The position numbers and the translations under genes were made by a program. Below are positions 1-64,000 of a stretch of DNA of 64,000 nucleotides, piece by piece. The stretch is taken from contig NC_081824.1 of the NCBI RefSeq assembly GCF_030867095.1, positions 140,707,433 to 140,771,432 on the forward strand. The letters are read 5' to 3'. Numbering within the stretch: position 1 is the first letter of the stretch; every line of letters begins with the position of its first letter. Under the pieces are notes generated by a model, which was given only the letters and a program-made list of their open reading frames with translations, searched no databases and had not been told where the DNA came from. Origin of the DNA: Alligator mississippiensis. Its lineage: Eukaryota; Chordata; Crocodylia; Alligatoridae.

Positions 1-2165
1 CATTTGGAATATGCGGAGAGCAATGATTTTTGAGTGACAAGCCACACTCATGTTCTTCACAACAGAATAATGTATTTGGGGTAAGGGAAGGACAGAGGCA
101 CTCGTCTCCTCTGTTTGTTTGCTTTTCCTCTCACCCCCCAGCCCAAATTTCCAACCGTTCCTAACTCCCATGGTAGCACTAACAAGCACTCTGACCTCCA
201 ACCCTGCTCAGAGCACAACTACATAATACAGCATTTACAGTGCTGCCAGCACCTTATCTATGCTAATGCTGCTGCTCCTAGCATCACTGGTGGTAAGAAG
301 GGTGGGAAATTTGAGGAAAAACAACCTAGGTTAAATTAGGCTGGAGAACTGGATATAGGGCCTGGGAGAAGTGGAAAACAGAGCAATAGCAGTTTGAACG
401 CAGAGGGATGTTTTGCTGGAGCCCTATAGCAGGCTTTCACTGCTGCATGTCTTTGTTCTCTTAACCAGCTTTGCTCAAGGTAAGAATAGGAACTGTGTAA
501 AGACAAGAAAATGTGGGATGTCTGTGTCCACTTACTTCCAATGCCCTCCTGAAGCCCAAATTCTGCTTCACTTTCCTAAATTTTAATCATTAATTTGTAT
601 TTCTACAGCTCCTTCTGTCTGAGCATTCAAAACCTTTACTCGCACTAATCAGCTAAGCCTCATAACACTCCAGCAAAAGAAGGTGGTGTTATTCCTCCTT
701 ACAGTTGAGTAAAGTGAAGTCACATGTTAAGTGTGTGTCGGAGCAGGAGAAAAAAGCCAGGCTCCTGCTTGAAGGACTGCTGATTCCTCCTGTAAGGTCA
801 ATACTCATTCACAGTTTTCAGTCAATGAGAATAAAATAGGGAAGCGATTCCATATGACTTTTCCGGTGTTAGTTCAACATTATACAGAACTTGTTGTAGT
901 TACAAAGTAATGTTTGCAGCTAAATCTTGCTATTTTCCTTGTGACCTGTTTCAGTGAAGCCAAAGGGACTATTTGTGTAGGAAAAGGAGAGCAGGAACTG
1001 ATCCTTGACCCTATCTTTAAACCTTTGTTACTGTGTAACAGGCTGTGTTTTCTACTTTTCTACTTTCAGAAGCACTTTTGGAAGGATTGTGTTTATATTT
1101 TACAGTATCTTCATCTGGCTGCTGATCTCGCCCTGCTTCTATGTTTTCCCTTGGTTTTCCTTCTATCCCTCCCCCTCTCTTTTCACTTAGTATCACTTTT
1201 TCATTTCCTTAATGCCTAAATTACTTTCTCCTGCAAATATTAGATTGGAGAGGCTTCCTTTCTATGTTGTTCATGATTTTATATAAAGGGAGGATAACAT
1301 TTTGTTAAAATAAATAAAAATTAGTAAGGTTAAATTAAAATTAGTGGGGTAATCTGTGCTTAACGGTTGGTATGGAGCTATCATTGGGCAACACTAAGAA
1401 TCATGAAGTAAGTAGTGAAAGACATTTCTCTTTTTATTATGAACTTTCTATTTCTTCACACATTTCAGCAAATGCAACATACAAGTGCAAAATATCCAGC
1501 ATCACAAACAAGAATTTTGGGATTGCAACTATCTGTATTGTCTTAATGCTCCTTCAAACCAGGATTAAACGCACAAAAGCACACACATAAAATTCAAATA
1601 CATTAGAAGAAAATGCCTTTATACTGAAAGAGCTTCTATCAAAAACAAACATAAAAACTGATGAACAGGCAATTCAAGTTGTTTTAAAAAATGCTTTAAA
1701 ATCTGGTTAATCTTTTCCCCTCTGGAATCGGGTTCAAGAAACAGAAAAGAAGCTATTGAGAACACGGAGCTGAAACCAGATGAAAAGCAACTTGCCTCAT
1801 CAGCCAAGTGTAACGGGTATCTATGATGAGACTAGGCACTCTGCTAGTGTCACCAAGTATACTTTACTGAATGCTACAAGAGGTAAATGAGATCATCTTT
1901 GCATAGGCAGGGAAACAAACAAGGAACCCAGTTTAGAAGTCCTGGTTTCTTCTACAGCAGTTTCCTAGTATAATCGCTTCAGATGATTCCAGTACTTCCT
2001 TTCAGACCTCCTGGCCAGGTCTTGCATGTTGAAATTCAGTGAAAGTAAACAATAGGTGGAAACAAGGGGGTTTTCTCTGGCACGTGTGTAGAGATACTGG
2101 GATGCTGATTAGGTGTGAGACAGGTTCTAATCACTGAAGTGAAAACCTTTAAAGCTTTCCTGCTT
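1..2165. other. AT-rich intergenic sequence, no gene seen
   Basis: No reading frame here has recognisable protein similarity, and the short ORFs are typical of random AT-rich DNA. The only internal feature I can suggest is a weak MIR-like stretch near 630-770. This could be intron or intergenic DNA; the window alone cannot say which. Confidence 0.6.
630..770 (-). mobile_element. possible MIR/CORE-SINE fragment
   Basis: Read on the minus strand, the segment follows the order of a MIR 3' half. It has a CCTCATAACA-like stretch, then the complement of a lower-case-style 'TTATT..CCTTACAG..GAG' block, then GTGAAGTCACATG, which resembles the conserved GTGACTTGCCCAAGGTCACA region. The match is weak and many positions differ, so it could be coincidental. 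Confidence 0.35.
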
Positions 2166-2168
2166 TTA

Positions 2169-2396
2169 GGCCAAGTACAGACATTACATTTTTACCAGTG
2201 TAAGTTATCAGAAACTGGTCTATGTTTGTAACAGACCAGAAGTTTGGCAAGCACAGACTGGTTTAAAAATGGTAGAACCCAGGCTAAGATTTGCCACCCC
2301 TAAGGGCAAATGTGTGTTCTGTTCCGTACTGATCTAAACTATGCTGCTTACAGAAAACCGCATAACTTAGATTGATTTGAATGTCTGTACCTAGCC
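2169..2396. mobile_element. 228-bp MITE with TTA target duplication
   Basis: The left end starts GGCCAAGTACAGACATT and the right end reads AATGTCTGTACCTAGCC, which is its near-perfect inverted complement. TTA lies immediately outside both ends (2166-2168 and 2397-2399). Short TIRs with a 3-bp TTA duplication are typical of PIF/Harbinger-type non-autonomous elements. There is no ORF. The same terminal motif recurs at 29996 and 47875 and, more diverged, at the ends of the GC-cored elements at 9992, 34020 and 44130. The superfamily assignment is inference from the duplication length. Confidence 0.8.
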
Positions 2397-2399
2397 TTA

Positions 2400-5300
2400 A
2401 AGAATAGCCAATTAGCTTGCATGCTGTGACTCTGTGTGGTCTGACAGGTCAGCCAGGGCCCCTCTCTTCTGGACCAACAGGTTCTGCCAAGCTCTGGAGG
2501 GAAGAGCTCTGTACACTGCTAAAATATACTTGGAGCTATAAATGAACAGTACACATCTGTCCCAGAAGCTTGGTGCCTACCACAGTTATTTAAAACAAGT
2601 CATGTAATAAAAACAAGTTCAATGGCAAATCTGCATGTGACATGAATAAACCTGCTAACCTACTGCTGACTAAAAATATCCCTTTGCTCACTACTTGCCT
2701 AAAAGAAAGGGAAGGGGGAGGGATGAGTGGAGGTTTTGCCCATGAAGGTTAACAGCAGTGGGCTATTTTGGACTGAAGCTGAGGACATCCTGAAAGCAAT
2801 GATTTGCCTTTCAAGGCAAGGAGGCCCCATCAGCTTGAGCCTCTCTGTTGATGGTAACTGCAGCAAGCAGCAGCCCATGGAGTAGCAAAGCAGTCTCCTA
2901 AATAAACAAGTCTCAAACCTTTTAAGATGTTATGGGTCAAATCCCATCCCAGAAAACTGACCCAGAAGCTCATGGACAGTCATAACAGATCTGAGCTCCA
3001 GCATCCTGCAGGCAGATGATATATCTTGCTGAACAAGCTACTCTGTACTACCTTCAGTTCATTTTAATGTGGAACCCCATGTTTTTCTATAGGAAATTAT
3101 CATGCAGTCCTTCAGGGGGCCTGTTATAAAGTACTGTCAACAGCAGGGGTGCTCTGCAACAATCACTTGGATTAACCCGGCATTCAAGTGAGGCTGTTCA
3201 CAGTCCAATCTCAGAATTGCCAGCATGGCTAGAGGTAACTGCATTCAGCGGTGCAGCTAAATCCTCCTTCTCCCACCCCATTGTGCATTGGTCACTGGCT
3301 AGGTGACTTGACCACTTCGTTTGTTGGACAAAAAGGCTGTATGCAGTTTACCTGTACAAATAGCACTGCACATGCCATAGAGCTCAGCTGAGCATTTCTT
3401 CTCAGGCCTATTGAGCAATGTCTAGCTGAGAAAATCTCTGAAGAAACTGTCCCAGAGATGTGCTCCCATCAAGTTGGAGATCTTTATCAAGGAAGATGAG
3501 AAGGTCTAGGGCCATCTGAGCTCAGGTTTGTGCAATAACTGGTGCCCAAATGACTGGCAGAGGTGGGTGCCAGTAGTAGCAAGCTGTGGGTGTATTTACA
3601 CATGCCTTAGTGTGCCTTTTCTAATAGTTTACTGTGCATTAAAGCACATATGTTGATGTGCCCTGTATGTTACAAATTACTTCTATAGCAGCACATCCCA
3701 TGCACTCTCTCCACACCTAGGACAAGACGGTTCTCTTAGGGATACCTGTTTTGAAGTGCAAGCAAATGCAACACGATGGAAACTACTTATCTTTAACTAG
3801 GTGAGGCACCCTTGCTGAGGTATGGCAAAGCACAGCTCTCGTGCAGGCATATTGTTGCTTTCACCGGCATGCACGCTGCATACCACAAGAAATAATAAAT
3901 CTTCCTGTCTTCTGAAAGCCAGATTCTTGGTAGCAGAAAACATGACTTGCCAGAGAGACTAGCACCAGAGGTTGGGACCTCTTGACTTCTTGCAGATATT
4001 TATTTATTAGATTTCTGTGATACTTTCCTCAGAAAATGCTCGGAGCAGCTTTTAATAAAAGTCAAAATAACCTATAAAAACATAAAATGTTAAAATAAGA
4101 TACTTTAACAGATCAAATTCCCCCCACAATACCCCAGAACTTAATTACCACCCACCCCAGGCATTCTCACTCCCCTGCCTCTCATCTAGCAGTGTTGTAC
4201 ATCTGCCCTCGAGAGGCAAGCCATTGGCTTTGAGACCCTGGCTCTTTCCTGGACCTGGGTTCTCCGGTGATCTGTAGCAGCCTTACCTCTGAGAGCTCCT
4301 TTTTGATCAGCTCCCAGGAAAGGGAAAAGAGCAGAGGGTTAGAGTGCCAATGTCCCAAACAGCACAGCAGACTCTGATTTAAAATAAGCAGTCATTATTG
4401 TACCATTCCAAGTTCCCGCTGTCCTTCCTCAAATTCTGCTCTGTCCTCCCTGTGGACTATTCTTTTCTCTCCAGCTCTGTCCTCCCAGGACTACGTTTTC
4501 TCTCCCCAGCTCTCTTGGGGCTTCAATCTTTCTCTTCAGGCCCAGGCAGCCCCATCTCTTGCAACAAAACAGTTACAAGACTGTGGTATTAACCAAGGGA
4601 GAGAGAACATGGGAACACAACACTCATCCGATACAATGAAACGTAATGTCACAGGGAACCAAATAGGGAGTAGTCTCTGCCGCCTGCTGTCAGGTCTAGA
4701 CTGCCCTCTGCCCCTGGAAGGAAAAGGGCATCTAGGTATCCTGCTTATGAAACTATTTACAGGAACTATTTAAAGTAAAGCCTGCTCGCGGTGATTTGTC
4801 CAGAGCGTTCCCCAGAAGAACGTCAGGGTAGAAGTTAGCCTGGGTAACTTTTTTGTCAAACCCCTTAGTCCCCACCTTGGGGCATCAGCAAAGAGCAATG
4901 CTATAGGGTACCTTTTACCATCACCCTTTAATATTGATGCAGGGTGGCACCTGACCAAATGCACCTGTTATGTTTGTCCCAAGCATTGTAGAGGTTGCAG
5001 TCTGACCAGGTCTCTTCTCTAGCTCTGGGGACCATGGTGATGCCTGTGCTGGACCCCAGCCCTCCTTCTCTATGAGCTGCCATGCAGTGAGGGTTGGGAG
5101 GGGGCAGTGATATATTCTGGAGAAAATACAAAACCCCATTTTATTCTCACTTCTTCTAGTTTGAAATAAATAACATTTCATGGTACCAGGTTCTTTACAC
5201 CAACACAAGTGAGAGCAGAATCAGGTCGCATGTTAGTGAGCCTTGTTTTCTAGTACAACAATATATATGGCTGCGATTAATTCAGTTTCAGTCAAGAAGG

Positions 5301-6290
5301 TGCTCCATGTTCAGTCAGCTGGGACAATTGCTAAGGAAGTCAATTGCTGATTCACAGCCAGAAGAAGGCACAGTGAATCAACAAGAAATGAATAAATATA
5401 GGCACAGCTATGGAACCAGCTAGTACTTAGATGCCAAATGTTGTCCTCAGTTTGGTGTCCTGGACTTCAGCTGCAGAAAATGTGCTCACATCCAACCCCA
5501 TGTTGCCAGAAGAGAAGCATGCAGTTGAATTCACGCTGTTCTAACTGGAGCTGGCTAAAGATCTCCCATCAGTTATTTCTCAATAATGGAGAAAGCAGGT
5601 GCCTGAGACAGCAGTAGAAATAAGTGCTCTGAAGGAGAATTACACCGTGAGGAGGGGAAAGCAGGTCAGAGCAGTAATCCTGACAGGCTTTTCCCTTGTT
5701 TTCAAAATGTGTTCTGAAATGTTTGGGGCAGAGTCAAGGTCGCAGTATAGAAGGACTGGAGTTAAGCATCTTTCAAATGAAGGGCAAGCCCTGACCTTGC
5801 AGCATGGGAGCATAATAAGGAACTCTAGACACCATAGGCTCAGAAGATTGAAAGGGTTTGCTGGGCATGTGTTAAGAGTGAGATAGAACAGATTGATGAA
5901 TAAGAGCATAGGGACTCAGGAAGCACAGAGAGGAAGCTAGTGACATGGGAGGGGAGTATCGTGGGTGAGAGGGAGACCCAAGGGAAGAATGAGGTCTCAA
6001 GGGAGGCTGAGTTGGAGGAACAGCAAAACATAAATAGAATTGAGAGGAAAAAAGAGGTAATGAATGATGCCCATCCATTGGACTGGTGAACATTATGAGT
6101 GAATCTAGAGCACAGTCATAACTCTTACTTTTACTGTCTTTTCTCTGCAGGCTCTAAGCAGTCGAAAGTGGCTGTTATTCCATCGTTTTTGGCTCACCGT
6201 GTCTTTTCCTATGGCAGTTGCAATTCATGATCTCACAGCTACAAACATAAGGGTAGTAAAAAGCTTCTTATGCAAGAGGTCAAAGGTCAT
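2400..6290. other. intergenic sequence, no gene seen
   Basis: The stretch has mixed base composition with no convincing coding frame. A segment near 3590-3690 (GTGTATTTACACATGCC ... GCACATATGTTGATGTGCC) resembles the ends of the TCTACACGTGCA-type MITEs at 53 kb but is too diverged to delimit. ORFs of up to 95 codons occur on both strands at 4.9-6.1 kb without recognisable domains. Confidence 0.55.
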
Positions 6291-6499
6291 TCAAACTCAT
6301 TTGTTCATCAGACCAACAGGGCAGTTTTGCAGCCCAGGGTGCACCCAGGAGTGATGTGGCCAGCCAATTTTGAATATTTCACAGTCTGGACTATCAAGCA
6401 AGGGCTGGGGTGCATGTGGTGTGGTCACATCTCCCTTCACTGCTGGCTCTCCCCCAAGATTTCTGGTCTCAGCTGGTGGATGCATGTGCAATGAGCACT

Positions 6500-6668
6500 T
6501 CACCACTGCACCCCGGTTTTCATCATCCTGGATCTGCTGCTGCAAGCAGGTACCTATTTACAGCTGGGTTGACAGAATGAGCTTTCAGCATAAGCCCAGA
6601 GCAGGGCTTGACCTCATATTTTTTGGAGCTACTGTGTGATATCTTAACCACTCTGCCACTGTGACCCT
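6500..6668 (-). mobile_element. tRNA-derived SINE-like element
   Basis: On the minus strand the element begins GTCACAGTGGCAGAGTGG and continues to GAGGTCAAGCCCTG. This is the layout of a tRNA-type pol III promoter: an A-box-like TGGCAGAGTGG and a B-box-like GGTCAAGCCC about 40 bases downstream. The body then contains an AGCTGTAAATAGGTACCTGC block like those seen in several vertebrate tRNA SINEs. Both boxes are degenerate, so it is unlikely to be active. The exact family is not identified. Confidence 0.5.
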
Positions 6669-6679
6669 AAAAGCACTAA

Positions 6680-8250
6680 CTGCATAATATTATTTCAGGT
6701 ATGAGCTACTGCTCTGGGGGAGAGAAACAGCACTTAAATATTCATCGTGTTTTGGTTTACAATATATTTATGAAGTCAGGATACCTTGCACATGCTCACA
6801 GAAATCAGCATTTTAAGAGTTATAAATTATTCTGGTTGATCTCTGTTAGTAGATAAAGGTAACCATCTGTTTAGAAGCCTCCTCATACAGCACACCCCAT
6901 GATAATCTCATTACAGACTAACACATTCTCTTACACATCCAAACCAAAGCACTTCCAATGTAATAAGTGAACATTCAGTTGCCTAGGCTGGTGGCTAATA
7001 GCCTCCTTGCTTACCTTCTAAACGCTGAATGTAGTTAAAATAAATTTGGGAAGTATGCAGGCGGAAAACTTGATTGCACTCGCATCAGAGATGAGCCAAA
7101 AATGGAAGCATTCAGAGTCACTAGCATAAAATCCTAATAATGACCTAAAATAAATGTCAGCCAGAGAAAAGCACACTTTTTTTCCTGTGGTATTTTTAAA
7201 GGGGTGTCATCAATGTGTTCAGGCCTGGCATCCTACCAAACGCCTTTTAACAACAGGCTCCATGTTGGGCCAAAGAAGTTTTAAAGGATTCCTAAAATAT
7301 ATATATATATTTGAGTTAGATATAAAATTATTTATTCCTGTGAAATTTCAGGATATATTTCAGTGCATTTCCCTCTAGGTAGACATATGGGGGTTTGATA
7401 CACTGCTGTGTCACTCCAATTCTGTGCCAGTTTTAATTTTAATGGGATTATACTAACATTAAAGTAATGCACTGGTGACTCTTAGACATACAGACCTGCC
7501 TGTACTTCCCTACCAACTGAGCCATAGAGTTGTTGCATGGAAGCCTAAAAAAGTTTCTAGAAGCTCTTTAAATGGATGAGAGGCTGACAGAAGTCCTGAT
7601 TGGGGGGGCGGGAATTTGCTTCTTGAGGATTCATTAGATATTCTGAAATATCATCATTTAGGTTAGTGATGTCTCACCACCTGTATGTATCACCACCTTC
7701 ACCAAAAAGGCATGAAAAAATGCTTATATATAGTAGGTATATTGACTGGGTGGGCTTCCCACTGGCCAGAGAAGAGATATGTCATAGGTTCTGTTGTGTA
7801 CAGAAATTGCACGTTTTTATGGATAATACCATATGTTGCTTTATTAAAAAATATGATCCTTCAACAACTCTTCCTATATCATCATAAAACATACAACACT
7901 CCCGTAGAGTATATTAAACTGAGCAATTCTGTGGTTCTTCACTGGGGCTGGTGGAAGTATATTTAGTTTGCTTCGTATTGGCTGGTGAACAGAAAATGTG
8001 GGCTTGCTTAGAATAACAACAAAGTTGAGGCCGTTCATTGTGGTCGGTTCAGAATGGGACGCTTTGTAAAAGAAAATTTCAGTATATGGAAGCAAGAGGT
8101 AAAAAACATGTTGTCCATTACACTAACATAATCCAAGGTAATCTCATTTGTTTCTAGGGAGTTATTCTGTGTTGGTACAATAGTAAAATACAGCAGAATT
8201 AATGCATGCGTTATGCATTTAATGAGACAGGCTATTTGAGTTCTTTGGTA
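6680..8250. other. AT-rich spacer, no gene seen
   Basis: This is AT-rich sequence with a short (AT)n run near 7299-7312 and no recognisable coding frame or transposon terminus. Confidence 0.55.
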
Positions 8251-8254
8251 CTTT

Positions 8255-8345
8255 CTTCAGCTCTGCCAATGATTTGCTGGGTGACATTTGACACATCTCA
8301 TGATCTGTGTTTCCTGATTTTTGAAATGGGGGAAAAAGTAGCTCT
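8255..8345 (+). mobile_element. MIR/CORE-SINE fragment
   Basis: The order CTCTGCCAATGATTTGCTGG, GTGACATTTGACACATCTC, then TTTCCTGATTTTTGAAATGG follows the MIR consensus layout: CTCTGCCACTTACTAGCTG, then GTGACCTTGGGCAAG, then TTTCCTCATCTGTAAAATGG. The fragment is old and substituted throughout. Confidence 0.6.
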
Positions 8346-8629
8346 TCAATGCATGGAGGCCCAATTATCTGAAGGTATGTTAAAGCATTTTTGGGGTGCT
8401 CAGATGAAAAGCAAACTAAAAGTGCAGTAATGTTAGGGTGCATGCAGGTTTATGTTGTCGAAAGCATAAGTTCCACTTCTTAAAGATCCTTACAAATGGA
8501 ACTTGCAGAGAAGAATGGTAAACACTGCTAACCCAGCTTTGCCACATACTGTCAAGTACTTATAAACTCTATTTATAGCCACAGTTAAAGATTCAGATAC
8601 GCAAGTACTCTATTAAAAGACCACATTAA

Positions 8630-9370
8630 TGAACCCTCAGAGAAAATATCTCACAAAGCCTTTTGAGCTTGTAACTGCACAGTTGTGTAGGGCTTCTTAC
8701 TTGTTAACATCCATAAAATATAAATACTTTGTAGTAAACCCCAGCATCTTGTGGATTGTAATGACTTGCTTCAGACTAACGCAGCTAACTACCTCACCGT
8801 CAACAACTTCAAGTTATGCAATGGAGAGATACATGACTAGGACTTCACTGCTCAGTGTCATCCCTTGCCAAATGCTCACACAATAATTCGCTCCTATTTT
8901 AGAAACCTTTCTTTTTTTATTTTGAAGCAGTGTCTCACTCCTTGTGACTCATTAGGTCAATGTGAGTATAATTTCAGAGATAACAATCAGGACTATTAGT
9001 TGGGATTTGAATTGCAGCTCCAGCTCAACATACTGGCAGCAATTTAGCGAAATCTAACAGATTAAAAGCCTGTGCAGGATTTAGCCATGGAGAAATTTTT
9101 TCCTTTGACACAAGCCAACTGATAAGAGTTGTCATTTGAGAGGAAATAAATAGCAGCATTTGATTATTTTTCATTTTTATCATTGTTCTTTTCTATCTGT
9201 GGCTTTGTATTTTCCAGTTTCTCTTTTTCTCAAGATTTCACTTCATAATCTGTGACAGCAGGCCTTATTTTAATGTGTTGTGTTTTACATATGTTTGCCA
9301 CATCCGGACAATGTTTATAAAAACAGATATCAAGAATAAAATCATTCAGGAATAATACTTTGTGGCCTTC
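8630..9370. other. AT-rich spacer, no gene seen
   Basis: An 85-codon frame starts at 8629 but shows no domain or codon signature. No transposon termini are recognisable in this stretch. Confidence 0.5.
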
Positions 9371-9384
9371 ATATTGCACTTTGC

Positions 9385-9562
9385 ATTCACTAATTCCACA
9401 GGGCTGTGTAGAAGTGGGTTAATTACCTACATTATACCACTCCCTGTCTGCAACATGGAGTTACTGAATTAAAGACTATGAAGTGACTTGTCCAAGGTTA
9501 GACAGTGACAGTACCAGGAATAGAACCAAGGTCTCCTGACTCCCAGTCTCTATCTAATAAAA
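9385..9562 (-). mobile_element. MIR/CORE-SINE fragment
   Basis: The + strand shows GTGACTTGTCCAAGG, a diverged TTAGACAGTGACAGTACCAGG, then AATAGAACCAAGGTCTCCTG. This is the reverse complement of the MIR block with the CCTTGGGCAAGTCAC and GGTTCGAATCC-like B-box regions. The upstream GGGTTAATTACCTACATTAT matches the antisense of the MIR 3' region. The element is inactive and about 180 bp remains. Confidence 0.7.
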
Positions 9563-9991
9563 CCTTTTTGTCTTGATAGACAATTTCTTTACTCAGTAAC
9601 CCTAGTGGACTGTAACCTCCTGAACAAAATACATCCTCATTTGAGGCACTGTTGTGCTTCCAAATGGAAAAATAAAGACAATGCATTTTGAAATCCTACA
9701 GTTCTTGCCCTGCAAAACTGTCACTGACTTCAGTGCGAATATTTTGCCCAAGAAGTGTTGTTATGCAGGATTTAGCCCCTATTTATCTTATAGTACTGGG
9801 TATTTTATAATAGCCATAACTAGTTATTGACGGTATCGGCATTTTACAGTAACAGCAAACTGACCAACCTCATAAACTACTCAAATGATCATTTGCTGAA
9901 TAAAGATGTAGTGACTCTGTATTTACCATATTATTAAAAAATGCCTAATAAGATACAGTGTCATCCAGACTGCATGTGAAAAGACATACAG

Positions 9992-10719
9992 TTTAGGGAC
10001 AGAAATTACACACAAACAGGTTTAGGGCATCAGAACATGGTTTAAACCTGTAACAGAACATATGTTCAGTGCACATAAACCAGTTTCCAAATGGCTGAAA
10101 CTGGTTTAAGATAAACCAGGTTGAATATAGTATCAGACTTAACTGATTTGGGTCAAACCAGTTTATGAAAGTACTGTCCCAGACCCCTTCCTGGTTCAAA
10201 TTAAATTACAGTCCCCCAGCATCCCAGCATGGGCTGTTCTGTCTGCTCTAGCAGACAAGGGTTGAGGAGGGAGGGAGACACAGGGACTGCCTCCTCCACC
10301 CCCTCCTCCCAAGCAAAACCTGGCTGGGGGCTGGGGCCAGGGAAGGGGGTTAAACACCCCTTTCCCCACATAAGCTAACTGATGGCTGGGACTGTAGACT
10401 AAAAATGCCAGAGGCACCTGGAAGCAGCCTCTGCCTGTGCCTGGAAGCAGGAAGAGTCGTGATGCTGTGAGTTTGGACTGGAAACCCCAAAGACCATGGG
10501 GACAGCAGAAAGAGGAAGAGAAAACACAACCCATGCTGGCTATGTGCCAGAGAGCTGTGCTGTAGCACCCCTGGCTTCTGGCCTGAGCCACTGCAGGCAT
10601 GCATGTCCTGAATCAAAGGTAAATGTGTGTCCATTTGTTTCTCAGTTTAATCTCTGCAGTTTAGACTAACTTGCAAAGACTGAATTGATTCAGCCTCAGG
10701 CTTTTTGACTGTGCTTAAC
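9992..10719 (+). mobile_element. GC-cored TIR DNA element, copy 1
   Basis: The left end starts TTTAGGGACAGAAATTACAC. The right end is CAGCCTCAGGCTTTTTGACTG followed by TGCTTAACC. The left subterminal block (GTTTAAACCTGTAACAGAAC, then CAGTGCACATAAACCAGTTT) and the right subterminal block recur in the copies at 34020-36270 and, inverted, at 44130-45049. Between the AT-rich ends lies a GC-rich core (about 10205-10600) without a credible gene. A 134-codon frame on the minus strand is low-complexity and is not supported. It is probably a non-autonomous TIR transposon. Confidence 0.7.
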
Positions 10720-12060
10720 CACAATGGCTGGTGTCAATAGAGAAAAGGTTGACATCCGCATCAGAATGTTTTACTGTTCCATCTCACCTGTTGTTTCTAG
10801 TTGTGTTTTGTGAAGGCTAGCTGTGTTATAAACACAAACTAGATAGAAATCCACTATCCACTGACAATCTACTGGAGGTGAGCAATGCTTAGCTTTTTCA
10901 GTCCTGAAAGGGTTTGGGTACTGAGTATCTTAACATCATTAAGACTGAGATGTTTTTGCATGTGCTCATTGGCAGAAATGTAAGTAATGTCTAAATTAAT
11001 AGCTAGGGTTAGCTTTAAGTTGTCTTTAGGCCTACATTTGCTATCTACACTGTAAACCTCTAAGCTTGCCTCCTGGCAGAAGCGCAGCCCTCCCCCTCAG
11101 CAGCATGCATTGAATAATTCACTTGGGTATGCAGGCCTCAAACATAGGAAGTCCACCAGCAGAAATCTTGTAATGCCTTGTTCCTGATTTCCAGCATTTC
11201 TGCACCCCACTTCCTGTCTCACCTGTCTGTAGCTAGACAAGCCTAGAAGAAGAGAGACCACTGACCAACCTATAAGGATTCCACTTTACAAATAAGAAGC
11301 ACAATGTGGATAGTGCAGGCTATGAGGTCTGTGCAGGCTGGGGAAGGCCAGCTCACTTGACTCAGGTTGGTTGAGGATGACCTCAAGGTTAATTCTGAAT
11401 ATCAGTGCAAAATGTCCTTAGGTGCCTATGGATCTTCTGTAATGAAAATTTCAACATCTAGCATATCAGCAAGTTTCTAAGATTTAATGAGAGCTGAATG
11501 GGAATTTTGAGACTTGCAAAGTTTTGGGTTTATGCACCTAAAATGATAGATGTGTGCCTAAATCCATGTACAGATTTACCTCTTATTTCTGTTGAAAGCA
11601 AATTCTGATTAGTGACTCCTTGTTTTATTTAAGGATTTGATACTTAAACAAATCTGGAAAGTGAATATGGTCCATTGTTCTATGCAAAGAACATGAAGAG
11701 AGTGTAATACACACAAGGTGCTACATAGAAAGTGATGCATTTGGCAACCTCGTCCTAATTTGGCATGTAAATTTTGCTCTTTTTATTTGGAGGTGAAAGG
11801 TCATAGGGCAAAGCGTGGGTGACAGGAAGACTTGAGGGGATTATTTGGGACAAGCAAAAGAGGAGAAGCAGTTATTTGGAAATCCTTCCTATATTTGGAA
11901 ACAACAATTCTGAGAACAAAAAGAATAGACGTAAAAGCATCCCAGATTTTTTTTTTAAATGGACAATTTTTTAAACAGCAAGCAACATAGGCCGATTTTT
12001 AAAGGTACTCAGGTACACAATATCCATTGTTAGGTAGATATCCATCCCAAGTTGACTGCC
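10720..12060. other. intergenic sequence, no gene seen
   Basis: No coding frame or transposon end is recognisable. A small imperfect palindrome lies at 10796-10843 (TCTAGTTGTGTTT paired with AAACACAAACTAGA). The phrases GTGCCTAAATCC near 11555 and CTGCCTAAATACC near 12055 are common in old amniote repeats but are too short to classify. Confidence 0.5.
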
Positions 12061-12069
12061 TAAATACCT

Positions 12070-12215
12070 TTAAAAATGACAGCTTTAATCCCTGTACCTC
12101 AGTTTTCTCTTCTGTAAAGCAGAGATAATACTTCTATACCTCACAGGCATAATGTAAAGACAGACTCATTATTTGTGAGATACTTGGCTTCTACAGTGAT
12201 GGGACCTATTGAAAA
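12070..12215 (+). mobile_element. MIR/CORE-SINE fragment
   Basis: The sequence TACCTCAGTTTTCTCTTCTG, TAAAGCAGAGATAATA, then ATACCTCACAGGCATAATG follows the MIR order TGCCTCAGTTTCCTCATCTG, TAAAATGGGGATAATA, then CTACCTCATAGGGTTGTTG. It is 3' MIR sequence on the plus strand, diverged and inactive. Confidence 0.65.
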
Positions 12216-12439
12216 GACTATACATGTAGAATTAAAGCTGTGATCTTGCTTGATGAGAAGTCACAAATCTGGTTAGGGAGCATTTTTCATGCAGGCATGC
12301 AAGCAGAGGTGTATATAAGAAATATGAAGCAAAACTTAATTAGGACGTGGTGACTCCCCAAAACTAGAAGTACAAAGACATTAAACTTGCATAAAACAGC
12401 ACTAGGAAAAGCATAGATATTTCTGAGCTAAAAGACTGG

Positions 12440-13620
12440 GAAACTGAAGTGAGCAAGGAGGTCACATCAAGAAAATAGTAGGTACTCAAAGGTATATTGC
12501 TGGGAGTTCAACAAATCTGTATACCATTGAGAAATAAATGTACTCAGAGTGGAAATGACCAATGTGGATGACCAGGGAAATACAAAGAGCAATAAAAGAA
12601 AAAAGAAGAATATATGAGACCTATAAATCAGCAGGGTCAGTGCAGCAGGAATTGGTACAGAAGCCTATAGTGAAAGAAAAATGCAAGAAAATGACCCAAA
12701 AAGCTAAGCCTGGAAAAGAAGATAGGAAAAGCTGTGAACACAATAAAAGATTTTATAAATTTGGCATATAAGAAGCAAAAGGTCAGTGAGTGAGACTGCA
12801 GTCCTCTTCTTGAGGGATGGCAAGGCTAACTTGACAGAAGAGGTGGATATTGCTGGGAAAGTGAATTACTACTTTTGCCTCAGTATTCAGCAGGGAGAGT
12901 GGGGAACATCTGCCAGAAGTCTTGATACATTTTCCAGGGGCAGAAAATGAACACTTGCTAAAAATAAAGGCTATCACAGAATGGGTAAAAATAAAGCAAA
13001 TTATTAAAGCTGTTGAAAACACAGCCTAACTCAGGAAGAGGTGAGCTATCTCCCAGAATTCAAATTCAAAAAGACATGTCAAATGGAATAAACCAGTGGG
13101 CAAATTTTTAATTCTCTACTGGAAACAATAGAGAGGAGCTAAAATAGAGACAACAATACATTGCTGTTAAATAGGGATCAATGGAGAAAAATGGGGTGGT
13201 ATGAGAAAAGATTCTAGACCTTAATATCTTAGAGGGAAAATGGGTATAGATGACAAAGCTATTTTTAACTTTATTGAACAGGAGAAAATAGGAGCTGACA
13301 GGGATAGAGGAATAAGGTGTAGCATGCCTGGACTTCAATAAGGCTTTTGATTCATGCTAGTCTTTCATGCAATAATGTAAGGCAAGAAGGCATGGGACTG
13401 ACTGTGTAAATGCTTAGAGTAGTTTTAGAGACCAGACATGATGGTAAATAGATACAGATTACTTAGAAGGAAGATGGTTAATGGAATGTCGTGCTTTTCA
13501 GTTCTGAGCCCTCTGGTAACACTATACAGCTATGACCCAGAAAAAAGAACACCAAGACAGGAGTGACCTCAAAGTGAGATGTCTGGCTGACATCAAAGAG
13601 AAGGAAGACTGATTCTCTTG
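12440..13620 (+). pseudogene. decayed LINE ORF2 (L2/L3/CR1-like), relic 1
   Basis: Translated pieces on the plus strand run in LINE order. The linker between endonuclease and reverse transcriptase lies at 12562-12771 (WMTREIQRAIKEKRRIYETY, then RFYKF). A diverged NYYFCLSIQ-like block follows near 12865, then RT motif A as CLDFNKAFD at 13326-13352, and a SVLSPLV-like motif B remnant near 13500. Stops and frameshifts separate every block. The endonuclease and 3' end are not seen. It is a dead copy of an old non-LTR element, and the exact clade among L2, L3 and CR1 cannot be settled by eye. Confidence 0.65.
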
Positions 13621-13989
13621 GAAGAAGTGGGTGTTTTTACAACAAATAACTTAAGGAATTTAACCTGGAAGAACGTGAGTTCATGAGGAGAAACTCAAAC
13701 AGTCATTATACTATCAATGCAAGACACTGATTAGGAAATATCCATGGATAATAATTGTTTCTGTCCACTATTCATGGGGTTAGATTCACAAGACAGATGC
13801 AGGTGGGAGCATTGCAATACTCTGCTGACCAGTAGCATTCAATATACTTATTAAGGGAGTCTTGGGGTCTGTACCATGCAAGTGGCAAGTCGGTGCCTAA
13901 GAAAAGTATTCACCGACATTCACAGTGGGGAACTGGCCAAGCTAGCCTGTAAGTAATGCAGAGGAGGCCTGTTCCTCTGGTCATGTAAT

Positions 13990-14600
13990 AAAAACAATCA
14001 TCAGGGAAGGACTGGGGGCCCTATTTGCTAAAGGAAGAGTGGAGGTCAAGGATGATGTAGAGAACTGAATGAATACTTTACCTTGGTTTTTAATTAGGAG
14101 CAAGAGGTAACTGTGGATATTGGTGGCATGCTATAAGGCAATAAGAAATCAGTATAGAAATCACCTTGTATGAATTGGAAGCAAAGGTTGGATTGCTTCT
14201 TTTTACAAAATGGGGGGGGGGGGGCGAGAGGGATGGAAGCGGAGGGAAGAGACTGGCAGCTAATCTCCATCCTAGAATATTGAATGACTTCATATATGGA
14301 ATACTAGATTCTTCACCGCATCTGTCAACTCTGGGATATTACCCTATGATTATAAAATGGCAAATGTAGTGCCTACTTTAAAAAAAAAGGGGGGAGGTGT
14401 ATAGGTATTTAGAATGGTATTCAGAAAATGTATAGGTATTTAGAATTTATTTTATTATAGTGATTGAGACACTGGTAGGCTTCCAAATTGCTTCCAAAGT
14501 ACAGATACTGAAGGAAAAAAATAGTTAAAGACATAGAAAGAAACATAAAATGGGCCAAAACATAACGTATCAAAAGATGACTGAATGTCAGACTGGTGAG
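13990..14600 (+). pseudogene. old L2/L3-like LINE, relic 2, segment 1 (before first hAT)
   Basis: A plus-strand translation gives a linker tail (KDDVEN ... EYFTLVF, about 14045-14095). The RT block PYDYKMANVVPTLKK follows at 14343-14390, equivalent to the usual PEDWKMANVVPIFKK. The reading then breaks off at 14600, where a hAT element begins, and LINE sequence in the next expected part of RT resumes at 16087. The segment therefore belongs to the same LINE copy as 16079-16941 and 23509-24115. Many stops and indels are present. Confidence 0.65.
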
Positions 14601-16078
14601 CAGGGATCCGGGTTTTCAATTTCCCATGAGAAAATGGAAAAAATGCAGATTTTCCCTTTTAACTGAGAAAAACACAATTTTTAATTTTAAGGGAGAAACG
14701 TGGATTTTCCACTTTTGCAAAGACCTGGGACAGCATGAAGTGGGCGGTCAGGCAGGGGGCACCATGTGCACACGTACACATGCACATGGCTGCCAGGCAG
14801 TCTGGAAAGCAGTTCCTGCAGATAAGTCTGGCAGGGGGGAGGGGGAACTAAGGCCCTCATAGAGAGGGAGACATTTAGGCAGGGTTGGGGCTGGCTGCTG
14901 TCTAGCCAGGGCTGTGCGTGGGGCCCTGGGTCAGAATGCGCAGCTGCAGGGCCCAGGTGGGGAGTGGGATGGGGCCGTAAGCGGCTCATCTGATAGGGTG
15001 AGGGGCTGGCTCTCTGCTGCTGTGTACGCTCCCAGGGAGATAGCGGGGGCACATGCCCTGCAGATGTGTGCATGGGGCAGGGGTGGGTGCAGGCTGGCTG
15101 CTGTAGTCTGAGGCTCCCCACCCTGCTGCCCTCTGCCTGGGGTCTCTGCCACCCAGCAGGTGGGACCAGAGTGGCAGGGAGAGTGGGACTGGGTAGGGAA
15201 GCTCCTTACCACTGCAAGTACCATGCTGCCCTTGCAAGGCGCCCCATGCTTGTCTGGCAGCAGCGGGGGTGGCAGCACAGAGTTGTGCCCCTCATTGCTG
15301 CCAGGTGGGGAGGGGGCACCTTGCTATGGTGGTACGGGGTCCCAGTGGTGACATGAGCTTTCCTGCCTGGCCCCACTCTGCCCTGCCACACTGGGTTTCA
15401 CCAGCTGGGCTGTGGAGGCCCCAGGGCAAGGGCAGCCCCCCTGACCCCCCACCCATACTCTCCCATGGGCTCTGCTCCAGCCATGCCACCCATAGGGGAG
15501 AGAGAGCTGGGCCCTGCACTCTGCTCCACTGCAGCACCTGCTGTCTTCCATGGGTGGCAGCAGGGCTTGGGTGCTGCTGCAGGGGGCAGGAGGCTGCAGA
15601 CCTGGGTCCTTGGCCCTGTAGCCTTGGCAGCTAGGGGTGCTCTCCAGCAGGGCTGAGGGGTGGGTGGGCTGTGGGTGGGGAGTAAGGGGCATGAGAGGGG
15701 CCCAGGGGACTGTGGGTGTAGAGTGAGGGGCACCAGCAACAATGGGGAGTGCTGTGGGTGGGGAGTGAGAGGCCTGGACCAGTGTCTTAGTGAGCTAAGG
15801 GGGCAGAGGGGGCTCTGATTTTCCATGATAAAAACCCCAAAATCAAATCCCAACATTTATAGGTATTTAGAATTTATTTTATTACCGTGATTGAGGCAGT
15901 GGTAGGCTTCCAAATTGCTTTAAAATTGTAAATATGTCAATAAAACATTGTGTTCAATTGATACCTTTATATATAGTGATGTTCCATTTTAATCATGGAT
16001 TTTTGGGGGTTTTAATCAGAGAATTTGCAATTTTTATCAGAATTTGTGATTTTTAAACAGAGAAAACCAGGATCCTTG
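14601..16078. mobile_element. hAT-type non-autonomous element with GC-rich core
   Basis: The left end is CAGGGATCCGGGTTTTC and the right end reads GAAAACCAGGATCCTTG, its inverted complement with one mismatch. The flanks are CTGGTGAG (14593-14600) and CTGATGAG (16079-16086), an 8-bp duplication with one transition, as expected for hAT elements. The subterminal regions are AT-rich, with runs of AAAAATCACAAATTC-like sequence. The core at about 14720-15810 is strongly GC-rich. Overlapping frames there of 60-150 codons on both strands have no domains and reflect composition only. The element interrupts the LINE relic precisely. Confidence 0.85.
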
Positions 16079-16941
16079 CTGATGAGTGTGTGTTCATGGT
16101 TGTGTATCATAAGATTACATATTTCTTGGATAAAAGTAATGCATTGGGTGTAATTTATCTAGCTATAAGCAAAGCTTTTGATACCATGCCTCATGAGATG
16201 TGGATAAGGAGGTACCTAGGTACTGGAGTTAGAAGTGTCCTTGGGGATTTTGCAGATGACAGTAAACTGGGGAGTATTACCAATGTGAAACATGTGGTTA
16301 TTATACAGGAAAAAGTAGATAAACTTGTGGAATGGAGGATAAGAAACAGAATGAAGTTTAACAGCATGAAATGCAAAGCCATGTACTTAGAGACCAATAA
16401 GAAGGGTGTCAGCTATATAAGACTGGCATACATAGAACTGAGCCAATGAGAAAGAGAAGGACCAGGGTATATTTATTGGCCATAGGATGAACATGAGCTA
16501 CCAGTGTGCTGGTACTATAAAAAAGGTTGTGCAGTCTTATGTTAGTAATTGGAGTATATACCATAGAGACAATGAGGTGCTAATACCATTGTACAAGGCA
16601 TTGTTAAGAACCCATCTAGAATACTGTGTGCAGTTCTGCTCACTAGTGTTCAAAGATTAATTTAAACTGGAACAAATTCAAAGAATGGTCACTAAACTTG
16701 TCAGGGGAATGGAGACTGTTTTTTATGAAAGATGATTAAAGGAGCTTGGCTTGTTTACTTTAGCAAAATAGAGATTGAGGGGGGATATGATCACTGTTTA
16801 CAACCACATTTGTGGGGTGAATATTATGAAATGCAGAGCTTTATAGGTAGAAAAATAGTACCATCATAAGATCAAATGGTTTCAAATTGTATACAGATAC
16901 ATTTAGATTAGAAGTCAGAAGACAGTTTCTAACTATTGGAG
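16079..16941 (+). pseudogene. old L2/L3-like LINE, relic 2, segment 2
   Basis: The 119-codon frame at 16090-16449 starts with a TYFLDK block and then RT motif A, GVIYLAISKAFDTMPHE, whose first Asp is replaced by Ala. Motif C, FADDSKLG (16248-16271), follows after only about 50 bases, so roughly 270 bases including motif B are deleted. Later fragments give NMSYQC, THLEYCVQFCSLV (near 16611) and RLRGDMITVYNHI, which is the usual C-terminal extension of CR1/L2-type proteins. Reading continues to 16941, where a second hAT element starts. Confidence 0.75.
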
Positions 16942-17120
16942 CAGTGATTCTCAACCAGGGTGTTGTGGCACCCTGGGGTGCTGCAAAATCCTTTGAAGGG
17001 TGCCGTGAGGTGTGAGGAAGCAAGCAAAGAGGTGCAAGCTCAGCCCTGTCCCTACCTGGTTGATCTTCCCCCCACCCCCACCTCACACTGCCCAGCCCCT
17101 CTACAAGGAGGTAAGCACGT

Positions 17121-18720
17121 TAATAGAAGAATAGAAATTTTGGGTTGGAAAGGACCTCAGGAGGTCATCTAGTCCAGCCCCCTGCTCAAACCAGGACCAT
17201 CCCCAACTAGATCATCCCAGCCAGGGCTTTGTCAAGTGGGGCCTTAGCCTCTGAGGATGGAGATTCCCCCACCTCTAGGTAACCTGTTCCAGTGTTTCAC
17301 CACCCTCCTAGAGAGAGAGTTTTTCCTAATATTCAACCTAAATTTCCCTAGATGCAACTTGAGACCACCGCTCCTTGTTCTGTGATCTGTCACCACTAAG
17401 AACAGTCCAGCTCCATCCTCTTTGGAACTGCCCTTCAGGTAGTTAAAGGTGGCTATCAAATACGTACTCTGTCTTCTTTTCTGCCAACTAAATAAGCCCA
17501 GTTCCCTCAGCCTCTCCTCAGAAGTCATGTGCCCCAACCCCCACACCACTTTCGTTGACCTCTGCTGGACTCTCTCCAACTTGCCCACATCCTTTCTATA
17601 GGGGGTGGCCCAAAACTGGACACAGCACTCCAGATGTAGCCTCACCAGTGCCAAATAGACGGGGAGTAATCACTTCCCTCACTCCGCTGGCAATGCTCAG
17701 TAAGCCGTTAGCCTTCTTCGCAAGAAGAGCACAGTGTTGGCTCATATTCGTCTTACTGTCCACTCTAACCCTCAGGTCCTTTTCTGCAGAGCTGCTGCTT
17801 AGTCAGATGGTCCCAAGCCTGTAGCGGTACATGGGATTCTTCTGTCCTAAGTGCAGGACTTTGCACTTTTCCTTGTTGAACCACATGAGATTTCTTTTGG
17901 CCCAGTCCTCCAATTTTTCAAGGTCACTCTGAATCATAGACCTACTCTCCAGTGTATCTGCTACTCTACCCAGCTTGCTGTCATCCACAAATCTGCTGAG
18001 GGTGCAATCTATCCCATCTTCAAATCATTAATAAAAATATTGAACAAAACTGGCCCCAGGACTGACCCATGGTGTACTCCACTTGATACCAGCTTCCAGC
18101 TAGACATCGAGCCATTGATTGCTACCTGTTGATCCTGACGATCCAGCCAGATTTCTGTCCAATTTACAGACCATTTATCCAGACCATACTTCCTCAGCTT
18201 GCTTGCGAGAATGTTGTGGGAGACGGTATCAAAAGCCGTGCTAAAGTCAAGGTATATTACGTCCGCTGATCTCCCTGCATTCACAGAGCCAGTCACCTTG
18301 TCATAGAAGGCAAACAGGTTGGTCAGGCATGACTTGCCCCTGGTGAATCCATGCTGAGTGTCCCTGATGACTTTATTCTTCTCTGAGTGCTTAGAAGTAG
18401 ATTTCTTGAGGACCTGCTCCATTATTTTTCAAGAGGACTGAAGCAGGGCTGACTGGTCTGTAGTTCCCTGGATTCTCCCTTTTCCCCTTTTTAAAGATGG
18501 GAGCTATATTTGCCCTTTTCCAATCATCCGGGACCTCCCCCAGTTGCCACCAGTTTTCAGAGATAATCGCCAGCAGCTCTGCCATCACATAAGCCAACTC
18601 CCTCAGCACCTTTGGATGCATTGCATCTGGCCCCATGGACTTGTACACGTCCAGCTTTTCTAAATAGTACCTAACTTGTTCTTTCACCACTGGAGGCAGC
18701 TCACATTCTGCCCAAACTGT
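17121..18720 (-). mobile_element. CR1 LINE copy A, 3' half (RT to 3' end)
   Basis: The element ends on the minus strand with the complement of AATAGAAATTTTGGGTTGG, a CR1-type 3' terminus followed by the CCTCAGGAGGTCATCTAGTC block. Inside, minus-strand frames give the RT palm and the C-terminal extension. Its 5' continuation is at 21944-23440: the minus-strand protein stops in a VTDDEEKAEVLNAF block there and resumes here at AECELPPVVKEQ. The gap is filled by plus-strand CR1 copy B. About 20 residues of the usual linker seem lost or unrecognisable at the insertion site. Confidence 0.85.
17244..17654 (-). pseudogene. CR1 copy A C-terminal region
   Basis: This 136-codon minus-strand frame contains RLHLECCVQFWA, RKDVGKLERVQQRSTKVV, LRELGLFSWQKRR and KHWNRLPRGGG, the conserved C-terminal domain found after the RT in CR1 proteins. 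The role of this domain is not firmly established; it is thought to help bind RNA or target DNA. The frame opens with MALVRLHLE, where CR1 normally has ALVRPHLE, so the true reading frame continued upstream before decay. Confidence 0.8.
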
Positions 18721-18792
18721 GCTGCCCGGTGCAGTAGTCTGGGAGCTGACCATGCCTGTGAAGAGCCATGAAACCTGCATCAGGGAGGTCAA
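18009..18792 (-). pseudogene. CR1 copy A reverse transcriptase (broken)
   Basis: The first minus-strand frame carries a fingers region with LGEVPDDWKRANIAPIFKKG and NPGNYRPVS. The second (137 codons) carries [20 protein letters not shown], motif [15 protein letters not shown], a diverged motif [12 protein letters not shown], and FINDLKMG. A frameshift follows, and the catalytic box appears just downstream at about 17975-17990 as FVDDSKLG, where most CR1 have FADD. Stops and frameshifts make it non-functional. It would have catalysed target-primed reverse transcription of the CR1 RNA. The 18721-18792 end of the first frame already lies in copy B sequence. Confidence 0.8.
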
Positions 18793-18961
18793 CTTGCAGC
18801 TTCAGAGCTGGTGTTACAAGGCGGGCTTCGGCTTTGTGGACTACAACCCCTACTTCCGAACAAGAGACATACTCGGGTGGGATGGGCTTCATCTCGCCCA
18901 CAAAGGTAAGTGTATGTTCTCTTTCAGGTTAGCTGATCTCCTCCAGTGGGCTTTAAACTAG
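18722..18961 (+). pseudogene. CR1 copy B ORF1 C-terminal fragment (esterase-like)
   Basis: The fragment reads REVNLQLQSWCYKAGFGFVD, then GWDGLHLAHKGKCMFSFRLA and ends at the stop after WALN. The DGLHL motif is the last catalytic block (Asp-x-x-His) of the SGNH/GDSL esterase-like domain found in CR1 ORF1, and here both Asp and His are kept. The block with GTND lies upstream and is missing because of 5' truncation. Compare copy D at 29466-29831, which keeps GTND but loses this Asp and His. Confidence 0.75.
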
Positions 18962-19095
18962 GTTCGTCGGGGGAAGGAGAGGACCCATGGAACACTGAAC
19001 CATGAGATACCCACAAGATCAGCCCCGGTAAGTATCAAAGAATCTATTAGACAGCAGTATAAGGGGATTCCAGGGGTAGCCAGCAGGGAAATTAA

Positions 19096-19917
19096 GTGTA
19101 TATATACAATGCAAGGAGCATGGGAAACAAGCAGGAGGATCTAGAACTCTTGCTTGTGAGCAATAACTTTGACCTAGTAGGACTAACTGAAACCTGGTGG
19201 GACTCTACTCATGACTGGGTGGTAGGAATAGAAGGCTATAGGTTGTATAGGAGAGATAGAGGAGGGAAAAGGGAGGGGGTGTTGCTCTCTATGTCAAAGA
19301 ACAGTCACTACACATCTTCCCTAATCAGATTGGGATCGGAGGATGAACAAGCGGAGACTCCGTGGATTAGGATCCAAGGGGGCCAGGGGGAAAGGGACCT
19401 GGTGGTGGGGGTCTACTACAGGCCTCCACACCAGGAGGATGAGGTAGACGGGAAATTTTCCAGGCAGCTCTCAGAGATGGTGCAGTCTAGAGATATGGTA
19501 GTCATGGGGGACCTTAACTGCCCAGACATATGATGGGAAGAACAGTCAGCTACATCTAACTGCTCTTGCAGGTTCTTAACCCGTATTCAGGACCTCCACC
19601 TAACACAGGAAGTAAGGAGTCCCACCAGGGGTAATGCCTTGCTTGACTTGGTGTTGGCCACAGGGGATGACCTGGTGGGGGACCTGGAGATTCCAGGCAA
19701 CTTATGGGACAGCAATCACCAAATAATAAAATTCACTATCCAGAGAAGGGCAGGCACTATACCTAGCAGGACACAGGTGCTAAACTTTAAAAAGGCTGAC
19801 TTTAATAGTCTCAGGGGATTGGTTAGCATGGTACTAGGAACCAAGAGCCTAGATGCTTTGGAGGGTCCAGGATGGGTGGTCATTTCTCAAGGATACCACT
19901 CTTTGGGTTCAGATTGA
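19096..19917 (+). pseudogene. CR1 copy B endonuclease (APE-type, broken)
   Basis: The 145-codon frame begins near the domain start (NARSMG, Asn5) and includes TETWWD (catalytic Glu32), VGVYYRPP and GDLNCPDI (138-145). It then meets a TGA where Trp is usual. Reading resumes in frame at 19639 with the LDLVLATGDDL block and the final catalytic motif, which is SNHQ rather than SDHQ. The domain nicks target DNA to prime reverse transcription. The stop and the Asp-to-Asn change would each abolish it. Confidence 0.82.
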
Positions 19918-20230
19918 GACAATCCCATGGCAGAGGAAAGGGGCCAAAGGGGCCAGGAAGCTCCTTTGGCTAACCAGGGTCATCCAGGATACCTTAAGGG
20001 CAAAAAAAGAAGCATACAGGAAGTGGAAGCAGGGGGTAGCTAGCAAGGAGGAGTACACTTCCTTGGCCCGCACCGGCAGGGAGTTAGTCAGGAAGGCCAA
20101 GGCAGCTCTAGAACTCAGGCTAGTGGCAGGGATTAAGGCAAATAAAAAGTCCTTCTTTAGGTACGTTGGGAGCAAAAAGAGGGTGCAGAGTAGCATAGGA
20201 CCCATACAGAACAGGTTTAATGACAGATAG
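19853..20230 (+). pseudogene. CR1 copy B linker between endonuclease and RT
   Basis: This 125-codon frame overlaps the endonuclease remnant in a different phase, so a frameshift lies near 19880. It contains RKLLWLTRVIQDTLRAKKEA, RKWKQGVASKEEY and NKKSFFRYVGSKKR, the basic linker seen in all CR1/L2 ORF2 proteins. The frame ends in a stop at 20228-20230, just overlapping the RT frame. Confidence 0.75.
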
Positions 20231-21095
20231 CAGGGACAAGGCAGAGCTCTTCAATGAGTTTTTTGCCTCTGTCTTCTTAAATAGGAATCTAGACAAACCC
20301 TCAATATACATCACGGACACCAACAAGGGGAACATCAGTCGACCAACAGTCAGTGCCGACATGGTACAAGGACACTTGAAGAGACTGGAAGTGTTCAAAT
20401 CACTGGGACTGGAGGGACTCCACCTATGGGTAATGGAGGAATTAGCAAGAGTCATAGCTGAACCACTAGCAAGGTTATATGAGCACTCATGGTGCTTGGG
20501 TCAGGTCCTGGGGGACTGGAAGAGGGCCAATGTCATCCCAAACTTTAAGAAGGGGAGGAAGGAGGATCCAGGGAACTATAGACCAGTCAGCCTTACCTCT
20601 ATCCCTGGGGAAATCCTTGAAAAAATTATTAAGGAACACATCTGTGGGAGCCTGCTGGATAATGTGATGCAGAGGGGTAACCAACATGGGTTTATAGCAA
20701 GCAGGTCCTGCCTGACTAACCTAGTTTCTTTTTATGACAAGGCTACCAAATGTTTAGATGCAGGAGTCGTGGTGGATGTTATCTATCTGGACGTAAAGAA
20801 GGCCTTTGACAAGGTATCCCATACCATCCTTATAAATAAACTGAGGAGATTTGCCTTGGATGATTATACGGTAGACTGGGTAGCAAACTGGCTCAAGGGT
20901 TGCACTCAGAAAGTGGTGGTGGATGGGTCGGTGTCAACCTGGAAAGATGTATGCAGTGGAGTCCCTCAGGGCTCAGTTCTGAGGCCAGTGCTGTTCAACA
21001 TCTTCATCAGTGATCTGGACGAAGGGGTGGGAAGCACCCTGTCCAAATTTGCGGATGACACAAAAATATGGGGTGAAGCTAAGAGGAGGAACTAG
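20220..21095 (+). pseudogene. CR1 copy B reverse transcriptase core
   Basis: The 291-codon frame holds FNEFFASVF (11-19), [16 protein letters not shown] (97-112), [13 protein letters not shown] (118-130), QHGF (155-158), motif [10 protein letters not shown] (189-197), motif [10 protein letters not shown] (246-254) and motif C FADD (277-280). All three catalytic aspartates are present. A stop follows at residue 292, within the region that normally continues into the thumb. The start shown is simply the first Met after the upstream stop, not a true initiation site. It is the most complete RT in the window. Confidence 0.88.
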
Positions 21096-21279
21096 ATCCA
21101 GGCTGACCTCGACAGGTTGGGGGAGTAGGCAGAAAGCAACAGGATGCAATGCAATAAGAACAAGTGCAAAGTGATGCATCTTCAGAGAAAGAACTGCCAT
21201 CATACCTATAGGCTGGGGGGGTGACCTTCTCAGCACCACAGAGGCAAAAAGAGATCTTGGAGTCACTGTTGACTCCAGG

Positions 21280-21843
21280 ATGAACATGAGTCATCAATGT
21301 GATGAAGGAGTTGGCAGAGCCAATCACACCTTGTCGTGCATCCGTAGGTGCTTCACAAACAGATCCAGGGAGGTGATTCTCCCTCTCTACACAGCACTGG
21401 TCAGGCTGCAGCTGGAGTACTGTGTCCAGTTCTGGACACCGCAGTTCAAGCGGGATGTGGACAACCTGGAAAGGGTCCAAAGAAGAGCCACTAGTCTGAT
21501 TGGAGGCCTGCAGGAAAGGCCCTACAAGGAAAGGCTAAGAGACCTTAACCTCTTCAGCCTCTCCAAGAGAAGGCTGAGAGGGGACCTTGTGGTGGCATAC
21601 AAATTCATAAGGGGAGAGCAACATGAAGTAGGCGACGATCTGTTTACCAGAGCACCCCCTGGAACAACAAGAAATAATGGCCATAAGCTAATGGAGAGTA
21701 GGTTTAGACTGGATGTTAGAAAAAAGTTCTTCATGGTCAGAGTTGCCAGGATCTGGAATGGGCTTCCAAGGGAGGTGGTGCTCACCCCATCCTTGGGGGT
21801 TTTCAAGAGGAGACTGGACAGGCACCTGGCTGGAATCACATGA
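21280..21843 (+). pseudogene. CR1 copy B C-terminal domain
   Basis: This 187-codon frame runs from NMSHQCDEGV to the natural-looking stop after HLAGIT. It includes LQLEYCVQFWTP, NLERVQRRATSLIGGL, LFSLSKRRLRGDLVVAYKFI, NNGHKLMESRFRLDVRKKFF and RIWNGLPREVV. The 190 bp between it and the RT frame translate in other phases with stops (QADLDRLGE, MQCNKNKCKVMHL), so the protein was once continuous. Confidence 0.85.
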
Positions 21844-21943
21844 TCCCAGGTTTGGTGACCCTTTTCTTGCCTGCCAGGAGCAGGGGGTCAGACTAGATGG
21901 CCCACTGAGGTCCCTTCCGACCCTAGAATCTATGACTCTATAA

Positions 21944-23440
21944 GGTAAAAAAGGCATTGAGGACTTCAGCCTTTTCCTCATCATCTGTCACTAGGTTGCC
22001 TCCCCCATTCAGTAAGGGACCCATGCTTTACCTGATCTTCCTGTTACTGATATACTTGTAGAAACTCTTCTTGTTACCTATCACATCCCTTGCTAGTTGC
22101 AACTTCAAATATGCTTTGGTCTTCCTGACTTCATTCCTGCATGCCCAAGCAGTACTCTGATACTCCTCCCTAGTTGCTTGTCCAAGTTTATACTTCTTAT
22201 AAATTTCCTTTTTGTGATTTAGATTACTGAAGAGTTCCCGACTAAGCCAAACTGGTCTTCTTCCACACTTGCTAGTCTTCCTGCATATAGGTATGGTTTG
22301 TCCCTGCACTCTCAGTAAGACTTCTTTAAAGTACAGCCAGCTCTCCCAGAGTCCTCTCCCCCTCAGACTGGCTTCCCAGGGGTCCTGCCCATGAGTTCCC
22401 TGAGTGAGTCAAAGTCTGCTTTTCTGAAGTTCAGGGTCCTTATTTTGCTGCTCTCCTTCCTTCCTTCCCTCAGGATCCTGAACTCGATCATCTCATGGTT
22501 ACTGCTGCCCAAGTTGCTATCCACTTCTACATTCCCCACCAATTCCTCCATGTTTGTGAGCAGCAGGTCAAGAAGATCATGGCACCCAGTTGGCCACTCC
22601 AGAACATGCACCAGGCAGTTTTCCCCAGTGCTCTCCAAAATCTTCCTAGATTACCTGCACACTGCTGTATTGCCCTCCCAGCAGATGTCAGAGTGATTGA
22701 AGTCCCCCATGAGAACCAGGGTCTGTGATCAGGAAACTTCAGCTAGTTGTCTGAAGAAAGCCTCATCTACCACATCCTTCTGGTCTGGTGGTCCATAGCA
22801 GATACTCACCAGAGCATCACCCTTGTTGCTCTCCCTTCTGACCTTAACCCAGAGTCTTTCAGTAGGTCTATCTCCAGTTTCATACTCGAGGTCAGAGTAG
22901 TTATACAATTCTTCTACATATAGTGCAACTCCTCCTCCTCTTCTCCCCTGCCTGTCCTTCCTCAAGTTTGTACCCATCCATGACAGTACTCCAGTCATGC
23001 TAGCTACCCCACCAAGTCTCTGTTATTCTAATCCCATCATAGTTTCTTGACTGTGCAAGGTCTTCCAATGCTTCCTGCTTGCTACCTAGGCTGTGTGCAT
23101 TTGTGTACAGATACCTGAGGTAACTAGCTGATTGCCCTATATTCTCAGGAAGGATGAGAAGGCCTCCCTTGTTGCCCCTCTTCCTTGTACTTCCTCCCAC
23201 TTTCCTCAGAGCTTTGGTCTGCGTCTTGTGGCAAACCTAGTTTAAAGCCCTCTTCACTAGATTAGTGAGCTCGCTTTCAAAGATGCTGTTCCGTCTCTTC
23301 ATCAGGTGGATCCCATCTCTTCCTAGCAGTCCTTCTTGGAACAACATACCATGGTCAAAGAAGCCAAATCCCTGCTGGCAGCACCATCTGTGCAGTCATG
23401 CATTGATCTCCAGGATACACCTAAAGTAGTTTTAGAAATG
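21944..23440 (-). mobile_element. CR1 LINE copy A, 5' half (ORF1 tail, endonuclease, linker)
   Basis: On the minus strand this runs from an ORF1 tail (QQGFGFFDHGMLFQEGLLGR, DGIHLMKRRNSIF, about 23230-23390) through the endonuclease to the linker, ending in VTDDEEKAEVLNAF at about 21950-21990. It joins logically to 18720 across the inserted copy B. The left border at about 23440 is where the hAT right end begins. The 3' end of the composite element is at 17121. Confidence 0.85.
22028..23200 (-). pseudogene. CR1 copy A endonuclease and linker (broken)
   Basis: Minus-strand frames in order are: YLYTNAHSLGSKQEALEDLA with TETWWGS (23000-23200), RRGGGVALYVEE with CYGPPDQKD (22729-22998), LDLLLTNMEELVG with SSNHEMIEFRI (22363-22638), and the linker WLSRELFSNLNHKKEIYKKY with NKKSFYKYISN (22028-22309). 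Frame changes and stops separate them. The final catalytic Asp-His reads Asn-His, the same change as in copy B. Confidence 0.8.
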
Positions 23441-23508
23441 GGGTCCCACTCAATTCACAAAAGCGATGGAGGGGTGATTCAAGTCCAATAAATGATTGAG
23501 AACCACTC

Positions 23509-24115
23509 TATCAGAAGAATGAAACTTTTAGAATAGTCTTCCAATCAAAGTGGTGGGCCAAAAATCCTAAATCTCTTGACGATTAAACTGGGTAAGCTTT
23601 ATGGAAGGAATGGCATGATAGGACAGGGTATTTTGGCATGCTGTTCAGCATGCCTGATGTTGAGTCATGTTTGCAGTCCCCAGGTTGGGGTAGAAAAGTG
23701 GCTCTTGTTATATAAAAGGCAGTTGATAATCCCATACCTCAGGGCCTTTGCTGGTTGCCAATTGAGGCCAGCAAATAATTGTTTTTCTCTCAGTAATACT
23801 GGTTTCTATCTTTGTTTTGCATTGATTTTAATTTCATCTTTGGCATTGGGACACTGGCCCTAGCTAAGACTAGGAATTTTTTACAAGTGCACTGATAAAT
23901 CTACTGATATTTAACTGCCCCCCCCCCCTTCTACCCCCAGAGATTCCTCCCTAGAAGATCATGCTCTTCCACTCAAAGTCATACTGGTCATCAATTCTGG
24001 GGCCAGAAAATAATTTTTTCCTACGTCAGATTGGTACAGACCATAATGGGTTTTGCTGCCTTTTGTAGCATAGGGCATGGTCCTTTTCCTCAGATATTCT
24101 GAGCATCTACTAATC
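23509..24115 (+). mobile_element. old L2/L3-like LINE, relic 2, segment 3 and 3' UTR
   Basis: Immediately after the hAT the plus strand gives NSLPIKVVGQKS (near 23535) and ALWKEWHDRTGYFGM (near 23595), the last blocks of an L2/L3 ORF2, directly continuing the FLTIG-like block that ends at 16941. A 3' UTR-like tail follows: AAAATAATTTTTTCCTACG, GGGTTTTGCTGCCTTTTG and AGCATAGGGCATGG. This arrangement is familiar from L3-type elements of amniotes. The end near 24115 is approximate. Confidence 0.65.
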
Positions 24116-24273
24116 AACTATCTTCCTGTTGCTGCTATGAACAGGGCTTTGGCAGTGCCTTTGTTTTCCATGTTTTACCTATGAAATGGTATGAGGTGTT
24201 CACATCTATGAACCCTCTTTCGAGGGGGCCATAAACATTTTGTTCAAAAGTCAAAAAGGGACCAGTCCTCCAT

Positions 24274-24309
24274 TTTATCTCAGTAGCTCACTTTATCTCA
24301 GTAGCTCAC
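24274..24309 (+). repeat. 18-bp exact tandem duplication
   Basis: TTTATCTCAGTAGCTCAC occurs twice in succession (24274-24291 and 24292-24309). The two copies are identical, so the duplication is recent or maintained. Confidence 0.9.
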
Positions 24310-24463
24310 ACAGATCCAAAGCAGATGACCCTACCTCTGTCTGAGGTGTTTAGATGTGAGCATAGGCACTTCCCTGGTACACACTTGAACTACTGGTCTA
24401 AGAGGCATTCAGGGATGAGGGTAATCTGTCTCTCCTGTTAAAGATGTTCAACTTTATAGAAAG

Positions 24464-24854
24464 CAGGGCTGTCCAACTGGCATCCTGTTCCAGCTGCTGC
24501 TGCAGCCAGGGTCTCAAGGCTCCTCCTCTCTCCCTCAACTTTCATTTCCTGCTCTTGTAGGGGTGGGGCAATGCAGCCCATGGCACCAGAAGAGCCTGTG
24601 GCATGGTACAGCAAGGAAGCAGAGATAGGGGCCACCCACTTGCATGGTGCAATAGCTGCCTGTGCATGCAGTGCAGCTGTGGAGGAGGGAGTGGTCACCC
24701 GTGTGCACAGTGCAGAGGCACTGCTCCACATACATGGTGCAGCAGGATGGGCCATGTACTAGTACAGGCCAAGGATCCATGGCTTGTACTAGTGCATCGC
24801 CACTGGTACAGCCTGGTGTGAAGCCCCAAGCCACTTAGAGGATTGACAGACCTG
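24464..24854. mobile_element. probable hAT-like element with GC-rich core
   Basis: The left end CAGGGCTGTCCAACTGGC resembles a widespread hAT terminus, and the right end GATTGACAGACCTG is its imperfect inverse. The outside 8-mers (ATAGAAAG and GCATAAAA) do not match convincingly, so the duplication is unproven. The interior is richer in GC and carries repeated CATGGTGCA-like words. ORFs of 60-105 codons on both strands have no domains. Confidence 0.5.
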
Positions 24855-24914
24855 GCATAAAATAACAAGGCATTTTTTTTGTGCCAGAGAGAGAGCAAGA
24901 GGTGATAAAAAGTC

Positions 24915-24965
24915 TATAGCCCAGTGGCTAGGGCACTTCCCTGGTAAGACCTGACTTCCATTCTA
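24915..24965 (+). mobile_element. tRNA-like SINE head
   Basis: TATAGCCCAGTGGCTAGGGC fits a pol III A box (TRGCNNAGTGG), and ACCTGACTTCCATTCT sits where a B box would be. A related head occurs at 56345-56405 (TAGTCTAGTGATGAGGACAC). The body after it is not recognisable. Confidence 0.45.
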
Positions 24966-24969
24966 TTTA

Positions 24970-25740
24970 TATTTAAGACTTTCATGACAAGTGAAATAAC
25001 TATAGGGTGAGAGTCCACATTCAGACTTCTTGACCTGGGTGAAAGTGTGAACTGCTTTGACTATTGAGTAAAGGGTGGAGGGGGAGAGTCTTCTTTTGTG
25101 TGGGTGAGGTGTTCCCAAAGCACAAGTACCAGATCAAGCCCCTAGGTGACACTGACAGGGGCACCCTTATTCTGTGAATCCTGGTGGGGCTTAGCTGTGA
25201 GCTAGGGTTTAGATGTGAGCAAGCTACTTTGAGATGACAGGATTGAAAAGGTTGTGTGCATATACAGCAGCAGAAACATAGGTGCCTATGGAAGCATAAG
25301 CACTGAGGGACTTTTGGTGCTGACAGAGTTATGTGGGGATTTGGAGGATGTAAGCAGTGTCCAAACGTTAGACTTAAATGTCTAAAGAGGCTTTTTTGTG
25401 CCTAAATCCCCTTGTAAACCTAGGCTTCATTGCCTGTAAGGGATAGGAAAGTAAATCTAGGATGTATACATAGAAAAAAGTAACCATTTCTACACTGCTT
25501 AAAGAACTTGTGTGACTATACCTGGAATATGGTGCAATAATCCAGGTGCTATGAAATGCATTGAGAGGTTCAGAAACAAAGGGGCATAAATTGAAGCTAA
25601 GAAAGGACCTGGATTAATGTGGATTACGTGACGTTTAATTATAAAATGCCTCTTTAAGATAGAAGTCTAACTACCAAAGGATAAAAAACTGCACCTGCAG
25701 TTGTGAGTACAATATATCTGAAACTGAAAAAGGGGTGGCC
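24970..25740. other. intergenic sequence, no gene seen
   Basis: There is no coding frame of note and no transposon terminus. GTGCCTAAATCCCCTTG near 25397 echoes the phrase near 11555. Confidence 0.5.
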
Positions 25741-25744
25741 ACTT

Positions 25745-25808
25745 TAATGAGCTTGCCATAGCGCCTTGCATTACCATGCAAGAAGCCTGGGTTGTATTCC
25801 CACTCTTT
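25745..25808 (+). mobile_element. tRNA-like SINE head
   Basis: The stretch GAGCTTGCCATAGCGCCTTG, CATTACCATGCAAG, then GCCTGGGTTGTATTCCC has tRNA-like spacing and a near-consensus B box (GGTTGTATTCC against GGTTCRANTCC). The A box is poorly preserved. It is probably an old tRNA-derived SINE rather than a functional tRNA, because no acceptor stem pairs. Confidence 0.4.
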
Positions 25809-26354
25809 GTATGTTTCTGGACCATATGGGACTGGAATAGGGAAAGGCTCTGTCTGATTGCACTTGACAGTGATTTTTATGGCCAACTATGACCACTTCT
25901 AATGGGCCAGCCTTTCATGGCTGAAAGGTTGATACCCCTGAGGGAGCTGTGGGGTAGGGGGTTGGCATGATAAGAGTTGATTTTTCAGTACTTAACAGAG
26001 GTATAAATGCATCCTGTTCTTTGACATAGGGAAAATAAAGTTAGACATTTAGAGGAAAGAAATATTACAGGGTCTCTGGGGTCACATGGCCTTCTTCACT
26101 CCAAATTGTTACTATTAAATTGTAAGTGTAATTACTGTGTAAAGTGAGACATGAGGAAAAATTAATGGCATGATAACTGCTATGTCTCTGTAATCCCATT
26201 ACATGTTTCTTTGTATCTTGTCTAAAAAAGATTCCAGAATCTTTATTAACTGGAACAGTGACAAACCTGGTAATGGCATTTGCATTTTTAACTCCAGTGC
26301 TGACTGCTTTCATCTGTCTTCTGAACCACACATATCTTGTTTTTATTTTGAGAG

Positions 26355-26356
<2 letters not shown>

Positions 26357-26402
<46 letters not shown>
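26357..26402 (+). repeat. (GT)23 microsatellite
   Basis: A pure dinucleotide run of 46 bases without interruption. The 72-codon ORF crossing it is a by-product. Confidence 0.98.
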
Positions 26403-26404
<2 letters not shown>

Positions 26405-26653
26405 AAATGAAGACTTGCTAGTTCTGTGCAAAACTGTCATACAGAATCCTTATGACTCTGGAATCCCCTTAGGAAGTTAATTCATAGATTCATAGATGCT
26501 AGGGTCAGAAGGGACCTCAACAGATCATCAAGTCTGACCCCCTTCCTAGGCAGGGAAGTGCTGGGGTCAGATGACCCCAGCCAGATGCCTATCCAGCCTT
26601 CTCTTAAAGACCCCCCAGGTAGGGAAGAGTGCCACCTCCTTTGGAACCCCATT

Positions 26654-27775
26654 TCAAATTTTGGCCACCCTTACTGTGAATAAGTTTTTCCTGATATCTA
26701 GTGTAAATCTGCTTTCTGTCAGTTTGTGACCATTGTTCCTTGTTACCCCAAGAAGCGCCCTGGTGAACACAGCATCTCCGATCCCTTGCTGCATCCCCCT
26801 AACGAATTTGTAGGCGGCCACGAGATCACCTCTCAACCTTCTCTTGCAGAGGCTGAAGAGGTCCAGGTCCCTCAGTCTCTCCTCATAGGGCTTGGCCTGT
26901 AAACCCTTAACCATACGAGTGGCCCTTCTCTGGACCCTCTCAAGTCTATCAACATCCTTCTTGAAGTACGGCACCCAAAACTGGACGCAGTACTCCAACT
27001 GCGGTCTGACCAATGCCGCATAGGGGGGAAGTATCACCTCCTTGGCTCTATTTGTCGTGCATCTGCTGATGCATGATAAAGTGTGGTTAACTTTGCTGAT
27101 GATTTTGTCACACTGACAACTCATGTTCATCTTGGAGTCCGCTATGACTCCGAGATCCCTTTTTGCATCCATGCTGCTGAAAGGGTCACTTACCAACCAA
27201 TAGATGTGCTGGATATTTTTGCACCCTAGGTGCAGCACTCTGTACTTGTCCTTGTTGTACTGCATCCTAATGTGTACTGCCCACTTTTCTAATATGTCCA
27301 GATCTGCCTGCAATCGTTCCCTACCCTCCAGAGTGTGCACTTCACCCCACAATTTAGTATCGTCTGCAAACTTGGACAGAGCACACTTCCCACCCACATC
27401 CAAGTCACTGATGCAGATATTGAAGAGTACAGGTCCAAGGACCGAACTGTGCAGGATCCCACTACCCACATCCTTCCAGAGTGATACCAACCCGTCTACT
27501 AGCACTCTCTGGGTGTGACCGCTAAGCCAATTTGCCACCCACCAGACCATGTATACATCTATGTCACAGCCTCTTAATTTATTTATGAGAATGGGATGAG
27601 ATCCCATATCAAAGACCTTGCTAAAATCCAAGAAAACAACATCCACCTCTACTCCTGCATCTAAGCATTTTGTGACCCTGTCACAAACAAAACCAGATTG
27701 GTCAGGCATGATCTGTCTGCTATGAATCAGTGCTGGTTTCCCTCCTGCATTATTTTTCCCACTGGACTCCCACAA
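26654..27775 (-). pseudogene. CR1 copy D reverse transcriptase and C-terminal domain
   Basis: This 373-codon minus-strand frame is the longest ORF in the window. It has motif A FLDFSKVFD (48-56), a ruined motif B (SGILHSSVL where SGVPQGSVL is usual, about 104-112) and an intact FADD (136-139). Next come ERVQRRATRMVKGL, LFSLCKRRLRGDLVAAYKFV, then RFTLDIRKNLFTVRVAKI at the end. QHGF is degraded to QSGF. The damage to motif B should inactivate it. The upstream fingers are in another phase at 27727-27975. Confidence 0.88.
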
Positions 27776-27975
27776 ATAACATCCTTCATAATCTTTTCAA
27801 AGACCTTTTCAAGGATGGAGGTGAGAATGACTGGCCTATAATTACTTGAATCCTCCTTCCTCCCCTTTTTGAAAATAGGGACCACATCAGCCCTTTTCCA
27901 GTCCTCCGGGACCTGACCCGAGCGCCATGAGCACTCAAACAGCCATGCCAGTGGTTCTGCTATGACACCGGCCAA
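27727..27975 (-). pseudogene. CR1 copy D RT fingers fragment
   Basis: This 82-codon frame has [36 protein letters not shown] and NYRPVILTSILEKVFEKI, the fingers region of a CR1 RT. It overlaps the next frame by about 50 bases in a different phase, showing a frameshift before QHGF. Confidence 0.85.
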
Positions 27976-28285
27976 TTCCTTCAGTACAGATGCAGCTCAT
28001 CTGGGCCTGCTGACTTGAACACATCCAGTCCACCCAAGTGACTCTGCACCAAGTCAGCGTCAACAGTTGGTGGGCTGGTGTCCCTCTGATGTCCATCTAA
28101 GAACCCATTAGGAGATTTATCTTGACCCGTGTTCAGGAACACCGAGGCAAAAAACTAATCGAATAGCACAGCCTTGTCCCCCCTGTCTGTCACTAATTGC
28201 TCCTCCTTATTCAGTAGGGGTCCTATGCTGCCCTGTGCCTTCCTTTTACTCCCTACATACCTAAAAAAAAGACTTTTTGTTGTCT

Positions 28286-29460
28286 TTAATTTGTGTTGCC
28301 AGCCTCAGCTTTGCAGTTGCTTTCTAACTGCCTCCCTGCAAGTGCGGGCCAAATAGGTATACTCCTCCTTGGTAGCTCCCCCCGGCTTCCACCGCCTATA
28401 TGCCTTCTGTTTTGCGCCCTTAGGCTCCCCTGGATTTCCCTGTTTAGCCAAGGAAGTTTTTTGGCTCCTTTCACCCTTTCCCCTTGTACTGGGATAGTCT
28501 CCCTCTGCCCCCAAAAGATCACTTCCTTTAGAAACAACCACCCTTCCTGGACTCCCATCTCACCAATACTCTTATCCTGCACTGTGTCATTGACTAGACT
28601 CCTATGTACACTGAAGTTAGCCTTCCTAAAGTCAAGCACTTCCACCCTACTGGTTATCTTACCCAGCCTATGCCGTATGGTGAATTCGATTGATTGGTGG
28701 TCACTGTCTCCAAGGTGACCACGAACGTGCAGCTCCCTTATCAGGTCCTCCCCCATAGCCAACACCAAGTCCAGTAAGACATTCCCCCTAGTGGGACCGT
28801 ATACCTCCTGCATTTGGTGAAGGTCCTGGCTGCAGGTTAAGAACCTACGTGGATGGTTGGATTTGGCTGACTGCTCCTCCCAGTGGATGTCAGGGTAGTT
28901 TAGGTCCCCTATGACAACCATATTCCTAGACTGTACAGCCTCTGAGAGCTGCCTCAAGAATTCCAAGTCTAGCTTTTTCCTTTGGTGTGGTGGTCTGTAG
29001 CACACTGCCACCAAGTCCCTTTCCCCTCTACCTCCATGTATCTTAGCCCACAATGCCTCAACTTTCTCCTCCTCTGATCCCATTTTGATTAGAGTAGATG
29101 TATAATGATCCTTTACATAGAGAGCAACCCCACCCCCTTTCCTCCCTACTCTGTCCCTTCTGTACAACCTGTAGCCCTCAAATCCCAGTCATGAGTGGGG
29201 TCCTACCAGGTTTCTGTTAGCCCCACTAAACTGAAGTTGTTATCTGCAAGCAGAAGTGTAAGTTCTTCCTGCTTGTTCCCCATGCTCTTAGCATTAGTAT
29301 AAAGGCACTTGAGCTCTACAAATGGTGCCTTTGGTACTCCCCCCCCCCCCCGGCTCTGATGCCCAAAGGGCCCCTTGGTACTTACCTGGGGTGTACTGCT
29401 GCATGTCTCACAGTTTGTAAGTTCTAGACTCTCTCCATCTCCTGCCTCCCCATCCCCCAT
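28286..29460 (-). pseudogene. CR1 copy D endonuclease and linker
   Basis: The 85-codon frame 29203-29460 ends at TETW followed by a TAG in place of the second Trp. The 293-codon frame 28286-29167 then continues with GGGVALYVKD, VAVCYRPPHQ, GDLNYPDIHWEE, LDLVLAMGEDL, the intact final motif GDSDHQSIEF, and linker KLPWLNREIQGSLRAQNRRH. A frameshift lies between the two. Apart from that nonsense and frameshift, the catalytic Asn, Glu, Asp-Asn and Asp-His positions are all retained, unlike copies A and B. Confidence 0.87.
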
Positions 29461-29465
29461 CGTAC

Positions 29466-29831
29466 TTAGTGTAAAGCCTGATGTAGGAGGTCAGCCAACC
29501 TGTAAGAAAAGAGACTCTTACCTTTTGCAGAGAGATAAACCCCATTGCATCCCAGGAGGTCCCTTGCATGGAAGTGTGGATCATGGTCCAGGAAGCCAAA
29601 ACCCACACAATGGCACCAACTCTGGAGCCGCGGGTTGACTTCCCTGAAACAGGTGACATGATGGCTACTGCAACCGCTGACTGGGAGGATTAATGAGAAG
29701 AGCACCTGCTCCCCCATCTTCCTAAGCCTGGTCCCCAGAGCCCTGTAGTCACTCATGATACAGTCTGGACTACTCAAGGCTGCATCATTTGTTCCCACAT
29801 GGATGAGGACCATGTTACAAAGTCTAACCAC
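29466..29831 (-). pseudogene. CR1 copy D ORF1 C-terminal esterase-like fragment
   Basis: The 121-codon minus-strand frame carries VLIHVGTNDAA, the GTND block III of SGNH/GDSL hydrolases, then REVNPRLQSW, VGFGFLDHDPHF and GCNGVYLSAKGKSLFSYRLA. The last block should read DGVHL; here it is NGVYL, so both the Asp and the His of the catalytic pair are gone. CR1 ORF1 esterase function is poorly understood. The start is truncated. Confidence 0.8.
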
Positions 29832-29995
29832 TTCCAGTCATCACCTGTGCTTCTACCAACAGATGTGGATCTCTCTTGTCATAGCAGAGCATTGTTAGTG
29901 GTGAAATTTGTCTCCCTGCAATGTCATCACAAGGCCTGTTTGCAACTTAAATCCCATATAAATCCTATTTCAAGGGCTTTGGTTGGACTGACATA

Positions 29996-30919
29996 GGCCC
30001 TGTACAGGTGTTACATTTCTACCAGGAGAATCACTATTTCTACCCTATACAGGTATTACAGAGTAGAATCACTATTTTTACCCTGTAATAGTAATCACTA
30101 TTTCTACCCTGTACAGGTGTTACATTTCTACCAGGAGAATAGTGATTATCCTGGTAAAATGAGGAGAGTACAAGTGTGCACTGAATTTCTCTTGGGAAAA
30201 CATGTTTCTTCCAGGAGAAGATCTTCCAGGTCTTAGCCTGGAAGATCTTTCTTGGAAGAGAGAGTTCACTTGTACACTGCCCTCCTGGACAAGACCAGGA
30301 GGGGAGGGGAGGGGAGGGGAGGGGAGCAGCAACAGTACTAGTTGCTCCCCTGCTGCTTCATTAACTTGGGGACCATCCCCAAGCCTGGTTCTCAGCCTCC
30401 ATGCCTAAAAAGCCATCCCTGTCACCCAGCTGGGTGGCAGAGGTGGAGATTGTCAAGCCCCAGAGGCTGGGAACTGAGGCCAGGGAAGCTATCCCCTCCC
30501 CAGTTCACAGCTTGCTGGTCTTTAAATGCCATGTATACAGCAATTTAAGAGCTGGGGATCTGGCACCTGAGATCCGGGAGGCTATACCTGGCCCCACTTC
30601 CCTGGGCCTTTGGCTTGAAATTACCCATCTGGGCTTCACATGCAGTGATTGAAAGTCCAGGGGGCTGCCCATTGACAGCCTTCCCCTTCTCAGGCAGGGG
30701 AGAAGACAGGTTATCAAGTAATAGGCTCCCCTAAGCAATGTGGGTGGTTGAGGGAGAAGCTCTCTAGTGCCTCCTGGCTGGACAGCTTGCCTGTAAAGCT
30801 CTTCAGCCAGGCAGTTGGGACACATGTATACTGCTATAGCAGGTCCCGAGCTATTTTTCTATCAATAAGAATGTTTCCAAAATTCTTACCGGTAGAACTG
30901 AACACTTGTATGTGGACCT
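29996..30919. mobile_element. MITE with duplicated terminus and internal hairpin
   Basis: The left end GGCCCTGTACAGGTGTTACA pairs with the right end, which on the opposite strand reads GGTCCACATACAAGTGTTCA followed by GTTCTACCGG. TA lies outside both. About 33 bases of the left end, CCTGTACAGGTGTTACATTT plus CTACCAGGAGAAT, are repeated at 30108-30140. The interior has a perfect 12-bp hairpin at 30219-30248 and (GGGGA)5 at 30301-30325, then a GC-richer core. It is related by its terminus to the elements at 2169 and 47875. No gene. Confidence 0.7.
30301..30325 (+). repeat. (GGGGA)5 microsatellite
   Basis: Five tandem GGGGA units, inside the MITE. Confidence 0.95.
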
Positions 30920-31297
30920 AGTGTATAGCGCTTGTACTGGCCATCAACATGAAGGATAATCTTTGTGAAAGGTAATGCATGCTCAATGTATCAGTTAAAA
31001 TCCATGACGAAACACCATAAAATGGTTTCAACTTTTTGCCCTGATTAATTTAAATCATGGAATAAGAAAAGCTCAGTTATGTTAATTGATACAACTTGCC
31101 CACAGGAGCATTGTGAAGCATGACATGCATGCATTCATTCATTACTGACATCTTCGAGGTATGAGTTCTTCCTTGAGGAGCTGTCTCCCAAATGTGATTT
31201 GGTGACTATACAGATTGGCAATAAAATTAGGAACACGGTGTTTTTATAATTATTAACTTGTCTGGGATCTGGGAAAAAAGCTTAGAATTATTTAGAT

Positions 31298-31560
31298 TGG
31301 GGGCGACCAAGCTGTGGCACAGGCATCCTCTGTGTGTGAAACTAGGCAGGTCAGGGAGGGGGACAAGCAGAACAGCAGGTGATGAGGTAGAAAGCAGAGA
31401 AGGAGATCAGGCAGGGACTACAGGGCATGAAGCAGGAAGAGAAGATTGGGTGGGGAGTACAGAATAGGGAGCTGAAAGCAGAGCAGCAGACTGGGCAGAG
31501 GAGAATGAACACTCATGGAGCTAATTTGTAGCACAACTTCCAAAAAGATTGGCCGCACTG
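31298..31560. mobile_element. 263-bp hAT MITE with perfect 8-bp duplication
   Basis: ATTTAGAT flanks both ends (31290-31297 and 31561-31568). The left terminus TGGGGGCGACCAAGCTGTGG and the right terminus, inverse CAGTGCGGCCAATC, are degenerate versions of one another and of the common hAT form CAGNGGCGGCCAA. No transposase is present. The 69-codon frame at 31258 is spurious. Confidence 0.8.
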
Positions 31561-31568
31561 ATTTAGAT

Positions 31569-33300
31569 GATGTTCTGCCTTGAGATTCTCAGGCTAATAT
31601 CCTTAAATAATAATAGTCAGACAACCAGCCTGACTCAATTCAAATAACTGAGGATAGCTGGAGTTGGTAGAGTTCTGCTTGTCTGTGGAATGGTTAAACT
31701 AACTCAATCTAAAGTTGGTCAAATTCATTTCCCTTTTTTATTTTTGGGAGTCAGAATTTCATTTCCCTAAAATGCACTGAGTGCTCAGGCAAGAGCTCCT
31801 GTACTGTCCTGAGTGCAGCTCTGCAATGACTTTTTGAAGAAGCAGTGGTAAGGAACAGGCTGAGGTTTGTGTTCTGAGGCAAAAATAAGTGCCCAGTAGC
31901 TTGACACATAACCACAACAATCTTGTAGGACTAAGGTGGATAATTAGTTTTAAGGGGGAGGAAGGAAAAGTTTTCCATTTTTCCCCTTTTTTTCTGCAAA
32001 GCTTGCAAAAATCCTCTACTGCTTTTTAAATTTTTTTAAAAATTTTTTGCTGCATATGCAACATTTTCTCCACAGCTCTGTTGCAAATCAAACTGCCCCT
32101 TGTGCAGGGGAAGTGAGCCTCCTCATGTTTTTCATGTCATTTCCTCTGTTTCCAAACTTTTTTTTTGTCTGAACATACAGACTTGGCCACAACCCATTAA
32201 TATCTGGTTCTAAAAAGCACGGAAGCTGTCAGCTGTTGGACTTTCTCTAGCTGCTCCTAGCTGATTCTATCAAATATTCACTGCACCTTTAAGTCAGCTG
32301 GCCTGATAAATGTGCTAGTGGTATTACCGTTTCTGTGCTCTGAATGAATTTATTGGTTTGAAGATGTCCTTCCTTAGTAGTGAGAAACAGAACCAAGCTG
32401 GCAGGGGCCTGGCTGAATGGGTGCGTTCATTAACTAAGATCAAAATACTTTAAAAGAACGTCAGCAAGGTTTGCTATTTTTGAGTAGCTTCTGCAGTGAG
32501 GATTAGTCATACAAAAATAATCAGTAGACTGTTTGTCACAGATGAAGGCCATGACACTAAAGATAACCCTGTTGTCAGGAGTCTTATAATACAGGGACAT
32601 GTGTTGCTTGGAAATGGAAACAAAGATAAATGTCCTTTTGCTAAATCAATAGAGATCAATTCAAAGTCAATAAGTCAAGAAATGGATAGCTTAACTGAGG
32701 AATAAATGGCAATATACCTCCAGGATAAGCCCAAAAGCCAGCAAACAGTGATGCTGAAGGAATGCATGTTATGGCAGTAAATGAGCAAGCACCAAATCAT
32801 GAACAAAACTAGCCTAAGACATAAAGGATTTATAGACTTCACTTTAACTATTTAGTGTTATAGGAACAGGATTTTCCCAGTGACACACACTGGTGACTTA
32901 GTGTTGAGGAGGAACTAAGGACTGGCTGGCTCCATGGGGTTAATTATCTACCAGTCAGCCATCTGTAACAGAGGATGTGACTAACTGACTTGAAGGAAAA
33001 GGAGCAGCATCAACTGGGGACAGCTTACTCATTTTCTTTATGCTACCCTGGGTATAGATAGGCAGCTTTCCTAATACATCAAATAAAGAATGAGAATCTA
33101 CATTTCAAATGTTTCTCACCCAAGTATAAAAAAGCTACAGTTTAGACATTTTTTTTGAAAAACTGCTGCAGCAGGAAGAATTATGAAATACATAATGGGG
33201 GATATGGGAAAAAAACAGCTCTACAGTAGTGGCAAAATGGAAGGAAAATGCACAATAACATTTGGATCACATTGGTATAATATACATCTTACCAATAACA
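31569..33300. other. AT-rich spacer, no gene seen
   Basis: Low-complexity T runs lie around 31980-32170 and no recognisable coding frame is present. Confidence 0.55.
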
Positions 33301-33392
33301 ATGATTCATAGATTCATGGATGTTAGGGTCGGAAGGGACCTCAATAGATCATCGAGTCCGACCCCCTGCATAAGCAGGAAAGAGTGCTGGGT

Positions 33393-33959
33393 CTAGATGA
33401 CCCCAGCTAGATACTCATCTAACCTCCTCTTGAAGACCCCCAGAGTAGGGGAGAGCACCACCTCCCTTGGGAGCCCGTTCCAGACCTTGGCCACTCGAAC
33501 TGTGAAGAAGTTCTTCCTAATGTCCAGTCTAAATCTGCTCTCTGCTAGCTTGTGGCCATTGTTTCTTGTAACCCCCGGCGGCGCCTTGGTGAATAAATAC
33601 TCACCAATTCCCTTCTGTGCCCCCGTGATGAACTTATAGGTGGCCACAAGGTCGCCTCTCAACCTTCTCTTGCAGAGGCTGAAAAGATCCAGTTTCTCTA
33701 GTCTCTCCTCGTAGGGCTTGGTCTGCAGGCCCTTGACCATGCGAGTTGCCCTTCTCTGGACCCTCTCCAGGTTATCCGCATCCTTCTTGTAGTGTGGCAC
33801 CCAGAATTGCACGCAGTACTCCAACTGCGGTCTGACCAGCGCCCAATAGAGGGGAAGTATCACCTCCTCGGACCTATTTGTCATGCATCTGCTGATGCAC
33901 GATAAAGTGCCATTGGCTTTTTTGATGGCTTCGTCACACTGCCGACTCAGCTTCGTCAC
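33393..33959 (-). pseudogene. CR1 copy E C-terminal domain, open frame
   Basis: This 188-codon frame is open from the truncation point to the natural stop after YLAGVI. It contains RQCDEAIKKANGTLSC, RPQLEYCVQFWVPHYKKDAD, NLERVQRRATRMVKGL, LFSLCKRRLRGDLVATYKFI and KVWNGLPREVVLSPTLGVFK. It lacks endonuclease and RT and so is a dead fragment. The absence of stops over 188 codons suggests it is a younger insertion than copy A. Confidence 0.9.
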
Positions 33960-33971
33960 ACTGCCGACTCA
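33929..33971 (+). repeat. tandem duplication at CR1 5' truncation point
   Basis: A 21-bp word, CTTCGTCACACTGCCGACTC plus A, occurs at 33929-33949 and 33951-33971, separated by one G. The second copy forms the outer edge of CR1 copy E. Confidence 0.92.
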
Positions 33972-34019
33972 TGATGTATAAGCTACTAGCCCAATATTGA
34001 AAGTGAATGAACATATATG

Positions 34020-36270
34020 CTAGGGGCAGAAGTTACACATAAACTGTTTAAACCTGTAACAGAACAGAAGCTCAGTGCACATAAACCAGTTTCAAAATGG
34101 CTGAAACTGATTTAAGATAAACTTAGTTGCATGTAGTATCAGACTTAACAGCTTTGGGTCAAACTGGTTTGTGCAACTTCTGTCCCAGACCCCTTCCTAG
34201 TTTAAGTTAATTCAGAGTCCTCCAGCATCCCAGCATGCTCTGCAGCCCTGCACTGGGCTATGCTGTCTGCTCTGGAGAGCAGGGCTGGCTTTGCCCCCTG
34301 CTCTCTAGCCAGGGGCAGGGGCATGGCCAGATGCCAGCCAGCATGGCCCCCTGAGGCAAAGGGAGCAGGGAAGGGGTTTATTCCCCTCCTCACCTTTCCC
34401 GCCAGGGGACCACAGGTGAGGTCTGCCTGGCTGGGGTGTTGCAGCCCATCAGGCATTTGCCCCCCTCCCCACTGCAGGGGCAGGGGCATGGCCAGAGCTG
34501 GCTGCCATGGCACTGCCATACACCTGCCTCACCTACAGCTGCAGGGTTGAGCTGGGCTGGACCACAGGGGCTGCTAAAGGTGGACACACAGGGGCAAGCC
34601 TGGGCTGGGCTGTGCTAAGCTGAGCTGTGGGGGTTGGGCCCTTGGCTCAGGCTGAGGGGCATGGGTGGCAGGTGGCTAAGCAGTGCTCTGCCCATGCTGG
34701 CTTGGAGGCACTGGTGGGCCCACAGCCCAGCAGCCACCTGCCGCAGGAGTTCACAGCCCCTGCTGTGCCCCTGTCCTGTGCAGCGCCTGCTGGCTGCAGC
34801 TGCAGCACAGGCTATGCACTCTCCGGGGCTGACAGGGCTCTTCTGCCTCCCTTGCCTCCAGCTGCCGCTGACACGTCCACATGGCTCTGGGTGGGCGGGT
34901 GGAAGCTTTTGCCCGGTAGCTTCTATCCAGTGCGTGGAGCTCTGGCTTCAGCTCTGGCTGCTTTCCATCCACCCCCTCCCTGCCTGCAGGGGCTACTCAT
35001 TGCACTGGGCAGGCAGAGTGGGCGGAGCTGGAGCCAGAGCTCTAGGCACTGGGCAGAGCTGCTGGGATAAAGCTTCCACCCACATGGAACTGCACAGTGG
35101 GGCAAGAGCAGGAGCTGCAGCTGGAGGTGAGGGAAGCAGAACAGCCCTGCTGGGCCCAGCCAGCATGCAGCTTCCCCTCATCTCCAGTGGCTACTCTCCC
35201 TCCCCTCCCCTCCCTTCCCCTGGTGGCTTTTGCTCAGAGCATGAAGATCTGCTGCTTTCCACCTGCTCCCCCCACAGGGGCTGCTCATTGCGTTGGGCAG
35301 GTGAAAAAAGGCAGCTGGAGCCGGAGCCAGAGCTCCATGCTCAGGGCTGAAGCAATACGCCCCAATCCCTTCACCGCCCGGAGCAGCCTAGCAGGGACAG
35401 GACAGGGAGGGGGAGTAGCCACTGGAGGCATGCTGGCTGGGCTTGGCAGGGCTGTTCTGGTCCCTTCATCTTCAGCTGTGCCTCCTGCTCCTGCCCCGCC
35501 ATTCAGCTCTGGGTGGGCAGGTGGAAGCTTTAGCCCTGTGGCTTCTGCCCAGTGCCTGGAGCTCTGGCTCAAGCTCCATCTGCCTTCCACCCGCTCTGTG
35601 TGGTGAGCTGCCCCTGTGATGGTGGTGGTGATGGTGGGGAGGAGGGTAGAAAGCAGCTGGAGCTGGATCCAGAGCTCCATGTGCTAGACAGAAGCTGCAG
35701 GGCTAAAGCTTCCACCTGTACAGTCTGCAGCAGCTCTGCCCACCTCGCCCCAGCCTGCAGTGGAGCCCCCCACTGGAAAGAGGCTCCTGGCACACCATGA
35801 GAGGGGCTGCTGTCCCCATCATGGTCCCTCCCCTCTTGCTGCTGCAGTGGCAGGGGTGGGTGCATGGCCAGAGGCTGCCAGCATGGCCCCCTTAAGCGAG
35901 GGGGCAGAGAGGGGGGTTATTCCCCCCCTCCCTCTAGTGTCTGGCTGAGGGGACAGGGAAGGAGCATATCCCACTGCTCGCCACACACAGGGAGCAATCG
36001 GCAGTGGTGTCAGTCAAGGCTGGCAGACCCCCTCCCTGGCCAGTTTGCTTGATGCTACTGCTAGGGCTGGCCATGCCCCCCCAGCACAGCTTCCCTGCAG
36101 CCGAAGCTCACTTTAGAGCCCCCTGACTTATGGCCTGAGCCACTGCAGGCATATGCCTGCATTTCCTGAATGTTTATTCACTTTCAAATTGGTTCAATCT
36201 AGGCAGATTAAACTAACCTGCAAAGATTGAATCAATTCAGACTCTGGCTTTTTGAATGTCTGTCCCTAGC
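34020..36270 (+). mobile_element. GC-cored TIR DNA element, copy 2 (2.25 kb)
   Basis: The left end CTAGGGGCAGAAGTTACAC and subterminal AAACCTGTAACAGAAC match copy 1 at 9992. The right end is TTTTTGAATGTCTGTCCCTAG. The core at about 34200-36110 is very GC-rich and built of repeats: GGTGGAAGCTTTTGCCC at 34898 and GGTGGAAGCTTTAGCCC at 35520, each followed within 200 bp by its inverted form (about 35070 and 35700). Frames of up to 238 codons on both strands are poor in charged domains and rich in Pro, Ala, Cys, Gly and Leu, so I do not call genes. The core is much larger than in copies 1 and 3. Confidence 0.75.
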
Positions 36271-36518
36271 CACACAGCTCCCAGTGAAATTAAATCAATG
36301 GGAGATGAGGATTCTTAGTGTCCATGAGGGAGGGAGTGGGGAAGGGGAAGAAGGGAGCTATAAATTTGCAATCCGTATACACTGATTTGATCACTCTATG
36401 CTGGATCTTTCCTGTGCCCAAGAAAAGAATAAAAACCAACAAAATGAAATAGCTTTGTTTGCATTCATTTATTCTAGTGCCAGTGCCTGCGTTTCTGTAA
36501 ATGTCTTGCTCACCGAAT
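36271..36518. other. spacer, no gene seen
   Basis: Nothing recognisable apart from a short polypurine run near 36325-36352. Confidence 0.5.
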
Positions 36519-36527
36519 CAGGTACCC

Positions 36528-36628
36528 AGGTTGTAGCCATATTGGTCTACAGGCAAAAGGAATAAGACCTCATGGCAGAAGTGATATTGGTATTGGTCTA
36601 CAGGCAAAAGTCTAATAAAAGTTCTGAT
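36528..36628 (+). mobile_element. fragment of the GTTGTAGCCGTGTTGGTCTA repeat family
   Basis: AGGTTGTAGCCATATTGGTC matches the start of the insertion at 49869, and TCTAATAAAAG matches its end region. TATTGGTCTACAGGCAAAAG occurs exactly twice (36540-36559 and 36591-36610), 51 bp apart. The family is common in turtles and crocodilians; I suspect a Penelope-like or related retroelement end, but that is unverified. Confidence 0.5.
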
Positions 36629-36629
36629 T

Positions 36630-39600
36630 CCTATTGCTCACTGAATTGCATTTTGTGCTTTGGTATTATGTTTTAAATATTCATAACAAACTATATAAGC
36701 TTTACTCTGTATAACCATGTTTCCCACTCTGCCATGCCAGTAACATGGGGGGAGTGGGGCAGGCACAGAAGGAGTGGTGTTACCTAACAGGAAAAAATAA
36801 TACTGAATAGGAATCATAACAAACAGTACCGAGTCCTTTGGCTGAGAGCAAAACTCTTAAGAGAAAGCAAGGCCTGATGATATTAGATTTACTCTGAAGT
36901 TAGTTTCTGCTGAGAATGAAAGCCAAGTCTATATAGAAGAGCTCATCAGGCAGTTTTCTAGTGGCTCCTATGATTTCCAGGAGTGAGAGGAAGTATAGAA
37001 CTTGTGTTGCAGAGAATTTCTAAAACAGTGTACGTTAACTATACTGGTACTTTCCATTGTATTCAATGTAGATAACAGCCTTGGTAGTCCATTGGCTGAC
37101 TTCATGTAGGGGCCCCTGGGAGCTAATGTTTGATAACTGGGAGTCCCCACTGCACAAATAGCAGGGATAAAACCTAAAGAAGTCTCAGATCTTTAGGATG
37201 CAACTAAACATTTGAAGTACTCATTCTACTGTCATAGAGCAAGTAGAAAAATCTTAGTAAGAGACACTCGAACCTTTTAAGTATCATCTCATGGCAATAA
37301 TGACCTCTCATGCATATTTATGTATAGTACTTAGCTTTATAATGGCCACTTGAAAGACTTTTAGTTCTTTTTTGCCTAGGAATGAGGCTATGTAAAGTCT
37401 GACAAAAATATTCAAAGGTCCAAATATTAAAATACAAAAATGTGTCGGGTATTCCCTGCATGCCAGCCCAAATACCTTTCCAGGCTATGTGGTTTAGACA
37501 CTTATCTATTGCTTGATTAAATATGTCTGTATGCATGTTTATACATAAGGCTAGTAGAACTAGGGACTTGCTGAAGAACCTCATTCAAGTATTTGTTGAA
37601 GAATTTCAGACAGGTTCTGTGGCTTGGTTTGTTTTGTAAAATCTTTCTGTTCCACAAAACTTAATGTAATTCATTATGCACCAAAAGCAAAATCATATGA
37701 CTACTATTTCCTAAGTAACATAATTATCTTACTGACTCGTGTGGGCCAAAACACTACTTTTATTGTTAATTAATACTACTAAATCTGGTTATGCAATTAT
37801 GGGAAGTTCAGTTTAGTATGTGTGTGGGGTGATTGGGGGGGGGGGGGGGAGAGACTAAAAATAAATGCCCAAAACATTATTTTTATATGATTTTAGGTAT
37901 TCCTTATGTGACTCTATCTTCTTAATTGCTACAGCAAAGTAAATGATATATCCCTCTGCCACTTTTCCTCAAAGGGATAGAAATACAAGCAATGAAACAT
38001 AAACATAGTTTTGTAAAACGCTGTTATTTAATAAAGTTTTAAGTAGCTGAACACAAATGTACAAAGGCAAAGAAACAAACCTGGCTGCTTCAGAACCAAA
38101 ATAGTTTTCTGAAAAAATGAGAAGAATTCTTGGACTGATTTCAGGAGCTTAGCATTTTTCTTTCTTTCCTTTTTTTTAAATCAAAGTGGAAATATACTTA
38201 CAGGGAGGGCACATAGATAACATTTTGTCTGTCCCATGGTAAAGACAGTATGAAAGATTCATCAGACACTAGGACATAAAATGACTTCTTGATTCTTTCA
38301 GTTCTTAGCCAGTGCTCTAATGAAATTCAAACCTGCTACATCTGCCATGCCACACTGTTAATTAGTTTTCTATTTATTTAGCAGATCTAGAAGTGGAAAG
38401 CAATCTATTGCCAGTGAATTGTTTGACTTCTATGCTAAGTAGGCTGCATTCCAATCCTCTGATGTTGAAACTAGCATGAGTCCAACTTTCATCTCATTGC
38501 CATGTCAAATTAGCACCCAGCAGATTCTAGATACAAAGAATTTTTTTTGGTTTGTAAAAGACCAACAGTTCTTAGAAGTCAATAAACAGAAGCTGGAGTT
38601 TTTTGTTTCTTGCCATCTCTCCCTTTTTCCTTAGATTGATAGGAAGGATTAAATTTAGGACATTTATGGCATAGGCTATAAGTAGCTTGCATTAAAGAAG
38701 AAACAAGATTTCAAACAGACTATGTTTATTACATAAAACAAAAAATATTGATGCAGATTCCGTAAGAGCTAAAAATTCCTACCCAGTCCAAGTAAGCCTG
38801 CAATAGCTTAACAAAGTTCAGGTGAAGATGATTTTTATGCTTTTCCACTTTCCACTTGTTTACATCTTTATTACAATGTATATCAAGAGTTGAAACGTAA
38901 CACTTGGGCCCACTGAAGTGATGCACTCCCATCCTGACATTTCAACATGTTCAACACACAATGTAAATTTTAAACAAAATCTAATGGAATTAGATTGGAG
39001 GTTGGGCAGAACGAAAAACTTTCATCCTAAAACCCTGAAGTTTGGCAGTCAGGGAATCAGAGATGGGGGGGGATGTCAAATTGTATCATTGGTTTCTGAA
39101 TTTTGAGAAGTCCAAAATCCAGATTAGGATTTGATTTTTGAGGAATGGGATTTTCAGTTCAGACTAGCCCAAATACAATTTACTGTATAGATAAACTGAT
39201 ATGTTTCTGAACAGCAAGATTACATTTACCTTCCACAATATTATTATTTATAGGGCAGCACTTGATAAAACTCTTAATAAAGACAAGGTCTGTGTTCCAA
39301 GAAATTCGCAGCTTAAGTCAGACAAAACATGATATGTGACAACACTACAAAAGCCAATTGTGAAAACATTGTCAGGTTGGTCACTGGGAGAAGACTTCAT
39401 AAAGGCAAGGTGTTTTTTTTTTAAAGTGTTATGAAGAGGTGCTGTATAAGAGACTATAGCCAGGACTAGAAGAATTAGACAAAGAAACTGCTGAGGAAGA
39501 AGTATATGAAGGAGCAAATGTGAGAGTGGCATGGACAGATATTAGAAAGCGCAGCGTTATGGACAACTTTGAAATTCATTTGGGGCAGGAAGGTAGTAAA

Positions 39601-40463
39601 ATGATTCTAGGGGTGTAACTTATCAAGCAATGAGATCCTCTCCATTTAGAATTGGGAGCTGAAGAGTTCTTTTTTATTTCCTATTATTTCTTATTGGTCG
39701 ATTGTTCAGGGTTTATTGGGGGGGGGGTGTTTTGCTTGTTTTAAGTATGGATCTCTGTGGTGGTCTCAGGAAAGCAACCTGTCTAAAAACATGATACTTC
39801 TGACTGAGCCTGGGAGATAATGGCACAGCACAGTGACATCTGTAACTCAGATGTGTGTTTGCCTTGACATGTGTTCCCCAGTGCTCTCTGAAAAGCTCTG
39901 TTCTAGCAGCTGTGGACATTAGAACTGAATTTTGTTGATGGGAGATAAAAGGAGTGGGATTGCTAGTGGTGAGGAGAAATTAGATTCCCTAAATTTTCCA
40001 AAAGCTTGCTTCCTTTTTCCTTGAGCAAATGCATGTTCAGCAGGTGTTCTGTTGTTAATACCGATTAACACAATATTCCATTAAGTGAGTGTTGCATTTG
40101 TAATGGTCAGACTTGGATTTTTAATAGTTTGGAGAGAAGAGAGTATAGAGTAGGATTTGATCATCTTTTCCAATGCTCATAGAGCTGAATGGGATGAAAC
40201 AAACAGCTGAGGTCTGAGAAAGAAATCTGAAAGCTAGAGTTCTAATAATGAACCTCTGCAATGTATAATCATGTCTTCTGATGATTAGGAATAAATCCAT
40301 GAGTTTCAGGAGCCTTAAATATACATGGTCTGCAGCTTTTACAAATGGGTAGATTATCTACATTCACATATGAATCAATTGTCAGGAAGACTTATGATTA
40401 TTATGAACTGCTTATAATCTTCCTTTAAGTTGCCAGCCCTGAATCTCAGCCACAGCTTTCCTT
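36630..40463. other. AT-rich spacer, no gene seen
   Basis: This 3.8-kb stretch has no recognisable repeat except a G15 run (37835-37849) and short A/T runs. ORFs of up to 94 codons lack domains. It could hold regulatory DNA, but nothing in the sequence proves it. Confidence 0.5.
37835..37849 (+). repeat. G15 homopolymer
   Basis: Fifteen consecutive G residues in AT-rich surroundings. Confidence 0.95.
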
Positions 40464-41138
40464 GGGCATGTGTAGATGAAACAGGGGACCTAAATTGAAG
40501 TGGTGGGTTTTAAAAAACACTGCTTCAATTTAGGGCTGATTAAACCCCCGTGTCGTGCACACACCCTGCTCAATTACCCGCTTCTCTGGTGGGGAGGAGA
40601 AGGCGAGCTGCCGGTGGGCGGAGTGGTCCCTGGGCTGCAGGGGGAGGTGGAGGGGCAGGCTGGTGCTTCCCTCTGCTGTAGTGGCACCCCCTCCCCACCC
40701 CCAGGCAGCACCTGCCTGCAGGCAGCTGGCTCAGGTAGTCCTGGGGGGCACTGCAGCTGCAGAGGGAAGCACTGGGCCCCTGCACAGCTCAGGCAGGCAG
40801 GCTCTGGGGGGGTGAAAAGGGGGGAAGATCTGGCTTGCCACTTTTCTTGGGCAAAGGCTGCTTTCCTGGGCTGCTGCCAGGCTGCCTGCAGGGCTTCCTG
40901 CAGAGCCCCTGAGCTGCACGGAGCCCAGTGCTTCACTCCACAGCTCTAGGGGCAGCATTGCTGCATCCCAAGTCATTTAAGGCGCATTATGCCACCAAAT
41001 TTCCTACAGCAGCTGGAATTAATGTGCAATATGCCACTGGTGCATGCAAACACCAACACCATTAAAGCAGTGCAAAAGCATTTAGCCCACTTTAAAGTGT
41101 CATGCACACACTCCTTTTGTTTTGTCTACACACAGCCC
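40464..41138. mobile_element. GC-cored TIR element
   Basis: The left end GGGCATGTGTAGATGAAAC and the right end, inverse GGGCTGTGTGTAGACAAAAC, form an imperfect TIR. CTTTCC lies just outside both sides (two T residues away on each side), a possible duplication. The core 40570-40950 is GC-rich, and frames of 70-150 codons on both strands there have no domains. The superfamily is uncertain. Confidence 0.65.
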
Positions 41139-42285
41139 TTCTTTCCTATCTGGAAAAACTTGGCTTTATCATATCTATCTATAAGCACTCAGGGAGTATG
41201 GTACAGTACATCCTCTCTTCCTGGTTCCATCTGCCCTGTACTAGTTCAGAGGGGGTGGGGGTCTCACCCTGCAAAGGAAGCTGCGATAATGCCATTCCCT
41301 TTTCTCAAGATATGTATTTGTGTCTCATTGTGTGCAGTTACATAAAAAGGAGTTTGCCTTGCTCCCATATGCAGCAAACAGATGCTGGAGACCAGAGACC
41401 TTGCATAATCAATGAGTGCTAAGTTATAAAATCTTTAAAAGTGCAAAAAGAAATCAATTTCAGCAAATTTCTGTCTTGTCTGGTTGCTCATTTTGATCAG
41501 CTACAAAAAAAAAGACAGTTGTACATAAAACTCCATCTGTTAGTATAGCCTGGTATGGATGTGGTTGAAAGTGGAATATTTAGAGGGATATCTGAACAGT
41601 GTTATTGAAAAAACAGAAATTATATATGGCTTGAGAATCACATTTGGTGGCAGAGACTAGGCTACAATAATCAATTAGTATTCAACTTTTGCAAAGATCT
41701 TAAAGAAGGCAATAGAGTTTTTATATGTAATGTATTCCTTGAAAGTAATTTTGTAAGCTGATTAAATTATGCCTCCATCTTACAACACTACGGAATTTGA
41801 TTATACAAACTATACCCCTAATTCTTGGTTATGCAGATGTTACATCAAAATATTTTTTCCAGCGTTCAAAGGAACAGAATACAGATTTTACCGAATGGTA
41901 GAGTGAAAGGCAGAATGTTATATATTGTTTCGTAACATGTAATTGGCATAACTCAAAATGATTGTTCTCTTGAGTCTGTGATGCAAAGATGCAGCATTTT
42001 TGTAATAAGGTTTATCTAAAAGAAAAAAGAAGCAATATATGAACCAAGATAATAATAACTTGTTACAGGTGTAGGAATAATACATGTTGTATGGAACAGC
42101 CAACACAACCATTACAAATGCCACATTTACTTAATGGAATATTCTGTTAAGCACACTTTTTTCTGTTGGGTCTGAATATATCACTTCCACAAAACTCAAG
42201 CCCTCTCAACTCTGGTAGTGTGAGACTGGAACAGAAAGTGACCCTAAGTTCTCTGCATGACAGCAGATAGCACTGGACTAGCCAT
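41139..42285. other. AT-rich spacer, no gene seen
   Basis: No recognisable coding frame or repeat end. Confidence 0.5.
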
Positions 42286-42968
42286 TCTAATATTATAAAA
42301 GCCTAAGTCTATCTGTCTGTCCATCTGTCTGCAACACTTTATTCACACTCTGATTGGCTGATGGAAACAGACAATCAGAGTGTTCCAAGCATGAGGGTGT
42401 GCTGCCATTATTCCAAAGCCGCACCAAGGACTGGACAGAGGGTTGGGGAGCCAAGGCCAGCAGCGCTGGCCTCATCTACTCCACCCCATTCCCTGCAAGT
42501 GGTGCAAAGGACCGGCTGGCCTGGCTCCCCCATCCCGCTCCCTGCAAGCCATGCTGGCACTGGACCTAAACAACAGCTGGCTGGGATGGGGAGAGGGGAC
42601 ACTGTGGGGGAAAGCGGCCCGGTTCCAAAGTGGCGAGGGGGAGGGGGAGAGGCTGGCCCCAAACTGGGGTGCTGGAGTGCCAGCAGTGGCCTTGCTCCCC
42701 CCTACCAACAGAAGCAAAGTGAGAAAAGACAGAACAGTGGCGGCATGGGGCATTGTGTGGCAGCACTCCATCCCAGCCCCCTCCCCCCTGCCATTCTTGA
42801 CAGGCAGAGACCGGATGGGGGGTGGGGGAGCTGGGGCCAGCAGTGCTGGCCTCTGCTCCCCTACCCCGCTCCCTGCAAGAGGCAGAACAGCGACAGCATG
42901 GGGTGTTAGGTGACCGCACTGTATCCCAGTTCCCTCCCCCGCATTATTCTTGATGGGCAATTGGCTAG
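42286..42968 (+). mobile_element. Helitron-like candidate with GC-rich interior
   Basis: The segment begins TCTAATATTATAAAAGCC, then CTGTCTGTCC-type repeats, and ends GGGCAATTGGCTAG followed by T, compatible with the TC...CTRR ends of Helitrons inserting before T. Near the left is a perfect 12-bp inverted repeat (ACACTCTGATTG at 42345-42356, CAATCAGAGTGT at 42372-42383). The 3' end appears tandemly duplicated (about 42735-42805 and 42888-42968). The expected hairpin just before CTAG is not clear. ORFs of up to 182 codons in the GC-rich part have no domains. Confidence 0.4.
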
Positions 42969-42969
42969 T

Positions 42970-44128
42970 ATCAACATAATGGACTATAACAAGCACCAAA
43001 TCACTGTTGGGTCAAATGCAATTTCAGTGAAAGAAGCACAACAGCTCTGTTGCAAATCTGTATAAGCCTGGAGATCTGAATGGCTTGGACTAGAATAGGA
43101 GAAGGGAGAGAGAGTTCTGGTTTCCTCAGAACAAGACTTCTTAAAATTAGAATGTATCTTTGTCATATAATTATTACTGTTGTTGTTCAAAAGCCCTTCA
43201 TAATGCATGTGAGACAAGATCATTGCTCCAACAAGTTGATAAACTAATCTCAAACAAGATTCAATCATTGCATGTGTTTATGTACGTCTTTCTATATAAT
43301 ACAAGAATAGGGGAGATAACAGGAAAAAGGTTAAAGGTAACAATGGAAACATAAGTTACCTGGTGAAAGAAGATAATTTAAAAACTAAACAACAGAAATA
43401 TTAGCTGTCTTTTAGACATCTTGAATAAGAAGATCTTACAGAATATTATTATAGGAGAGGCTGGAATCCCTATTTATTAGGTCAGAAAATGTGTTCTGCA
43501 AGTAGAGACAGTGTGAGATAGAGGCAGAGATCACTGGGATAAGGAATATTGTGCATAGAGGCTGATGGCACAGCTTAGCAAGCAAGTTACAATAAAACCA
43601 GATCAGGAAAGTAGGCAGGGAGAGAATTTTCCAAGGCCTAAAAGACAAGAGGCCTGAATTTAAGCTGCAAAATGAGTCAGGAGACATTTAAAGGAGAACT
43701 GACATGTTCAAATTGATGTGCTGAGAAGATGGTTTTAGCAGCTGTGTTTTTTGTGGACTTTTAGTCATCAAGACAGATTTTGATGAGAGCCAAGATGAGA
43801 GTTTTGGCTCTCTGGAAAGAAAGAAAAGATTAGATTATAGAAATGTAAAAGGAAGAAGTGGCAAAATTTGAACACTGCCTTGATGTGAAGGGGGAAGGAG
43901 GAAAAGATGAACATTCCCAAGATTATAGGCCCAAATGACAGTGCTGATAGTGTGGCTGTCAACAGAAACAGTAAGGGGGTAGAGTGGAAAGTTTTCAGAA
44001 GAACAATAAGGATTCAAGTTATGGCTATGTGAACTGATGGGTAAACACTGAAGAAGAGATGCTACGGATTCAGCCTGAAGAGACTTATGTTAGGAGTGGC
44101 AAGTTACATTTCTGAGCTGTTCTTTCTG
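42970..44128. other. AT-rich spacer, no gene seen
   Basis: Purine-rich on the plus strand, with no recognisable coding frame or transposon end. Confidence 0.5.
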
Positions 44129-44129
44129 G

Positions 44130-45049
44130 CTAAGTACAGACAGTCAAAAAGCCTGAGGCTGATTCAATTTAGTCTTTGCAAGTTAGTCTAAATTGCAGAT
44201 TAAATTGAAACAGAAGTGAACAGACATTTACTTTTGATTCAGGAAATGCAGCCACATGCCTGCAGTAGCTCGGGCCAGAAGATGAGGGGTGCTAGATCAC
44301 AGCTGTCTGGCACATAGCCAGCATGTGCTGTGTGTTTGTTTCCTCTTCCTGCTGTCCCTGAGGTCTCTGGGATTTGCAGTCCAGAATCACAATAGCAAGA
44401 CTCTTCAGGGTTGCTCATCACTTCCTCTTTCTGCTTTCAGGTGTCTCTGGGATTTGTAGTCCAGAATCACAGCAGCAAGACTCTGCAGGGTTGTTCATCA
44501 CTTCTTTTTCCTGCTTCCAGGTGCCTCTGGGATTTGCAGTCCACACTTGCAGCCAGCAGTAAGTTTGAGTGGGAGAAGGGGTGTTTAACACCCTCTCCCT
44601 GGCCCCAGACCCCAGCTGGGGTTTGCTGGGGGTGGGGGCAGTGTTTCATCTCTAGACTGGACTACATCCCCAGCTGGGCTTGCCTCCTCGCCTGGGTTTG
44701 TCTCCCTCCCTGTTGTCATCCAGCCCTCACTGCTCCAGCTAGGAAGCAGAGGGGCAGGGCCAGCCCAGCTCTCTGGAGCAGACAGCCCAGCCCAGCCCAG
44801 GGCTGGAAAGCATGCTGGGATGCTGGGGGACTGTCATTTAACTTGAACCAGGAAGGGGTCTGGGACAGAAGTTTCATAAACCAGTTTGACCCAAATCAGT
44901 TAAGTCTGATACTACATTCAACCAGGTTTATCTTAAGTCAGTTTCAGCCATTTTGAAACTGGTTTATGTGTACTGAGCTTCTGTTCTGTTACAGGTTTAA
45001 ACCAATTTCTGATCACTTAAACTGGTTTATGTGGAACTTCTGTCCCTAG
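44130..45049 (-). mobile_element. GC-cored TIR DNA element, copy 3 (inverted)
   Basis: The left boundary CTAAGTACAGACAGTCAAAA and the right boundary ACTTCTGTCCCTAG are those of copies 1 and 2 in opposite orientation. The block CAACCAGGTTTATCTTAAGT and the nearby CATTTTGAAACTGG are the complement of the left subterminal region of the others. The core holds three approximate repeats of a unit ending GTCTCTGGGATTTGCAGTCC (about 44362, 44442 and 44522; unit near 80 bp). A 181-codon plus frame (44411-44956) runs through it but ends in TIR sequence, so it is not a gene. Confidence 0.75.
44350..44560 (+). repeat. about 80-bp tandem repeat, three units
   Basis: Units share CTGGGATTTGCAGTCC/CTGGGATTTGTAGTCC, then AGAATCAC, AGCAAGACTCT and CAGGGTTG. 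They start near 44362, 44442 and 44522 and are a few percent different from one another. Confidence 0.75.
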
Positions 45050-47871
45050 TGTCTGACACAGCAGTTGTTACCAAAAGGAGAATATGATTGTGTGTAACGC
45101 TATGAAAAGAGCAAGGAGGATTAAGAGAAAATAGAAATCCTGATATGTGACCTAAAAGAGGTTGCTAGAAATAGTAGTGCAAGCAGTGCCTGTGTAAGAG
45201 ATGGAATAGACACCAGACTAGAGAGTGTCCTTAGTAAAATGGAGGGATAAGCATTGGAGGCATCACTTCCAAAAGACCCATTGGGATTTCAGAGGAGACA
45301 TCAAATGTGCCAATAGTCCAGGAAGCAGGTAGAGTACAGTGTCTGCTTTTGGAGAATGGAAAAGACCAGTTTGCTTGTATAGTAAAGGGAAGTAATCAGA
45401 AGAGAGTAGGAGGAGGTTAAGAAAGAGAGGAAGGAGTGAAAGGTTAGAAATAGGGAAGAGATAGATTGAGAGGGCAAATGAAGGGGTTAGGGTGGAAAGA
45501 AGATGAGAAACCTTGTTATAGGAGAAGGTAATATAAAGGAGTGCAAGATGGCCCTGATAAATTTGGAATTAAAAGTGTCAGAGTGGTCTTGTTCATCTAC
45601 TTTTTGAAAAAGAAGCAAAATTTGCAGTGGAAGGAGAGCTACCATGTTTTTATAGTGTACCTAACCCATAATAAAATTTCAATAAAACTGAGTTAAAGAA
45701 CTCTCTTGTGACCTGAGCCACAACAAAACATTCTGCTGGGGAGCTATAGTTATGGTCTTAATAAAATTAAGGGAATGGGGGAAGGAGAGAGATTTCAGTG
45801 ACAAGCAGAAAGGCTAGTTCTTTAAAGAAAGAAAGAAAGAAAGAAAGAAAACTAAATTAAAAAAACAATGCTTTACAAAAAGCAGGTTAACTTGTTGGGG
45901 ACAGACATGGTATCCCATGAGGTTTTGGGCCTTGCCAGCCTCATTGTTTTCAGTGAATGTACATTTTTTCAAAACTTATGAAGTTGCCTATCTTCATTTC
46001 ATTCACATCCATGGTGTGTGACATCTAACTCTTGATGTTCTTTTAAGATGTGTTTATTGTAAGCACTACATCCCATATTAATTCATTTCCCTCCTGTATT
46101 CTCAGTGCAGCATAGCAGTACTTTTATTTTCATTTGTGTCTAGCTACTATCTGGGATGCACCAGCTCCTAGGGGAATTTCCCTTTCCCCCCTTAATTCCT
46201 ACTGATGAATATTTGTCATCTTATTCACAGAACATGGAATCTTCCTCCACAGTTGATTTGGCAGCCACAGAATCACTTGTTCCTTAAAGAGCTAAGCTGT
46301 CCCATTTGTATTTCTTTTCCCCTTCTGCTGCTGCTGCCCTCCCCTTCTCTTTTGTGGTAGTATGGCTACTGCAGAACAATTGTAAATTCTGGCAGCAGGA
46401 AAAAAGGCCTACTTCCTATTTGATGAGACTGAGAGTTTCCTTTGGAAAGTGGTAAAAGATCTCAGTCCTTTTTACATGATGGAAGAACTGATTGTGCCTA
46501 GGAAAACAGCAGCTCTGCAACTGATTGAAGGGAATGTCTGCTGTTTATGTTATTTCTCATTGACCATGGAGAAATTTGAACTTTAAGTGGCACAGCCTTT
46601 GCTTTGGGGGCATGCAGAAGAATTTCTTCTACAGCGTTGCCATCATTACATCCACGCCTTTGAAGGTTTGGGGCGAGGGGGAAATCACCTAAGTTCCCCT
46701 TCCATTTTTCCTGCATCAAAAGCCTTGTTACAGTGACCAATTCTATGTAATAAAGCGGGTTGAATGCAACTGCCTGAACCCAGAACCACCCTTTGGAATA
46801 GCTAGAGGGGATTGATTCAAGATACATAATGGAGCATCTATGCTTTAGTCCCGGAAACTGAGCAATAATCGCCTAAGGAGTTCTCTTGATCTTCATGTGA
46901 CAAATAATTGGCAACCCCACCCACCCCCAAATTTTTTTTCTCTGTAGTATTTCATTCAGTAGTAATGTGATTTACAAAGAGTCTGTTCACTTCTTTTAAG
47001 TTATTTTGTCTGTGTGTTTTTAGATGGGCATATTATTTTTAGGGTTGCTATTTTGATCCATGTTATGCCTTTTTTATTAAACATGTTGCCTTAAAAACAT
47101 GGTTCTGGTATACCAAGAGTTAAGGAATGAGTTTGGTTGTTTGTGGGTTTGGTTTTTTTTAAGTCCTCTATCTTTATATTTTTAATGTCTGGCTCTATTG
47201 CTGTTTCACTTGAAGCCTCTGTCATTATATCCTGTTCCTCCACTATTTGCATATGTGAGCTTAGAAGATGAAATGACACAGATGAAATGCCCATCACATT
47301 TTTACTGTACCATGTCTGCCAGCATTTATAAGTCACATATTAGGAACATAATTTTTTATGTCTTTGAAATACTGCCTTTGGATTTGGAGAGAGTGTGAGA
47401 ATTTTTTAAAAATTAAAGTCAACCTTATTTAAAATCGGGAAGTTGGCATTTTTACCTTTTATTTGAAGACCAGGTATGAGATCATGGTCTCACTGAATTC
47501 AGTGACAAAATTTCCATTGATTTCACTTAATTTGTTTAAGGATTTATCTTTAGATTAAGAAAATTTTAATTGTTAGCTCATTTTATACGTGGGTTATGGT
47601 GTATTCTCTATTGACTAACTTTTATATGCTAAAGTACCTGTCCTTCCATGCCATTGCAGGAATCTGCCAAATGTCGTTAAGGGGCTAGGAACACCTTTTA
47701 TGTAGGAGACTCACCAGTAGCATAGAGCTGGTTGAGTGACTAGCCTTACCTTCCTTGAAACCCTTAATATAAGGGTTGCTCAGGGGTGGGGAAGATGCTG
47801 CACTCCACAGATTACTGGTTACCCAAAGCTGTTAGGGAGTGATAAGCAGTAGAAACATAAGTTGCTTTTAC
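45050..47871. other. intergenic sequence, no gene seen
   Basis: Contains a (GAAA)n run at 45824-45851. A 109-codon minus frame at 46498-46827 shows no recognisable domain, composition bias or conserved splice context, and I leave it uncalled. Confidence 0.5.
45824..45851 (+). repeat. (GAAA)n microsatellite
   Basis: About seven uninterrupted tetranucleotide units. Confidence 0.95.
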
Positions 47872-47874
47872 TTA

Positions 47875-48307
47875 GGCCCCTGGCAGATGTTCAACTACAG
47901 GAACCAAGGAATGATCCCAACAATTTTGTCTTCTGCCATTTTACATATGTATGGCAGGCAGTGCAAGTGGGATTGGGGATCAGATATCAATTAGGTCCTC
48001 TTGCCAGTTCAGGGGCATCCTGGGATTGTGATTTGACTCCAATGCATCCCTGAGGCTGGGAGTGGCAGTCAGATAATTGGTACTCCCAATCTTGGGAACC
48101 CCAGTCAGATGATTTGTCTGTCCTTACCTTCGATTTAAGGTGTGATGGGAACCAGCCACAAAGTTATTGCATATATTTTGTGTAATAGCTTTGTGGCTTA
48201 TTCCTTGTGTTATCACGGCATTAATTGCATGGACATGTGGCTGGGTTACTACTAAAGATGTGATTAACTAGTTAATCATGTCTGAAGTGTAACATCTGCC
48301 AGGGGCC
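47875..48307. mobile_element. 433-bp MITE with TTA target duplication
   Basis: The left end GGCCCCTGGCAGATGTT and the right end AACATCTGCCAGGGGCC are perfect 17-bp inverted repeats. TTA flanks both (47872-47874 and 48308-48310). The TIR and the duplication suit a PIF/Harbinger-type non-autonomous element. Near the right side are palindromic words such as GATTAACTAGTTAATC. No ORF of interest. Confidence 0.88.
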
Positions 48308-48310
48308 TTA

Positions 48311-49858
48311 CAGTGGTGGCCACAAAGATTCCTGCTAAATACAGCAGGCCACCTTTCCCCAAGCTCCCGTCCTCCCCAATTCCTGTATCACACATGTGGG
48401 GGAAAAAAGGACCTTAAACTCAAGCTCTTAGTTTTCTAGTGCATTTTCAGTCACTACTCAAATCCACACCAGGACAGAACCTGTTGAAGCCTTCCATGGA
48501 TTTAGTCTCTAATATCCAAAAGCACCTTCTTGAGCCTCCAGTCAATTATGATGTGATTCAAGGCTTTGGCCTCGTTGGTTGAAGCCAAATAAACTTGAAA
48601 TTCAGACATTTCCTTTTAACGAGTGGTCTGCTAATTGGCATTGAGGTTTAAATATTTGAGTTTGTTAATTTCTCCCTCTCCCCAAATTATGTCTCAGAAA
48701 GATTCCCTGGTTGTTGCAGTCTATTAAATCAGACTTATCACGAAGGAAACATTTATTGATATCTTGAGAGACGTGTACGTCTAATTAAGGTTGTGTTACT
48801 GTGCATATTTTATATGAAAGCGAATGTTTCCAGCAATTTGACTTTAATCAGGTTTGAAGGGTCTTAATAAGTGTTTGGCAGATTTCTTTTCCTGGACTGA
48901 GGGAATGCACTGTATCAGTTTGCTAAATCACATCACTTACCACCATTTCAGGAAGTTCTGCTGCTGAAAGCAATATTTATTTTGTGGTTTCCCATATGGA
49001 AATTGTGATAGCTTATCCTACATGGACATTCTTGATGATGTGCTCTAAATCTTATGTATCCCAAGGAAGTTTGAGTATTTGTGAGGTGTTGGTTTGACAA
49101 TGTGGCTAGTCAATTATTTCAGTTATCTGTTACTTCAAGGCCTTATTCTAGTTTGCAGTATTATTACTAGAAACATAAGGATTCACTATTTATTAATGAA
49201 TCTAACTTAATAACAAATTTAACATTTAAAAATGCATTGAATTCCTTAAGAAGGATTCACCTTTTAATTTCTAGTTTATCATTCAAGGGTGGCTGCTAGA
49301 GGCAACATAAATTTGCACTTTCTTTCATGAATGGAATGCAAGCTTGCTCTTGCCTCATAGCGCTTCCTCTTTATACAGGCACAGCTGTCTTTCTGTCTTT
49401 CATTCCCTTTCTGCTTTTCACCCAAATTGACTGTTGCATATATAGCTACTACTGTGGAAGGGAAATGTCATCCCTGAGCACAGGGCCAGCAAAATCCCTG
49501 CTCAATTGCTTGAATTCTGCTTAAGCCCTATTTTAAGGATTTAAGCCTGTTTAATCGGTACATATGCATCTTGACCTTAAAGATGACTAAAATTATTACT
49601 GTAATAGGTAATGGTTGAAGAGAAGAATTTGTTATTTCCCTTTAAAAATGCTGCCACACAATTACTTAGTTGAATGTTTACATGTATTGGGTTTTTATTC
49701 TTATTATAGAACTCGGACTGGGCATGGGGTAAGGATTTGTTTGTTTATGTAATGAACTGTAACACCCCTGTCAAATATGAACACAATATATTTGCATCCC
49801 AATTCTGCTGTGAAGGGATACAGTAACCTTATAAGAATCTTTTGCACATTAAGCATTT
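48311..49858. other. repeat-free AT-rich stretch, possible conserved noncoding DNA
   Basis: From about 48550 to 49100 the sequence has the look of a noncoding regulatory element: TAATTAAGG, TTATTGATATC, GACTTTAATCAGG and AAATCACATCAC lie close together, and there is no transposon debris. This is impression, not proof. No coding frame was found. Confidence 0.35.
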
Positions 49859-49868
49859 CTATATTTAG

Positions 49869-50004
49869 GGAAGCAGTTGTAGCCGTGTTGGTCTAAGGAC
49901 ATAGGCAGACAAGGTTCTTTGGGTAAATCTGTTATCTTTTATTAGACCAGCTTATTAGTTGGTCTAATAAAAGATATCAGATTTACCCAAAGAACCTTGT
50001 CTGC
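49869..50004 (+). mobile_element. hairpin insertion with 10-bp target duplication
   Basis: CTATATTTAG flanks both sides (49859-49868 and 50005-50014). The 136-bp insert opens GGAAGCAGTTGTAGCCGTG and then folds almost perfectly on itself: GCAGACAAGGTTCTTTGGG with its continuation to TTTTATTAGACCAGC pairs with the inverse copy, ending AAGAACCTTGTCTGC, with a 4-base loop and very few mismatches. The same repeat family occurs at 36528. Penelope-like elements often leave such inverted partial copies with variable duplications, so that is my best guess. Confidence 0.75.
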
Positions 50005-50104
50005 CTATATTTAGAGGATGTATTTGTTCTTTGTAAGGTAACTAAAAATATCCCTTGCTTATCAAACTTTCATTGTTTTTTGCCAATCTCCTCTTGTTAT
50101 TAAA

Positions 50105-50400
50105 TTATTTGTATTACGGTAGCACCCTAAAGGCTCCAAGGCTCCAACTGAGACCTGGGACCATTGTAAAAGGTGCTACACAATTGGTCCCTACCCCAAA
50201 GATGTCATAATGAAAACAGACAAGACAAGTAAAATGTGTAAGCAAATAAATATCATTATTCCTATTATACAGATGGGGAACAGAGAGGCAGCATGATTAA
50301 GTGACTTGCCCAAGTTCATAGAGAAAGTCTGTGGTAAAACTAGGAATGGAAACCAGACCTTTAGTGTCCCATTCCAATAACTTAATCACAAGACCCTCTT
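50105..50400 (-). mobile_element. MIR-type CORE-SINE, about 300 bp
   Basis: On the plus strand it shows, in antisense MIR order, TTTGTATTACGGTAGCACCC, ACTGAGACCTGGGACCATTG, TACCCCAAAGATGTCATAAT, CAGATGGGGAACAGAGAGGC, AAGTGACTTGCCCAAG and AATGGAAACCAGACCTTTAG. This fuller form is common in turtles and crocodilians. The element is inactive and has many substitutions. Confidence 0.75.
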
Positions 50401-50404
50401 GTCT

Positions 50405-51125
50405 TTTTGTGACATTACTCCCTAGTAAAATTATTACAAAGGTGTAATAAGTGCGTCTTTTCTGGAGCAAATCTTCCTAAAATGTTAATACATTTTTCTT
50501 GTCTCTAGATTTGATGATACTTTTAACACTTTGTGAAAATCAAGGAGACAAATTAAAGAAAAGCAAGAAAAGATAACTGATTTAGAGATTAACTTTAAAA
50601 AAGCTCTAAAATTAGATCATGTAATTAGCACTCAGCTTATGAGCATCGACATTTGGTGGAATTACATTTATGCAAACAAATTCAGTTCACATAGTTTAGA
50701 AAGACTGAATGATCTTTTATAGAGGAACACAGCTTAAATTTGAGGTTTATATAAGCTTTCCTCATAAATTTACTCCCTCATGTTCAGCCGTTCTTCAAAA
50801 TCAAGAACACTCAATACTCCTATTCACAGCAAAATAGTATTCAGCCAAAAAAAAAAGTAGGAATGGTTATTAAAATGGCAAAGCAGCAATGATCATAAAT
50901 GACTGTATTAAGACTTAAGGCATACATATTCCTTAAATTGAAATTGTAGGCCTAAACAACTGTGTTCTGTACTTTTCTTAAGTTTTAAAAATATCTATGA
51001 AAGGTTTTTAGTTTTATTTCTTTTAAAACTCTGCTTTAGATGTAGCAGCCCAACTTTCATAAAATCACCCTACCTTTAAGTACCATGGTGCACATTATAT
51101 ATTGACAAAAATATGATGGAAATAG
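50405..51125. other. AT-rich spacer, no gene seen
   Basis: No recognisable coding frame or repeat end. Confidence 0.55.
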
Positions 51126-51129
51126 AGGC

Positions 51130-51566
51130 CAGATCCAGATGTGCCGGCACGTGCATTTCCCCAGGGACAAACAGCAACAGCACAATATGTACCGCTGCTA
51201 CTTGTCCTGGGGGAACAGCCATGCGCGTGCACTCTGGCGTGCAGCACATGGCCTCCCAGTAGCCTTACCTGGGGTTCTGGGGGCCTCTGAGGGCTCTAGC
51301 TGGGGTGATTTGGCAGCAGGGAGCCTGGCTGGCAGCTGGAATGTGGCTCGGGCTAGCCAGGCTCTGGTGTCAGGCGGTGCACACTGCTGCCACATGTGCC
51401 GTCCCACTTTTTTTAGGCATGGAGTTTTTTTTACACTAGCATCTCCTCGTGTCAACCCCCCACCCTCCCACTACATATTATCAGTGCGGGGAATGTGTGC
51501 ATGTGCAGTGCCTGTGGTGTGCAGCGCTGTATACTGCACATGCATGCTCATCTGGACATGACCAGA
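51130..51566. mobile_element. TIR element with GC-rich core
   Basis: The left end CAGATCCAGATGTGCCGGCA is the imperfect inverse of the right end: TGCATGCTCATCTGGACATG reads CATGTCCAGATGAGCATGCA on the other strand. The core is GC-rich. The 140-codon plus frame and 85-codon minus frame across it have no domains. Boundaries are accurate to about 10 bp. Superfamily unknown. Confidence 0.55.
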
Positions 51567-51833
51567 TCTTTTACAGATCCCTCTACACAGGAACTTGAAC
51601 TGTGAACAATCAACTGGAGTGTAGTGTGAAACTGCTGTTTGGGAAGAAGGAAGGGGACAAAAAGACAACTTGCCATTTTGAAACTGGAAAAAAAACAAAT
51701 CATATACTAAAAAAATCAAACATCTATTATAACTTTATTTTATTTCAGAAAATATTTTTGTTCTGATTTATGTGCGTTTGCCTAGTGTATCTAGAGATGA
51801 TTGCATAATAGTTCAAAATACAGTCTTACACTT

Positions 51834-52035
51834 GTGTATTGTGTATTGTGTATTGTGTGTGGTGGGGTGGGGTGTTTGTGTGGAATGTGGGTATGGTGGG
51901 TGGGTATGTAGTTGGGATGGGGGTGTGTGGGAGAGTGTGAGTGTGTGAGTATAGTAGGGGTGGGAGTGTGTGTGGAGGGTGTGGGTGTGTTAGGGGGTAT
52001 GGTGGGAGTGTGTGTGTGGGGTGTGGGTGTAGGGT
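51834..52035 (+). repeat. GT-rich simple-sequence region
   Basis: Begins with GTGTATT units and becomes an irregular mixture of GTGTGTGGG, GGTGTGGGTGT and GGTATGG. It is a strand-asymmetric, nearly C-free stretch of about 200 bp that could form G-rich secondary structure. It immediately precedes the minisatellite. Confidence 0.9.
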
Positions 52036-52079
52036 AAGCTGTGGGGGGTCCTCAGAGTTCCTGGAGTGTGTGAGTCCCT

Positions 52080-52540
52080 GGATCTACATGTGGTGGCAGT
52101 GAATACATAGCATACAGCTTCCCACACTCCCACTTGAGTCCCCAGCTGTATGTGGGGCCAGCCCCACCCCAGCCGAATAGTGCTCCCTCCCATCCCCAGC
52201 TGTACATGGTGGCAGGGGGTGGGGCCAGCTCCACCTGGCCCCATAGAGTGCAGCTCCCACCCTAGCCCCCTGGTACAGGTGGCAGTAGCATGCAGGGCCA
52301 GCTCCACCCAGCTCTGTAATATGCAGTTCCTGCCCAAGTCCCCAGCCACACATGGTGGTAGTGTCCAGGGCCAGCCTAGCCCCACAGTGCGCAGCTCCTG
52401 CAGTCTCACCTGTCCCCAGTCCTACGTGGTAGCACCATGCAGGGTCAACCCCACAGCGTGCAAGTCCTGTGCTCCTGTAGCATATGAGGACAGCCCTGCT
52501 TGGCCCCATAGCATGCAGCTCCCTGTACTCCCAACCCTTT
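52080..52540 (+). repeat. degenerate minisatellite, unit about 55-75 bp, six units
   Basis: Units begin at words like CCCCAGCTGTACATGGTGGC, found near 52140, 52195, 52266, 52339, 52415 and 52473. They continue with GGGCCAGCTCCACC, then GGCCCCATAG and GTGCAGCTCC. The unit length varies because of internal deletions. ORFs on both strands (up to 179 codons) repeat the same peptide and are products of the array, not genes. Confidence 0.8.
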
Positions 52541-53062
52541 TACCCCAGCGGGAGTCCCTGACCCAGTTGGGCCCTTACCTGAATTCCCATGCTTGCAGGA
52601 AGGCAGGCTGGGAACAGCCACAGGATGGCCAGGCCACAAGGAAACCAGTTCCTTTGATTCTTTATGTTCCTCACCAGGTAAGCAAGTAAGGGAAAGGCCC
52701 CAAATGCTGAAAACCTTACTTAATGGAGTAGTTTTGGATAGCACTGTGATTGGCTTCTTTATAAATGTCAATTCAGCTGACTTTCTTACCATACATAAGT
52801 AAGGATTTGCATTTGGATCTTAATTAATAACTTCTTTTGATTCAGGAGAGTGAAAAATCTGTTCCTTGCTTGCTTTTGAAGGAAGATTGCAGAACAGAAG
52901 AGAATTAGTAGGCAAGTTTATGGCCTTGGCTGCAAAATTCAGTGAAACTGGTATTTCAGAATCTTGGTTTATTGTGTAAAGATTATGCAATATTAAGTGC
53001 ACAACCCTCTGGTTTGACTCTATATGTGAATGTGTGTGTGAATAAACCAGCAGTAATTAGTA

Positions 53063-53612
53063 GGTGTGTCTACACACGCATTTACTGCATATATAGTAAG
53101 TGCTTTTTAGGCAGGCATCTACATGTGCAGCCTTTAAAGTGCAATAGCACTGTGCGTGGACTGTCTTGGGACTAAAGTCAGTACCAAGTCAGTCCACACA
53201 CACACTGTTACTGCAGAGTAAGGTGTCTACACGTGCATTATTGTATGGTAACTAATTGGGCATAAATTTGATACGTGCATCATGCATAAATTGGGTGTAA
53301 ATTTGATACCTGCATCATTGTTAGTCAGTGAGGTAAATTTAATCCCAAGGACCACACTGGGCACGTCTACACGTGCACATTTACTGCACAGTAATTTAAG
53401 TTACTGTGCAGTAACTGCAAATGACTGTGCAGTAACTATGGTGACTTACATGATGCAGGTATCAAATTTATGCCCAAGGCGGTGTAAGTCACCTTAGTTA
53501 CTGTGCAGTACAGGTGTGCACATGTAGACGTATGTTCATACTACACAGTAATTTTTGGTTACTGCGCAGTAACCTAAATTACTGTGCAGTTAATGTGACA
53601 TGTAGACACACC
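53063..53612. mobile_element. palindromic MITE cluster (TCTACACGTGCA family)
   Basis: The outer ends GGTGTGTCTACACACGCA and TGACATGTAGACACACC are inverted, with TA just outside each. Inside is a second inverted pair, GCACGTCTACACGTGCAC (53361) with GTGCACATGTAGACGTA (about 53517-53533). Many TTACTGCGCAGTAA-like words lie between. A third head, AGGTGTCTACACGTGCATTA, is at 53221. The region seems to be several copies of one MITE inserted in each other. Related sequence is at 62700-62935. Confidence 0.7.
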
Positions 53613-53791
53613 TAGTGTGTTGTACTTGGCACTAAATTTACCTCAGTGACTAATAATGGATTAAAAAGTATCCAAATGTATCTTTTTACTATAGCAATAA
53701 ATGGATAACAAACAACAAATGAAAACCTGACAAGGTAGACATTAAAAACCACTATATATGTGTATATCTATATATTATACACATACATTAT

Positions 53792-54916
53792 TAGGGAGTG
53801 TACTAATAAAGATTTTCTTGGCTGATATTGATGGCTGATTGTTAACTAGTCATATTGACCAATACCGATCTGATAGCCAATTTACAGGAATGCAGCCCAG
53901 CAGCTTGAAGAGCAACATCCTGCCAGTAAGTCTGTGGGGGAAGAAGGGTCATGGGGCAGAGGGCAGATCGAGGTCAGGGATGGGGGTAGGTGCCACCCAG
54001 CCAGAGCAGTGAATGTGACCCAAGAGCAGAGCACAGGATGAAGTGGTGGGTGGTTCGTCCAGGGAATGTGGGAAGGATGGGGAGGGGTGGGTGGCTCCCC
54101 GCTGCTGCACACACACTTGTGGGAGGCATGTGGCCCCCTGGATTTGTGCGTTGGGCAAAGGTGGGCTGCCCACTGCAGGCTTAGGGCCAGGGGCTATGCC
54201 AGCCTCTTCTCGGTGGAGGGGCTGGGCTGAAGCTGTGCTTGGGTAGGGTGGGCTCAGCAGGAGCAGAGTGCAGTGCCCCAAGCAAGGGGCAGTGATGGGG
54301 AGGTTTGGAGGGCTATAACCATCCCAAAAATCCCTGTAGCCTCCCCCATATCTGCCACCTGTCCTATGCCGCTGAGGCCACCCCGTCCCACCAGCTCCCT
54401 TTTGCCGCTGAGGCCACCCCGTCCCACCAGCTCCGAGTGCAGCTCTGGCCCAGACCCTCCACTAGGAAGAGGCTGGCACAGCCCTTGGCCCTGACCCTGC
54501 AGTGGGCAACCCACCCTCGCCCTGTGCACAGGTCCAGGGGGCACATGCCCCTCATGCCTCCCTCAGGGGGCCACACAGCGCCACCCTTTCATGCCCCCCA
54601 GACGAGCCACCCATGGCTCCATCCCATACCCCACCCCAGTTAGGCAGTGTCTGCCCCTGCCCCATTCCTTCCCCAACCATGGGAGGCCTTGATCTGCGCC
54701 CCCCCCCATCCCTTCCCCCCACAGACTTACCGGCAGGATGCCGCTCTCCAAGCAGCTGGGCTACATTCCTGGCCATGTGCATACTGTGGCTGCACATGTA
54801 CATGAGGCATTTATTGGTGACATTATCAGCTGAAAAAAAGCTGATTGCCAAGTAATGTTAATTTTCCTATTATTGGTGCTGATCTGATATGCAACTGATA
54901 TATTGGTGCACCTCTA
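53792..54916. mobile_element. 1.1-kb hAT-type element with GC-rich core
   Basis: Flanks are TACATTAT (53784-53791) and TACAATAT (54917-54924), an 8-bp duplication with one mismatch. The ends TAGGGAGTGTACTAATA and, inverted, TAGAGGTGCACCAATATATC resemble the hAT family whose ends read GAGGTGCACCGATATATCGG. About 60 bp at the core edge are also inverted (AGGAATGCAGCCCAGCAGCT at 53887 and its complement AGCAGCTGGGCTACATTCCT at 54750). The core is GC-rich and holds no gene; ORFs of up to 117 codons occur on both strands. Confidence 0.82.
54367..54438 (+). repeat. 36-bp tandem duplication in hAT core
   Basis: TGCCGCTGAGGCCACCCCGT followed by CCCACCAGCTCC occurs at 54367 and again at 54403, nearly identical. 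Confidence 0.92.
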
Positions 54917-54924
54917 TACAATAT

Positions 54925-55930
54925 ATTGTTCCTTGGTGGCAAATAAGCTGCAAGCAAGCTTCACTGTTTCTGAGACCTTCTTGTACTCTGAATCTGTAAA
55001 AGGGAAACAGAAAACCCCCCAAAATTAAAAACCAGCTGTCTGAACACCTTTACTCAGTTTCAGGTCTTAATGCTTGGTCCTTGATGTTAGTGCCTGAAAC
55101 TCCAACTTATGCAGAATCCACCACCACCCTCTTACTGAAGCTTTTCAAACGTCTAAGAGCTGCTCTAAGTGCAGATTGAATCCATCTGCTCTGCAGCCTC
55201 TGGATGAATCCAATGCACTTGTGCTCTATTTCTTTTTCCCAGGAGGCGCTGAGAGCAAGATACATGTTTCTCTGGTTGAAAAAAAAGTTAGTAAAATTCC
55301 CCTCAACCTCTTTCAGTTCCTGGATCTCTAGACAGATTTGTTACTCCTCTGGCAGCAGGAGCCAGGGCTCACCCTGCCCTGATCAGTCAGGGGGGTTTAT
55401 TTCTTTTTAAAAGAACAGTCCATTTCATTCAACCAAACCCTGTCCCCCTTCCCAAAGGATACCCACAGAACATACCCCTCTGGGCCCCAGCTACCACAAC
55501 CCAACTCTCAAACCTGGTTGCTGAGATTATATTTACTCCCTTTGACCTCAATGGTTCACCCAATACGGCTGTCAGCCACCACGTTTCCCCACTAAGCATG
55601 CTCAAGAGGATCTCATTGACCTCACCAAGTTGGATGCATTCTGAAACATTCTTTCCTACAGTACAAGGGGTTACAATAGGCTGTTTGCATTTTCTTCTCC
55701 TGGAAGCAGAGGTGGTTATAGCAGGCTGTAGACCTGTCACTGCAAATGGCTCTTGCAGGATAGAAGCAAGAAATAAATTGTCCTTCCCATTTCAAATTCT
55801 ATATAAGAATTTTGAGCTGTTAAAGCAGGACCTCTATCATGTAGACCTGTTGGCCTAGACAAGACTTTCCAAATCCTCAGGATTGTGACCCCTTTCCATC
55901 CAAACTGGTGAGACCTCAAAGGAAGACAGA
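54925..55930. other. intergenic sequence, no gene seen
   Basis: Moderately pyrimidine-rich, with frames of up to 103 codons lacking domains. No transposon end recognised. Confidence 0.5.
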
Positions 55931-55934
55931 TTAT

Positions 55935-56025
55935 GGTAAAGTACTGGATTGGGAGTCAGTCAATGTGATTTCAATTTCTTGCTCTGCCCCCAACTTCCTG
56001 TGTGACCTTGGGTAAGTTGCATTGG
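55935..56025 (+). mobile_element. MIR/CORE-SINE fragment
   Basis: GGATTGGGAGTCAGTCAATG, TTTCTTGCTCTGCCCCCAAC, then TTCCTGTGTGACCTTGGG and TAAGTTGC is the central MIR region in order on the plus strand. Confidence 0.75.
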
Positions 56026-56344
56026 GCCAAATCCAGAGAAGGACCTATGTGCCTGAAGCACAACTTAACTTGAACGCAGGTACTAAAGTTCAAATGAGCA
56101 AGCCACAAACTGCTTTCACCCACCGTTTACTGTAAGGTGGGTGAAGTCAAAGACTCAGATTCAATTCCTTCCTCAGTACAGAGTAGATTCAAACCCAGAG
56201 CTCCCACTTTCCAGAACAATACCATAATCTGCATATTATAGGGTAGGATGTGGGCACTCTCCACCCTTGGTACTGAAGCTGTGCCATTGTACATGGCCAA
56301 CAATATACATTCATAGGAGAGAAAGTTAGAAGAGGGAGCATGAC

Positions 56345-56425
56345 TCAGTAGTCTAGTGATGAGGACACTCCCATGGGAGAGGGAAGTCCTAAATTCTGAT
56401 CTCTGCTTCCAGGGATTGCTTATGC
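56345..56425 (+). mobile_element. tRNA-like SINE head
   Basis: CAGTAGTCTAGTGATGAGGA resembles an A-box region and AAATTCTGATCTCTGC occupies the B-box position. It is similar in layout to 24915-24965. Degenerate. Confidence 0.4.
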
Positions 56426-56429
56426 ATTT

Positions 56430-59400
56430 TGCAGTTACTGGATGATACATAACAGTGTTGGAGGCAGGGACTGGAGCCGAGCACTTGCCTTTTTAAAGTA
56501 ACTTAAGGATTTTGGTAGCTTTAAAAAAAATATTACTCATGGTCACTAATGGTAATGTACCTTTTATAAAGACAGAAAGATTAAAAGGGATTTTAAAATA
56601 TGGAACGAAAGAGCAGATCGAGGATTTTGCACAGTAAGGCATTTTATTTAGTAAGTAGTGAATTTGGATTAGGTTTTAGAGAACTTTTGTGTCTTGGACC
56701 TGTTGAGCTGAAGTTTTGCTTAATGTAACCCATAGAGAGCACAGGCAAAGTCACCGCAACTAGCAATGTCAATATTTGGAGAGGATGTGAATGATAACTT
56801 TAGAATAAATGAAATGTAGATGCCCTTATTGGATTAAATTGCATATGAAACTGAACATCTTGAAAATAAACTACAATAAAAACATGAACATATTTATTAG
56901 GGTAACGCTATATGAAATCCAGATAGACAAATTATAAATATAAATAATGGAGCCTAGATAGTGAAATCCTACTGAAATTTAAGAGCTACAAGTTAACATC
57001 CTGGCATTGCCTGAATGAGTTTTTTAAATGATAGCACAAAAGCACATTTTAAAAACTCATGTCCTGCTGCACGATTATGAAAGGAAACTGCAGAATTACT
57101 GTCCCACTTTTATGAGCAGGACCTTGTCTGTTACAGCTATGTATGCACTAGAGACTTATAAAAGGGCAGGGAAGGGTAGAGGTAAGATGAAAATACGACT
57201 TTTCTCAACAATATTATATTAAAACAGTTAATATCCATATTTTAGTTCTACCATTTTAATTTAATATATTCCATTTATATAGAAAGCATAAATAATCCTT
57301 AATTTACAGTTTTGTATTACTCATATTTAAGAGAGATACACTCAAGTACAGCTAGCTAAAACCTTAAATATATTCTAACCTGGTTTCTTTAAAAAAAAAA
57401 AACCCAAATACCAACACCCCCCCACAAAAAACCTACAGCTTAATTTCCAGAAGATGCACTCATTTCACAAATAAAAGGGGAAAAAGCTCCCAACCAACAA
57501 ACCAAAGTAAATGGGTTTTTTTCCTCAGACATAAGTAATCAAAGTTATAGTGGAAACAATGGTAGAGAATCACCTGATGTGCAAAACAAACCAAATGATG
57601 GTACCTGTGAACTGTATCTCGCACACAAAAAAAAACCCATCGTGTCATTCAATACTGTAGTTTCATCTTTGGTTCTTTTCTGAACATGTAATATCAGCTA
57701 ATGCACTTTTACAAAGTTTCATTTTTCAATTAATATGTTTTATTTCATACTTGTTCCAAGTTGAAACAAGAGCTATATTTGCAGCTAAGGAAAGCAAAGA
57801 TGAAACTTTGTTCTCTCTTTTGTGCTCAGCCGTACAATTTATTTTTCTCCTGGCAACAGATTTTAAATCTCTTTGCCTTTTTTTTTTTTCATGGGAACTG
57901 TTTGGTAAGTGCCGACTTTAGAGCTGACAAAGCTTTGTGTGGTTTTTTTCCTTTGCCTGGTTTCTGTGTCTGTGTGTGCAGGCATGCATTCATTAACGTA
58001 ATTCCTCAACATTCAACAAGAGCACATCATAAACCAGGGGAAAAAAAGGCTCATAAATATTTAGATCCTCCCGTCTACCTTCCATACTAAAGTGAAAAAG
58101 AGTATTTAGTAGGGACTTGGTCTGAGTTAATCTGCATGTGAATTGAAAGGGGGTACAAAAGGATGAAAAGGTGGTGGAAACTAGCATACAAACCCCATAG
58201 TCTCCAGGGGGTCATTCATCTTGTTCTTGTCAATACAATCTCAGTCTCACTGCTTGGCTGTTTTCTGCGCATGACCAAATAGACTAGCTTTACAAAGAAA
58301 ATGTTGCAAAGGATGTGCGTGTTTTGTTCCTGTTTGGTTCTGTCATGTAATTTTTGTGGAGGAGAAGGAAAGTACCTCACATTTTGGGAGTAACTGGCTT
58401 CTCTAATAGCCGCTTTGCATGTTTGCAGCCCACACACTGACATCTGAACTTAGTAATTTACATAAATAGACAAACAGAATGAGTGTGAAGCAATTTTTGG
58501 ATGATAATTAATGATGGAAAACACTTTGCATTTCAGAGTCTACCTCCCTTCCCACAGTGCTTATATAAGAATCTTAGACATTTTAGTCTTATTTGGCATA
58601 CAGTTGAAAGATTATATTATGAGCTTATTTACTGTGAATCAAAATTGAAGTCTGTGTTTCTGTCAAAAAAGTCCACAATATCAAACGTATCCCTGATATG
58701 GTATTGAAAAGAAGCCCAATAATCATCTTATAGGAAATAAGTGCCTTTCTTCCCAGGAATTCAGCAAAGGGTTAATCCAGGAACTTCTGCTATAATATAT
58801 CCACAGTTCTGCATCAAATGTTATTTTAAAGAACTCTGAGATTTTTCAAAGTGAAAGCAGCTTTTATACGTACAATAGTATATCAGTCTTATTTTACTGC
58901 TATTGAAAAAAACCCAAACTAATGAAAAAGGATTACAAATTTTTCTAATGACTTGGTACTTACAATTACTATGTTTAGATTGTTGTCTTACCCAAATGGA
59001 CCCAAAGACCACTAAATTGTGTGAGCGGGGAGGTTTCAGATAATGGTTCTGTATGTGATAGAACTACGGATCAGACATCAGCAGGCCACAGTGGACCTTT
59101 TCTGGTTGTTTGAACAAGTCCAGAAGGCAGTCAAGTTGAAAAAATTAATGTAAATTGTTCTTTCATTTAATGAACTCTGTGTACAATGTGGAGGTAAAAG
59201 GGAGAAACAAATAAATACATTAAAGAAAGGCCTGTCCCATCACAAAATATTTTAACATTTTAAATTGTTTAAACTTTTATTAATTTACTATGTTGGGCTC
59301 TTGCTGATACTAGCATGCTGGCAGCTAGCTGCCCGACTAGCATAAAGTAGACAAGTTTAAGAAAATGTAACTTGATTTCCACAGTTAAGTCTTTTCTCCA

Positions 59401-59600
59401 TTAAAATAAGCACTCAATATTTTTTTATTATTAGCTTTAACAAAGGCATGTTTAAAGAACTCCATTATTAGTAAAAAGCAGTAAATGTATAAATATAGCC
59501 TTGGTCATAGAGCACAATGCAATTGACCCCATTCATTACTTATCATCTTACTGCTGTCACTGCCTCAAAGAACTTCATCCATTCTGAAATGTTATTAATG
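56430..59600. other. 3.2-kb AT-rich stretch free of recognisable repeats
   Basis: No transposon ends or SINE boxes recognised. The part from about 57750 to 58110 is less monotonous than its surroundings and could be a conserved noncoding element. ORFs of up to 109 codons (57761-58090) show no domain. Confidence 0.45.
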
Positions 59601-59607
59601 GTATACC

Positions 59608-59784
59608 CAGAGCCAGACATGGGCATGGGCGAATTGGGCAGCTGCCCAGGGACCGGAAAGAAAAGAGGCCCAAAAATGGTAATTTTTTTTCCATTGTCCA
59701 ATTATTATTATCATCATCTCTGGCGAAGGAGGGCCTGATACTAAAAGTGTGCCTGGGGCCGCCAGGAGTCTAGGTACGGTGCTG
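59608..59784. mobile_element. 177-bp hAT MITE
   Basis: Flanked by GGTATACC (59600-59607) and GGTATACT (59785-59792), an 8-bp duplication with one transition. The termini CAGAGCCAGACATGG and, inverted, CAGCACCGTACCTAG fit the CAG-N-GCC form of hAT ends. No coding capacity. Confidence 0.78.
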
Positions 59785-59792
59785 GGTATACT

Positions 59793-62698
59793 ACATCTAT
59801 ACTCAGAGGGTGAGGGCTCATTTCAGAGTCAGCCAACGGGATAAGTGTTTACAAACTGCACAATGGAGCAGAATAGATGGGATTAATGCAACCATATTAA
59901 TGCAAGCCAGCAGTATAACATCTGCCAGAAATATTTCACCTAGAAGAAATGATGAAGAGGGAGGTATGTTTAAAGAAGGATCTTACAGTGTTCTGCCTGG
60001 AGAAACAGATGCCTAAGAGTTAATGCCTGCCTGTAAAACTCTGGGAACCAGTAGCTTTCCTTGAGGTTAAAGGAAAACTGAGCTTAGCTGTCTGTCCTAA
60101 CCCTCTCTTCTTTTTGGAAGGCAAAGTAGTTTGCAAGGTTGGCAACAAATGTGAGGGACTTTCCAGGCCTTCCTCAGGGAAAGAAAGCTGCTTAGGAATA
60201 GACTAGTTAACACCTGAGTCGGTGTTCATCTTCTGTGGGTTCTTTGTAGTTTTATTTTGATTAAAGAGAGTTGTCCCTACCTTGCCCTGAGGAGCATTTT
60301 CTTCATAGTTCTTGCCCTGACCTGTTGTGTTGGTGGATGTTGTCATAATAGGACTGAACATCAGTTTATAAATCACAAAAACCAGCATGAGTGTGTCAGC
60401 TACAAAACTGGATATTGGATTACAATGCCTAGGAAAGTGAAACCAGCAGTAGTTTGCTGTTTGTGATCAGAGGACAGCAGTCTGTTACTTAAATCTGGAG
60501 GTGGAGCCACAGGCTGGAAAAACAAAATAAAAATTAGCATGCCTAGTGGCTCTCAAAAAAACTTGAGGGAGTTAATAGTACATAACCTTTAAAACTAGAC
60601 ACAGTTATGTAAACACATGAAAGGGTGCAGAAAATGGGTCATGTAACCCTAGCAGATCTAAATAAATATACTTTCCTTAATAATTTTGTTGGGAGAGACT
60701 TCCCAGAGTTCTAACAGTCATCCTTAATTCAGTAGTGGTACTGTAAATTTTGTGAAAGAAAGCTATTTAGCTTGCCACTGGCCAATGAAGACATAACCTT
60801 AACAAATCTGTCTTTTAAAATGTGTTAACTTATTTAAAAAATTATAATGCACATATATGACATTTTACATGTTTATAAATAAGTTTGAATCTTGTAGAAT
60901 CAGCTGTTTAGAGACAGGCAAACAAAAGCCCCATTTGAATATATCAGAAGTATATTGTTTCTCTCTCCTCCCCAGTCAAAACTCAAACAGTTCATCTGGT
61001 TTTGTTCAGCTTTCCGAAAACCTCTCACCTTTAGATTGAGATCAATGATGGAAAATTTCAGTCTGAAAGAAATATTAGAAAAAATTATGAGAACTGGAGA
61101 GGAGACTATCAGAATGGAACTGTCATTTCCAAACACTTCAGTCTTATCTATGGTGCCTGTTACACTAGATAGCTCCAGTGATAATTTCAGTTCTGTTGAT
61201 TACAGGTTACTTTAGCTTGCTCTTATGCCCTAACTAGACTTTCAGTTTAGTCTGCCATCCCCTCCAATGCATTTAATACCATGAGTTCTTGTCTGTACAT
61301 TCTTGAAAAACATCCTTGTGGGATAGCATTTTAATCAGTGGCACCACACCGTGATCAGGTGAGTAAGATTACCTTTCTACCTATACCTGCATAATACCTA
61401 TTGTACGCAGGCACCTCCTAGACAGTCTAATCCTGCAAGTCTTTATTCAGACGGGCAGTTGTTTACATGCAGCAGAATGAGTTATACTTTCTGTCACAAA
61501 CCTGCCACCCAGATTACTGTTCAGAACTAAAAGCATGAAGCTCATTTGCTACAGTTTTATTACATTTGTCATTTGATAAAATCTTTCAAATACGTATATG
61601 AGTGTAAATCAATGATGTGAAAAGGTATTAAACTCCCCCAGACTACGCTAAGTTCATGCTTATGTAACCTTTCTTCAGAGTTCCTGATACGCAGGCCCAT
61701 TTAACCTTGTAGCTATCCTTATAATACATATAAATACTAGTTTACATAGGGGGTCTTTATATATTGTTTCCAATTATCTTGTTTTGGATAGGAATGTACA
61801 TCTTGTGCATTTTCCCCTGCAACTAGACATCTTTCTATTAAACTAGTGACCAGTATATCACTAAATAAACAGACATGCAACCCTGGATCAAGTGATTGGG
61901 CTGTGTTTTATTCTGGGGGACCTGGCTTCCTTTTGAGCTGTAACAGCTGATACCTTTTGGCTTTAAGCCCAGGATCCTGTTTACTGGGACTGCCGTGATT
62001 CCTCCTTGGAGGTCCAATGACAGTCAAAAAAAAAGGCACTGGCTAAATCTGTTCAGAAGTGCTAATACATAAGGCACATATTTTTTAATGCTTCCTGTAA
62101 CTTCAGAGGAGATCCTGAGGTATATCCAAATCCTTCAGTAATCATTCTTTGCACTTATATATAAAGGTTTTCATCTAAGCAAACGTCTTAAAGTAGTTTA
62201 GTAAAAAGCATTTCATGGCTTTTGAAATGTAAAAGTGGTGGAAAAGACCCTAGGGCATCTCAGTACTACAAAGCATATGGCTGCTATGTTCCAGTGGAGA
62301 ACTCCCAAGTTCAGCTGCAAGCGTGAAGGAAAGTTTGGGCAAGAATGAAGGAAATAAGCAGGGCCCCATCTTCCTCTCGCGTAGAAAATACCGGAGAAAA
62401 ATACCACAGAGAATGTTGTGATGTTAGACACTGTTTCTGCTGCTCCCTCTTTTGAGGAAGGATGTGAACCCCCATGTGCACTCACTTACCTATGAATTGA
62501 TAAAGCAGGAAGCCAGGCCTCTAAACACACTGGAGTATGACAATTTGCATGAAAAAAATCAAACCATAAGGGCATCTGTATACAGAACCAATAAGCACAG
62601 TAGTGTTGCATGGCTGTCCTTTGCTTTGGCTGAATGCTTTTGAGTAAATGCAGTTGATCTCCTAGAGCTTTTTGAGACTTTTGTAACTTACCCTGAGC
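59793..62698. other. AT-rich spacer, no gene seen
   Basis: Frames of 60-90 codons occur on both strands, for example 60955-61215, without domain similarity or recognisable splice organisation. No transposon end recognised. Confidence 0.5.
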
Positions 62699-62699
62699 A

Positions 62700-62935
62700 T
62701 GTCCTAACATTCATTAATGTGCTGTAGTTACTGTGCATTTAGTTTAGTACTTTCTTAATGACCGAATACACAGTAACTACATTTACTGTGTAGTAGTGCC
62801 AGCACATTTTTTTGTAACACTTACTGTGCAGTAGCCTAATAATGCTGTGCAGTAGGTTATTAGCATGGTTTTTGACAGTCTCACTACTGCACAGTATTAT
62901 TAGGCTACCGTCCAGGAAGCGTCTTGTGTAGATGT
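62700..62935. mobile_element. hairpin-forming MITE relic (TTACTGTGCAGTA family)
   Basis: The right end GTGTAGATGTGACC resembles the TCTACAC-type end of the 53-kb cluster. Two hairpins are present: GTAGCCTAATAATGCTGTGC plus AGTAG (62831-62855) pairs with 62884-62908 at 24 of 25 positions, and ACACAGTAA (62768-62776) pairs with TTACTGTGT (62783-62791). The left end is not clear. Confidence 0.6.
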
Positions 62936-63100
62936 GACCACAGTTTGTTTCTTTCCAAGCCTTCTACCAGAAGGGGAAAATCTGTGGTTATAAAATGTAA
63001 AGAATGCTGAGGCAAGGATTTGGGGTCCCGGGAGGTGAGCTGTCTGCTGAGAGCCTATATTTGGGATGTGCAGAAAGACTGCCAAGGCTCACCGATCCCT

Positions 63101-63220
63101 CAGTGGTTTTCAAACTGTTTTGCAGAACCCTGGGGTTCCATGAAGAGACTGGAGGTAATGGTGAAGTGGGGCAGGAGTGGTATGCCACCCTTGCCAGGCT
63201 GGGTTGACTGGCTTTGCATC
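63101..63220 (+). mobile_element. hAT element left end
   Basis: CAGTGGTTTTCAAACTG followed by AGAACCCTGGGGTTCC is the usual form of a hAT terminus and subterminal region (compare 16942). No right end is seen in the window; a CR1-clade LINE begins about 20-40 bp further on and may lie inside this element. Confidence 0.6.
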
Positions 63221-63239
63221 AAACAGACTAGGATTCGTG

Positions 63240-64000
63240 AACCTGAGATGGGGAAAGTATGAGGTCAGCAGAACTAAGCTGCTAGACTTCAAAAAGGCAG
63301 ATTTCAACTGATACAAGGAGTTAATGGGCATGTTGCCATGGGAAGACAGATTGAAGGATAAGGCACCCAAGAGGGCTGGAAGCTTCTAAAGGGCACACTA
63401 TTGGCAGCCCAACAAGAAACTGTTCTGATACGATGGAAGTATAAGAAGAATGGCAAGAGACCAATGTGGCTGCATGAGGAGCTTCTTGGATGCCTCAAAT
63501 GCAAAAGGAAAGCATATGGGCAATGGAAAGGTGGATAGGTCATTAAGGAAGTATACCAGGAAACAACAAGAACTTGCAGGAACAAAATCAGGAAGGCAAA
63601 GGGGCGGGGGGGGCGCATAAAAATGAGCTGTGAGGGAAGTTAAAGACAACAAGGAGAGGTTTTATAAGCATGTTAACCAGAAAAAAAGGCCCAGAAAATT
63701 GCAGGTTCACTGTTAAATAGCCGGCATGGAGAACTCTAACAGAAGCTGCAAGGGAGACAGAGCTACTTGACAGTTACTTTGCTGTTAACCTGCCACCAGA
63801 CACCTAATAAAGACTACTTGGATAAGGAAGGGGTGAGATAACAAAAAAACTAGAGAGCTCTTAATGAATGAATTCAAGTCGGCAGGGCCTAATGAACTTT
63901 ATGCCAGGGTACTACAGGAACGGGCAGACAACATCTCTGAACCCTTGGCAGTGATCTTCACGAATTCATGGGAGATGGGCGAGGTACCAGAAGACTGGAA
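63240..64000 (+). pseudogene. CR1-clade LINE ORF2 fragment, copy F, cut by window edge
   Basis: Plus-strand translation gives KLLDFKKADFN (near 63280), RWKYKKNGKRPMWLHEELLG (near 63430) and TRTCRNKIRKAKGRG (near 63570). It then gives a DSYFAVNLPP block (near 63765), and finally EPLAV.F.NSWEMGEVPEDW at the right edge, where the RT fingers begin. The order is endonuclease tail, linker, RT start. Several stops and frameshifts are present, including one at a G run at 63601-63616. The RT core lies outside the window. Confidence 0.75.

Follow-up and report, generated by a model that had tools for sequence, protein, structure and literature searches.

A nested stack of LINE, hAT and CR1 insertions in the alligator genome

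A 64,000-nucleotide stretch of the Alligator mississippiensis genome, lying at 140.7 Mb on contig C1 and referred to here as the window, carries pieces of a LINE, two hAT-like DNA transposons and two CR1 retrotransposons that alternate along some 12 kb of DNA. This arrangement raises the question of whether the pieces belong to one stack of elements inserted into each other and, if so, how many insertions took place and in which order. Dead mobile elements make up this locus, stacked one inside another by jumps spread over a long period, and we consider it nearly certain that the stack is a fossil transposon-in-transposon nest in which an old LINE holds hAT2, hAT2 holds CR1 A, and CR1 A holds CR1 B, with hAT1 lying separately in the LINE. 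The joins between pieces, the uninterrupted relatives, the element boundaries and a ladder of ages carry this explanation, and the relatives that support the joins are other copies in the same 2.35-Gb, 195-contig genome. The initial annotation of this locus as a four-layer nest of LINE, hAT, CR1 and CR1 thus identified a real structure, with boundaries that are corrected below. It had counted four transposition events; the tally is five insertions, nested at most four deep. The features are as follows.

12739–13351, plus strand: remains of what is very likely another LINE, older and separate, with a linker block and an LDFNKAFD motif that are both repeated downstream
13973–14600, plus strand: 5′ piece of the old, apparently CR1-type LINE (nhmmer profile positions 2413–2995, E 1.8e-55; collinear with relative L012 at 3410–4004)
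14425–14493, plus strand: 69-bp fragment from the interior of the hAT1 family, within the LINE 5′ piece (14431–14493 identical to 15858–15920 at 59/63 positions)
14593–14600, no strand: left copy of the hAT1 target duplication, CTGGTGAG, 8 bp (7/8 matches to 16079–16086)
14601–16078, plus strand: hAT1, a hAT-like DNA transposon with no transposase-sized ORF (27 family copies, 8-bp family duplications)
16079–16086, no strand: right copy of the hAT1 target duplication, CTGATGAG, 8 bp (7/8 against the left copy)
16079–16941, plus strand: middle piece of the old LINE, reverse transcriptase region (profile 3005–3096, E 1.1e-13, and 3296 to about 4000, E 2e-145)
16942–17124, plus strand: left arm of hAT2 (39 other scored genome places; 20 copies aligned)
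17125–18764, minus strand: 3′ portion of CR1 A (follows the same order as CR1 B in tblastn; 17120–17123 is where several related copies start)
18765–21942, plus strand: CR1 B, 3178 bp, 5′-truncated at 18765, reading frames broken (9/10 fetched relatives continue upstream)
21943–23421, minus strand: 5′ portion of CR1 A, truncated at about 23421, stopping where hAT2 resumes
23422–23508, plus strand: right arm of hAT2 (20 copies aligned)
23509–24201, plus strand: 3′ piece of the old LINE (profile 3998–4622, E 5.7e-83)

The outer layer was assessed with a LINE profile built from 20 fetched genomic loci, seeded with L012 and with the window left out. Four matched pieces (13973–14597, 16106–16198, 16212 to about 16936, and 23509–24201) are successive and abut on this profile. 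On L012 itself, window segments 13975–14594, 16105–16195, 16214–16936 and 23522–24078 match 3410–4004, 4016–4105, 4310–5008 and 5015–5545, so that the pieces are collinear without overlap, and arithmetic on these coordinates makes the LINE joins at both hATs agree within about 15 nt. The third profile match runs past its edge into hAT2, and the first 27 bases after hAT1 (16079–16105) lie outside the profile match. Because the pieces follow one another in order and without overlap on both references, a single LINE copy spans 13973 to at least 24201. The claim that LINE blocks resume in the right order at each join therefore holds from 13973 onward; of the span proposed initially, 12440 to 24115, the collinear part stands, its start at 12440 does not, and its end moves outward to at least 24201. 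At 13973 the copy is either 5′-truncated or undetectable further upstream, and many LINE relatives end about 130 profile positions beyond the end of the 3′ piece. When 16079–16941 was used as a genome query, its relatives, among them the 20 loci of the profile, were 65–77% identical, save for one 50-nt piece at 90%. The LINE is probably CR1-like, since CR1 A and CR1 B give matches to its profile as well. At 16198/16212 this copy lacks about 200 profile positions, and the gap, which measures roughly 160–380 nt, is seen against L012, L013, L014, L026 and L028; besides its insertions, the LINE copy has therefore undergone an internal deletion. Just 3′ of the LINE, at 24723–24824, lies an imperfect palindrome of about 100 bp (about 72%).

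Very likely, the stretch from 12440 to 13970 is left over from another, older LINE, and the outer LINE does not begin there. The LINE profile gives a weak match there (13251–13376 at positions 2984–3100, E 0.55) that overlaps the profile positions of 16106–16198, a profile search of 12000–13972 alone listed no match, and the DNA evidence for a LINE origin is weak. At the protein level, we aligned a 120-residue ORF2 linker query, built from 8 of 10 CR1 A relatives, with 12440–13140 in a frameshift-aware manner and obtained a score of 71 over residues 2–77, whereas none of 150 shuffles exceeded 50 (the maximum) and an unrelated stretch scored 23. The same query matched the downstream LINE at 13991–14199 (residues 13–88) with a score of 53, slightly above the shuffles (maximum 50). 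It is this repetition that points to two LINEs, because one element has one linker block and here the block is found twice. An LDFNKAFD motif near 13319–13351 reappears as AISKAFD near 16160, although the motif alone scores no better than shuffles. Alignment of the CR1 B reverse transcriptase protein with 13000–13700 recovered no more than a motif of 11 residues, and its score of 31, under the maximum of 54 from 120 shuffles, is no evidence alone; the positive control, 16080–16780, scored 91. A LINE beginning at 12440 is thus abandoned: 12440–13970 overlaps the downstream piece on the consensus, in linker block and in profile positions, which is the kind of overlap that the initial annotation had itself named as contrary to a single LINE.

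The hAT reported at 14601–16078 with a target duplication was confirmed, its flanks CTGGTGAG and CTGATGAG agreeing at 7/8 positions. Its inverted ends read CAGGGATCCGGG and CAAGGATCCTGG (3′ end reverse-complemented), and its longest ORF encodes 152 aa. With a flank-bearing query, the alignment ended no more than 8 nt from 14601 in 17/27 family copies, from 16078 in 14/27 and from both in 9/27, and it ran more than 11 nt beyond an end in 5/27. In the 15 of 27 copies that retain both ends, the flanking 8-mers match at a mean of 7.07/8 positions, versus 1.13–3.60 at offsets of 1–6 either way. Thus, hAT1 displays both the 8-bp target duplication and the short terminal inverted repeats of the hAT superfamily. 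Comparable non-autonomous hAT elements include Charlie-like and MITE-sized ones. The GC-rich interior of hAT1 (15058–15436) matches relatives on both strands, suggesting a large self-complementary core in this family.

The second hAT had been placed at 16942–23508. These outer ends, which enclose 6.57 kb, proved sound; the element itself amounts to only 270 bp in the window and the rest is CR1. Across all 20 hAT2 copies the flanking 8-mers match at a mean of 5.10/8 positions, compared with 1.5–2.8 at offsets of +1 to +6, so insertions of this family do produce 8-bp duplications; the ends of the copy in the window form short terminal inverted repeats. The copy in the window has a weak duplication (5/8) and a last base unlike that of most of the family. 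In the alignment, CR1 A sits within the GTAATATATAAATTAG stretch of the hAT2 family, its insertion having deleted or duplicated a few bases at most.

CR1 A and CR1 B are collinear along ORF2 by tblastn, and the CR1 B protein contains blocks that we take to be reverse transcriptase-like. At the CR1 B site, each of the 10 fetched CR1 A relatives continues uninterrupted, without CR1 B, as do L008 and L013. Between GAAGA and AGGT (or variants of these) the relatives carry three bases, CTG in 7/10 and TGG, CTA and CCG in one each; the window lacks these three bases of CR1 A, and CR1 B stands in their place. This places the break in CR1 A at 18764/21943, which upholds the proposal that the minus-strand CR1 A is split by a plus-strand CR1 B and shifts the split from 18720/21944. 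Upstream of 18765, 9 of the 10 fetched CR1 B relatives continue with CR1 sequence where the window does not (L074 and L077 depart further up), so CR1 B is 5′-truncated at 18765; one relative, L072, is itself cut near 18775. Both copies combine 5′ truncation with a kept 3′ end, as relatives' matches repeatedly end at 17120–17123 for CR1 A and near 21941 for CR1 B. We also observed that CR1 A (at 23421) and CR1 B (at 18765) are cut at element positions that differ by about 10 bp, with L072 cut near 18775 as well, and these near-identical cut points could reflect chance or a reverse-transcriptase stop site. The window holds two more CR1 copies, both on the minus strand, at 26477–29660 and 33305–33957. 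The former is a CR1 B relative of much greater divergence, with a distance of 0.36 to the B consensus in the 5′ part compared. A 5′ end common to three CR1 copies in the window was considered, but the copy whose end lies near 29660 was taken out of this grouping because it extends upstream of the truncation point of CR1 B. Elsewhere in the genome, an opposite-orientation match to bases 3–69 of the CR1 B query (G000:C2:23528995-23529061) adjoins another CR1 copy, an arrangement that could have arisen by inversion at the 5′ end of a LINE.

Two other explanations of the whole locus were weighed against the nest. The LINE fragments could be leftovers of several copies that mimic one interrupted element. 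This is very likely true of 12440–13970, which overlaps the downstream piece; from 13973 on, however, both the profile and L012 show the four pieces in their proper order, and for the locus as a whole we consider such mimicry highly improbable. Likewise, the distance between the outer ends of hAT2 would suit a large composite hAT2 that had the CR1s as cargo and transposed together with them. Against this, 19 of the 20 hAT2 relatives that were fetched are short and have no interruption where CR1 A lies in the window, with both arms at normal spacing and no CR1 between them (L051 and L067 through short, weak right-arm matches), and the twentieth, L068, is the only one that lacks a recognisable right arm. 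We therefore give a composite hAT2 almost no credence, and the uninterrupted relatives bear out the claim that a minus-strand CR1 A lies inside the second hAT.

For the nest, the following series of events is proposed, in which the transposition mechanisms would be those known from the behaviour of the respective families and neither hAT1 nor hAT2 would have had a transposase of its own. A CR1-type LINE copy inserted first and then decayed. The 270-bp hAT2 and the 1.48-kb hAT1 then entered it at two sites, presumably by cut-and-paste transposition, with 8-bp target duplications. Next, a 5′-truncated CR1 A entered the AT-rich middle of hAT2 on the minus strand, presumably by target-primed reverse transcription, leaving no clear duplication. 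Finally, CR1 A itself received a younger 5′-truncated CR1 B in plus orientation, which cost 3 bp and made no duplication.

Nesting alone orders only LINE, hAT2, CR1 A and CR1 B, in that succession. As a measure of age, we used the Kimura distance to the family majority, with CG/CA/TG positions excluded and 95% bootstrap intervals; since each consensus was made from the relatives closest to the window, the distances may come out too low. The LINE lies at 0.363 (0.324–0.405; all sites, 0.374), hAT2 at 0.161 (0.101–0.236; all sites, 0.155), hAT1 at 0.147 (0.120–0.176; all sites, 0.185), CR1 A at 0.089 (0.064–0.115; all sites, 0.113) and CR1 B at 0.039 (0.023–0.061; all sites, 0.067). The consensus samples comprised 18/20 hAT2 copies (L064 and L068 out), 13/27 hAT1 copies, and 10 relatives each for CR1 A and CR1 B, out of 39 and 40 other places, respectively. 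The divergence order of LINE, hAT2, CR1 A and CR1 B agrees with the nesting, with a slight overlap between the intervals of hAT2 and CR1 A. By nesting, hAT1 is datable only as later than the LINE and has no rank relative to hAT2 or the inner layers. Whole-element distances do not separate hAT1 from hAT2, and the hAT1 distance is not uniform, being 0.185 for the whole element, 0.109 for its head and 0.078 for its tail. The duplications of hAT1 carry fewer mismatches (14/120) than those of hAT2 (28/120, from a count that omits the five copies with three or fewer matches, L055, L057, L059, L064 and L068; Fisher p 0.026), which suggests, as a lean only, that hAT1 inserted later than hAT2. The internally ordered chronology claimed at the outset is accordingly retained for four elements, with hAT1 unplaced. 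The same annotation had drawn from the locus the relative ages of two CR1 lineages, which goes too far: because the activity periods of lineages may overlap, a single nested pair orders two CR1 copies and not two CR1 lineages.

A smaller feature was overlooked initially, together with the loss of about 200 LINE positions described above. A repeat search in the window found that 14425–14507 recurs at 15852–15934 with 86% identity, the latter being a hAT1-family part. A second copy of a 16-nt motif stands at about 14399–14414, beside the 69-bp fragment (14425–14493). At this place about 45 nt of LINE sequence are missing, as read by eye, and the LINE profile holds other sequence. Comparison of the fragment with the 20 LINE loci, 8 of which span the place, gave only a 36-nt match (E 0.03) and a 19-nt match (E 0.55). 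A genome search, scored for the best 40 of 1052 candidates, returned 39 other places at 90–99% identity, none of which matches outside 14423–14508, and the fetched matches belonged to the hAT1 family in 6/6 cases.

One explanation, to which we assign about an even chance, is that a break arose in the LINE roughly 110 bp 5′ of hAT1 and that its repair copied in the 69 bp, together with the second copy of the 16-nt motif, from a hAT1-family interior, in which case copying began at a short stretch common to the LINE and hAT1. Short-range template switching is a described process (PMC7954356). Alternatively, and with a somewhat lower probability, the fragment could be the remnant of an independent hAT1-family insertion. 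Such a remnant would be consistent with the 32 of 39 other scored places, within the best 40 of 1052 candidates, that match at 97–99%; however, the fragment is internal to the family and includes neither transposon end, and the LINE sequence there is replaced, not merely split. The fragment lacks three changes found only in the adjacent hAT1 copy, as expected of a remnant, so it would have been copied early from that neighbour, or from another copy, or be such a remnant. If copy repair is the true course of events, transposon activity left a templated scar in a neighbouring element, and patching of this kind could blur consensus-based dating.

The locus offers a clean, worked-through case of concordance between nesting order and sequence clocks, and it can be used to test repeat annotation software. 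Its hAT1 and hAT2 resemble known non-autonomous hAT elements in their 8-bp duplications and short inverted ends, with no ORF of more than 152 aa in hAT1. Similarly, CR1 A and CR1 B resemble amniote CR1 LINEs in their collinear ORF2, 5′ truncation and the absence of a visible target duplication. By itself the locus does not date CR1 lineages, which genome-wide nested counts already do (PMC4316615). That Transposition-in-Transposition (TinT) study reports 6,752 to 9,100 nested CR1 per genome in four crocodilian genomes and, as here, uses nested CR1 to order activity (PMC4316615). Stacks of this sort are ordinary in vertebrate genomes. Because thousands of nested CR1 per crocodilian genome entered that work, this locus is a well-resolved ordinary example (PMC4316615). 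Compared with the TinT study, it concerns one locus and includes two hAT layers as well, and so adds an example to those of a kind already known (PMC4316615).
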